Shown here piece after piece: positions 1-64,000 of a stretch of DNA of 64,000 nt. The stretch covers positions 1,798,001-1,862,000 of the forward strand of contig NC_133918.1 of NCBI RefSeq assembly GCF_964199755.1, given 5' to 3'. This DNA is from Larus michahellis (lineage: Eukaryota; Chordata; Aves; Charadriiformes; Laridae). A program made the translations under genes and the position numbers. Numbering within the stretch: the stretch's first letter is position 1; every line of letters begins with the position of its first letter. The notes below the pieces were generated by a model. That model was not told where the DNA came from and made no database searches. It was given only the letters and a program-made list of their open reading frames with translations.

Positions 1-2982
1 CATTCAGCAGCAAGATGGCTAATGCTTTCTTTGGGTTCTCTCTGAAGACTTCCAGGGTGCAAATCATCGTCGAAAATTATCAGTGTGTGAGGAGGTTCCT
101 GTTTTGGGGGAGGAGTTTGTATGTGTGTTTGTTAGTGTAAAAGAATGGTCGACTTTTATTTTTGTGGCTTTCCATAAATGATGAGAGGATTGGGCATGGT
201 GTGTAAGAAGTAAGCTCTGATTTTTATTTTTTCCCCCAAACAAATGTGTAACTGCATTGTTTAGAGCTGACAGAGAGAATATACTGTCATGGAATTGTCT
301 GAGACCTTCTTGATCTTGTGAGATTTGAAACCACCACATAAAATTAGTAGAGAATGCCCTGATGAACACTGGTTATATTATTTACATTTTTGAATACATT
401 AAAAATGTATTTAATCTAAAGCCTACATACATTAGAACACGTTTCTTTTCCTCTTAGGTGTCAGTACTCAGCTGGGCAGCGTTGTGTTGTAGTCTTCCTG
501 CTGTGGAGTTCAGTCTCTTGCCTGCTTGCTCTAGTGCATGCAGGAAAATGACTTTCCTTGGATAGTACCTTGTCATCACCTTTACAAGCTGTGTAACTAA
601 GAAGATCTTTTCTAGCACTTGTTCCAGATCTTACGGGCTGTGACCTGTGTGTCAGAAGGCTTCTGCCCTTTCTACAGAAGGACTGGACTAGCTTCTAGGA
701 TGATTCTTGGCTGAGTGACATGAACTTTATGGAAGTACTATTCAATACTTGGAATTTTAGGGGAAGAGTATTTAAGATCCTGATGTTCAACTGTAGGCAG
801 TGTCTGGAAGTACTGTATATTTTTTTTATATTGTAGCTGTCCACTTGTGGTTCTGCTTGTTATAACTCGATTTGTAAGTAAACATTTTCATTTTTTTTAT
901 ACTGCAGAAATAGCAAGATTTGAGGAGTTTTCAGTGAATAAACAGAAATTGATGCGTTCCTAAATGTCTGGTTTTTAGTCTGAAGAAGTGCTCTACAGCT
1001 GAGACCGCAGTTCTCCATGGTTGTTGATCTAAATGAAATTTGTTCAGGAGGTTTTAAGCCCAGCAAAATCAGGAGGGGACAAGATCAGAAGCCGTGTTCC
1101 ACTCTTAAGACAGGAAATTGATGACTTGTGCATTTCTGTTAGGCATTTTGAAGACTCCCTTGTAGAGGATATGTGCCTGTCAGCTGTATGTAACCTGCTT
1201 CTGCCACCTGCTTTTCCTGAGGACCATTTATGAGGAGGCTGTGGCAGAGTGAATCGTTTTGGTGGCAGTAGCGATCTTGTTCCCAGAGGCTGTCAAGAAA
1301 GTGTGCCAAGGGCAGGTTTATTGTCTGTTCATTTTGGCAACACCGCCATGCTCCCATTCGGTTCCTGGGTCAGCTCTGAAATGGACGGGAACTTGAAGTA
1401 TACAAATTCCACTTCAGTGTATCCCGCTTTTCCAGGCGGCTATGAAGCTAGGGACCAGTTGTATTGTGTGGCGTATTGCCTGTGTAAAATGGAGTGCTTC
1501 TGGATTTTAATCTAGGGGTTCATTCTTTGAGTGCTTCACAGAGCTGTCTGTAGAGCCATGCTCCTTCCAACCCACTATTTTTCTAACACTACAAAGCTTG
1601 TTCTTCGTGCAATTGTGCAATTCAAGAGAGGCTCCTTATTTAGAGTGTTCAGAGCAGAATTTGCTCGCCATCAGCCTGAGTGGTCTTGAACTGTCCCTTA
1701 AGGGGGAGGCTGCTGGTTTGATAGCAATTACATGCGGACCCATCCCGGCGCTGTCTTGTTTTCTGAGCGTAGCATCAGAAACAGACCTGTTGAAGCTCTC
1801 TTGAGTGGATTTAAGGATCTAAATGCAGAGGGTACAGAGAGATCTGCCTGAAGTGATGTGCCAAATGCGTAAACTCTGGAGAGGGGTGTGTTTCCAGCAT
1901 TTCCTGCTCAGTTAATAGGTTGCTCAGTCTTCATGGCAAGACAGAAGTTCTTTTCTGCAGTGCAGACTTCTGGGTTATATTTGGGAGTCGAGTACCTGAA
2001 AATAAGAATGTGAAAATCATAGCTGAATTTTAAATGTGTATATGCTTTTCTATTGGATTAATTCCTAAATGTGACGCACTATAAAGCCATTTGTATCAGC
2101 AGTTTTGCAGAAGCCTCTTCCAGAAATGCAGGAGGGAACCTCCAGGAGAAAAAAAGGCGCTCTTGATCCAGATAGCGCCATTCTGCTTGCTGAACTCCAC
2201 TGAGAAATGGGACTGGGTCTTGCTGGGGTGGGCCCTTTGGGATAAGGGACACTGGTTCAAGGTCACTGTGCAAATCTCTCCACTTAACAAGCTTGATCTA
2301 AACACTTTGGAAAAACTCAGTGTGGAATCAGCGAGCTGTTGCTTGTGCTGTGAATGTATTTATTTAGTGCATTGAGATTGGGGACGACCAAATACGTGAC
2401 AGCCATCTGGGTTTGAATGTGGGGGGCTCATTCCTTCCCCCATCTCTTATTAAAGTATAAAGTTAAATATATATCAAATACTGCAAGCAGTCTGGAATTT
2501 GATATTAAACTTGAACTGATGAAGGATGTTGCTTGGGGAAATCGGTGTGTTTTCCCAGGAAGCCTCAAGCTTTCCTGTGTTTTTGATTTGCAAAGTGGGG
2601 TATTTTTATCCAAATGGATTCAATGTTATTCTACCACTTCTTGATACTTAGTGCTTAGGAAGGTTTTGGTTGTTTCTCCTCTTTCCTCGTAGCCCAGGCT
2701 CTTTGCTTGGCTAACAGCTCCCCTAATTTGCTGTGGTCTTACCTGGCTAAGGTAGATGCCAATTAAATCTGCATTTTTTCGGTCATGCAGCTCTCCTGCT
2801 ATTGCTGCTCTGAAAGCAGCAGGAAAGACTGAAGAGTAAAGCAGGAGGGTAGAAAACATATTCTATTTTTAGGAAAAGATTGGCTTATCTTGTATTTGCC
2901 CTAGCTAGGGGGATAATGTTTCCAGAGACCTCACATGCTTAACGGCTGCATAAAGGCTGGGTTAATTTTAACTGCCTGGCAG
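1..2982. other. No gene recognised; upstream flank of the Kelch gene
   Basis: I see no exon with convincing protein similarity, no RNA gene and no clear interspersed repeat here. Open frames are short and lack family motifs. The stretch may hold the promoter and untranslated first exon of the Kelch gene that begins at 2992: an acceptor-like site (ctgcctggcag) ends at 2982, ten bases before the ATG. This is inference only. Confidence 0.4.
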
Positions 2983-2991
2983 TCAGGAAGC

Positions 2992-5576
2992 ATGGAACCT
3001 GCACAAGAACCAGAGGAGCTGGAACCTCAGACAGAAACGATTGCAGACACAATTCTTGAGGTTGGAGAGAGACTCTTTCAGGTCAGCCGTAGGGTACTTT
3101 CAGTACACAGTCGTTATTTTGAAGCCATGTTTTTTGGGGGGGCGAGAGAGAGCTCTGAACACCACATAGTGATCAGAGGGATTGACGCAGTGCCTTTTCA
3201 GGCACTACTTGAGTTCACTCGCACAGCCCAAGTGTTTATAGGTCAAGAAAATGTGATCAGCTTACTGGAAACAGCTGATTTTTTTCAGTTTGACAGGGTG
3301 AGACTGTTGTGTGAGAAATTTCTGGAGAGAGAACTGCATGTTTCCAACTGCGTGGGCCTGATGACCTACTCGGAGCAATTTGCCTTTATAGATTTGTATG
3401 CGTCTGCTATGAATGTGGCTCTCACTCACTGGGGGGATGTGATGTGCCAGGAAGAATTTAAGGCACTACCCAAAGAAATGCTGATGCAGCTTCTAAAAAG
3501 CGATGACCTCTTCGTTTTGCGAGAAGATGTGGTTTTTGACAGTATTATGAGGTGGATAATGGAGGACCCAGCAACGAGAGAGGAAGACTTTCTGGATTTG
3601 GTGGGCGAAGTCAGGGTCACTTTTCTGAGCTTGTCCTTCCTTGATATCTTGGTGAAACGCAGCAAGCACCCTGGAGAGACAGATACCTTTTCCAGACTAA
3701 TAAAGAAGTTAGACAGCTGTCCTCCACCCAGCTGGCAAAATACAGAACTGCGTCCTTATGCTGGTCGGAGCTATGACACCTTATATGTTCTGGGAGGAAA
3801 GCATGACAAGGAACAGCAAGAATTATTTCTTTTTCAACCTAAAACAGGGACCTGGCAGGCTTGTTCTCCACTGCAGCGCAGGAACCTCACCCAATATGCA
3901 GTGGCAGCAGTAGGTAACTTACAGAGAAGTGGGACTGAGCAAGTCCAAACAGAAGTTGAGACCCAAATGCAGGGAGTTAGCTGCTTCCCCTGTAAAACCG
4001 CATTATTCAGTGTTGCTAAAACTTCATTCATATTTGTGTTCATATTCATTTGAAGAATGGTTTTGTTTTCCTTGGTCCTGGGAGAATCTTGGACAAGCTG
4101 AATAGCAGAAACTATTGAACTCCTTAGATTAGCTTTATCTGGAGTGAGTCTAATGACTTCACTTTAAGAAGGATATTTTTTTGGCCTTCTCTTTCCTGGT
4201 GGTTTTCGCAGATGGTAGCTTCTGATTTATAGTTGCCGTTAAGTTAAACTTACCCATGGATGTTGCAAAATCTTCATACTTAAAGATTTTGAAGACAACT
4301 CAATACCATGGCTTCCCTTATTTAGTGTTGGTGATAGTCCCATTTCAAGTGGGAATTTGGCCATGAGATCCCCAAGGGTTCTCCCAGCCAGTGTTTCCAT
4401 GATTCCCTCCAAGAGTGGGAGCAGACTTGGAAGGACTTGCTGTATCTTGCAGGTTGGCATATCTGTGCAGATGAGGAATAAAATACTGCAAACTGATACA
4501 AAGAGCAGTAATTTTCTCTGCTCACCTTGGGCCTCATCGGTACAGCCCAGGGGAAAAATGAGAACCATAGTTCCCAGGAGCAATTTTCAGCCTTTGTATA
4601 ACTGGTACTTTTCTCCACTGTCTTTCCAGGGAGCTTCCTTTTTGTGACAGGAGGATATTTCCGGGATGGGTTTGTGTGGTATAGTGTGGATTGGGTGCTT
4701 ATCTACAACTGCTTGGACAATAGCTGGCTGGAAGGGCCTGCCATGAAGAAGTCCCGCAATAGCCATTGTGCAGTAGGTGCAGGGCTCTACCTGTATGTAC
4801 TTGGAGGGAACACAGATGAAGGGATAATCCCAGCAGTGGAGCGCATGGCTTTGATGGAGTCAGAGTGGGAAAGCATGAGTCCTATGGCTCAGCCTGTGGA
4901 GAGAGGAGATGCGGTCAGTGTGGGAACCAGGATCTATGTGGTCTGTGGCCTGGATGAAAATGGACACGTATATGATGGAGTGCAAAGGCTGAACACAGAG
5001 ACGGACAGCTGGGATGTCATCTCATTCTCCCCGCTTCCAAGGTAAGAAATAATTTTCTGGGACCTGGCAGGAGAAGAAAGGTTCTAGTGTTGTTCCTGCT
5101 CCAAGAAGAAGTTGGACTGGAGAAATCCAGAAGGCGTGCCCCACCGACACTTTTGTGGTTCTCTGTTTGAATAGGACTCTTGATATGAGGACCAAGGTCA
5201 CACTGAATATTTCGGGGGCCAGATCTTTCTGTTGATTCTCATTAAGGGTTTCTTCCCTCCCAGGTATGACCTCCGCATCACATCGCTGAACGGTGCTCTG
5301 TACACCATAGGAGGGGGAGCTTTTCGATTTGATGTGGAGACCGATGAATGGACCCAGGTGGATGAGGAATGCTTGTCCCAGAAGTTCTTCATGGGATGCA
5401 GCACTGCGAATGGACGAATTTATCTCCTTGGACAGAGGAAGGGGAACAGTGCTCTCCCCGTTGTAATCATCTTTGACCCCTACATTGACACGTGCCAGGT
5501 CATAGATAACAAACTCCCTTGCCCCCTTCCTATTCATGGGTGTGTTTCTGTGAGAAGATTTGATACGTGGGCATGA
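2992..5576 (+). CDS. BTB-BACK-Kelch protein (KLHL23-like), three coding exons
   Basis: Coding exons are 2992-3913, 4630-5041 and 5264-5576 (stop TGA), 548 residues. Joints are AG|GTAACT to TTCCAG|GG (phase 1) and AAG|GTAAGA to CCCAG|GT (phase 2). The order is a BTB domain (about residues 10-105, with RYFEAMFFGGARES), a BACK domain (about 110-215, starting VSNCVGLMTYSEQF) and six Kelch blades (about 260-540), including LYVLGGKHD, LFVTGGYF, LYVLGGNTD and the degenerate IYVVCG and IYLLGQ. The family usually serves as substrate adaptors of CUL3 ubiquitin ligases. Length, blade layout and the ending PIHGCVSVRRF resemble KLHL23 and KLHL24, but the sequence is too divergent for a firm name. The BTB begins late: the usual first helix before 'DxTLxV' is missing, so an upstream coding exon joined at 2983 is possible, since the frame is open through that acceptor. 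I chose the ATG at 2992 because the previous in-frame Met lies upstream of that acceptor. Confidence 0.85.
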
Positions 5577-5866
5577 GCGATGCCAGATCCAGCATAGCCG
5601 AAAGGAAAAAGTCGTGTGTTGTGCAGCTGATGGGAGTTAGGTTGCGTTGTTTGGTCTGTGAATTTTTTTTAATTTTGAAAATAGATCTGTTCCTTCAAAA
5701 CTTTGTCTTTTGTTTCTACCTGGCAAATGAACTTGAAGCAAAAGCCAGTGAAACCTTGGTGTCTACACAAAGGTTGCAGGTCATTATTGAAAATAATGGT
5801 CAGCGTTGTTATCGTACATAAACTCCTTCAGGTCGATGCTAAATAAAGGGATGCTCTGACCTTTGA
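5577..5866 (+). other. 3' untranslated region of the Kelch gene
   Basis: This is the non-coding stretch after the TGA stop, running to about 20 bases past a canonical AATAAA. The end is inferred from the signal. Confidence 0.55.
5842..5847 (+). promoter_or_regulatory. Poly(A) signal AATAAA of the Kelch gene
   Basis: Exact AATAAA, 265 bases after the stop codon, followed within 30 bases by a T/G-rich run (tctgtgtctctgtcc) that fits a downstream element. Confidence 0.6.
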
Positions 5867-8183
5867 CCTCTGTGTCTCTGTCCTTTGAACAGCTGGGAGA
5901 GACAGGGAAGTCTTTGCATCGGTGTTAGAAAATAGTGTAGTAGGAGTAAAATAATAAATCGAGTGTGTGTCATGGGAATCTTCAGCAGGATATATGAGCT
6001 CTTAGTGCTGTAGGACAGAGCCAAAAAAACCCCAAACCCAAACAACCACTGCAGTCAACCCAGTATTAGTATCATTATAGCCTGAAATAAGCAAGTTTCC
6101 CAGGTTATGTCATTATGGTTAAAATTACCTTTATTCCAGGCTGGAGAGCACCACAGCAGGAGGGAGGCTATTCTGGATTTATGCGTTCAGGTATGTGATG
6201 ATAACTATTTGCAAACTGGGGCACTTAAAGAGTCTTGCTTGAGTTTCCTTAGTGCCCTTTGGGTTCTTTGCTGTACTGGCCCAGAAGAAAAATCACTATC
6301 CCAAATGAGGGTGCAAGGAGCCAGGGACCTGCACGTAGCCTTAATTAAAGACTGCGTGCGAGGAAGAGGGTTTGGTGGACTTAGTACAGCAGTAGGGGAT
6401 AGATCTCCAAGGGTGCTCAGCCTCCCAAGCATGGAGAAGCTGAGAGAATGGCTGCCACAAAGTCTGCTTGACTGGGCGAGAAGGGGAGAGTGCAACAGCA
6501 CTGACCCGGGGGGTGTTATTATGACAGGTTACTGTCATCTGCGTTAGCAGAGTCTGTTCTTTGATGTGACGCAGCGATGTTGAAAGGAAAAATGTTCCTG
6601 AACCGCGTGATTGTCATCTCCAGAGAATGGGATAGGCCTTAAAAACCAAGAGGTGTTGGTCAAACGCCAACTCTACCACTGTGAGAGCTATGTCAGGGTG
6701 ACAGGAGATAGTCTATCCGGGCCTGCGAAGGTGGAGCCCTCTCAATCAAGGTTGGCTTCCGCTCCTTGGCTCTAGTCCATCTCTCAGCCTCCAGCCGGGC
6801 TGTGGCATCGCCAGCTCCGTGCACTGAGAGCAGAGCGGGCGCTTCCCCGCAATGAAAGGCTGGGCCTGTTCTGTGAGTCCAACGGCCAGTTGGACTCTTG
6901 TGTTCTGAAGGCTATATGAACCTTTTAAAAGCTGAGATTCTCCTGTATCATTTAGGGCTTTAAAAGAAAACATCATCCCTGGGGGACAGGGTGAAATAAT
7001 TCCTGGGCGAACCCTTACACCGGGTATCCTAACGAGGGGTTTTGCACTCCCAGCAAAGTACAGCTACTTGGGGCTCGGCAACATCCTTCTTGGGGCCGGT
7101 GTCTCGCAGAGATAGGTGTATGTCTTTCAGCATTACTTCCTGCAGGTCTGAATGTCAAAATCCTTCAAGGGAATGCTGGCTCAGTTCCTTCTGCCTTTCT
7201 CCTGCACATCTTTCCTGACTTTATTCATATTTTGCCTTGCGTAGGTCCCATGTGGGAGATGGGCCATGGTTCTTCACAGCGGTGTGCTCTAGTTACGCCG
7301 TACTTCATTCTCCACCTCTTTGCATTTCTCAGAAACAGTTTCCCCCTAGTGTGTGTGTAAAACGTGTCAGACGCCTTGGGAGCCTACTCAAAGCCTGAGT
7401 AGAAAATGTATTTTGAAGACAGTGTTTGCAGGTTTCTGTATATTGTTTATGGATATACACATATACAGAGATTTATCTGTCCTCGGCATTTTCTGAGCCT
7501 TGGAGTTAGCAGTGATGTCAGACCTCCAGCAAGTTTCTGAGAAGATTTTCCCACTGACATAAGATCTGATGTTCTAAAAAACTTCTGCATCATGCAAAAT
7601 CTAGGTAAAACAGACTCATTGGTTTAGGCGTAATTACTTTTTACGTTGACTTTAAATTTTATGGTCTACTATAAATTCTGAAAAAGACATCAGGTACAAT
7701 ATATTACAAAGTGAAAAGTCATCTAACCCCTGAAGTAACCCATTAAAATGTTAGTATTGCAACGCTCTTATTTTCCAATTTTGAAAATGAAACCTCAACA
7801 AAATGAAGATGTCTAAATGGAAAATTTGCGCAGGGATTAAATTACAATTTCTAATGGAAAAGGGTGCATTTGGAAGAGTTTCAGTTGCTTTCAATTGTAG
7901 GAGCCTTCTCCCTAAATAGACATTTAGTTAGCAAAATCTTTTCGACACGTGAACTATTTTGTGTAATTCTTACAACAAACACAGCTTGTGTCAGCTGGGC
8001 GGGCCTGACTTGCAGAAATGGTTTATCCTTCCCCCAGGGCTAACCATTTTACGCTATGCAACTGAGAACTTATTTGCCACTTAAGCATGTGTCTTTCACA
8101 AGCAAGTCCTTTCATGAGGTGGCTGGCGAGGACCGCCAGTATCTTCTGGAATTGCAAATCGATTAAATCTTCAGCAGTTGTAG
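5867..8183. other. Intergenic region between the convergent Kelch and ceramide synthase A genes
   Basis: The two genes point toward each other and this is the gap between their 3' ends. I find no supported exon, RNA gene or recognisable CR1. The stretch at 7400-7980 is A/T-rich, low-information sequence. Confidence 0.4.
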
Positions 8184-8189
8184 TTTATT
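8184..8189 (-). promoter_or_regulatory. Candidate poly(A) signal of ceramide synthase A
   Basis: AATAAA on the minus strand (TTTATT on plus), about 390 bases beyond the stop codon at 8579. It is the nearest canonical hexamer found downstream. Usage is inferred. Confidence 0.4.
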
Positions 8190-8578
8190 ATCTCACGAAC
8201 CTTTGGGGAGGTTTTGGGATAACCACAGGAAGGTGTCGTAACTTAAGCAGCTTGTTCCACCCCTCTTCTCCTGGTTACAGTGAGACTTTTGTGGGTAGAC
8301 CTTTTTTTTTTTTTTTTTTTTTTCATGGATAAATGATCATAGAGTAGTTGTAAAAGAATGGTCCCAACAGGAGAAGCGAGGAAAACATCTCCTGAAGTGA
8401 CTTAACTGCCTGTCAACGCTGTGATGAAATGCACTTCCCTCTAGATATCAGATGGTGCCTTGGGCAGACTACTGTGAAGCCATTTGTGAGCCTGGCTGGC
8501 CTCTCCCCCCAGGTCCCATTCAACCTCCCCACTTTTAAGAGTCTGCCTGGCTCTTGGTATTTTGCAGCAAAGCCCGCT

Positions 8579-8656
8579 CTACTCTTGGTTCTTTGCCAGA
8601 TCTTCTGCTTCGCTCCTGTCACTTTCCTCGGTGTCGCTTCTGGCGTCTTTTCTTTT
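8579..8656 (-). CDS. Ceramide synthase A, exon 10 (short acidic tail)
   Basis: Acceptor CCTACAG precedes [20 protein letters not shown], then five more residues and TAG. The D-x-R-S-D-T-E-E motif is the C-terminal signature shared by vertebrate ceramide synthases and aligns with [10 protein letters not shown] in copy B. The rest of the tail of copy B has no counterpart. Confidence 0.85.
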   Translation of the reverse strand, partial: KRKDARSDTEESDRSEAEDLAKNQE

Positions 8657-11600
8657 CTGTAGGAAAGACAGACAATTGAAATGAGTTGCAAACCCTGTAT
8701 CGTGGTATATATTATGTCAGGTAAATATATATATATGTCAGGTAAACCTGACAGCTAAAATAACAGGCATGACTGTGTCCTTAAAGCCAGTGTTGCGGCC
8801 GTCCCTGCATTGGGACTTAAACTGCCAGAGGTTGATATTGTTATGGTTTCACCTAGCTTTTGAATGCTTTTTTTGCCACCCTAATAATATTCTTGTAATG
8901 TGACCTTCTGAAAATTAGTATTTATTCTGCATATTTTCCTGTGCAGTTTATTACTGTCAATGCTCTGAAAGCCAGCGCCTATTTGTCCAGTGAGCGTATT
9001 GACTGGTCTCCTCATTTTGCAGTCATCTACAAACTTGATCACAAACTCCATCATTTCCTCCAGAAAAACTGTTTTTTCTCTTGATTTAGCTTCACAGAAT
9101 GATAAGGGTTGGCAGGGACCTCTGGAGATCATCGTGTTCAACCCCCTGCCAGAGCAGGGTCACCCAGAGCAGGTGGCACAGGAACGTGTCCAGGCGGGAT
9201 TTGATTCAATGAAGGACTAGTTCAAGTAAGCTGAAGGTGTAACTCCAACACTGTGGTGGGTTATTTTCTGGCCACAGATCACCAAAGCCTTCACAAATCT
9301 ACTCAGAGGTTACCAAGGTGCCATCTGCTTATGTTAGCAAGCCAGTCCAGGGAACTGCCTTCTCTGATGACAAGGTTTCTTCCAATGATCCCTATACGAA
9401 CTCTGGCGTGCATCAAAAGACTGTGGAATGCAGCCGAAACTCAGAGGTGCGAATACACGGTGTGCTATCTACTAGGTTTATGTGTTTGCTCCTTCCTTAC
9501 TCCACTTTGGACACACTGGCAGTTCCTATTCTCCCAAACTGCACGCTGAAAAGCTTCAGGCAGTGAGGAGCAAGGACTGTGGATGGCTCCCGTGTCACTA
9601 GAACACAGCTGTGAAGTAAAAGTGAGTTGCTGCTCTGATCTCCATGAGCAAAGGTATCCATACACCTCCCAGCATGTGACCTCAGAAGCTCTCAGGGCGT
9701 CCCCTTTCTCCCACCCCTTCCCTGCAGGCATGGGATCACCCTGGATCTCATGGTTTCTCATGAGTAGTTGTGGCACAGAGGAGACAAAGATTTTTTCGTA
9801 CCGCACCATGGAGGATGACACCAAAGATCATCTGGATGATTAGATAGGACCAGAAGATGTGCAACAACTGCAGGATCATCAGGAAAGCGTTTATCACACA
9901 GCTTATGAGGAACAACTGAAACTTTGTCACAAAGTAATAGTATGTGCTGTGGGAAAGAGAGAGGAAGAGACAAATCAGAAGACACAACACTAAATCAGGC
10001 CAAGTACCTTCACACTTATCTGGGCAACTACTTGGCTTATGTGTCCCCAGGGCAGAGTGTGACGGATGCGTTCCACCCCTTAACCAAGCTAGTGCTGGTT
10101 TGGTACAGGATCCAAAGGAGGTAAAGGCTTGAGCTGCAGCCGAGAACTACTCTAGTTTCAACCTGTTCTCCAAAAACCCACAAAGGGCACAGTAAACATC
10201 AATACAGATGAGTTCGGAACACTGATCATGTGATTAATGCATAAATAACAGTGGCTTTTTCAAAATTCATTTATGAAAAAACAACCTAAGTTTGGGTACA
10301 AGGAGCCTCATGCATAATTCTTCTAGCGCAATAGAAGCCAACTACAAGCCAACCACTTTGTACCATAAATTTGACGGCCTGAGTGAGCCATCTTTGAGCT
10401 CTCCCTGCGAGGCAGCGTGGCTGCATGGCAGTGCTCTCCCCTTGAGCTGGGACACCTCTCAAGGTTGCTCCTTGACGGCACAGAGACCTTTTACCAATGT
10501 CAGGTATTTGGTAAATGACCAATAGGGCACGCACTTAATAAGGGCTGGAGCCCCTCTGCTGGGAGGACAGGCTGAGAGAGCTGGGGGGGTTCAGCCTGGA
10601 GAAGAGAAGGCTCCGCGGAGACCTTCCAGCCCCTGCCAGTCCCTAAAGGGGCTCCAGGAAAGCTGGGGAGGGGCTGTTTGCAAGGGCATGGAGCGACAGG
10701 ACGAGGGGCGATGGTTTAAACTAGAGCAGGGCAGGGTTAGATCAGCCATTAGGAAGAAGTTCTTTACACTGAGGGTGGTGAGACACTGGCCCAGGTTGCC
10801 CAGAGAGGTGGGGGAGGCCCCATCCCTGGAGACGTTCAAGGCCAGGCTGGATGAGGCTCTGAGCGACCTGATCTAGTTCAAGCTGTCCCTGCTCACTGCA
10901 GGGGGTTGGACTAGGTGGCCTTTAGAGGTCCCTTCCGACCCAACACATTCTAGGAGTCTATTCTATGATTCAATATCACCCATAGCCCTGTAGTCTGGTA
11001 ACTGGTTTTGCCTTGATGACACTGATGATTGCATGCTGAACTGATGTCAATAATCAAGTGCGGGACTAGGTCTGGATCCATCCGCACCTACACTCCTCTT
11101 TGAGAATGAATTTACAAAGCAAGGGCGTCCTTTCTGATCCTCATGACCCAAGAGGAAGGTCTCCCTTACCCTTTCTGCCCTTGGTCTCTCTACGAATCAT
11201 TTTAACTGGAGTGTAACTCGATTTTCCTCTGTATGTTTTCCCGTGCGGTAATTAAGAGAGTGAACCTTGCCATCAAACTTTGCAAAGCTGCGCTTTGTAA
11301 CATCACATTAAAATTGCTTTGCTAACAAACACTTAACAACCGGGGTTCTTTTAGTGATCTAAACCACCCATTCGCAACACGGAGCCGAGCTGCGCTAGGA
11401 CTGCGCCATCAGGCTCCAGGCTCTGCCCAGCCCTTGCAAAGCAGGTCCCAGGGCACCTGCCGAAACTCTGTATTAAAGTTACCAACGACGCGATAGCTTT
11501 TGCAGACAGGTCGGTTATCGGCAACCTGCAATGCTGCCCAGAAGAACCAGAAACCGGCAGCGTTTCTCCTAAAATAAATCCGGAGAGGCGCAATGCACTA

Positions 11601-14600
11601 AAATCAAACCATAAGGGGACCTGGCCACTGGTGCTTAAATAAAAAGGTTATAAATGATCTTTTTAACGGAAGTTAGGCTGGAGTTTCAGATGAAAAGTTG
11701 GGCGGGGGAATTATTTTTGGCGGAAGGCACAGAAAGCCTGTTATCGTCAGTGACAGGGACAGAAAGGAGGAAAGCACTGGTTCGGAAGCAGCAGGCAGAG
11801 CAGAGAGCAGTTCAGCACGGGAGAGACATGCCAAGCGCTAGAACGCCTCCTGTTCTGCAAGTTATCGTCTAAGACGTGAAATCTAAGACATACTGGAAGC
11901 TGGGAAAGAAACGTTGTTGGATATAGTGTGTATTTGCTCTGCTCTTGCCTTCCTGGCCACCAGCTCCTTGCTGCTGCTGCAGACGGGTGCTGATGTAGGT
12001 GGACCCTTGGTCCGATCTGGGACATCTGTCATCTTCTTTGTCCTTGCGTTATGATAGAGCAGGTCGAGATAGCAGGACTCCACTTTTTGCAGCGGAGACA
12101 ACTGAAATCATGGTTATTGTCGTTTCTTCCTCCGGAAACTTGCCTCAAGCTTTTATTGCTTTTCTCTCTAAAAGGGAGCCATTTCACCACCAGAATCTTG
12201 GACCCGTTGTGCCAAGTCAGCCTCACGGGCGTCCAAACTCAATGGCAGCAGGACCAAATTTCAAAACTCAGCATCTTCGGTGCTGGTGTGGAGCCAGGGC
12301 AGGAATAGAGGACAGCAATGCAGATTTGTCCCTGTGTGTGTCTATAACAGGTCCCATTTTAAAAACTGTGGCTGTAACAAATGAAATGTTTGGTTTCGAA
12401 AGAAAGCAGAAACCTTAGGCTGTAACGCAAGTGTTGTGGAATGAGTTTCTGGAAAGTTAACCAGGATCGCCTTTTCCGGGCAACCTGGCGGTGGTAAAGA
12501 AAGGAAAGGAGAGCAATTTCAGCAGAGTCAAAGGCTGGGTGCGTGGTCAGATGTGCGTAGGCAAAAGCCATAGTCCACGACTGGTGCCTGTGTGTGGCTT
12601 CTGAAGGAATCTTTGTTGATCCCCTCCCAGCGTGTCGAGTATTCTCCCTCCTGAAGCCTCGCACTCATGACTTCCTTGTTTTGTTTCAACTAGGTGGTGG
12701 GTCACCTTAAATTACTACGCCGTTGTTTCTACATTAATTTTATCTCAATAAAGCTTTAAGCAGGTCTTTCTTAGGCTGCTAAGAAGTTCTTGGGAAATTT
12801 TAAGGAGTACAGTTGGTGCCTTCTTTCTCTTGTAGGAACCAGTGTTTGCAACAGAGAGAGGCCATTTCCTCCACACTGGAAGAGTCAAACCAGGTCTTGA
12901 GCAGGAGTAGAGGAGAAGGATTACCCTCAGACCGTGCTGGGGGTGGCTATAGGCAGATGGAGAAAGACAGTCCTAAAACATTCCCAGAGCTCATGAGAAG
13001 TCAGCTGCTGTGACTGCACGTGAGCATCTCATCACAGCGTGAGAGACAGACCCTGCCTGGGAGAAACAGCGAGAGCATGAGAATGGAGGGGCAGAGGCTA
13101 TGGCTCTAGATTAATTAATTAATATAGCTAAAAACCTGTGGGTTTTTTTTTCTTGGGTTCCTCAGTTCCAGTTGGATTAATTTTTGAGCTTACCTGTGGT
13201 GTCCTGTTCCTTGCCTTTCCTTCTCTCAGCATGGAGGGCCATCTCTCCATAAGCCCAAATCGCGCGTAACACCCGCGGTCAGAGAACATTAAAACACAAC
13301 TCACATTAACGGGAAAAGGACAAGCCGAGAGATGATGAAAACCACAGCGAAAACAATAAAGACTGCTTCGCAGACCCGCTTCCATTTCATGTAATGAAGC
13401 ATCTTGGCAAGCTGTAGAGAGACAAATTGCCGTATGTCCCGTGTGCCTGTGCTCTCCTTCTCGGGGGCTGATGGATTCCCCACGGCCTGCAAGGGTTACC
13501 CAGCCTGTGGGGATGTGTCCCAGGCCCTGTGCACTCGCTTTTCCCCAAGGGCAGTAAACCTGATAGTTCCTAAATGCCCTGGCACTATAGTACGCGTGTG
13601 GCCACTTGTGTGGGCCCCTGCACCCGCACGCGTCGTGTGTGGCAAGGCACATGGGCCGCGGTACTACCCACAGACGCGAGCACAGATCCGCATTTCCCAC
13701 TGAGGGTAACTCACCTCTAAAATGTAATCAGAGGCATCATGGACCAGCATGACTATCGTCCCAAACCGTACGAGATTGGCACAGTAGGAGACAAAGATCA
13801 GAGTGATGGTGGCGACGTGGTGGATGATCTGTTCCTTAAAGTCCTGGCATGAGAAGAGACATTGCGTGTCACTCGTACCTTGACCTGGCAGCACGGGTTC
13901 CTGGGTGCTGCTGCCTCACTAGGGCATGTCAAACACCTCCACGAACCACCAGTGCTCCCCACTGTGCTACAGCTCGCTCAGGTCCTGCACAATCCCAAGG
14001 AGAACGAACATCTTTATGCTTTGTTTATGGAAACCCAGATAAATACCAGTGAGGTACACGTAGATGCAAACATGCTAGAGGACAGATTTTTATAAATTTT
14101 CCATGAATCAAGCTGCCCTTAAAAAATTCCTTTCTTAACACTCCATATTTTCCTCCCAGCCCCCTCCACTGTGTATTGAAGAGCTTTTTGTAATGACAGC
14201 AGGTTGCCCTTGGCCTGGGGCAGGTCCTATCCACTAGCCATAATGGAGGCAGCTCTTCAGCCTCCCTGCGCTGCCCATGGAGAGGGACCAACGGAGTTGG
14301 GGTGGAGATACTGCAGGTGGGGAATACGCCTTCTCACATGCCTCATGTAAATCGAGGACCTTGCTGGGTGGGTCATGCCCACACGGACAAATGTGTACGT
14401 GCACAAAGGCAATGCTTTGGGATATGAGATGGCTCCTGGGTGCCCTGTGGAGAGATTGGGAAGGGCAGCTCTGGCTCAGGCCCCGGGAGGATCACTGCCA
14501 GGCAGTGGGTTCCCGCTTCTTCTGGGGAGCACTGCAGGTGCCCAATAACTGACGTGTCTACAAAGACTACTGCAGTGCTGGGAATTTTAGTACAGAATTT

Positions 14601-17600
14601 CTGCTGGTCCTCTGGACCCAGGACATGCTTTGCAAGAGTTGGGCAGAGTCCATCTCTGGGGAAAAGCAGGTAGTCTCTGAAGAGAGATGTGATCATCAAA
14701 TTAAGGAGTCAAATGAAGCTAAGGCTGAAGCTCAGCTTGTGCAGTTCAGCTGCACAGCGCTGTGCCATCTCCACCGCAAACCAAGGCAAGGGCAGCAGTG
14801 GCTGCTGGGTCCGTGGGTCCCAGGAGCTCACCTCATCCCACGCTGCAAAAGCCACACGCAGTACCCTCATCACAACAGCCCGGCTCCCTTGAATCGGGAG
14901 GACGCAACCCTGAGCAGGGCTGTACCTGCGACCAGAGCTGGGAAGGGCCATGATGCCGTGTCCACCCAGTGACTGTCCCTTGGCCAGGCGTGGGGACCCC
15001 ACGTCACCCCCAGCGCTTCCCTGGCCCAGCAGGCAGGAGGGCCGTGCAGCGCACGAGTGGGACTCAGCACGGGGTGCGATGGTGGGATACGGGCGCTGCA
15101 GGGAGCTCGCGTGTTCAGGGCTCTTTGCAGCAGCGTGCTTGTCTTGTCCTTTGCACCCCCGGGGAGCTGGCAGCGGCAGGGAAGAGCCTCATGGCAGGGG
15201 CCGACCAAGCCGACGGGGTGCAGTTGTGCTGCTGTCACTCACCTTCCTCTTCACGTCGAAGGGCAGGGTGACCACCAGTGAGCAGTAGAAAGAGAGCTCC
15301 AGCAGGTAGAACCAGCCCAGTGCGGGCGGGAGAGGCTGCGAGACAAGCAACAGGCAGTGTGACACCCCTGCCCAGCTCTGGGGGGTGGGAGAGGGGAAGC
15401 CCCTTCATTCAACCTGCGTTTGGGACAACAGGGCTTGGTCACATCTAAATTTTCCTGTTCCCCGTGACCGAACCATTTGCTGATGCACTGTCAAGCCTGG
15501 TCCGGAGCCAGGACCAGCCCTGGCCAGTCTGCAGAGGGACTGAGAGGAGCCGGGGGCCTCCACTCTGCAGGGGTGGGACATCCCTTATCTCCATCCATGC
15601 TTCGAGAGGCCGAGGGATGTCCTGACCACCTGATCCCTTTTGTGGGCACATACACGGAGCTGCTTCCAGCCAGGCTTGGGTTACAGAGAAACTCGTTGAG
15701 AAGAGGTGCCTGCTCAGGGCAGAGACTGTCCGTCTGCTATCATATGGAGTACCTACAGGGAGCTGGCCAAGAAGACAGAACCACGCTGTTCGTGGTTGCA
15801 CATGTGCACGATGCGAGAATGAGAGACAGCAGGCATCAGTTGAAACAAGAGAGGTGGGCGTAAGGAGAAACGTTTTCATCATGAGGGCAGTCAAACAGTG
15901 GAATAGATTGCCCAGAGATGTTGTGTTGTCTCCATCCTTGAAGGTTTTGAAAACTATGTGGGAGAAAGCCCTGGGTAACCTGCTCCAATCTTGCAGGTGG
16001 GTGCTGTGAGCAGGAGGTTGGGCGAGAGACCTCCTGGTCCCCCTTTCCAACACGAATTACTCTGCGATTCCCTGTACTTGCTGCTCACCTGTTGTGGAAA
16101 TCTCAGCCAGCACACGGTGTGGTCCCAGAACCAGGGCTTCTGTGCAGAGAGAAGGCAGCAGTGAGAACCCAGAGCCTTTCAAATGACACGTAATGACCAT
16201 GCAAAGAAGTACTTCAAGAAGTCAGTGTGCCCATGCTAGGTCCAATCTGCCTTTGAGCTTTGGAAAGAATGGTTGACAAAATGCACTTGTCATTAGTGGA
16301 TGCACAGGATGTCACGTGGAGGGTCTCGATACGCAGAGGGCAGCAGCCCCCACGCCAGGACACAGTCTGCCCTTGCCCGAGATGCAAGGGCTGCGTGTGG
16401 GTGTCAGTGGGGAATCGCTTACACAATGATCTAAGACAAGGAGAAAACCATGGTAACATCACTGAGACCCAGCCACGTTCACCCAGGGAAAGGGAGACTT
16501 CTGCTGGGTCAGGATTGGGGATGGTTCTGCTCTATGCCCCTGGATTTGTCCTTCTTTGGCTTTGGAACCCATAGTCATGGTCACACATGATCTTTGGACG
16601 GGCTTTTTGAAAAGGCCCAGGACCATCGGCCTCATTTGCCATGAACAAGGAACCCCTGAAATGTGTCACTCCACAGCAGCACCCTGCTCATGTACTTACA
16701 TCATACAGGAGAGCCAGCCCAGAGAAGAATGAGGTTAAATAGAATGTAAATCTCCAGCTAAAACAGAAAAAAACAAGGAATTAAAACTTCCTCCAGAGTT
16801 GGAATAGCTCCTCAGGCTGTGCCCAGGACACTGCAAAGCCCACAGGGGAACCGAGGCTTGTTTGGAAAGGGATTTCATAGAATCATAGAGTTGTTAGGGT
16901 TGGAAGGGACCTTAAAGATCATCTAGTTCCAACCCCCCTGCCATGGGCAGGGACACCTCCCACTAGATCAGGTTGCTCAGAGCCCCGTCCAGCCTGGCCT
17001 TAAAAACTTCCAGGGATGGGGCCTCCACCACCTCTCTGGGCAACCTGTGCCAGTGTCTCACCACCCTCATGGTGAAGAACTTCTCCCTAACGTCCAGGCT
17101 GAATCGACCCATCTCTAGTTTTAATCCATCCCCTCTAGTCCTACCATTACCCGACATCCTAAAAAGTCCCTCCCCAGCTTTCTCGTAGGCCCCCTTAAGA
17201 TACTGGTAGGCCACTATAAGGTGTCCTCGGAGCCTTCTTTTCTCCAGACTGAACAACCCCAACTCTCTCACTCTGTCCCCATAGGAGAGGTGCTCCAGCC
17301 CTCGGATGATCCTTGTGGCCCTTCTCTGGACACGTTCCAGCATGTCCGTAGCTCTCTTGTAGTAGGGGCTCCAGAATTGGACGCAGTACTCCAGGTGGGG
17401 CCTCACGAGAGTGGAGTAGAGGGGGAGAATCACCTCCCTCGCCCTGCTGGCCACACTTCTCCTGATGCAGCCCAGGATACGATTGGCTTTCTGGGCTGCA
17501 AGTGCACACTGACGGCTCATGTGGAGCCTCTCATCTACCAGCCCCCCCAAGTCCTTTTCTTCAGGGCTGCTCTCGAGCCAGTCACTGCCCAGCCTGTGTC

Positions 17601-20600
17601 GGTGCTTGGGATTGCCCCGACCCAGATGGAGGACCTTGCAGAACCTCAGCTCTGTTGGCACGTGCTGTTAAGAATATCCACAGCCCTCCCGGGCTCTGCT
17701 TTGGTCCGCGCAGCGCCCAAATTCCTGGCATACTCCATCAGCGTTAACCGGAATGCAGCATGGCTACCAAGATGCCTCTGCCTGTCTCCTTTGGCTGTGG
17801 GGGTGGTTGTCGATTACCTGCAAACGCTCAGGTACCACCACCTGCGGAAGGCACCTAATGTTTGCTCGTGGTGGTACGGGAATACCGGGGGTTTAATTAG
17901 TTTCCTCCGAAATGCTGCAGAGTGTGTTCCCCTGAACAAGGTTTCAGGAGAAGAATATTTTTTAAAAAGCATAACAACAGGATTCAAGCACTGAATTTTT
18001 TTCAGAGGGCGAGGGAGAGGGAGAGGAGATCTCGTGCCTGATGGGGGTCTTTGTGTGCGTACAGCCCTAACGCTCCAGCCCAGAACCAGAGATAACCTGA
18101 TTTTCTGAGAGAGACACTTGGTGACTCTCCTCTGCGCTCTGACTCCGTCTGTAACTGAGATATGCAGGAAGATTTCACAGGAGAGAGCAAACAGCTCGAG
18201 GAAAAGGAATGCTGCGAAGATTTCAGCGCTTTCTGGTGTTTTTCATTTTTTTGCCTCCCTCCGTTCATGGCTTGCACTGCCTGCTAACCGCACTTCACGG
18301 ATCTGTTCTCTGCCCAACGCTCCACACTAAGAGTATTTTAAAATATTAATTTTGTATCGAGATCACCTTGAAAAGAAGTTTGATGCAAGCAGCATCCCTG
18401 CTCAAAATCCCACCAGCATCTGAGATTTAAACCTGACCTGCACCGAGGACTCCTTTGAGGCGACTTTAACTTTTTAAAATTGAACGTGGAAAGGAAGGCA
18501 GGAGGAAGCTGGCAGCTCTGCCCGGAGGCTCTGTCGCCGGCGCGTGCAGTGGTGGGACCCAGCCTTGTGGCACAAAGTCTCCTTTCGCAGCCGCAGCCGG
18601 CAGCGGGGTCATCTGGGACCGTGTTCGGGGCTAAGGACAGGGCAGGGGATGGCGATGGTCTGCAGACCTCGGAGGTCTCCATCACCAAAAGCCTCTGCTG
18701 GCCCACCTACCTGGCCTCACAGAACTTCTTCATCAGCCTGGGCCGATCCTGGGCCCGCCGGTGCCGGAACCAGGTCTCCACGTTTTTGACCGGCAGGTCG
18801 CTTTGCTTGGCCAGTGAAATAAGGTCCCCCTACAAAACAGGTGAGGGAAGCAGGACTTAGCCATCGTAAGGCGTCCGTCCCCGCGTGGGTGGAAGAGCCG
18901 TGTTCCCGCAGGCTGTCTCTGGTCCACATTTCCCTGAAGAACACCTTTCTTTGGGGAAAAAAAAAAAAAATCATATCAGCCGTATTTGCATTTGTGAACT
19001 CCCAAATAATTTCGGCCACTTTAAAACTCCAATTCAGCCATATCTAAGTGCAGGTTCAGGAGTAAGCACAGGCTCTCCCTGGTGAAATTTTGCCAGCCCA
19101 ACACAACGGGATTCAATGTCTTTGCTATAGAAGTTAAAAGCATTTTTTCTTTCCAACTCTGATGCAATTTTGACTGGTAATTATCAGCTACAGATAGCAA
19201 ACTTGAAGACAAAAGAAGTTTTAGCTTGTGATGATAAAGAAACAAGCACATAATTCCTTCAGTAACGTCAGAAAAAGCATCCGGCTGTTCGAGTGACTGC
19301 ACGTTCACGGGCTAAAAAGCATCATTTCCGACACGCTTTATTTTGTGCACGAATTCCAAATAAAACTACCTAGCCTTAAGATTTATAAACTGTGACTAAA
19401 ATGCATGTAAACATGAGCTCGTGAGCATTTTTTAATTCGTCTGACAAAGCTACGTACAAATTTAAGTCAAGAATTCTTTTTAAAATTCATGCATCGGTGT
19501 GAGTCGTGCTCTGGGCCCGAAGAGTGAAGGGGGTTCAGTCCAGTTGGTGGCGGGTGGCGAGCGGTGTTCCCCAGGGCTCGCCGCTGCGACGGCTTCTGTT
19601 TGGTGTCTTTATCAATGACCTGGAGGAGGGGATCGAGCGCACCCTCAGTCAGTTCACAGACACCACCAAGTTGGGCGGGAACGTCCATCTGCTGGAGGTC
19701 AGGAGGCGCTACAGAGGGATCGGGACAGGCTGGATTGAGGGGCCGAGGCCAGTGGTGTGAGGCTCAACAAGGCCAAATGCTGGGTCCTGCACTTGGGTCA
19801 CACCAACCCCATGGATGCTCCAGGCCTTACCTGCGCCCCCAAAGGGCGACGGCTGCCTCCTTACAGAGCCAGCAGCTGCTGTATTTGATGGGCAGCAGGT
19901 CAGGGGGTGCTGGGATTGCGGCTCTTGAACATGTGGGAAGATGCCGAAATACTTGCTTATGTCATCTTCTTCCCTGGGAGGGTGGTTAGCAGTAACTGCC
20001 CTGCCTGTGGCGCTGGTTTGGTTGGCCTGGGGTATTTGGGCAGGGAGAAGGTGTTGCCTGGGCTCTCAGGACACTGGGGACGCTGGGGACACTCACCTCC
20101 CTCGGGGTTCTGCCCAGCTGAACGTAGAAGCCTTCCAGCGTGGCATTGGGCTGAACTTTGGGCCTCAGCCTGTCGCTCACACCCAGGCTCCTGCCCAAGG
20201 GCAGAGCTACGGTTCTGCAAGAGGAAAGAGTTCAGCCAGGAGAGGACGCACGTGCCTGCGCCGTGAGCCAGGGGCAGCCGACGGCAAGATGCCGGCAGTG
20301 CCGTATCCCGTGTATGGATGCACTGCACCAGGGGTCCAGCATCGCCCTGGGGGCTCGCGCACCCAGCCCAGGGGGCCCAGCACTGCCCCAGCCACACACG
20401 CACAGCCCAAGGGACCCAGCTCTGCTCCAGGAGCACACACGAAGCCCAGTGCCTCTGTCGGGTCAATGCTCTCCCTCGAGAGATACGCTGGCACCAAAGC
20501 AAAGGTGGGGAACGCTGGATGCATGGGGACAGTGCACTGGATGCAGTGGAGACAGTGGAGACAACAATAACAACTCCAAAGTAAGCAATAATTAATTCCT

Positions 20601-22114
20601 TTGCTGAGGCCCCAAGACGCCTTGCCTTTCTCTGTGTTGGAGCACATGCTGGTCCCCTTTACAACGGCCCAAGTAGCCCAGACCATGCCACGAAACAAGT
20701 CTGCAAGTGTCTGAGTGTCCCCTGTGCCCTGTGCCCAGGGTACCCAACCACTGGCTAAAGCAGGAGCCAAGGACAGAGCACATGGGGACACGCTGGCTCC
20801 TGCAGGAAACACCAGCTTTGCAGAAAATCCCAGCAAGGCTCCAGTGGGAGGCACCGGTTTCTAAAACCTCGTAGTTTCTAGAAAGCCAGGCGAGTGCAGC
20901 ATCTTTGAGGGAAGACCTGATGATGCTGGAATTAATCATGGCTCTTCGTACAGCCCCAGTCTGCCACAGCTTCTGACAGCGCTGTGCACAGCGGGGAGGT
21001 GCCAGGTCTGCGGCGAGATGGGCCAGTGCTTCCCCGGCTCCTGCAGGCCACGGGGGAAAGCCCACGTCCTAGCTCTAGCTGAGGGCAGCTTTGGGGAGCA
21101 CCCCCTGCCCGACGGCCTGCTCTGCCTGGAGGGGAAGCACCTCGGCGGGGAAGCACCTCGGCAGGTCTGCCCCGGCTGGCACGCTGCCCCGCGTTCACTG
21201 ATCCGCTCCCCCGTCCCCCATGTGTGAGGTCGGTCTGCGCCTCCCTGCGTCTCTGTGCTCCTGGAAAAGGGGCCCAAAGCCCATCCTGAGTCCATCTCCT
21301 GCGCTGAGCCACGTGGACCTGCCTTGTTTCCACGCGCGAGTCCTGGGGGAGATGGCGGCCGGTCCTCAGGCTCCCTGGGGAGTACCGTTTCCCCCGGGTA
21401 GGGCACTGGAGTACATCATCTCTGACTGAGCTGGGGATCTCCGGTGCCGGGAAGGGAGAGCAGGGCAGAGCTGTGCAAGGAGTGGCATGAGCAAAGCGGT
21501 CCCACAACGAGCTCCAACAGCCATGGTCATCTCCTCCTCCTGCCTCTGTGCTGAGAGCGGGGGCTCACGTAACACCTTTGGGAGCATCCTGCAGGCTCAG
21601 GCTGAAGCCTGGCTCAGCGGGGGGTTCCCGACACTGAGGTACCCAGCAAATCCCTCATCTGTGTTGCAAGCTCCCACTTGGAATCTCTCCAGAAGGACCC
21701 TCCACCCACCGCTGTGGTGTGACTGACGGACAGACACGTCCTTTCGCACCCGTTGGTACGGGTTATGTTACAGGTACAGGAGAGAGGGAGGGCAGGACAA
21801 AGAGCTGCCGCACAAATACCATATGCCGCAAAAAGCAGAGATTCCAGTATTGTTGGGGATAATCCCCTGTTCAGGAAGCAGGGAAGGATTAGTCTGGAGC
21901 AACCCTGCGACACTGGTGGCAACCAGCACAGGAGAAACCAGAACTGTTGCACTCACCTTTCAAAGATGTATCGGACAACGATCAAGAGCAGGGCACCAGG
22001 GATGCAGAGCAAGAGGTCCTGAGGCTGCGGGTAGGGTGCGCCCTTCATGTCTTCCCAGGTAGCTCCAGGTGGCAGCCAGTATTCGTGGTGCCAGAACCCC
22101 TCTGACAGCCCCAT
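8579..22114 (-). CDS. Ceramide synthase, CERS4-like tandem copy A (ten coding exons)
   Basis: Exons in coding order: 22114-21957, 20214-20097, 18829-18711, 16757-16700, 16139-16089, 15335-15243, 13843-13715, 13411-13305, 9946-9802, 8656-8579; all have GT-AG borders and the frame stays open for 351 residues. The product should be an ER multi-pass enzyme joining fatty acyl-CoA to sphingoid bases. Evidence includes the Hox-like segment ending [20 protein letters not shown] before the catalytic exon, and a full Lag1 motif: HH at 207-208, SYCAN, then HDASD with H234, D235 and D238. It keeps a PNATLE sequon. It differs from copy B by a 5-codon gap in exon 1, a 4-codon gap plus heavy change at the start of exon 9, and a tail of only 25 residues that still holds [10 protein letters not shown]. 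Met at 22114 aligns with the start of copy B and sits just after a possible acceptor. It is closest to CERS4. A pseudogene seems unlikely because every splice site and codon is intact. Confidence 0.88.
9091..9215 (-). mobile_element. CR1 LINE fragment (3' end), intron 9 of ceramide synthase A
   Basis: The plus strand reads as the reverse complement of a CR1 3' end: acagaatgataagggttggc, 'gggacctctggagatcatc', then the conserved 'caggtggcacaggaacg' block. About 125 bases and 5' truncated. Confidence 0.85.
9802..9946 (-). CDS. Ceramide synthase A, exon 9 (altered acyl-selectivity loop)
   Basis: This exon encodes the last loop and the final membrane span. It reads [18 protein letters not shown], then [18 protein letters not shown]. 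Copy B in the same place has [18 protein letters not shown] followed by GYYFMN. The exon is 145 bases against 157, so the loss of 12 bases keeps the frame. The acceptor is tttcccacag|CACA, where copy B has tctttgcag|AGTG, so the splice site itself has been rebuilt. The donor is GCG|GTACGA. Confidence 0.85.
10530..10975 (+). mobile_element. CR1 LINE 3' fragment, intron 8 of ceramide synthase A
   Basis: Sense CR1: 'ctgagagagctgggggggtt', 'agcctggagaagagaaggct', 'aagaagttctttacactgag', then the terminal 'ggttggactaggtggccttt' and 'attctatgattca'. Its last 290 bases are almost the same as the element at 31690. Confidence 0.92.
13305..13411 (-). CDS. Ceramide synthase A, exon 8
   Basis: Acceptor CTACAG precedes [18 protein letters not shown], and the exon runs on through the hydrophobic [11 protein letters not shown] with donor AAT|GTGAGT in phase 2. 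At 107 bases it has exactly the length and phase of exon 8 in copy B. Confidence 0.88.
13715..13843 (-). CDS. Ceramide synthase A, exon 7 (Lag1 catalytic motif)
   Basis: 129 bases, phase 0 at both ends. It begins [15 protein letters not shown], continues [14 protein letters not shown] and ends [12 protein letters not shown]. The two adjacent His and the two Asp of the Lag1 motif, needed for ceramide synthase activity across the family, are all present. Copy B has FSYC where this copy has VSYC. Confidence 0.92.
15243..15335 (-). CDS. Ceramide synthase A, exon 6
   Basis: 93 bases, phase 0. It encodes [18 protein letters not shown] and ends FDVKRK, the segment just before the catalytic exon in all CERS proteins. 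Acceptor CTCGCAG, donor AAG|GTGAGT. Confidence 0.9.
15840..16072 (+). mobile_element. CR1 LINE 3' fragment, intron 5 of ceramide synthase A
   Basis: Sense CR1 with 'ggagaaacgttttcatcatg', 'gtcaaacagtggaatagatt' and 'gcccagagatgttgtgttgt', ending 'ctgcgattccctg'. More diverged than its neighbours, so probably an older subfamily. Confidence 0.8.
16089..16139 (-). CDS. Ceramide synthase A, exon 5
   Basis: 51 bases, phase 0, encoding [17 protein letters not shown]. It matches [17 protein letters not shown] of copy B. Acceptor TGCACAG, donor CAG|GTGAGC. Confidence 0.88.
16700..16757 (-). CDS. Ceramide synthase A, exon 4
   Basis: 58 bases from phase 2 to phase 0, encoding the membrane stretch [19 protein letters not shown]. 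Donor GAT|GTAAGT. Same length as exon 4 of copy B. Confidence 0.88.
16874..17668 (-). mobile_element. CR1 LINE, 3' 0.8 kb, with 232-codon open frame
   Basis: Antisense on plus: 'catagaatcatagagttgtt' at the 3' end, then the CR1 3' region and the end of the reverse-transcriptase ORF. A minus-strand frame at 17661-16963 is open for 232 codons with typical CR1 text such as [20 protein letters not shown] and [18 protein letters not shown]. The long frame suggests a fairly young copy. It lies in intron 3 of ceramide synthase A. Confidence 0.95.
18711..18829 (-). CDS. Ceramide synthase A, exon 3 (Hox-like domain)
   Basis: 119 bases. It encodes [20 protein letters not shown], then [19 protein letters not shown]. 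This is the homeobox-like segment of CERS2-6 type ceramide synthases; it lies in the ER membrane protein and is not a DNA-binding factor. Copy B has RRRRNTDRP at the RHRRAQDRP position. Donor GCCAG|GTAGGT. Confidence 0.9.
19528..19835 (+). mobile_element. Degenerate CR1 LINE fragment (reverse-transcriptase region), intron 2 of ceramide synthase A
   Basis: Sense CR1 with recognisable SGVPQGSPL and [12 protein letters not shown], then [11 protein letters not shown] in place of the usual FADDTK. The catalytic Asp pair is therefore lost. Edges are approximate. Confidence 0.8.
20097..20214 (-). CDS. Ceramide synthase A, exon 2
   Basis: 118 bases, phase 2 to phase 0, encoding [18 protein letters not shown] and [14 protein letters not shown]. 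It has the family's PNATLE sequon, which copy B has lost (PNPVLE). Acceptor CTCTTGCAG, donor GAG|GTGAGT. Confidence 0.9.
21957..22114 (-). CDS. Ceramide synthase A, exon 1 (start codon)
   Basis: 158 coding bases, encoding [20 protein letters not shown] and on to the membrane span LIVVRYIFE. The pattern W-H-E-Y/F-W-L-P-P at the N-terminus is typical of CERS3/CERS4. A splice acceptor 34 bases upstream (GGTCCCCAG ending at 22149), or one directly before GATGG, suggests an untranslated exon further up. Donor AAAG|GTGAGT. Confidence 0.87.
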
Positions 22115-23336
22115 CCTGGTCAGATGATGGGCTCGGAGAGCAGAGGCTCTGGGGACCCAGGAAGCAGGGAGCAGCAAGGCATAAAGCTCACTCCTAAATC
22201 AGGATTCCCAGCTCAACAGCCTGTCAGTCACAGTCCCCACCTCTCACTCGATCCCATGAGCATGACTTCAGACTAGCTGAAATAGCATTACTTGTTCTGA
22301 CCTGCCCGTCTTGGCGGTGGGGTAAGATGTTCTGGTACGAGAACGTAATTTAGTGGGTGTCGAGAAAGTGGATAACTTCAATTACGCTCTGCTGCACAGG
22401 TGACTGAAGTTCCTACACGGTGACAATAACAGCAGGGGCTTCTCTCTCACTCCCTCTTTCTACCAGCCTTTTCCTTCCCGGGCTGCAAAGCCCTCGCCTA
22501 TTAATCAGCTCCGACGCCTGGCAGCGGGTGTGGATGGAGGTCTCAGGGGAGACTGGCCACAGCCATTGAGATCTTCTGGCACCCTTAGGGCCCCAGCAGT
22601 CTCAGTTTTGGTTCCTCCATCTGGCCCAGCAACACCCCACATCCTAGTCGCATTTTGAACCATCACGTACCGAGCACTAAGTTGATATACCGCTCCCCAA
22701 AACTATTTGGAAGAGCTGACACTCAGCCCAGCACTTCAGGACACTTCCTCACGTGCGCTACACCGCTCTCCTCCATATTCCACTTCCCTGGTGTTTTATG
22801 ACTCAGTCTCGCCACCGTAAACCCTCCTGCGATGCCTGCAGCCAGTCTGCACCACCACCACCGGGAGGAACTTTCATTATCAGCCAATTTTACCATCTGC
22901 CTTTCCCGCCCCCTTTTTTGGGCACCTGTTAACGATACCGAGCTGCAAAAAACCACCCCCCTGTTGGTGTCTCATGGCAGCCTCTGCGGTGAAACCTTTC
23001 CAAATGCCTCTGCAAAGCTGAGTAGGCAGCAGGTTCTCTCCTCTGCATGTCCTCACTGACTCTTTGGGACAACGCCAGCGGAGTAAGACATAATTTCCTC
23101 ATACACAACCCATGGAGACTCCTTCCTGTAATATTACGTTCGTGTGCGTTTCCTCTAATTCCATCATTTATTACACTTTCTACCGGTCTGACCAGTCTGG
23201 GTGCCAGACAACAGCTGGCTGGAGCCCCTCACGTTCTTAGAACCTTCTTAAATTTTTCTGATAGCAAGACGATTTGAAACAAAATATGCCGTTCCACAGC
23301 GGGTAGTTTAACTCCTTAGTTAAACAGTCCTTTAGC

Positions 23337-23724
23337 TGGGACTGTTGAGTTTGAGGAAGAGGAGGCTGAGGGGAGACCTCATCGCTCTCTACAACTACTT
23401 GAAAGGCCATTGTAGAGAGGTTGGTGCTGGTCTCTTCTCACAGGTCATTAGTGATAGAACAAGAGGGAATGGGTTCAAGCTGCAGCAGGGGAGGTTTAGG
23501 CTGGACATTAGGAAAAAATTCTTCCCAGAAAGAGTGGTCAGACACTGGAATAGGCTGCCCAGGGAGGTGGTGGAGTCACCATCCCTGAATGTGTTTAAGA
23601 CTCGTTTCAATGTGGTGTCGAGGGATATGGTGTAAAGGAGAACTTTGTAGAGTGGAGATGATGGTTGGACTCGATGATCCCCAGGGTCTTTTCCAACCTA
23701 AATGATTCTATGATTCTATGATCC
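23337..23724 (+). mobile_element. CR1 LINE 3' fragment with intact tail
   Basis: Sense: 'gaagaggaggctgaggggag', 'acctcatcgctctctacaac', 'aaaaaattcttcccagaaag' and 'ggttggactcgatgatcccc', ending in the tail attctatgattctatgatc. A 96-codon frame across the element remains open. Confidence 0.93.
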
Positions 23725-25534
23725 TTGTAGCACGAGTTTCCTCTTGACACTTGAAGGAACGCCACCCAGGTTCCAAGGTTTGCTGCTATTCCGTCTGTTT
23801 GCGGGATAACTGCTTCTCACCCGTCAGCTTGAGGGGGATCCTCCTGGGACGTGGCCTCAGCAGGACGTCGGGTATCGGACCCTCTCTGAGCTTCTAAGCC
23901 GGGAAGCCGTACGCAGGCAGCTCACTGAATTTTGTGGCTCTGGCCCGCTCTCATCACCCTGGTGTTGCTACGTGCCTGGGTTATCTGCGACTCCCACGGT
24001 CTTTCCAGTGCTTCAGCGATCGGTATTGCCTTTCAAGTTGTTTCTCAAGATATTTCTTGGCCTGTTTATTCCATGTTCACCTTAATGTGATGAAGTCATG
24101 GACCCTTTCCACTTTCCTTGTTCAGACACGACTTCAGCTGTTTGAAGCAAGCCTTGCTGTCTCTTAGGGACGCCCTCACCTGCAGACACTGTGTCTGTTG
24201 TACACGCGCAAAGGCAAAAAGCAATGGTTTTCAAAGTGTAGCCATCCAAGTAAAAGTTCCCTTGGCCGTACGTGTCTAAACGAAAAAACGTGGTGGAGGC
24301 ACGTCTCTGATGTCTGCCGAGCGTGGGCAAGGGGAATGGAACAACTGCGCCAAACTGTTCCTACAACGAGATCCAAACCAGCAGCAGATGTCCACGTCTC
24401 CTGGCATCAGCAGATTCGCGTCAGTCATAATTTTGGGCCAGGACGGCCAGACGCCAGCCTGGGAGCCGTGCTTGGCCAGTCCTCGACTCACCCACCACCC
24501 GGCAGCCTGGGAGCACCAGTAACCGTTCTTTTTCTTGTAGCTCACCTGGAGCTGGACACCTCATCTCCCACAGCTGCTTGATAACGTCGTGTGATGTACG
24601 CGCTGCGTGACGCACGCCCCCCCCGTGCACACGGAGGGGAAAGGTACAGGGGAAACAGATTCAGACCGTGCTGCGGCGCCCAGTGCTCCGTCCGCTCTCC
24701 TGGGTTTGCCGGCAGGCAAGTGACAGTCTCGCCGCAGGTTTGCTACAAGAGCTTCTCTAAGCTGGGGGCTGTGATGGTCCCAGCACGGAGGAGGTGGAAG
24801 GAGTTGATACACTACATTCCCAAATGCCATCCCAGCGTTCACAAGCTTCGAACACTGGAGCAGCCGTAAAGTGAGAAGGCGGAGCAACGTGGGGAGGAAG
24901 ATGATTATATACAGAGCTTCTTTAAGCCTGAGCAAGTTGATGGCAAGGAAACAACTTGTGTTGTTGATCTGCCCCAGTGACTCACCGCTGCCACACTGGG
25001 CTCCTCAGCTAAAAGCAGCACTCAGTGGTTCTTAATCAAGGCCAACAGCTCTCCCGAATCTGTGATGAATCCTTTCACAAGAACCCGATTTGCCTCCTAA
25101 TAATCTTATCTCAATCTTCAGGGGGACAGCACAGCCCTGAGGCTAAAATTCAGCAGGCATCAACATAGGGCTGCAATGGCTCCACAGCGCATTGTGCAGT
25201 CTCGGGGAAGCGTTCTGCTCCGCACGCGAGCGGTGCAGTGATTTTACAGCAGGGCTCTTCCCCAGCCTTCTAGATCCTCATGAAAAACAAGGACCGATAT
25301 TAGTTTCTCACCTCCTGTCCTTGCAAGTCCAAAGCACCTCCCCAGTGCCGCAGTCCTGGACTTGCCCCTGCCTTGGCAGTACCAAGTAACATGGCCCGTC
25401 CCTAGGGGTGCCCCAAAGTGTCCCTTGTTTCAGGGCCAAAAGCAGTTTTATCTGGTAGGAGACAAATCAGGCAGCTGCAATTCTCTACTGGCATGGCCCA
25501 GCATGGCTGCATGGCCAGCACACCCCCTGCCCCA

Positions 25535-26252
25535 GGACGGGTTGGGGCTGACCTGCTGGAGAGCAGCTCTGTGGAAAGACATCTGGGAGTCCTGGGGGAC
25601 AACAGGGTGACCATGAGCCAGCGATGGGCCCTTGTGGCCAAGAAGGCCAGTGGCATCCTGGGGGGCATCAAGAAGAGCGTGGGCAGCAGGTGGAGGGAGG
25701 TCATCCTCCCCCTCTGCTCTGCCCTGGGGAGGCCGCATCTGGAGCGCTGGGTCCAGTTCTGGGCTCCCCGGTTCCAGAAGGACAGGGAACTGCTGGAGAG
25801 GGGACAGCAAAGGGCTGCCAAGATGCTGAGGGGACTGGAACACCTCTCTGATGAGGAAAGGCTGAGGGATTGGGGTCTCTTCAGTCTGGAAAAAAGACGA
25901 CTGAGGGGGGACTTTATCAACGCTTATAAATACTGAAAGGGGGGGTGTCAGGAGGATGGGGCCAGGCTCTTCTCAGTGGTGCCCGGGGACAGGACAAGGG
26001 GTAACGGGCACAAACTTGACCATGGGAAGTTCCATGTCAACATGAGGAGGATTTTCTTTGCTGTGAGGGTGGCAGAGCCCTGGCACAGGCTGCCCAGAGA
26101 GGTGGGGGAGTCTCCGTCTCTGGAGACATTGCAACCCCGCCTGGACGCGTTCCTGTGCCACCTGCTGTGGGTGACCCTGCTGTGGCCGGGGGTTGGAGGA
26201 GATGATCTCCAGAGGTCCCTGCCAACCCCGACGTTCTGTGATTCTGTGATGT
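25535..26252 (+). mobile_element. CR1 LINE, 3' 0.7 kb
   Basis: Sense CR1 from the end of ORF2 (LLESSSVERHLGVLGDNRV, then ALVAKKASGILGGIKKSV) to the tail 'attctgtgattctgtgatg'. It is close to an inverted copy of the element at 54772-55388, so both belong to one subfamily. Confidence 0.93.
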
Positions 26253-28020
26253 CCTGGGTATGCAATATCCGCTCTGCGCGTGCTGCATGTGTATCCACCT
26301 CGGCAATGGCTCCAGGCATGGCGCCCTCATCACGCCTTCACCCATCAGGCAGAACCTCCCAGGTTACCTCCTGCTAGTTAAAGAAGCAGAAAAGAGCCCA
26401 GACAATCAAACCTTTCAAAAGTAATTTATAAAGAATATTTATATTCAGTAGTACAAAATGATATATAACCATCTCTCCTGAACACATCACCTGCAGAGGA
26501 GTGGCAAGATTGTAGACTCAGATTAAAGACACACGACAGTACACAGAACACGTACTTTGAACTTCAAATTAGCTCAAGGTTTCAGAGACAAATTATCTTC
26601 AGCAAATATGAATTTAAATGACAGTGCAGAAACACATGCTCTCCTCCCAGAGCATGTCACTGCCCTGGAATCACCCATGCTGGAACCACTTTTTCCCCTC
26701 TGGAATCATCCAATGTATTTTGGCCGAAACCTAAGATGAGCACATACAAGTTCAGATCAAAGCGCTCTCAGTCACATCTCAGGTGAACTGAGTGGATTGC
26801 TGAAAACCCTCTTGTCCTTCTATGCTGTCACTTGCCTTTTAATTTTAAAGATGTGCACAACCTCCTCAAAGCAGGCATTTCCTTGGTCCATGTCCCCCCC
26901 AGTTAGCGCTGGCCCTTACTGGGCACATACAGGGAAGAGTTTGCATGGCCTTGGCAGTCTATGTCCCCGCACTCATTACAGTGGCTCTGTTAATACTTTG
27001 GTTTCACAGGTTAATTGATCTATAAAACAGAAACTCACATCATACTAATTTAAGTCATTTAAGGGATTACAGAATCCGAAGTCTCAGACTACACAGTATA
27101 TAAGATATAGGACATCTAAGTTGAATCAGAACTGCATCATGACTTCATGGACTACTGCTTTAAGCCTGCTGCTCTTGATACGTCTAGGCAAAGGCCCTAA
27201 AGTTAGAAGGCCGCATTAAAGCATTATTCCATAAGGTTCAGCAGATCTTTTCCGGATCCTTTTTCCTCTGAGGACAGGGGAATTCCCTTCTTACCGCAAG
27301 CTGACTCTGTAAACGTTTCGCACTGTGCCAATCATCACACTTGGTGAAAACATGAACACTTAACCAGCGTTGTCTTCTAGACTATCTAGTTTATTTTAAT
27401 CTCCCTTCTTCTGACTGCGCTTCCTCCCAAGACAGGTTTAAAGGATTACCTGACAGTTGAGACACAGCTGCCTGGATTTTCCAGCTCTTCCAACTGCGAT
27501 TTGGGTGGGTACTCCCTCCAACCTGGGCTTTGGAGTTCCCACCTTTGTGGCAATAATGCTGACAACAGCAGGGCCCGAGATCCGTACCATTACAAAACTG
27601 GTCATAGGGCACAGAGCAGCATTCCCTTCGAGAAGAAGACGTTTTCTCTGATGTCTTTGCAAAGCTATCATCCCACTATGTTGAGTTTTACCTTTTCTGA
27701 GTGCGTATGGGGCACCTGTCTTCTCGAAAAAGGTGTCCCCGTATTAAGATTCAGAGTCTCACACTTCCTCGTTAGCCATAATCACTAGTGGCAAGGGGCC
27801 AGGGCCTCCAGAGGCTGATCAAAGCTAAACAGATTCCTACCAAGCAACATTAGGTGGTTAAGACTTGACATTGCCAGAGTTTACCCACCTTTTTTTTTTT
27901 TTTTTTGTTAAGTATTTTTCAAGATTAACACATTTAACAACAACTATGGTACAGTCTAATAAAAGGCAAACCACTTTGATCCCTTTCTATCTGCTTCACG
28001 GCTACCACCTATCGTAAGCT

Positions 28021-28026
28021 TTTATT
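28021..28026 (-). promoter_or_regulatory. Candidate poly(A) signal of CERS4 (copy B)
   Basis: AATAAA on the minus strand (TTTATT on plus), 185 bases beyond the stop at 28211. It would give a short 3' UTR. More distal signals toward 26400 cannot be excluded. Confidence 0.45.
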
Positions 28027-28210
28027 GAAGAATGACCAAAAAAACCTCCTTCAAATATCACTGACTATAAATACTTGTGTTTACGGGAAGCAGGGATTCA
28101 GCTATGACACTGCAATCACACTCCGTATTATCTACACGGTGAGCAAAAGTGTTTCTCAAGACGGTGCACTGGATTCGTGAAAGACCCGATCGGAAGCGCG
28201 TGAGCAGTAG

Positions 28211-28402
28211 CTATCTTTCCTTGACGTGGCCGTTGGTGAGATGGGTTCTGTTGTTCAGTGGCTCAGACCCATTCCGCTGGATATAGCTGTTGCTTGTGAC
28301 GTTGCTGAAATATGCGATCCCGTTTTTCTCCTTTTCCCTGATCTTTTCTCTTTCTTCATCCTTGTCGCTTTCTTCCGTGTCACTTCTCATGTCCTTTTCC
28401 AT
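28211..28402 (-). CDS. CERS4 exon 10 (cytosolic tail)
   Basis: Acceptor TCTGTAG, then [20 protein letters not shown], a charged run rich in Glu and Lys, a neutral Asn/Ser-rich part and the ending LTNGHVKER before TAG. 63 residues. Acidic Ser/Thr-rich text around SDTEESD fits the casein kinase 2 type phosphorylation known for CERS tails. Confidence 0.92.
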   Translation of the reverse strand: MEKDMRSDTEESDKDEEREKIREKEKNGIAYFSNVTSNSYIQRNGSEPLNNRTHLTNGHVKER

Positions 28403-31400
28403 CTACAGAGATATGTGAATGAGAAGCAACACAAGCACAGAGGTCTGCACAAGAAGCAGTGCTAGCTGAGCCCGAACTTCATCTGCTACTTCCGACACCC
28501 GCCTTTGGCACCCAGTTCTACCGGGTCCTTTCAGCTTTGGAAACGGATTCTCTCCATCTCTCTATTCCAGTCCCAGTGGAATCCTAGCTGTGATCCTGAT
28601 AAACATCAGGAATTGCTGCACAGGTTTAGAAGCAGCATCGACCACAGACACCCAGGACTGATGGTGACCACGTAAGACTGAGGAGACCCACCCTGCTGCT
28701 TTTGGCATCAGCATGTGGAAGAAGGATGGGGGGAGGCAGTTAATGAAGCCCTTTTACATTTTCCAAAAGGGACAAGGAGACAGTTTGTGACCACGCTTGG
28801 CCTGGGTGGCCGTAGGTTGGGCACACTGCGTTGGACAGGTTGAAAGCACGTGCTTTCAAACAAACCAATAGCTCAACACAAAGGCACTCTACTCTGATTA
28901 CATTCGGTTTCACGTGCACGTTTTTCCTCTTGCTATTAACCGAGAGATCTGCAATCCACTTTTGTAAATATTTAATTCATTGCCTTAAAAGGAAGACAAA
29001 GAAGAAACAACGTGATAAAATGACAGGTTAGAAGAGCAGCCTATCGCTCGCTGGCTTCCCAAGCTGTTTCTACGCTGCAATACAAGACACCAAAACTGGG
29101 GACAAATTCACGGTGTCGCAGTCCTTGTTGGACAGAGTGCTCTGAAGGAAAGCAGCACACCTCTTCCGTGACCCGGGCTTTGGAAACCGCTCAGGAGCGT
29201 GTCAGCTGCTGCACGGTCACCTGTAGTCTCCATTTACTCTGTTCTTCTGGGGATGCCTCTTGGATCATATTAAAAAGTCCATTTGGTCTGATGCTCTTTC
29301 TAGAGATGACTACACCCGAATGCAGAGAGGATTCGTAACAACCTGAACTTGCACTGAATTCAAACTGCCTCCAAGGACACTGCATGTAGGAGACGCTATC
29401 TGATGTCAACAACCCGCACCTCACGTCATCTAGAACTGGCAGTTCAGGAACTATGCAGGAGTCTTGATCTGCAGCATAAGGACAAATACTATCAATATTC
29501 CTAATTTTATCCATTCCTGGCCATAGAATGGGGCTGAGGCCTTAAACTTATCAAGATTCACAAAGGAATTTACAGCTGCATGAATTACAAGAAGGTATCT
29601 CAGGTTGCCTGTATGAGGGAATGAAACTGGTACTTCAGGATCTAGGCCGAGGTCTAATTACTGGGGATTAGCGCACGCCACGTGAGAAGGTGGTGCAGAT
29701 AATCCTGTAGCCAGAGCGGAAAACTGTAGCCAGATCGGAAAGGCCCCATGAGAAGAATGTGAGCTTCTGATGGGAGCGAGAATTTCACGGCTCTCAAAAA
29801 GGGGAGAAAGTCCTGTATTCTGGCTGATACTGCTTTGGGCTGTATCATCATTGAATATCATCATTGAAACAGATCTGTTCAGGATGGTTTGTCTTTGCTA
29901 TTCACTGCTCAACGCGGAAAGCTCTCAAATACACTTCTGCATCGAACGTGGCAGATGATGATTTTTAGATAAAATAGGAAAAATTCTGGATATGCGTCAG
30001 TATTTTTCTCCCCGATGGTTCATTTCTTTCTAATAAGGCAATTTATTACCTCATCGTTTTACACTGTAATAACTGCAATAGTAATACAGCCCACACCAGA
30101 ATTAGGAAAACAATAAAAGGGCGTCTTCAGCTGTGCCTTCATTTTCTGCTCTGGGAAGTTTCTGTTTCCTAATTTGCAAGTAATTTGCCCTGTGCTACCT
30201 TAAGGGAAGGCAGATAAAGAAAACGGGGACAATATGGATGAAGATGAGCCTTTAATGCTTGTTCTCCGTTCCCGTAAGACAGAATTCCCCAGTTGGATAC
30301 TAATAAAATAATTCATCCTGGGCTATGAGGTCAACTCCCACAAGGCACTGACTTGTTACTGCTGGACTGTGTCCTTGTCATGTGGCCAATCTAATGCCAT
30401 TAGCTCACGCCTTTGATTTCGGGAAGAATTTCATGCTGAGCAGCAGTTTGGTCTCACAGCAAATCCTGCAGGCTACAGTCCGAAAGAGCGCGATGCATTT
30501 CACTTAAGTTTACACAGCTGCATCTCAGACACTCACCTAGGCGTGCTCTACGAGGGACGGATGAACAGCACTACCTGGGTGCAATCGTGAACGGATTACG
30601 CTTTGGACACGCCCGTTCACCTCTACTGCCACGAGAAGAGTCCCGACAGCTAGTTTAGACAGAAGTATCTACTCTGTAGACATCTACAGCAATATAAGAC
30701 AAGCCACATGAAACACGTATTAATGATGTGGACGATGGGGCAGAGCGTACCCTAAGCAAATTTGCTGAAGACACAAAACCGGGAGGAGTAACTGATACGC
30801 CAGAGGATTGTGCTGCCACCCAGAGAGACCTGGGCAGGCTGGAGAATGGGGCTGACAGGAACCTCGTGAAATCCAGCAAGGGGAAGTGTGAAGTCCTGCA
30901 CCTGGGGAGGAACATCCCCAGGTACCGGTACACGCCAGGGGCCAACCAGCTTTTCTAAGAAAAACCTGGAGGTCCTGTGAGTTGAACATGAGCCAGCAAT
31001 GTGCCCTTGCCCCTCCTGGCCTGCGTTAGGAGGAGTGTTGCCAGCAGGTCGATGGAGGTGATCCTTCCCCTCTGCTCAGAGGCCACACCTGGAGTGCTGT
31101 GTCCAGTTCTGGGCCCCTCAGTACAAGAGAGACATGGACACACTGGAGAGTCCAAGGAAGGGACACAGAGATGAAGAAGGGGCTGGAGCATCTCTCATGA
31201 GGACGGGCTGAGAGAGCTGGGACTGTTCAGCCTGGAGGAGAGAAGGCTCGGCAGGATCTTATGAACACATACCTCAAGGAAAGGTGTAAAGAAGACGGAA
31301 CCAGGCTCTTCTCAGTAGTGTACAGTGACAGGACAAGAGGCAATGGGCACTGACTGAAACATGAGTCTCCCTCTGAACATCAGGAAACATTTTTTTACTG

Positions 31401-34400
31401 AGAGGGTGCCCAGAGAGGTTGTGGAGCCTCTGTTCTTGGAGATAGTCAAAAGCTGTCTGGACACGGTCCTGGGCAATCGACTCTAGGTGACCTTTCTAAA
31501 GCCAGGGAAGGGTACTCTAGAGGTACCTTCCAACCTCAGCCCTTCTGTGGTTCTGTGATCTCAGTAACGCTGTAATTAAAAATACTGTACTATAAGGGAA
31601 GCGCGTTTCCATTGGCCTCACCAATCATGACAACTTTCTCTGCATTGATTTCTTAGTTCTGTTACAAATGTAAATCATACTGTACCAAGTGCAGGACAAG
31701 GGGCGATGGTTTAAACTGGAGCAGGGCAGGGTTAGATTAGCCATTAGGAAGAAGTTCTTTACACTGAGGGTGGTGAGACACTGGCCCAGGTTGCCCAGAG
31801 AGGGGGTGGAGGCCCCATCCCTGGAGACATTCAAGGCCAGGCTGGATGAGGCTCTGAGCAACCTGATCTAGTTCAAGCTGTCCCTGCTCACTGCAGGGGG
31901 TTGGACTAGGTGGCCTTTAGAGGTCCCTTCCGACCCAACACATTCTATGATTCTATGATCCTTACTCAAATGTCACTGGCTTTGTTCATGGAAATCTCCC
32001 CTGGAGTCCAATCCACATTTTTGTTGAATACAAGCATCAGAAGTGGACCCAATATTGTAGTGGCTCATAAAAATTTTACTTTTTTGGGGTCAATTTTCAC
32101 TAATAGTATTGAATGTTCCATTCACCTCACCGTTAGGAATGCACATGTATAATTTCACTAGAGCAAGAAGAAATCCATCCCAGATGAACCCCTGTGCTCC
32201 CAGAGCACCCTAGATGGGCCCTCCCTCCCCATGTGATGTACAGGGGACTACAAATCGATTCATACCGTGCCCTGGAGGATGAACTTGTAAACCATGTGAA
32301 TAATTAGGCAGGACCAGAAGACATGGAGCAGCTGCAGAATTATCAGGAGAGCATTCATGAAGTAGTATCCAAAGAAGGGTTGGAATATCTCCATGGAGTA
32401 ATAGTAGGTGTTATAGAGCACTCTGCAAAGAGAGAGGGAATTGCAGTGGAGGGAAATAGTGTTATTAGTAGGGCCATAATTAAGCCCCAGAAAGCTCTAG
32501 TCACAGAGGAAGTTTCAGGTCAGTCACCTTCTTCTTATATATAACACGTGGGCCAAGTCTCAGCTCGCCACCAGAAACAAGCAGGGTAGAGCCATAGGCC
32601 AAGTACTCCTCCTCTGCAGTGTACTTCAGGAATTTAAGACTACTCTACGAACTCCAGACCACCCCAGTTTACCCCAAGGCAGGTGCAACAGCCACGTGGC
32701 ACTGTAGCCTGTGCAAAGGGCAGTGACATACGCTCAAGGACTGAAAAGCAAAGGCTGCAGCAAAAGACTCAGCACCCAGCTGAATTGTCCTGTCTCCCAG
32801 GAGGCAGCTTTTCCACTACCCTCGACTGCAGCAGACTCACGTGTAGGGGAAAATGACCAGGCGGCTGATGAGGAAAACAGCTGTGAAGATCATAAAGAGG
32901 ATGTCACAAGTTTTTTTCCACTTCATGTAATTGAATATCTTAGTTGGCTGGAAGGAGAAAGAACAATAAAACAGCAGGCCAAGACCGTGCATCTGCACAT
33001 GCTCCAGATGAGCCAGATACGATACAGTCTACATGCAGGTAACCATGCCTCTTCCCTGCTCTCTGCAGGGCACCCTAGGCTGCGTCAGGAGATCAGCACT
33101 GAGTTACCTGCGAAAAACCGTAATGCCTGGCCCATACTTTGCTAGATCAAAAGACACCCTTTGGCTAAAGAGCACCATTGCTAACTAGGCTTTCCCTGTC
33201 ACGTCACTTGCGGAGCTCACCTCTAGGAAGCAATCAGAAGCATCGTGAATAACCATCACCAGCGTCCCAATGCGGATGTAATTGGCACAGTACGAGAAAC
33301 TGATCAGGAAGATGGTTGCAGCATGATGGACTATCTGCTCCTTGAAGTCCTGATGAGAAAGGGGACAGCAGAGAACAAAATAATACACAATGCACCTTCC
33401 GGCCCGGTGAAAGCATGCCTCCTGCAGGTAGCAATGAAATCTCTCTACCCAATGACTAAGAAACCTCCCACCATAAGGGAGCACGTAACTCTTCTACCAA
33501 ACACGTTCTAGAAATGTAGGCGACCAAGTAACACAGGAACCAAGAGTTTGTGGTGTAAACTGAGGATCTCACAACAAAGGACACTCTCTCCCTCCACCAA
33601 TAATGGTCCGATGACGGTGCAAATCAGAAGACGGAATAAGAGCCAATGATTCAGCACAGACAAACTCAACATAAAGAAAGCTTGTTTTCCGTCACATGGC
33701 AGTGCCCATATCCATCTCTGCTCTGTACCCCTGTGCATGCCTCCCTGTTGGCGCAATCACCTCATACCCCCAGGCTCGCTGATGGAGACTCACGACCACC
33801 CTTTACCTATACGGATACATTCGCAGCCTCAGTGCACACGTATGCCCATGTAATCATGCAGCACCCTCTCTGTAGGGGCACTGGCACCTGGGAACAGACG
33901 CAGCTTAACTGGCAGAGAATCATCTCTTCTGTCTCTACAATCAGTGCGTCCTAGAAGAGTCCCAGAAGAGCAATTTTTAATTTAATTTGGATTTTAAGTT
34001 TGGATTGAGAACTCCGCAGTAGTTTGCACCTTTCTATGTCAAGATTTATGTTCTCCGCTTCCCAGAGGAGAGGGAAGTTAGTCACTGGGAATGGAAATTC
34101 CTGGGAATGAGCAAGGACAGAGTCTCCCAAAACCTCAGACTAGCACTATACACGTGGTCCTGGTGATCACTCTCCTGAGTGTTCAGCTGGGGCCCTGTTT
34201 GTGCTTGATTCTTCCCCGAGGCTGCCACTCACCTTCCTCTTCACATCAAAGGGGAGGGTGAAGACCAGTGACCAGTAGAAGGAGAGCTCCAGCAGGTAGT
34301 ACCAGAAGAGGGAGGGCAGGAGGGGCTGGGAGAGAGGGAGAGACAGCAAAATATCCATCAGGTAAAGCAGAGCAAGTGTGAAAGTGAAGACTCTTTCCTA

Positions 34401-37400
34401 GGTAAAAGAGCATTATCAGACATTCAAATCAACAAAACTGGTTCTTGCAGCTTCAGGGGGAAATACCTGAAGTGAATAACGTGCTTACTTACTAAATGCC
34501 ATCTGTGCTGAGGCAAAAGCAAATAGCAGGGGAAATTCCACTTTGCTGCACCACGTAGAACATTCAGGGAACCACCAGGAAGATTCTGAATATTTTTAGG
34601 GTTTCTTCAGCACTGGGCAGATTCCCGAGCACTCCATACAGAGCTTTAAAAACTATGTAAACCATCTCACTATGGCGAAATAGGTAAGGAGTAGCAGAAT
34701 AAATCATTCCCTTTTAAGGATACAAGGAGATACTTCAGACACCTTGTACTCTATCACAGATTTTTCAGTTTAATCAAACTAATGGGAAGAAAGTGCAATC
34801 CCAGCGGGAACAGTAATCTGCATTCTTCTGGGTAACTTTTCCGGGGTTTTACAGATGGAAAACTAAAAGCTTAGACCCACTTAGCAAAGATGTGTGCTAT
34901 TTAACAAGTAATTTTCTGCTGTTAAACCTGAACCTATTTGATAAAAAAAAATTACTATGACTAAAGGAGCTTTGCAACTGGCATTTCCAAAGAATCATGG
35001 AGTATGGTGCTCCTGAGCACCAATATCTTTGTGCTTTCTCTACCCAAATTGTTGATTTATGGCCTTCATAGATTTTTGTTTTCCTTTGTAGCACCAGTGA
35101 CTGGCCACAAGAGGAAGCACGGCTGGATGCACAGGTGCTAGCGGGGAAGGGGACGTTAACATCTCCCAGGCTGTATGTGCTGTGCACACCCTGGAGGTTA
35201 TCCGAACAGGAGCTCTGGATCAGAAGAGATTTTTTTTTCCCCCCAAAGATAAGACTATTTGGGAGAATTCACGTTTCTTTTGTCATTGTCTGTAGCACAG
35301 GCCACGGTCTGTTTAGTAGAAATTGTATTTCATAGAATCACAGACTGGTTTGGGTGGGAAGGGACCTTAAAGCCCACCCAGTGCCACCCCCTGCCCTGGG
35401 CAGGGACACCTCCCACCAGCCCAGGTTGCTCCAAGCCCCGGCCAACCTGGCCTTGAACCCCTCCAGGGATGGGGCAGCCACAGCTTCTCTGGGCAACCTG
35501 GGCCAGGGGCCCACCACCCTCACAGCAAACAATTTCTGCCTCACATCTCATCTCAATCTCCCCTCTTCCAGTTTCAAACCACTACCCTTGTCCTATCACT
35601 ACACTCCCTCATAAACAGCCCCTCCCCATCCTTCCTGGAGCCCCCTTTAGGGACTGGAAGGGGCTCCAAGGTCTCCCCGGAGCCTTCTCAGCTCTGTCAG
35701 CCTGTCCTCACAGCAGAGGGTCTTCAGCCCTCCCAGCATCTCTGTGGCCCTCCGCTGGACCCATTCCAGCAGGTCCACGTCCTTCTTATGTTGCGGACTC
35801 CAAAACTGGACACAGTACTCCAGGCGGGGTCTCACGAGAGCAGAATCCCCTCTCGCCCTGCTGGCCATGCTTCTTTTGATGCAGCCCGGGATGAGGTTGG
35901 TTTTCTGTGCTGCGAGTGCACGTTGCCGGCTCATGCTGAGTTTCTCATCCACCAACACCCCCAGTCCTTCTCCTCAGGGCTGCTCTCCAGCACGCCGACC
36001 GTGACACACAGCTTGGTGTCATCGGCAAACTTGCTGAGGGTGCACTCAATCCCGCTCTCCATGTTGCCGACAAAGATGTTAAACAGCACTGGTGCCAGCA
36101 CTGACCCCTGAGGAACGCCACTCGTCACTGTGCAGCGTACATTGTAAAACTAAGAGAGCATCTCCTGAACCTAATGGGAATGATGATGTATTGCTACTGC
36201 TGACACTGCCAGTTCTACTGGGAAACAAACTCCCTGGGGAGCACTGTGGACATGATTCTTCAGTAGGGCTGGAAGTACACAGCATTCAGAGAATGCCCTC
36301 TGCTTTACAAACTCTGCACTGAAGTCTTCTCTGCTTCTCCTCAGGCAACATGTCTTTCTCTGGCCTCAGCTTCCTCTACAAACTAAACAACCTTAGGGCA
36401 TTCCCATTTTTCAGTTTCTTGGTTCACCTGGTCAGAGCTCTCACTTTTCCTTTATTTCTCCAGGCTCCTCCTGCTTGCCCAACTCATAGAATCCTAGAAT
36501 GTGTTGGGTTGGAAGGGACCTCTAACGGCCACCTAGTCCAACCCCCTGCACTGAGCAGGGACACCTTCAACTAGATCAGGTCGCTCAGAGCCTCATCCAG
36601 CCTGGCCTTGAACGTCTCCAGGGATGGGGTCTCCTCATCCTCTATTGTGTTTAGATTACACCAGATACAAAGATGTTCTCCCTTGACAAGGATCTGGCTT
36701 TGAATTCTTAGGGCTTGTGAGTCTGAATTTAATTCAGCGGCCTCTCTTTTGTCACTAATATAACCTGATTTTCAAAAGATACCGAAAGGCAATACACGAT
36801 TTATAACACCAATTTTCCCTCACCTGTTGTGGATATCCTGTCCAGCACTCTCTGTGGTCCCAAAACCAAGGCTTCTGGAAAGAAAATGCAACATGAATGT
36901 GAGAACGACAGAGCAATTCTTCTCTTATCAACTCTCTAACTCCTTTAGTTTGTTACTACCACAGACCTTGTTGTGTTTTATTACAAGCAGAGCTGGTTGC
37001 ACTGTCTGGAATTCAGTTGCCAAGAGATTTCCACTACAAGAACCTGCAGTTGCTTGCAATATTGACAATTTGTGGCTACTGTGCTGAAATTTCACATGCC
37101 GTTTAACCCAATTCCAAATAAAATAGCTCAGGAAGATTTCTACCAACTTACTGCAGCCTTCTACACGTTTGGGGTGGTGGTGGTGGTTATGTTTTGAATA
37201 TATTACAATATTCTTACAACTATTTCATTAAGAATCTCTGTGGTTTGGACAATGACACTTAAAAAAGGTACAAAGGCTGAAAACTTGTGTGTCAGGAACA
37301 TGTCTGTTCCTCTAACGGTGAGGATCATCCTGCATTCTGTTAAGTAATTAACCTCTGAAAAGATCCTCCTACTTTGTTCACGCTTCATATAAAATTGGTA

Positions 37401-40400
37401 GTTTAGGACTTGGCAGCTTCGAAACTTTCCTAGAAACATGGCGATTAAAGTCTCCAGAAGTTCTTCCTGCATGGAGCATGCGCTGACCCTTTGCTGTGCC
37501 CGGATTTGAGCAGAGCCAGCGTGTCCTAGTGCACACAGTGATGGAACACGCTCTCCGCCACGTCTGTAAGGGTAATTTTGTACAACAGTTCTACAAGGTT
37601 CCAGACATCAGAGCCGGGAGCAAGAAGGCAACGCTTCTACTTCTCTCACTGAGCACCTGCTGGTGCACACGCGTTACTGGAAGGGAAGCAGTGGTTTTTT
37701 ACGAGCAGGGGTAATTAGCAGCAGACACAGCCTCCTGCTGGCTGGGAGTGGGGTTGGGAGTAGGATTTCCAGCAAATACAGGTACAGAACCAGGAGAGAT
37801 GTGTGATACACAATCAGAGAGGGCAAAGCAAAAACTCCCGCAACAACTACGGCAACCCACGTTACGTAAACTAGAAAGGAACCTCAGATCCCTGAATTTC
37901 ATCATTCCTCTACTCTCAGCAAATAAAGCCATTTTCTGGTGGCCTACTGTGAGACGGCTTGCTATTGCTACCTGCTGTTTCACTGACTCATGGGGCAGAG
38001 GTTTTTGCCGTCAGTCTAAAGCTAATAATACAGAATTTAAACACTTGCTTTTTTCCTAAAGAAAGGAGGCTGATTCACAAAAACAAATGCATGTTAAAAT
38101 ACTACTTTGATTACGAAGTAACATCCAAAAGTCAGGAAATGTCACACGCAAATATGCCCTGTCACATTAATTCTTTGCCCTTCTATTTAATGTAGGCATT
38201 TTGGTACAATTTCAGCTAACAGGATAACATGCTACTTGCTATGGGATCTGCAGGTGATGTCTGTAGGACAGATGCCTCCTTTTTTTGTGAAAATTGGAAG
38301 ATGTGTACTGACTAAAGAAAAGACTTTCATGAAAAGTGAAGATGGTCTCTCATTCCTAGAATGGTCGGGTAATACGCAGACCACGATTTTGCCTCTTCTG
38401 TTGCCACAGGGCTCTTGTACTATGCTAAGCCGGTGATCCATACCAAACTCTCAGAGCTGGCCTCAAAAAACAGCCTTCTAATTTGATGTACAGATCCACA
38501 AAACACCGCAGTTGGGATTTAGATACCTTCAGTCCTCTGCTAGCTCATCCTGTAATCCTCATACTCCTAGAGGACTTTAAATTCTGATTTGAAAGTCAGT
38601 GGAAGTTCAATAGTTCTTCACTTGTTACAATAATGAGCAGTTACACGGACAGTTTGTGCCTGCTGTCTTGGCATCTGCAGGTTTTCCATTCCTTAATCCC
38701 TCAGAAAGTGTCAGACTTTTGCAAAGCTCGCCTAGGGAGCTGGATTCAGCAAAAAAGCCAGGAGAACCTTTAAAACACAGCCAGAGGCTGACTGGTGCCC
38801 CTAGTCCCAGGTGGGGACCACAGTTCAGTGATTAGAGCACGCGCGTGGCTTCTGCCAGCACTTCTGCCTGCTGAGGCAGTTCGATTCGCACCAAGAGAGC
38901 TCATTATGTATCGACTCAGAGAAAAGGCAGAGGCATAAGCCTGGACCAATCACACCTTGGGTAAGGAAAAGAAAATTAATAAATGAAATTATTAAATTGC
39001 AGTACTTGCTCCAACGGAAGCATGAGTTTTTCACCTTAAGCAGGTATCGGATACAACACACAAACAGGCCCTGCCGCTTCCATCTCAGGTAAGCGTTCCA
39101 CCTCCTACCCCACAGAAATGTATTTTTACACAATCCCAACTGTCTTCTGCTTTGTTAAAGAAGAGGAAACCTCTTGGTTTTGAGCTGGAGTTTTAAAATA
39201 AGCAGGGTCCAATATGTTTGTGGTCTCATAAGCGTGCTGTGCAGAGGGTGTACACTGACCTGGTGGGAAAACCTCTATAAGAAGGTCTGAAAGGTCATGT
39301 TTGGCAACAAAATCTGCCATTCTTGCAGGCACTGGTTAGGTAGAACAGCAGGTGGCACTGCTTGTGTACTCACATCGTACAGGACAGCAAGTCCGGTGAA
39401 GAAAGAAATGAAGTAAAATGTAAACCTCCAGCTACAAACAAACAAACAAAACAAAATACGTTAGAATCCCATTCATTAACCACCAAGCTGCAATTCCGTG
39501 TATCAATCACACTCATTCAAAAAACGTACTATTAAGGCAAAGACATACGCTAATATGTTCAAAGTTTGCCCAGATCATAACAGAAGTGGCTCTTTGTTTG
39601 TCACTAGCACAGTCAACAGACCGACAAAGAGCAATTCTTCTGCTTTCGAGACGGCAGAAAATACAAGAACCCTGCTGACTAAAATCACCCAGATAATCGC
39701 CCCAAACCTTCCCAGCACTAGCAGATTGCCTGGGTAAAAGTCAAACAACGCCAATCTCTCTCCTTTTGGAGACTGGGCATGCTAAACTCATTATCACGTA
39801 AAATAATTGATTGCTGTCACGCCAATCTCTCTCCTTTTGGAGACTGGGCATGCTAAACTCATTATCATGTAAAATAATTGATTGCTGGCACGTTTGGCCT
39901 CAGTCAGGAGCTGGCAATGACTGACCCCCATTAAATCCACACAAAAGGACATAGGGACCGTTTGCCCAGTCCAGTGGACAGAGGCAGGTGACACTGAATA
40001 TACACACATATAGTAAGGAATGAGCGGAATTTCACCCCAAGAGAATAAACAAGTTGTTAATAAACACAGGAAATCTTCAAAGGAGTAAAACTGTCTAAAC
40101 CAGTCTTTTAGTTTCCCAAAATCTCCATAACAAACGAGAAGTTACCGCATTTTGAGAGAGAGAGAGACTCCACCTCTCCGTGAAACCCCCAGGAGCTCCA
40201 AGACAGACCTGAACTGTACAAAGCTACTACATCACGGAAAGACATTCCTTCTACAGACTGCAAATGGTGATAACGGGCAGGTGGAAGGACACTGCCCTCA
40301 GAGAGCTGAGTCAGAAAAGGATTTACTGTTTTCCATCTACTGTTACTATTTACTGCACGTCAGCTGAGAGCAGGGAGAACTCAGGTTTCATCCTGATGGG

Positions 40401-43400
40401 AGCAGATTAAGCGTGGTTGCTTTACAAATCCTTGTCCACGGCTTTTCTAAACATTTCTAATTGCAACGATTTGGAATATTATACATAAATAATGCACATC
40501 CTTTTTTTTTTTTTTCAATTAGGGTTTTTAGGCAGGGGTTTTGAATTCGAGAGTGAGTGCTAAATGGAGCACGAGGTGATTAGCGTGAAGCTACCCTGTG
40601 CTTATACGCTTTTAGACAGATGAATAGCACTGCAGGTTTTTAATGGTATCTCTCACCTCCGTGGCTTTCCTGGGAGCCACTCATAAGTAAGGCATTTCAT
40701 CCAAGCTCAGGAGGATCCTGCTTTTCCGTGGAAAGCTTAGCCAGGGCTAACACTCACTGAACTGGCTGACGTGAGATTTATTTTGTGCCTCCACATAGTA
40801 AGGAGGATTTCCACACAGCTGTTTCCAAGAAGAGTTTTCCTCTTTGGAAAACACAAGCTTTCACGTAGGCCCCTTTTTCTGCCACTATAAAAGGGTGCTG
40901 GTTTTTGATTTCCAGGATGCTGAAGTCAACTGACAGCAGAATGCAATCTAATCTAGCCTGCTGCCCGTGACTTTTGAAAGCAACAGCATTCAAAACAGCT
41001 GTAGAAAAGATGCAGCAGAAGGAAGCAGCTTGCAGTGAGGTAATGAAAAGTCTTGGGAAAGGCAAGAGAAAGGCTGACTAATTTGGAGGGAACGAAACAG
41101 CAGCAAAGCAGCGAGAAGCAGTAAGATACAAAACAGCAGTGAGTTTTTCAGGTACAGTTGGGTATCAAAGCAGAAACAAAGAGGCCCTGTAAGGACCAAA
41201 GGTGAAACGGGAGTAAAAGGAGACTTGGGAGTGAAAATAAAGGGGAAAAGCAAGGAAAGTTTTAGTAAAAGAGAAGCAGCAGAGTTGCAGAAGAACTAGG
41301 TGAGGCAGGGAAGACACAGGATGCTCTCTGTGTAGGGGCGGAGGGCAGATGGGGAGGCAGAGGAGCTGGGATGCTCTCTGTGTAGGGCAGATGGGGAGGC
41401 AGAGGAGCTGGGATGCTCTCTGTGTAGGGGCGGAGGGCAGATTGGGAGGCAGAGGAGCTGGGATGCTCTCTGTGTAGGGCAGATTGGGAGGCAGAGGAGC
41501 TGGGATGCTCTCTGTGTAGGGCAGATTGGGAGGCAGAGGAGCTGGGATGCCCTCTGTGTAGGGCAGATGGGGAAGCAGAGGAGCTGGGATGCTCTCTGTG
41601 TAGGGGCAGAGGGCAGATGGGGAGGCAGAGGAGCTGGGGTGCTCGCTGTGTAGGGGCAGAGGGCAGGCTGGGAGGCAGCGAGCTGCCCTGGGAGCTCAGC
41701 TCCGGTGAAGGCCCCTGCCACTCATGGCTTGTGCTCCCGCTCACCAGGCCTCACAAAACTTCTTCGACAGGCTGGGTCGGTCTGTGTTCCTCCGGCGCCG
41801 GAACCACCTCTCCACCTTCCTCACCGGCAGGTCGCACTGTTTGGCTAAACTGATCAGCTCACCCTGGAAAACAGGTGAGGCAGCAGGGTTCAGATGCAGG
41901 TTTGAAGGTCAGAAGGGGCAACACAGGCATCTTGTCTGACCCACCACAGAGCCCAGCTGGAGGCTCCTGGCAAGCCCAAATCTGTTCAGGCTAAGCCATC
42001 TTTCAGAAAGCTGTCTGTTCTTAACGTAAAGACCTCAGATAGTAGAAAATCCTTCCGTTCCCCCCATGAGCAACTGGTTATTAATGCTAAGTGTTAAAAC
42101 TTTTACATTTTTTATGTGAACTTCTCAAGTTTCAACTTTAAAACTGTTCTCATCTCCACAGGAGTTTGTTGTTGAGTCACTTCCTCACCCTGTCTTCAGG
42201 GCCTGAGTCCCTGAATCTGTCACTCCAAGAAACGTTTACTGCAGTTTAAATAATTTTTAAAGTTCCGCACTGAATCTTGTCATGCCTTTCAGCATTCTGA
42301 TGCAGTGTCAGCCAATAACCTGACTGACGTCATGAGCAGAGGCAACACCATCTTCCTGCTGGATGTTCTCCTGTTGTGGTAAACCTGTTAGGCATAATTT
42401 TTCAATAGATTACCCACAAAAATCCTGCTTGCCCTTAGGCTCTCAAGAGTTTGGCATGTGACGCGAAAAACAGTTTGTCATGTTTTATATTCCTTCTGGA
42501 AGTGTCACCACGGATAGCCTTGTTTTTTAAGAAGTAAAGCAATAGTTTTTCATAGATTCCATTTACCTTAATGGTATCACGCAGGAATGAATTCCATAAT
42601 TTGAGCATGTCGTACAAAAGTATGTTCATTACCAATTTTAAGATGTGCTTCTTTCCACTCTTAGTGACTTCTGTTCTTGCGGTGGAGACAAATGGAGGCA
42701 CTGATTTATACTCTCCAACTGCTCCATAATGTGGAATTCCTCCCAAGGAGAAGATCTACTGAGAACAGCAAAATCTCATCTCATATTGGACAAGTAAAAG
42801 CTGACTCAGAAGCAGTTGTCTGAGAGCTCTCGGGAGAGGCAGGAAGCTGGAAGACTGGCGAAGGTGTAACCGGTGAGTGCAGAGAGCAAGGCAGCAGGCA
42901 GCTGCACCGTTCCTGCTCCACGTCACACCGTCAGGAGTCTCGTGGTGAGGATACGCTCCGCTATCACGGATTCTCTGGGATAAAAGTGCCGGTTTCAGTG
43001 CAATGTGGGTGCAGGGAGAGCTGTGGGGAAAACCTGTTTGCAAAGCTAGGCCTCGAGTTAGATCTCTGAGACCGGAGTAGTTTTACTGAGAAATGTGTGG
43101 AATTTGCAGACAGACATGAAAAAGGAAGGTCAGGGACCACCACAGCAGCAAGCGTTCCTGAGAACGCTTCTTCCCAACTGCTGGGGAGAAAGGCTGGCTG
43201 CGCAATCCAGATGAATACCTCCATTTTTATACTTTCAACCTGGTACTGCATGTCCTGGGGCTCCACATGCCCCACTGCAGCATGAACCATGCCGCAACAG
43301 CCTTGCAAGGCAAGAATATGTTTGCCCTTGGACTGCCCATTGGGACTGGAACCCCAGGCCCCTGCTCATACGTTCTTGGTAAGGGGTAATAGCTATTGCT

Positions 43401-46400
43401 TCAAGGCCAAGAAAGCCTGCAAAAAAGAGCTGAAAGAAAATCTGATTCCTTTCCCTACACAGGGGTCACATCCAGGGACTTCACTGACAGGATTAAATCC
43501 CAATACTGCCTGACAAGTCACAGTCCTGGCAATGCTTTCTCCCTCGGCAGCAGCCATTATAACTCCGGCTTATCCTGCCAAGTTCTTCAAGATCACTCTT
43601 CTTATCTCTCACGGGAAAACTACCCACCATCTGTGTTTGCAGTTTTCTGACGCTCCTTACAACCTGTGATGACAGCCAAGACTTTAGGTGGCTTCCTGAA
43701 AGGCCAATCTCAAACCCATGGACTGCACAGCAACAGAATGAGCCACCCCAGAAGTAGGAGCATCAAGCAATCCACGCCTGCTGAGCTGCAAGGACTACCA
43801 ACACGGGAGTCCGTTCAAAGCAGCTGATGTGACAGGGATTTGCTAATATATGTAAAGAAGCCATTACAGAATCACAGAATGGCTGGGGTTGGAAGGGACC
43901 TCTGGTCACCTGGAGGTCATCTGGACCAACCCTCCTGCTCAAATAGAGCTACCTACAGCAGCTCTAGAGCTCTACAGCCCAGGACCATGTCCAGATGGCT
44001 TCTGAGTATCCCCAAGGATGGAGACTCCACAACCCCTCTGGGCAACCTGTTCCAGTGCCTGGTCACCCTCACAGTAGGAAAGTGTTTCCTGATGTTCAGA
44101 CAGAGCCTCCTGTGTTTCAGTTTGTGCCATGTATAAGCAAACGCAAGAGGGAACAGGACTTGTCACTATTTCCTTTGGGAGAAGAGGGTCCTGTCCATAG
44201 AGGTTTGGAATTTAAATGTTTAGAATGCCACCTATAGAAAGCTGCTACTCCCACATCTTCAGAAGCAGAACTGATAGCTGATGGCATCTGTGGCTGGCTG
44301 GCGTCAGGTGGCCTGTACAGTAGTGGCTCCTGCTGCTTTGTTGAGCTTCCACATACGAGTGGCATTACCAAACTTCAGGATTCCAAATGTGACTGTATTT
44401 GGCTAAAGACACAAGGGCTAAATCTAGAGGAAAGCAAAGGAATAAAGGACTCACCTCACCAGGGTTCTTGCAGCACGTGCTGTAGAATGCTTCCAGCACG
44501 GGGTTGGGCTGAGCTTTTGGTCTCTGCTTGTCTCTCACACCCAGTTTGCTGCTGAGGGGCAGGGCTATGGCTCTGCGAAAGAAAAGATAAAGGTTCAGCC
44601 AAAAATAGAACAGTGATTTCTGATATCGCAGCGCTGTTAAAACGTGATGTAGTACATATCAGCTGCCTCCCACAGTTTGAATGTTGATATTGAGTTGAAT
44701 GATACTTGACAAGTATCATGTCAAGCAGATAAGACAGATAAAGAAACCGAGAAGAAAAAACCCCAAACTTAACAGCAGAAACAGTGGGACTGGTATTCTA
44801 CTGTCCTGAGTCCTGTGCTGTAATATCTGAAATCACGTGAGGTTGGAAAATGCTATATCCTGCTTGGTCTACTTCCGATTCCACTGTGCTTGGGTGTCTG
44901 GGATTATGGCACGAAGCCCAGGCTCGCGGAGACAACCACGATACCTATCATTGCCCTTTGGCTTGCTTGCAGCTTATGCAGATAACCACACTACTGATAA
45001 AGCCTAAATGTTGTTCACTACACGATCTAGCACGTGGCATCCACTTGAACTAGGCTGAGGATCAAGAGGGAGGCTCTATCAGATGTGGGGTGTTAATGCA
45101 GAAGAAATGTCCTGCTGAAACAGGAGGCCACTCTGCCTTTACTGGAGTAACTTACCCCTGTTTCTCCTAATGCAAGTCAAACATCGGTTGTAAAATAAGG
45201 ACACAGCAACCAGAAACCCAGTCACAAGGAGCGACTTGCTAGCCGCGCATCTTCAGTCTTTCACAGGGAAACAACACAAATAAAAAGATCTGCATAAACA
45301 GAAAAAAGTCACCAAGAGGTAACAAAACTGGGCATGGAATTGCTGTGCTCAACAATTCAACTCCTCCACTACAAACGCTCGCCTCCCCCTCGGCAATAGG
45401 AAACGGCCTCGTCAATGGTGTGAAGTGAGGGGTCGCGGCGAGGCGTTCCGCACGGACACTGCACGAACAGGAAACTTGGCAAATCAACGTTTAAAAAAAA
45501 AAGGCTCAAATTGCTGCATTCTCCTTGAATTTCTGGAGAATTAGTTGTTCCTTATTAATCGCTACCTACGCATTGCCACTGGCATGCCATTAGTCTCATT
45601 CGAAAAAAGAGCAGGCTGTCTGCCCAGGAACGCTTTTCCGCACTTGTTGCTGAACACTGAAGATGCAAAATCTCTGGAAAACCTTACCTCTGCGTTTTGG
45701 AGTAAAAGTTTTTTGCTTAAGGTGGTAGCAGCTGCCCTGAACAGTTATGGGGTTACCAATTATCATCAGTGCTGAGGGTGGTTCCGAGCTCACACATACC
45801 ACACAGAGGAAGCAAGCGCTGAGACCCAGCCCCGCTCCACCGGGTCGCTCTTCATGCTGTTCAGGCAGGTCCTCCCATCAGTTATCCCTAACGATTCACA
45901 CACAGACTGAGATTTCTTTTTTTTTTTTTTTCCTTTTTTTTTTTCACTTCGCAGCAAAAAAGCCGCCGAAGCTATTTCACTGCGCAGGTGTTTAAAAGAC
46001 GTTCTGCTTAAAAATAATATGAGATATATTTATGAGTGTGATTATATGGTGTGGTTGCCTGCGGTCTCTTCTAGCCCTACAGCCCATACTCTATATGTGC
46101 ATGTGCTTCGGGACTATTCCAGAGCAAGCATCCTTCTGGAAGGGTCTTCCGGAAGTTTTCTCTTCAAGAACCCATTTCTTAATTTAATTAACAGATATCA
46201 AAAGCAATTTTATAAACAGACCACCTACCTAAGGAATGCTTTAACTTTGAGTACATGAAGGTATAAAACACAGAATGGTAACACAATTTTGCTCACTCGT
46301 CTAACAGTTGATTTCCACCCTGCTTTTGCACAGCCAGCCCTATATATCAGTTGTTCGTCATCTCTGCAAAATTCCTTTGGCATCGCTGGCTACAGGAACA

Positions 46401-49400
46401 TTCAAAGATGTACCAAGACCACTGAAATAGAGATGTTTCTACCAGGAGAGAAGAGCCGGGGCAGCGTGCTTACTAGCTACTTTCCAACAAGCTTTTGCGG
46501 TAACTCTGTCTAAGCGTTGATTAGTTTCAGTCCTCTTCTCCAGGCTAAACAACCCCAGCTCCCTCAGTCGTTCTTCATAAGGTTTGTCCTCCAGACCCCT
46601 CACCAGCTTTGTAGCCCTTCTCTGGACACGCTCCAACACCTCAATGTCCCTCTTGTAGCGAGGGGCCCAAAACTGAATGCAGTACTCGAGGTGGGGCCTC
46701 ACCAGTGCCGAGTACAGGGCGATGATCACTTCCCTAGTCCGGCTCACCACACTATTCCTGATACAGGCCAGGATGCTGTTGGCCTTCTTGGCCACCTGGG
46801 CACACTGCTGGCTCATATTCAGCCGGCTGTCCACCAACACCCCCAGGTCCTTTTCTGTCGAGCTGCTTTCAAGCCACTCTGCCCCAATCCTGTAGCCTTC
46901 CAACCTCAACAATTCTATGATTCTATGATTCTATGAAATTCAGCAGCACCCTGGCATTGCTGCAACCGGCGCATTGCCGGATGGCAGAGGAACATAGCCA
47001 TCATTGGGAGTTTTGTTTTTTAGCTCTGATTGCTCTTGAATGTTTCAATTACGTCTTAAGACACAATCAAAGGGGTTAACACTGACATTGGACCAGCAGG
47101 TGCTGTGCTAAGAACAACGATGCAGTATTTCAGTACCCGTAACTATGTCGAAATTGAGAAAAACATTTACCTTAAGCGCTGCACTAGGTCTTGCTTCTTA
47201 TATTAAGCGGTTCCTTGAAGTGGGACGGATCCTTCTTTTTTAAAGGTAAGTCATTTGATACAAGCTCCTCTGAAGAGGAAAACGTAATCAAGTTCGGTTG
47301 TTGAAGAACCTTATTCCACATCGGGAACTGAAAGGTCTGAAATTTTCCAGACACGTTAAAAGGAAACAGAATGTTTCTGCCAGCTGTCAGGGCAGCTTGC
47401 CAACAAGTTTTTTATTGAAAAACTATTTAAATTAGACTGATTGTTTTCTTAATTTTGTTTAATCCCTGTCTTCTCTCTCTTTCCTGCAGGTTTGTTATGG
47501 TCACGGCATGAAACCTTACTATAACAGAAACAAACCAGTTGCAGTTGATGAAGACAGGGTGTAATTAACCAGCACTACAATTACTTTGTTGTTGAGGTTT
47601 TGAGTTTAACCATGAACTATGGGGCCAATCCTACTTTTATAAACACCATTGGGAAATCAAGGCCTGAAATTTTTCCTAAGGGACGTTTGCACACGTTGGA
47701 TATACGCTCTGACTCAGTTTGTAGTTAAGTCTGTTTCAAGCACAGCCCTCAGAGAATGATGCTTTTACTGATTTCAACATCTCAGATTCATCATCTCAGT
47801 TGCAGGGATGGTCTCATCGTGGCAGTTTATCAGCTCTCTGGAAGAGAGAAGGACAAAGTCCGAGGACTAAACTGTGCCACTCTCCCCAGCTGGGTCAGGC
47901 AAGACACAGTCAGGGAGATGACTCTGATCTCAAGCCTACTTCTTCATCAGTGACCTTCTCCCACTTCACGCTTTACACGGAAAAGTTCACACTAAGGCGT
48001 TTTATTGAGTAATCACCGAAGAACAAACTGTCTTGTGCGAAAGCTGCTGAAGTTGAAACCAACCGGATCAGTCATGAAGGGCCATAAATCGATACTCCTC
48101 CATCTTGCAAAAGTGGGCTACGCTCCTTCTGCAGAGGCTTTTTATCTTCTAGTACTAAGAAACGCAGAACCAGTGACAGCAGCAATCAGAACATCTTTTC
48201 TTTGAACCGCACAAGCTCTTTTAGTCTAATGCTTTCCTTCGGCAGAGGGCGATCCCTGTGCTCCTGGAATAGTCTCTACCTTCTCTTGCTTCACATTGAA
48301 GTTAAACTGACTGCTCCATTCCATTCAAGATCTCAAGTCACTACAGTGCTACTGTCCGAACTGAGCCAAGCCAGTTCGCCCTTTTCAATTAAATCCTACA
48401 ACACGTCCCACATCTTTGCACAAACACCTGCCTTTAGGACCTCCCAGGAAACTGCTTTCAAATCCTTCCTCATTATTGATCAACAACAAAAGCCTCTGTG
48501 CAAAATCAATATCAGAAAGACACATTTCAAAATTAAATACTTGAAAAGGTTGTCCCCTTCTATCTTTCTTCTGGTTCTGAGTTCAAGTATCTGTTCCTGG
48601 AAGATCACCGGCATCCCTCTCTTTTAATGTACAACACACGGCTCACGTGCTGTCGCAGCCCTCCTAAGAAGAGACCCCATCTTCCTGACTAAAACCCTCC
48701 TCTGGTGAAATTTGGGAACTATTTGGACTCAAATGCACTGACATTGGCTTTCAGTCCCCCAACATGCAAAAATCACTGGTCAAGTCCAAAATCAGATGAC
48801 AAAATTGGACGTAAATTCTGTTTTTCAACTTTCTGCTTTACTGTCCCTCAGAGCACTTCGGTTTCCACGTTTTCCTAATCACCCAAGCAAGAAACACTTT
48901 GCAATAGAAGCTGTGATCCTTCGTAATCACAGCACTTCAAGAATTTGAGTGGAAAAGGGTCTCACACGTTATAGACCTAGAAGAAGAGAAGCTGACATCC
49001 CTGCCTGCAGGCATATGTCAAGGGAAAGTCCTGCTAAGGTATACAGGTGCTTAAAATCCGGCTCCAAGTTACGAGTGCAGGACGTTATCTTCTACTCATA
49101 AGCACAACCTGGAAACGTCAAAGGAAGGGGAGAGGTTCCCAACTTTTAGGTCCTCTCTTCTGCCAGGTGATCGTCACCTACCTCCCCCAGCCCCTGCTGC
49201 AGCACTATGGCAAAGACTAGGAACGCTGCAGGGGTAACACGCTTTCTGCTCTCTGGCACCGAATGCTCCATTTTCCCACCTTCCCCAGAACAAACTGCCT
49301 CACGGAAGGGTTGCTTCACGGAGGCGTGAGCTGTTTCTTCTGCCCCAGGGCTGCACCCTCAACCTCCTCAGCTCTCCCAGGCCCCACCCAGCTACTGCAT

Positions 49401-52400
49401 GGCCTCTTCCCACAGCCACCACCTAATCCACAGAATAAACGGTTGTTAAAACGATGTCGCTGCCTCAGGATTTCCCAGGTCAGGCAGCAAGTGCCAAGGA
49501 GAGGAAAATCCATGCTCAAGGAAGCGGGGTCTTTCCCAGGTTTAACCTCCAAACCGAGAAGACGGAACCATCAGCAGAGCATGGTGGCCGATGCGGTTGC
49601 TGAATGAGGGATTGCAGAAAATCCTCTGGGCTTCTCCTGCCTCTTAGTTTTGACACAGATAAATGCCATACCACATTACAGCATTTCTGAAATCCCGGCA
49701 CAGGCACCACCAGAAACAGAGAGTGTATCTAGAGAAAAAAAACACTTTGCGCCCTATGCACACTTGCAAGTAATAGGTGAGGGCAGAATAAATCGCCAGA
49801 GGCCAAGATAAAGCCACCAAAACCAACGTGTCCATTAGTTACGTACACCCATGTTGACCCACAGATCAGACGTACAAAGCTACAAAGTCAAGGCCACCTA
49901 CATCTTTCAGTCCTCAATTCTCAAACTTTGTGCAAATTATTTTAAAGAGGGCTAGCGCCGCTGCACGCACGAGGTTAACGGAGCAACAGAGGACTGGATT
50001 CACGGCTCCCATTCACCAGGAGAAGCTTTATTCTCCAGGATGAACTGAACATGAAACAGTAATGATTGAAAATAAGAAAATGTCACGCTGAAATAAATGG
50101 CCGCAGCGAGTTAGGACAAACAAGAACGCAGCTCAGAACGCCGGCTTGTAATTTGCACAGGTAAGACAGTGGTATGATTATAGGTTTGCTGGACCTGTAA
50201 AATGGGCTTGTGATACTATCTTTTTTTTAAGGGTGTGACAAGAAGCTTTTATTTAATGAAGTTTGTGAATCAAAACAGCTTTAAAATTAATGAGTAGGAG
50301 CAGGCCTGCGGAAACTCCCCCAGCTGAGGCAGCGCTTGGATGGGAAAGAAAGAAATCTTTTTACCTGGCCATTGGCATCGATATAGAAAAGATATTTAGA
50401 TTGAGTAGGAACGGTGTGGCAGGAGGAAGGGGAATAAAGGAACAGAGTCACAGAAGCACAGGACTGTTGCTGAAAGGGACCTCTGGAGATCATCCAGCAC
50501 ACCCGGGTCAGCTACAGCAGGCTGTGGAGGGCTGCGTCCCACCGGGTTTCGAGTATTTCCACAGATGGAGACTCCATTTCCCCTCCGGGGAGCCGGTTCC
50601 AATATTTGACCACCCTCACAGTAAAAAAGCGTTTTCTTATGTCGATGGAATATCATGTGTTCCCGTTGGTGCCCATTGCCTCTCGTCCTGTCGCTGGGCA
50701 CCACTGAGAAGAGTTTGGCTCCTTCTTCCTGTTCACGTCCTGTACTGGGGAACGCGGAACTGAGCAGTCCCGGCCCAGGCAGGACATGGGGGCTAATCCC
50801 CAGCTTCACATCGCAAACGTGTCGAAGTCACCAACTGCCACTGCCCACCTGAAGCAGTACTGTGTCCAGCCACGTCTTGCAGATCAGCGAGGAAGAAATG
50901 TGAGTTACTCGTGTTCTAATGGCTACCTACAGCACCTTGGTTCCCACAGAGGTAACCGAGACGTCATTGTCCCCAGGAAAGTGCAGGATAAACTCCAGGG
51001 AATTTATGGAATGCACACTAAGCGTATTGTTTACAAAGAAGAGATTTGGATTCCAACTTTGTATCATCATAAAATGACTATTTAAAGAATCATTCATGCA
51101 CTTGTGTTTACATTAAAATATTGGCTTTTTTTTTTTTTTTAATTAAAAACATTCTCACAGCAGAGCTCTGAATCACGTCAACTCCTATAAACTTTTACAA
51201 GCTGTCCTTGTATCACAGAGAATCTGGAGAAGAAACATCTTTCTAGGTACAGAGGTCTGCTTCCGTTTTCTTGTGCAGCCACTTTTCAAAAAAAGATGAC
51301 AAAAACATTTTAATTGTCTTTTTTCCCCCCTCTTTCTAAACTTCGAACCGCTGTAGATTTGACTGAACTATCTCAAACGATAACCTCTTCGGTCAGCAAC
51401 TAGGAATAGGGATTTTGCAGTCCAGTGAAGACCACTTTGAAGAGTATTTAAAATCATGAAAGAGAACTTACTCTGCAGCCTCGACAATGGTTGACACTAT
51501 AAATCTCAGTTATCCACCAGCAAATCATGTTGTATTGCGCACCACACTGACTATTGACTAAACTGCACGAAGCAGCCTGGCACCAGCTCAGGACTTTTAT
51601 GAAACTCAGTGAAACCTGCAGGATTTCTAGCTACGCTTTTGCCACAACTCCCACATTTTCTGTGCTGAAGAGTAATATGCAAAACACTCAAACGGCTCTG
51701 GCCAGAAAGCAGCAGCTACAAACGTCTCAAGGAAATGACATCCTGGAACCCAGAGCAGCGGTCAGTGACACGCACACGTTCGTGTGGCCATGTGGTGATG
51801 ATCCCGAGGTCAGATGACTCAGCCCAATCTAATGCATCCTTCCGGGCTCGTCTGTCAGGTGCGATACCCCAGATCGCCATTAACCAAGATAAAGGAGACT
51901 TAACTGTATTTGGGTAGTCTAAACATGATTTCCGCTCCGCTTGACCCCGAAACAGCAAGTAATGTGCAACAGGACACAAAACAGTGCGTCTGCCTTCTAA
52001 AACACAAGCATAAACCTCATCTAGGGCCTGCCTGGTTTAAGTGTAGGAAGTCACATTGCTTATAATTAGACCTTAAGCGTTAGGTTTTGTGTTCTACATC
52101 CAACACACTTCTTTAGCCACTACCCAGGGCTGGAAAGAAAGCGCTGACAAATGCACCTCAGCAACCTTTACGGCCTGGAGTTTCTGTGGACCTCTTCAGT
52201 CATGCATTGGCACAGACACTAAAGCCAGCTTTTGGACCCAAACTGCCAGCATTATCCCTGAAAAACCCCAAAGAGTGCTAAATAACTTACCTTTCAAAGG
52301 CACATCGAGCGACAACCAAGATTAAAGCAAAAGGGATACTGAGCAGGAGATCACGAGGCTGAGGGTAATGGACGTCTTCGGACTCTTGCATGTCCTCCCA

Positions 52401-52463
52401 GGTGATTCCTGGGGGCAGCCAGAACTCATGCTGCCACAGCCACTCATTCAGAGCGCGTGCCAT
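28211..52463 (-). CDS. CERS4: Ceramide synthase 4 (copy B, ten coding exons)
   Basis: Exons in coding order: 52463-52291, 44572-44455, 41863-41745, 39431-39374, 36874-36824, 34325-34233, 33349-33221, 32947-32841, 32422-32266, 28402-28211; GT-AG borders throughout, 398 residues. This is an ER-membrane enzyme making dihydroceramide and ceramide from sphingoid base and acyl-CoA. It contains the Hox-like segment ([17 protein letters not shown]), FDVKRK, a complete Lag1 motif (HH 212-213, [12 protein letters not shown]239, D240, D243), the selectivity loop before PFFGYYF, and the C-terminal [13 protein letters not shown]. The last motif, the [10 protein letters not shown] span and the length (human CERS4 is 394) favour CERS4 over CERS2 or CERS3. 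Met at 52463 directly follows a strong acceptor (TTCCTTCCAG|G), so the Met further upstream is intronic and a non-coding exon must lie upstream. The N-terminal Asn sequon common in CERS (LPxNxTW) reads LPPGITW in both copies here. Confidence 0.93.
30718..31560 (+). mobile_element. Degenerate CR1 LINE, intron 9 of CERS4
   Basis: Sense CR1 beginning in the reverse-transcriptase domain ([19 protein letters not shown], with the catalytic DD changed to ED) and running to 'ttccaacctcagcccttctg' and 'tggttctgtgatc'. Frames are broken. Confidence 0.88.
31690..31962 (+). mobile_element. CR1 LINE 3' fragment, intron 9 of CERS4
   Basis: Sense CR1 with 'gatggtttaaactggagcag' through 'cacattctatgattctatga'. 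It differs from the element at 10688-10975 at only about ten positions by eye. Confidence 0.92.
32266..32422 (-). CDS. CERS4 exon 9 (selectivity loop and last membrane span)
   Basis: 157 bases, phase 2 to phase 0. Encodes [18 protein letters not shown], then [16 protein letters not shown] and [19 protein letters not shown]. The order TYY-x-[21 protein letters not shown] agrees with mammalian CERS4. Acceptor TCTTTGCAG, donor ACG|GTATGA. Confidence 0.93.
32841..32947 (-). CDS. CERS4 exon 8
   Basis: 107 bases. Encodes [18 protein letters not shown] and [17 protein letters not shown]. Acceptor CCTTCCAG, donor ACAC|GTGAGT, phase 2. Confidence 0.92.
33221..33349 (-). CDS. CERS4 exon 7 (Lag1 catalytic motif)
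   Basis: 129 bases, phase 0. Begins [20 protein letters not shown] and ends [13 protein letters not shown]. All catalytic-motif His and Asp residues are present. Acceptor CTCATCAG, donor GAG|GTGAGC. Confidence 0.95.
34233..34325 (-). CDS. CERS4 exon 6
   Basis: 93 bases, phase 0. Encodes [18 protein letters not shown] and [13 protein letters not shown]. Acceptor CTCTCCCAG, donor AAG|GTGAGT. Confidence 0.93.
35331..36128 (-). mobile_element. CR1 LINE, 3' 0.8 kb, intron 5 of CERS4
   Basis: Antisense: 'catagaatcacagactggtt' at its 3' end. The 5' part still encodes [19 protein letters not shown] and SKFADDTKL. Several frame breaks separate this from the rest. Confidence 0.93.
36484..36645 (-). 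mobile_element. CR1 LINE 3' end, intron 5 of CERS4
   Basis: Antisense: 'catagaatcctagaatgtgt', 'tgggttggaagggacctcta', 'cagcctggccttgaacgtct'. Same 3' subfamily as the elements at 10530 and 31690, about 160 bases. Confidence 0.88.
36824..36874 (-). CDS. CERS4 exon 5
   Basis: 51 bases, phase 0, encoding [17 protein letters not shown]. Acceptor CTTTCCAG, donor CAG|GTGAGG. Confidence 0.92.
38815..38900 (+). repeat. Possible tRNA-derived SINE remnant or tRNA pseudogene, intron 4 of CERS4
   Basis: 'ttcagtgattagagcac' resembles a tRNA A-box region (TCAGTGGTTAGAGCAC type) and 'agttcgattcg', about 45 bases later, resembles a B box. The T-stem around the B-box loop does not pair, so this is not a working tRNA. 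Confidence 0.35.
39374..39431 (-). CDS. CERS4 exon 4
   Basis: 58 bases, encoding [20 protein letters not shown] with the Cys codon split across the junction. Donor GAT|GTGAGT. Confidence 0.92.
39748..39889. repeat. 71-bp tandem duplication, intron 3 of CERS4
   Basis: Two adjacent 71-base units, each starting 'acgccaatctctctcctttt'. They differ at only two positions that I can see (cacg/catg and tgtc/tggc), so the duplication is recent. Confidence 0.9.
41319..41672. repeat. Minisatellite, about eight units of 42 or 51 bp, intron 3 of CERS4
   Basis: The unit is 'gatgctctctgtgtaggg', 'cagatggggaggcagaggag' and 'ctgg'. Long units carry an extra 'gcggaggg' or 'gcagaggg' piece of nine bases. Units vary at a few positions (gcagatt/gcagatg). 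The array ends about 70 bases from the donor of exon 3. Confidence 0.93.
41745..41863 (-). CDS. CERS4 exon 3 (Hox-like domain)
   Basis: 119 bases, encoding [20 protein letters not shown], then [19 protein letters not shown]. Acceptor TTTTCCAG, donor CCTG|GTGAGC. This is the most conserved exon between the two copies. Confidence 0.94.
43866..44132 (-). mobile_element. CR1 LINE 3' fragment, intron 2 of CERS4
   Basis: Antisense: 'acagaatcacagaatggctg', 'gggttggaagggacctctgg', then 'cacaacccctctgggcaacc' and 'ttcctgatgttcagacagag'. Confidence 0.9.
44455..44572 (-). CDS. CERS4 exon 2
   Basis: 118 bases, encoding [18 protein letters not shown] and [21 protein letters not shown]. Acceptor TTTCGCAG, donor GAG|GTGAGT. 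The PNATLE sequon of other CERS reads PNPVLE here. Confidence 0.9.
44699..44719. repeat. Perfect 21-bp inverted repeat
   Basis: 'atgatacttg' and 'caagtatcat' flank a single A, 130 bases upstream of the acceptor of CERS4 exon 2. It may be chance. Confidence 0.6.
46515..46937 (+). mobile_element. CR1 LINE with inverted 5' part, intron 1 of CERS4
   Basis: Up to about 46895 the plus strand is antisense CR1 ('cttctccaggctaaacaacc', 'ggacacgctccaacacctca', 'ggtggggcctcaccagtgcc'). It then switches to the sense CR1 3' terminus 'ccttccaacctcaac', followed by three ATTCTATG-type units. The strand given is that of the 3' end. Confidence 0.85.
50447..50760 (-). mobile_element. CR1 LINE 3' fragment, intron 1 of CERS4
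   Basis: Antisense: 'cagagtcacagaagcacagg', 'gggacctctggagatcatcc', 'cagatggagactccatttcc', 'ctcgtcctgtcgctgggcac'. Moderately diverged. Confidence 0.88.
52291..52463 (-). CDS. CERS4 exon 1 (start codon)
   Basis: 173 coding bases, encoding [20 protein letters not shown] and on through [20 protein letters not shown], the first membrane span. It starts one base after acceptor TTCCTTCCAG, so it is the first coding exon but not the first exon. Donor AAAG|GTAAGT. Confidence 0.92.
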
Positions 52464-54771
52464 CCTGGAAGGAAGAGAGACCAGAATGAAGCGGGGACAG
52501 CTTTGCACACAGCAAACCTGTCAGCACAAGCCAGTGCGGCACAGGAAGGATTACACCCTCGCTGAGGTTGCATCTGGCTGTGAAAGCAGAAGAGGTGTGG
52601 AACGCATCGGTGCCCAAGGAACTGATAACCCGCTCGCAGATTTTTATCAGGCGCTCAGTGACTGCCGACTCCCGGCACAATCGAAAAAACGGGAAAAAAA
52701 TGGAGAAAAGTGCCTCAGGATTCAACAGAACGTTGGTGCCGCTCTCGGCAAGACGCATCGGAAAGTTTTAAGTTTAATCCTGCAGCTTCTCAGACTCATA
52801 GGTTCCTTTCCACAGAACTGACAGCTTGGTATCATGAGGATGTGGCAAGTCTGCTCCGGGACTGCCTGCCAGCTGTCCTTTTATACGTACATATCCTTAG
52901 TTTTCAGTCTTTGATCTATTGTATTTATTTGTTTCTATTTACACATTGCAATTCCACTGTGTGCACGTGTGTATATGTATGTGCTATAATTTATATTATC
53001 CTGAGACTCCACCCTAAAAAAAAAAAAAAAGGAAAAAAAATAAATCTATCTTCTGCTTTAAATGATTAAGGGAAGTACTTCCAGGTAAGAATTTTTGTGC
53101 TAAGAGGTAAACTGGATTCTTAATGTAATTTTAAAGACCATGCCTGAAGGTGGGATTTACATATATGATCAGAGAATTTAGCAGCATAAAAGACAGCTGA
53201 ATGGGTGTAACAAAGGATTCGCCACGAAAATGCTGTTGCTGGATAATTCTACCTCATACACAAATACGACCTGGACTGCCCTCCAACACAGGCTGCTCGT
53301 TCTAGCTGGTAACAACAAATGCCCCAAACTCACGCTTTGAACGGGAGTCAAACAGACTCTGCGCGGTCACGGAAGGAGGAAACGGGCAGTGTGGGAATGA
53401 GATGCCAATCGAGATCATCTCAACGGCACACAGGAAACGCCATCTTACCGAACCAGGGCAAAAAGCATATAATTTAAGTGTCTGACCTGAGTATCATAAA
53501 GCAATTCACCCAGTGAAGGCCCAAACCCTCCCCTGTTTTCTGCAAGGACAACTGCCTAACAAATCAAAAATGAATCATACGTTTGATTTTGAAGGTATCT
53601 TTAATTCAGAAGTAGTTTCTTTGTTAGTTAAACTGAAGATCAGCCTGATTCCAGAATTTTGCAGGGTCTGAGGGTTATCGTCTGAATCATAACGTCTTTT
53701 CTTGATTTGGACTTTCTTAGTTATCAGTCTTTTGACCTGACTACAAGAGGGAAGAACAGCACCCTATTTCTTCAAATCTGACTCTCATTCCCCCTGGAGC
53801 ATGCACAGCCTGATGACAAAGCTGATTACAAATACAGGTGTAACTGACACCAAGTGGATGCAAACTTTCTCATCATTTATGATATACATATATCTCACTA
53901 AAATATATCTATACTATATAGACTACTGTATCTCTTACTAAAAACGCATTCTTCTCCTCCTCCCTGCGTTCCCTGATTTCAGCTTCTGATACCAAAACCC
54001 ACAACGCAAAAACACCTCCCAAAAATCAAGAGCCTGCTATACTGCAGAACAGCAAACAAAAGAAGTGCCAGTAAGGCTAACGTCCAACTTCACTAGCACC
54101 AAAAAGAACATCCAGGTCTTTCACCAGCTTCCAATCTGACAACAATCACAGTATTTTCTTTCTGCTGCAGCTTCTGGGACTCTGGAAACTGCGGTTTTGC
54201 TCCCACTTCCAGGCTGTTCTCCATTCCTTGTGCGAACTCTCCTTCCAGTGCAATGTCTGGACAAAAATCATTGGCACATAAAACGAAGATAAACAGGGTT
54301 TACAGACTCTTTGAATTCTGTTTTAAGAGCCTGACAATCAAGATGCAACAGTTTTTAAACTGCCTGCCAGATCTCGAGTCTCGACAACTCTCTGGGGCCT
54401 GGAGTATAACCTAACTTCCCCCGTCAAGGCTGTTTTAAGGTGGGAACATCTGCTACCCCCTCTCTGTCCGCTTTTCCTCTGGCAGGGCTGGAGGACCCTT
54501 CAGCGCTAGTTCCCTTTCCATCTTGCCTTTGGTGATTCAGCAAAGGCACCTGAAGCCAGGACCAGGGAAGAGTGGTGGCACGGCTCGTTGTGCATTAAAA
54601 AGAGAGAAGCTAGCAGAAGCACACAGCCATACATGCTAGAGAAAGCTTTTCAGACTGCTCAATAAACATGCTATTAACCAGTATAGCTCCTTTTGAGAGA
54701 CACACGTAAGTCCATGGGACAGACTGGCTACTGTGCTGAACCTCAGAGCCCCAGTGAATGATGTTTTCACA

Positions 54772-55388
54772 GGATCACAGACTGGCCGGGGTTGGCAGGG
54801 ACCTCTGGAAATCATCTCCTCCAACCCCCGGCCACAGCAGGGTCACCCACAGCAGGTGGCACAGGAACGCGTCCAGGCGGGGTTGGAATGTCTCCAGAGA
54901 CGGAGACTCCCCCACCTCTCTGGGCAGCCTGTGCCAGGGCTCTGCCACCCTCACAGCAAAGAAGTTCCTCCTCGTGTTGAGATGGAACTTCCCACGGGCA
55001 AGTTTGTGCCCGTTACCCCTTGTCCTGTCCCCGGGCACCACTGAGAAGAGCCTGGCCCCATCCTCCTGACACCCCCCCTTTCAGTATTTATAAGCCTTGA
55101 TAAGATCCCCCCTCAGCCATCTTTTTTCCAGACTGAAGAGACCCCAATCCCTCAGCCTTTCCTCATCAGAGAGGTGTTCCAGTGCCCTCAGCATCTTGGC
55201 AGCCCTTTGCTGTCCCCTCTCCAGCAGTTCCCTGTCCTTCTGGAACCGGGGAGCCCAGAACTGGACCCAGCGCTCCAGGTGCGGCCTCCCCAGGGCAGAG
55301 CAGAGGGGGAGGATGACCTCCCTCCACCTGCTGGCCGCACTCTTCTTGATGCCCCCCAGGATGCCATTCACCTTTTCAGGAGGTCCCT
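54772..55388 (-). mobile_element. CR1 LINE, 3' 0.6 kb
   Basis: Antisense: 'cacaggatcacagactggcc', 'ggggttggcagggacctctg' and 'aggaacgcgtccaggcgggg'. Its body is close to the reverse complement of the element at 25535-26252. The 5' break is at about 55388, within the KVNGILGGIKKS coding stretch. Confidence 0.94.
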
Positions 55389-56337
55389 GAGTCTGCTGTA
55401 GATCATGTGAACACCGGTTTCTGCACAAAACTCTACAGTTATAGAGCAGAAAGTGTCTATGTAGAAGCAAATTCTGTGAGTATGGGCTTAGCCTACAATG
55501 AATTCAACACACTGTCACTATGAAGCATGGTGACAGTGTTCCGAAACAGCTTGTGCGCTTCAGAGAGGTGCTGGATACCAGCTTAGAAAAGTCAGATAAC
55601 CTAAGCGAGGTGTCTGAACTACAAAGACCTTTACAAGGCATGAAAGACACCAACCTCAACAGTGTTGGTAAACTTTCTTAGCTGATAAAAATCTCAGCTC
55701 TTGTCAGGAAAAGCATTAGGACATCAGGAATACCTAAGAGAACTATAGAGAGAAATTACACCTCCTCCCTGCCTCAGCTCTTCAGAAAACATTTCTTCAG
55801 CACTGCAGGGTTATCCCACAGCGCAGAGACAGCAGGCACGCTAGGGAAAGCTGCCGTAATAGCTTGCTTTGCAATTACAGAACCAAGGGTGCTCCCTCCA
55901 GAACTCCTGTGTATCTGGCAGCCACACAAAAAGATGCAACACACGCTTATTGACAGCAGCTGAACTCTGCTGAGGGCTCTCTGCGGGGATTATATAAAAT
56001 AAGTCTTCCAATTTGCTTTGGGGGAATACTCTTAGATTCAAAGCGCTAAGGAAGTAGACAGCCATTACCTAATCTACTCCCATGCGCAAACTGTATATAG
56101 TACAGGATCACCGTCCTGGGAGATTTCTTTATCTCTGCGGCTATCTTTACACATCGCAAAAATATAGAAAAGGGTACAGTATGAAGCAACATATTTATCT
56201 TTTGCAATTTACACTGGCCAAGTTCCCAACTCGAAGCAGCTGGAAAGCTAAAATACCATTTGAGCACCCACAGAAAAGCGTTAAGTGGGTCCATTTCTTT
56301 CTTAAAAGTTCTTTATGCCTCATAGAGCACAGAATGG

Positions 56338-58008
56338 TAGAATCATAGAATCTTCATGGCTGGAAAGGACCTTTGAGATCATCAAGTCCAACCATACACA
56401 CACAAAAAAAACCCCTACATTCTGTGCCACTAGAGCATGCCCTGAAGTGCCACATCTAGACGTTTCTTAAACACCTCGAGGGACAGTGACTCAACCCCCT
56501 CCCTGGGCAGGCTGTTCAGTGCCTGACCACTCTGTCAGCAAAGTCATTCTTCCTGATATCTAATCTAAACCTCCCCTGCCGCAGCTTCAGACCATTTCCT
56601 CTGGTCCTGTCATTATTCCCCTGGGAGAAGAGCCCAACACCCACCCCTCTGCACCCTCCTTTCAGGGAGCTGTAGAGGGCAAGGAGGTCTCCCCTCAGCC
56701 CCCTCTTCTCCAAGCTGAACATGCCCAGCTCCCTCAGCCTCTCCTCACATGCCCTGGTCTCCAGACCCCTCCCCAGCCTGGTCGCTCTCCTCTGGACACG
56801 CTCCAGCACCTCAATGTCCCTCTTGTACAGAGGGGCCCAGAACTGAACACAGCACTCGAGGTGAGGCCTCACCAGCGCCGAGCACAGAGGCACCAGCACT
56901 TCCCTGCTCCTGCTGGCCACACTGCTCCTGACACAAGCCAGAATGCTGTTGGCCTTCTTGGCCACCTGGGCACACTGCTGGCTCATGTTAAGCTGGCTCC
57001 ACCAGCACTCCCAGGTCCTGTTCTGCCGGGCAGCTTTCCAGCCACTCTGCCCCAAGCCTGTAGCGTTGCTTGGGGTTGTTGTGACCGAAATGCAGGACCC
57101 GGCACTTGGCCTTATTAAACCTCATACAGTTGGCCTTGGCCCATGGATCCAGCCTGTCCAGGGCCCTCTGTAGAGCCTTCCTACCCTCCAGCAGATCAAC
57201 TCTCCCACCCAGTTTGGTGTCATCTGCAAACTTACTGAGGGTGCACTCAGTCCCCTCATCCAGATCATTGATAAAGATATTAAACAAAACTGGCCCCAAA
57301 ACTGAGCCCTGAGGGACACCACTGGTGACTGGCTGCCAAGAGGATTTCACCCCATTAATCACAACTCTCTGGGCACGGCCAGCCAGACAGCTTTTGACCC
57401 AGCGAAGAGTACACTTGTCCATGCCGTGATTCGCCAGCTTCTCCAGGAGAATGCTGTGGGGGACAGTGTCAAAGGCCTTACCAAAGTCCAGACAGACAAC
57501 ATCCACAGCCTTCCCCGCATCCAGAAGGCGGGTCACGTGGTCACAGAAAGAGATCAGGTTGGTTAAGCAGGACCTCCCTTTCCTAGAGCCATGCTGGCTG
57601 ACCCTGAGCCCTTGGCTGCCCTGCACTTGCTGTGAGAGCTCACTCAAGATGACCCTCTCCATGATCTTTCCTGGTACCGAGGTCAGGCTGACAGGCCTGT
57701 AGTTCCCGGGATCCTCCTTCCAACCCTTCTTGTAGATGGGCGTCACATTTGCCACCCTCCAGTCATCTGGTACCTCCCCTGTTGACCGAGATTGTTGATA
57801 AATGATGGAGAGAGGCTTGGTGAGCTCTCCCGCCAGCTCCCTGAGTGCTCTTGGGTGAATCCCATCTGGCCCCATAGACTTATGTGCGTCTAGGTGCAGA
57901 AGCAGATCACTGACTACCTCCTCCTGGATTATGGGTGGGTTGTTCTGCTCTCCATCCCTATCTTCCAGCCCAGGAGGCTGAACACCCTGGGGACAGCTGG
58001 TCTGATTA
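56338..58008 (-). mobile_element. CR1 LINE, 1.7 kb, with long reverse-transcriptase frame
   Basis: This is the longest element here. Antisense on plus, with its 3' end at 'gaatcatagaatcttcatgg'. A frame read down from about 58008 to 56988 covers the reverse transcriptase: [56 protein letters not shown] and FADDTKLGG with the catalytic Asp pair intact. A small deletion near 57000 shifts the frame, and the remainder of ORF2 continues in another frame to about 56516. The endonuclease part is missing (5' truncation). Confidence 0.96.
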
Positions 58009-61000
58009 CTAGCAAAATAGTAAACGTTGGAAGAACAGCAATAAGTTTGCCACAGAAAATACATGTAAGGATGAAATCAAGAATAAAGAAGTATCACAGC
58101 TATGCCATGGGGACAAGGAGGACGAGGCTTTGGCACTTACCAAGCCTATACCGTGACAAGATCAGGCACTCAATATACAATCCAACAAAGCTCCTTTCAG
58201 TTGACACAGCCAGAAGGTCTCGAAGCAACTGGGCTCTGTGCAGCCCCGCAGCCCTGTCCACTGTTTTTGCTTTGTTAAATCTTGCCTTTCCTGATTTATT
58301 TTTTTTTAACCTTGGTGGCTTTATCTGAATCCTGAGTTACAAAGGTCTCTGCTGCCGGGCTGTGCTGAGCTGCTCCAAGGAAAGCCAAAATTGCTGTGCT
58401 GGCGGGCAGGAATGCAGGTGCGGTAACTGCAGGCTGCAGCAGAGAGCAGCACTGCGGGGTCCCGCAACCCCAAGCCGGAGAGCAGGAACGCAACTATACT
58501 AAAATCCCTTAGGGACATATTTACATACAGTTTCACTTTCAAAGCAGAACTGTTTGAGAAGCAGCACAGCATCTAGCTAGAAAGGTTAAGCCTTGTCTCA
58601 CAGGTAAAACGGCCAAGCAGGTTTACCCAGGAAACGTTAACTGTCGCTTACATTTTCAAAGAGTTATTCTGCTGCTTCACTTGCATAATCTATTCCCAAG
58701 ATAAACATTAATATACAGGTACATGAATACTCATGTAAATTTACATATTGTATATAGGAGATAAGGGCGGAGGAGAAACAGAGAGAGAGAAAAGACTTAT
58801 GGGTCTTTGTAAAGAACCGGGTAATTACCCTCTCACTCTGAAGAAGACCAAGGGCAGGCACCTGCCCTGCAGTTCACAGCTGCCGCGTCACGCCAGACAC
58901 CACCGCATTAGCCACCGCTCACGGCTTGTCCTGGTGAGCTAATGCAAAGATCCATAATAAAAGAAGAGATTACACTGGGGTTCTCAATTTGCTTTTAAAA
59001 CACAACTGTTTTTCTTGTTCTATTTCTTGGTATATTTTTCTTTAAAAACAAGCTTACACTGGAGGTTTTAGTTTGGACTAAGCAATACTCCTTTGCGCAA
59101 GCCTCCTCCCCTGCCTCACTCTTCATGCAGCAGAGCCTGGTAACATTGATGTGATGGTAATTTTGGTCTTTGCTGTAGGAATTCTGAGCCCAATGGCACA
59201 GACCTTCCAACTTCTTTCCAAATTCCAACACACAATTCGCTAAATTGTTTCCTCCTCCCCCTCTCTACCTCAGGAAGCTTTCAGGAATTAATTTCAGGAA
59301 CAACCAAGGCTTCACTGGGCCACTTCCAGCTTTTTGCTAGGACAGGCAAGAATAATCCCTTCAATAAGGGTACCACGTTGTATTAGAGGCCTCAATGTTT
59401 TCGCATCATACTAGAAAGCTGTTCTTAAACCCTCTGGTGGGTACAAAATATCCACAATAAAGAATTTTAATGCTATTTGGTTTTGCATTAACACTGGGTT
59501 TCACCACAAACAAGTTGTTCTTACTGTTTAAAGAACAATACTTCTCTCTCATAGCTCATTGTCTAGGCTAAACAAGTCCCCTGCTTCCAATCCTCTCTCT
59601 ATTGTATATAGCTTATACAATTAGCTATAGGCAGAGAAAAGGAAAACCTTTCTTTGCACATTCCTGTTTCTGACTAGGTTCTGTTTCTGAACAAGATTTC
59701 CGAGAGGAGCGTCTAGCATGAACATCTGCATTTTTTAATACAAATTTCTGCTGTCAGTCCCCAGATACGCAACTCCGCACTCTCTCATCATTCCTCCTGC
59801 TGTGGCTAGGAAGGCCTTCCAGTCCTTGACTACACCAGGGATGGTCCACTGTCTGCAGGCGGATTATCCAGGTTTGTGGGTGGACAATTCCACAGGTACA
59901 AACATCCCTGAAGTGGCTCTGGGCCAAGTGGCAAGGTCTGCCAAGTCTTAATTAGCTTAAGTGCAGCATCATGCTAACGACATCGCTGCCAGCACCAGCA
60001 CACGTACTCCTGCAGAGGACTTCCTGGTACAGCCAGTTTTCCCAGGACTTAATTAACCACCGGCAGCACAGTACTGCCACGGGGGAAATTGTGAGTTAAC
60101 GTGGAAGCACACTACCATAAGGACGCAGTTACATTGCTTCCCCATGCTTTATTTTTCCCATGTGGCTATGGCTGGAATGACTAAAACCAAAAAAAGTCTC
60201 TTAAATCTTGATATGCCACAAAACGGAGAGGCTTGTCCTGTCTTTCTGAGAAGCAGCTGGGGTCAAGAAACGGAGTATTCTGCATATTTATAGAAGTTCC
60301 CTGTTATTTCAAGTTGTAATCTAGTCCTGCTGTGATCCACGCTTTCTCAACTTGGGTTATGACTGCGTATGATGCATTTGAACCTTTAACTAATTTTGCT
60401 AAGAAATCAATTATTCAAGAATTCCATGGGTAAATTCTCTCCTGAGAGCTCTTCTAGGCAGTTTTTTACCTGTTTGATACTTCCCATAATCCTGATGTCT
60501 TCCACTTTAATTAAAACTACCTGTTACAGGTAGACAAGAGAAGTTACAAGTTCAGACAGGAAGTCTACTGCATTTCTCTTACACAGAAATAAATAATTTT
60601 AACAAAGAAAGCTCAGATTAATGTGACATAGGTTATTTTTTGAACACCCATATTATATTTAATCTCTTAATGTCAGTCTCCAGGGTTTGTTTTTTTTTTC
60701 ATACTTTTTTCCTAACATATATCAAGTATTGTTACTAAAGATTTGGTAAAATTTACAGATAAAAAAACCAACTTTGCTCCAAAATTCTTAATTACACGTC
60801 CCATTATTTTCAGCATGCTGAGACGGATATTGCCTAGTTCCAGTCTCCTGTCTGAAGGGAATACATTAACCTTTTCAAATTTCACTTCAGCTTTGATATC
60901 TTCATTGCCATTTCCTCGTCCCTGTTAGCTATTCCAGCATCAGACCTGCTTTCTGATATTGCCTTATCCATAACAACATTTCCTTTGCCCGAGATCTCTC

Positions 61001-62414
61001 TCTTTCCCTATCCCTCCGTTGCTTCTTCACAGTTTTAAGGCTTTTCTTATCATCAAGCAAATTTAACCATGGATGGACGGTGGCCAAGGGACTCAGCTGA
61101 AATGTAAGAATTAAGAAAAATGCCTCTCTATGAATGTACTCCCATGGCAAAAGAAAAATAAATAAAAATTTTTCCTTATAGTTCCAGTCCATGAACCACT
61201 TATTCACCTTCACCCTCTCAGCCTGCCTTCTCTTCACTCTGTCAAAGTAACTTTCCTACAAAACCCACCGCCCTCTACACCTCCGCTTCTTTGAACTTCT
61301 TTTGGAGATCAGTATAAGCCTGCTTGCTCTGGCCATAACTGATGCAGAATCTCCCACCACACGGACGGATTCTGGTATGAATCTTGGGTACGAATCTCTT
61401 TTTACCTGCAGCCAATTCTGCTTCATTGCTCCTCTGTTCCCCAGATTTCTCATCTCTCTTGTGATTCTGAATGCCCTTCTTTTTTCCCTAAAACCACAAC
61501 TTCTGGCAGCATCTCCCCTTTGTTTTTGCATGAAATAAGACTGTTCTCCAGGCTCACTCTCCTCATTCAGACTTTGTTCTCCACATCCTCTTCTTCGGAA
61601 GCTGGCTGAAAATTTCAAATTATTTGTTTCTCCACCAATGACCAGTTATCCTCAACTTCCCCACTTTCAGATGTTCTCTTCACTTAGATCTACCAGCTGA
61701 AATTTCCTATTGAACTATTTCATGTCTGCTGCCCACCCAAGAATAAATTAATTTTGCAATTCTTCAACTTTTTCAAGGAGCTTTTCACTGTTTGTTTACT
61801 TCCGCTACTAGTCCAACAGAAGCTTGATTCTTTAATCCTAACTTTAAAAGCAGAAAGGCAAAACTTGCCTCCGCTACCTCCTGACAAAAATCCCCCGATC
61901 TCTTTTCAGCCCACCGAGAGCCGGGTTGCTCTGCCTTGGTTCCTCGACTTTCCAGCTTTTCACCAAGATTAACCCTATATCGTACTTTGGTGCAGGCTGG
62001 TCATGTGTTGCTCCGTTGAAAGGCAACAGTTTTCATACACGCACTCTTCTGGGAGACCTCCATCCCAGAAAAAGCATAAAATGACCAAAGATTGGAAGCT
62101 GCAAATAAAAGTCCATCCACCAAGCAAACAAACTTGTTTACCTAGATCTCCAGTGAACATCATCCGTAATTATTTACTAAGTTCCATACCTTGTGCTCCG
62201 GTTGCCAGCTCCTTTGTTGCCCGGCTGCTCCGACTTGGTGTTTGGCTCCCCAGCAGACTGCCAGCTCTGACTGCCAGCACGGGTTTCAGGCTGATGTTAC
62301 TCATCCACATCAGAATGCAAATCAGACAGCTCTTCTCACTCCATCATCCCTCATTGAGGGGGATGAATACAACTCCTTGGTTTTGCTCAGTAAAAAACAA
62401 GTACTGGTTTAACC

Positions 62415-62965
62415 AGTTAAAAACAAGGCCAGAAAAGGCACCAAGTACCTCTGGCTTCACCACGCCTTTGGTCAGGAGGTACCCAGAGCAGTGGGCTCAA
62501 CTTTTTCTTAGCCTTCCTCTTGCTGCCAGTGTACTTAAGGAAGCCCTTCTGGTTGCCCTTCACATCCCTCACTCCAGCTGAGCTTTGGCTTTCCTATCTC
62601 CATTCTTGTACGCTCAGGCAACACTTCTACATTCCTTCTGGCCATCCATCCCCCCTTCCATCTTCTTGATACTTCCCTTCTGTGTCTGAGCTCAATCAAC
62701 AGTTACATGTTCATCCCTGCTGGCCTCCTACCATTTTTGTTTGCCTTCTTGCACATCCGCTTGTGCTTGGAGGAGGCTGTCCTGGAAAATCATCCAGCTG
62801 TCTGCGCCCCTTTGTCTGCCAAGACAGTCTCCCATGAGATCCAGCCAAGCAGATCCCTGAACAAGCCAAAACCTACCCTCCTGAAATTTAAGAAAACCCC
62901 AAGAACTCACGTGCGTATTTTGAAATCCTGTGTCTGTTTCTGCCATATTCCTCCTCCAGGAACCT
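62415..62965 (-). mobile_element. Old CR1 LINE fragment (linker between endonuclease and reverse transcriptase)
   Basis: Read on the minus strand it has 'gacagcctcctccaagcaca', 'agcagggatgaacatg', 'gataggaaagccaaagctca', 'gatgtgaagggcaaccagaa' and 'gtacactggcagcaagagga', all landmarks of the CR1 ORF2 linker. Stops and frameshifts are frequent. It is a different part of CR1 from the 3' fragments elsewhere in the window. Confidence 0.75.
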
Positions 62966-64000
62966 GGAGATGCTTCCCTATGAAGGCTGAAGAAACCCGG
63001 GTTGAACTGCAGCACCTACTTTCAAACTAGTCTCAAAAATCAAGTGCTGTGCTAAGTTACCAGGGTAAAAAGCAGCAGAGACAAAAGCTGAAGACCTTTG
63101 CAGGCTCTGTCTGGCACCTACCCCATGGCTGCATTACTAAATGAAGTAACATTCCTTTATTACTTCCAGGTAACACGAACCTCGTTGTCCTGACACTTGG
63201 GAACAATCCGTATTCTGCTACCAAACACTAACTCTGCAAAGAAAAAAAAATTTCAACAAAAAACCACTGGAGACCACATGCTGCTTGTTTTGGTAAGGCG
63301 CAAGAACACCATGTTCTACCATCACTGTATAGAAAACTACAGACCATACTACATCTCCGTAAGAACGTCAGACACTACTAGTGTCCGAGTAAGGCAACCG
63401 AGACACACAAAGTATCAGCTAGAACATCTCCACAGAACACACAGACACGTATTCCTAGATCTACGTGTGTCTCTTGAGAGAGCACAAATGTAAAATGCAC
63501 TAAGGAGGCACCTAAAAAATCCAAACGAGCTACTCAGCCATTACTTTGGATTTTTTCCTTCATTCTTTCTTCTAATGCCTGCTATTTCCTCCAGTCTTGC
63601 TGTAGAACTAGCAATCAGTGGCTGACATCACTTGATAGAACTGAGGAAGAAAAGCAAGTTACTGGCCTCAGGCCACAGTGAGCTAAGAATTCAGGCTGGA
63701 AGTTCACAACAAGAAATCGAAGGAGCTTACTTCCACCTGAACGGCTCATCTGTCCTTTCTCTGAAGTCATCAGTACCAAACAACGCAAGAGTCAGGCAGC
63801 CCTAGTGAGACCTCCTCCTTCAAACCGAGTTGAGACAGTAAAAACTGCCAAAAAGCCCTCTAAGCAGAAACTTTTCAACTGATTAATCACTATCCTTGTT
63901 ACTCAACAATCACATATTAGGCCTCAAAAAGTTTAATTCTAACTTAAAAACTGTTAAAAATAAAAAGCAGGTAGTAAATTCAAGGTTCCAAGCCATACTC

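Follow-up and report, generated by a model that had tools for sequence, protein, structure and literature searches.

Ceramide synthases differ in the acyl-CoAs that they use. Passages of PMC10122649 give C16 for CerS5 and C22-C24 for CerS2, and passages of PMC6315813 give C18-C22 for CERS4 and ceramides of C26-C32 as the products of CERS3. A specificity sequence of 11 residues (E299-S309) is named for CerS5 in a figure legend of PMC10122649. In CerS6, as described in passages of PMC11919693, the acyl chain is carried on His211 in a narrow tunnel, and the loop between TM6 and TM7 seals the ER end of this tunnel, limiting the number of carbons. The preliminary description of the locus reported here had stated that a short loop between the last two membrane spans sets acyl choice; these passages agree, naming a specificity sequence in CerS5 and a tunnel seal in CerS6. 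From the nine-residue offset between the two proteins (CerS5 His220 and Trp327, CerS6 His211 and Trp318) we infer that CerS5 E299-S309 corresponds to CerS6 E290-S300.

In chicken, CERS4 encodes 398 amino acids in 10 coding exons and lies on the minus strand of chr28; CERS1 is some 3.4 Mb distant, on the opposite (plus) strand (passages of PMC6315813). A gene listed as CERS4L (GeneID 428318 as printed in PMC10379444) is up in chicken breast muscle versus abdominal fat in three breeds (2.41, 2.34 and 3.05, which we read as log2 fold change), and CERS4 is down in the same contrast (-1.89, -1.58 and -1.10), according to passages of that paper. In passages of PMC9823035, CERS4L is the top gene tied to a nearly genome-wide significant variant upstream of ETV1. 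Among the matches listed for duplicated or loop-altered bird CERS4, a second CERS4 gene appears only in the passages of these two CERS4L papers; no match listed, these passages included, describes the loop of such a gene, and the CERS4L passages say nothing of its protein.

A second CERS4-like gene lies in tandem with CERS4

In the window, by which we mean the whole 64,000-nucleotide stretch of Larus michahellis DNA that was analysed, two tandem ceramide synthase genes are found on the minus strand (Table 1). Copy A is complete, with 10 coding exons (22114 down to 8579) and 351 amino acids. Copy B likewise has 10 coding exons, running from 52463 to 28211, and its protein is 398 amino acids long. 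Every intron of the two models is GT-AG, and each reading frame runs unbroken from ATG to stop. Exon phases are common to the two copies and 7 of the 10 coding exons are equal in length; besides the exon at 9802-9946, the other seven internal coding exons of copy A match those of copy B. The two proteins are 63% identical over 350 aligned residues, and copy B and CERS2 51% over 378. The neighbour of copy A had been called an ordinary CERS4, and copy B does look like one, matching the table for chicken CERS4 in the cited passages of PMC6315813. In the analysis, the first coding exon is exon 2, so that the ninth coding exon is exon 10; numbers given without the word coding follow this scheme.

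Table 1. Positions of the two ceramide synthase genes and their coding exons in the window
Feature	Position	Strand	Basis
Copy A coding exon 1, start codon	21957..22114	-	gene model
Copy A coding exon 2	20097..20214	-	gene model
Copy A coding exon 3, part of Hox-like domain	18711..18829	-	gene model, Pfam
Copy A coding exon 4, Tyr142 equivalent	16700..16757	-	gene model, residue check
Copy A coding exon 5	16089..16139	-	gene model
Copy A coding exon 6, with the Tyr189 equivalent and Cys in place of Trp190	15243..15335	-	gene model, residue check
Copy A coding exon 7, Lag1p motif: His211, His212, Asp239 and Asp242 equivalents	13715..13843	-	gene model, residue check
Copy A coding exon 8, Arg275 equivalent	13305..13411	-	gene model, residue check
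Copy A coding exon 9, end of TM6 and 11-residue specificity loop, 12 nt shorter than in B	9802..9946	-	gene model, alignment
Copy A last coding exon, short tail, DxRSDxE motif (DARSDTE), stop	8579..8656	-	gene model, residue check
Copy B (CERS4), 10 coding exons, 398 aa	28211..52463	-	gene model
Copy B coding exons 1-5	52291-52463, 44455-44572, 41745-41863, 39374-39431, 36824-36874	-	gene model
Copy B coding exons 6-10	34233-34325, 33221-33349, 32841-32947, 32266-32422, 28211-28402	-	gene model
Copy B counterpart exon, full-length loop, comparison for the exon of A	32266..32422	-	gene model

A census of the 1.405 Gb assembly, in which locus counts are lower bounds, located loci assigned to CERS1, CERS2, CERS3, CERS5 and CERS6. 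With CERS4 (copy B) and these five located, copy A is the seventh CERS found, of at least seven. The name CERS6 follows from resemblance to human CerS6, and the name CERS1 from a position 3.2 Mb away from copy B, as in chicken; the CERS2, CERS3 and CERS5 loci are presumably what their family signatures suggest. Within the CERS5/CERS6 pair the two names are assigned provisionally, and no conclusion hangs on them: in the loop, the locus called CERS5 matches human CerS6 at 9/11 residues and the locus called CERS6 at 4/11. Weak census matches on C3 and C10 contained no CERS exon recognisable by eye. A comparison of 127 residues of copy A with viral and genome contig collections lacking birds yielded, as was to be expected of them, no encoded relative (2 and 16 pattern-matching stretches, respectively).

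Copy A groups with copy B in the family tree (97/96, six rows), and the grouping is weaker when the ninth coding exon is left out (80/86, five rows). The protein branch of copy A measures 0.50 and that of copy B 0.16. CERS6 was represented in the tree by exons 8-10 only (34% of columns); the CERS3 model is without its last exon, the CERS5 model is without its first exons, and the CERS2 model has a GC donor after exon 10.

The window holds several further features. A kelch-like gene at 2995-5576 (+) converges on copy A; it has BTB and BACK domains, scores over the cut-off of a KLHL33-type BTB model and continues by eye in further exons to about 5576. A LINE-like piece at 56988-58064 (-) contains a reverse transcriptase domain (PF00078). 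Two more, at 16963-17661 (-), where no Pfam family matched, and at 46439-46912 (-), are similar to further stretches of one repeat elsewhere in the window. A minisatellite occupies 41319-41668, in the intron directly after the third coding exon of copy B; its units measure about 42, 92 and 176 bases.

Copy A has a shortened ninth coding exon with a rewritten loop

The interval 9802-9946, which had been put forward as the ninth coding exon of copy A with a rebuilt loop, is exactly that exon on the minus strand. It is bordered by the acceptor ...tctctttcccacag/CACATAC and the donor GGTGCG/gtacga and, at 145 nt, is shorter than its 157-nt counterpart in copy B. The phase is kept, as the preceding exon ends in TTA AT and joins C ACA TAC to read FPLI-TYYY. 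The loss of four codons was also described correctly: exactly four (V L Y N) are absent from the start of the exon, at the end of TM6. The replacement of a 13-residue segment is likewise real, with 10/13 residues differing between copies A and B there, compared with 120/337 elsewhere (Fisher p 0.006, for a segment that had been picked because it looked divergent). Only 4/338 windows of thirteen residues match as poorly between A and B, the segment itself counted. The change lies on the side of copy A, since copy B equals CERS2 with A different at 6/13 positions and the reverse holds at 0.

Two other origins of the altered exon were considered and ruled out. Upstream of the exon, the first AG starts at a distance of 45 nt, which leaves no nearer acceptor that could bring back the four codons. 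A frameshift was ruled out by eye on both DNAs, which differ by substitutions with no internal indel. A blastp search of open segments (E up to 1e-3) in the 3.36 kb intron 9 of copy A found no alternative exon 10. Repeat matches lie within this intron, near 10.5-11.0 kb. The piece at 10503-10962 is closely similar to one at 31121-31972 in intron 10 of copy B, on the opposite side of the counterpart exon; we take both to be CR1-like, and they are probably independent insertions.

The altered segment of copy A covers the equivalents of CerS5 E299-S309. Over these 11 residues copy A shares 4/11 with copy B, and CERS2, whose loop reads YPLELYPAFFG, shares 5/11 with copy B. The loop of copy A is a more hydrophobic stretch with no Pro or Gly, and copy A alone of eight rows is without either residue in the 14 residues before TM7. 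The spacing between the equivalents of Arg275 and Trp318 (CerS6 numbering) is 39 in copy A and 43-44 in the seven comparison rows, being 43 in copy B, CERS1, CERS2, CERS5, CERS6 and human CerS6, and 44 in CERS3. The whole loss sits before TM7, where copy A has 26 residues as compared with 30-31.

Copy A is under purifying selection

Pairwise codon maximum likelihood between copies A and B (350 codons) gave omega 0.21 (dS 1.27, dN 0.27) and rejected omega=1 (p 4.8e-21). Taken singly, exons 3, 6 and 11 fail to reject omega=1. A branch codon model of 322 codons, in which CERS2 and CERS3 served as outgroups, was fitted with dS set equal on the A and B branches. This fit gave 0.29 for omega_A and 0.08 for omega_B, and it rejects both omega_A=1 (LRT 45) and omega_A=omega_B (LRT 23). 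In the 20 loop codons, omega_B is 0.02 and omega_A 0.76 (0.41-1.26, an interval that is too narrow because the other parameters were held fixed); across the remaining 302 codons omega_A comes to 0.28 (0.22-0.32). Without equal dS, omega_A (0.18) and omega_B (0.21) are indistinct (p 0.92), with omega_A still below 1 (LRT 12.9). Without the clock, dS comes to 1.04 on the A branch and 0.24 on the B branch; with outgroup dS saturated (at 7.5 or above), we regard this split as unidentifiable. A pairwise fit in which dS is shared shows no significant excess of the loop over the rest (p 0.09), and the same 20 loop codons with their own dS (2.56) give omega 0.20, which just rejects 1 (p 0.043). Changes on the A side versus the B side number 6:0 as against 34:25 (p 0.07), and the Tajima counts are 40 and 25 (p 0.08).

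Copy A is under purifying selection; under equal dS its rate exceeds that of CERS4, and the rate of its loop is higher again. The preliminary description had named a dN/dS near 1 as evidence against its proposal; the whole of copy A is far below 1, but for the loop codons on the branch of A the interval around 0.76 spans 1. Since this interval includes 1, the loop may have drifted. Copy A would then be a working synthase kept for an expression pattern of its own, for example in muscle versus fat, with a loop that changed under relaxed constraint and no useful change of chain length. The higher omega_A under equal dS fits such drift, as does the opposite behaviour of chicken CERS4L and CERS4 in breast muscle versus abdominal fat reported in passages of PMC10379444, provided that CERS4L is copy A, an identity that we infer. 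However, the loop is a mapped specificity determinant positioned over the tunnel, and with four residues lost and 7/11 changed, its difference from CERS4 is as large as that between the loops of CERS4 and CERS2. We regard drift without consequence for chain length as unlikely.

The tested catalytic residues are kept in copy A

Copy A contains a TLC domain (PF03798, 151.8 bits, E 2.9e-44) and a Hox-like domain (PF00046, 26.8 bits against a cut-off of 22.9), and matches CerS6 (8qz6) over its full length (E 4.8e-81). Both domains are also found above the Pfam cut-offs in copy B. The His-His and Asp-x-x-Asp residues of the Lag1p motif are present in copy A as H207, H208, D235 and D238. CerS6 residue positions were transferred to copy A by hand from the alignment with 8qz6; on this basis the equivalents of Tyr142, Tyr189, His211, His212, His238, Asp239, Asp242, Lys249, Tyr253, Arg275 and Trp318 are all kept. 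The Asn315 equivalent is His in both copies, a change reported as active in CerS6 in passages of PMC11919693. Copy A departs at Trp190, which is Cys (residue 186), at Lys328, which is Gly, and at Arg332, which is His (Gln in copy B). The Trp beside the catalytic Tyr189 is unchanged in copy B, CERS2, CERS3 and CERS5 of this genome (four rows). Trp190Cys and Lys328Gly could lower the activity of copy A. An N-terminal N-x-S/T glycosylation site, which CerS2 and CerS4-6 are said to carry in passages of PMC11742613, is absent from copy A (residue 17) and from copy B (PPGIT), with Gly at the position of CerS6 Asn18.

Copy A might instead act mainly as a regulatory partner, a role that the preliminary description had raised in relation to CERS4; it would use DxRSDxE to dimerise with CERS4 or another synthase and catalyse little itself. 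The motif is kept as DARSDTE at residue 330, and its deletion lowers the interaction of CerS2 with CerS6 according to passages of PMC8789539; Trp190Cys, Lys328Gly and a tail of 15 residues beyond the motif, versus 53 in copy B, would also suit such a role. Yet nothing would oblige a non-catalytic partner to retain its catalytic residues, and the tested ones are kept across a pairwise synonymous divergence of 1.27, which makes a mainly regulatory function less likely; we consider it unlikely. That copy A is a pseudogene or decaying copy is very improbable indeed: although its protein branch is the longer one and it departs at 11 positions where copy B and two or three outgroups agree (copy B at 6), its ten exons have no stop or frame break, omega_A=1 is rejected, and in neutral simulations from the first 351 codons of copy B the stop-free share of 2000 runs fell from 2.25% (0.1 substitutions per site) to 0.2% (0.2) and then to 0/2000 (0.3 or more).

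Predicted effect on the acyl tunnel

The reading that we prefer, on which we find ourselves evenly balanced, is that copy A is an old CERS4 duplicate and a working synthase, with a shortened tunnel cap and a changed and probably shorter acyl preference. As an old tandem duplicate of CERS4, copy A would still code for a working ER ceramide synthase. The preliminary description had proposed that copy A may make ceramides of another chain length, an interpretation that is plausible and supported in part. With four residues fewer between the anchored equivalents of Arg275 and Trp318, the cap would sit deeper in the tunnel. A helix rises 1.5 Å per residue and an acyl chain extends 1.25 Å per CH2. 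The missing residues amount to one helical turn, which would shorten the hairpin by about 6 Å if one arm loses all of them, or by about 3 Å if the loss is shared. A cap lower by 3-6 Å would leave tunnel room for 2-5 fewer carbons, and copy A would be expected to prefer shorter acyl-CoAs, about C14-C18, compared with C18-C22 for CERS4. Loss of the turn residues could also break the tunnel seal rather than lower it. Hairpin length alone does not set the chain, since paralogs with a spacing of 43 range from C16 (CerS5) to C22-C24 (CerS2); CERS3, whose hairpin is the only longer one among the paralogs (44), is described as making C26-C32 ceramides and is counted for the idea that length contributes.

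A wider reading of the same features is that a bird synthase had its acyl-CoA length re-set by a lost helical turn and a rewritten loop and serves a bird-specific ceramide pool, split by tissue from CERS4. This may be so, but we put it forward tentatively and lean slightly against it. If copy A makes ceramides other than those of CERS4, a further chain-length class would be encoded beside CERS4. Alone among the CERS rows compared, copy A has a shortened hairpin, and because its loop is also rewritten and its catalytic core is held by selection, it offers a ready-made test of the specificity-loop model; if the proposal is true, the test will have been carried out by evolution.

Comparison with known ceramide synthases

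The gene itself is probably not new, since CERS4L is already listed in chicken papers. Chicken CERS4L is, like copy A, a CERS4-like gene beside CERS4 in a bird, and copy A is probably its ortholog, a comparison made by name. As in chicken, the CERS4 gene has a CERS1-like locus on its contig, which lies on the plus strand some 3.2 Mb from copy B. Copy B and chicken CERS4, as given in passages of PMC6315813, are alike in their 398 amino acids, 10 coding exons and minus strand.

Set against CerS6 (PDB 8qz6), copy A has a homologous loop with four residues fewer before it, and human CerS6 and the bird CERS5 have 0/11 loop residues in common with copy A. The hairpin of 43-44 residues, which is constant in the rows compared without being a formal defining feature, is reduced to 39 in copy A. 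CERS3 is the sole other paralog compared whose hairpin departs from 43, being one residue longer whereas copy A is four shorter. With CERS4, its closest relative in the comparison, copy A has in common the exon phases, the tandem position, the tested catalytic residues and the dimer motif; it differs in a spacing of 39 rather than 43 and in its rewritten loop.
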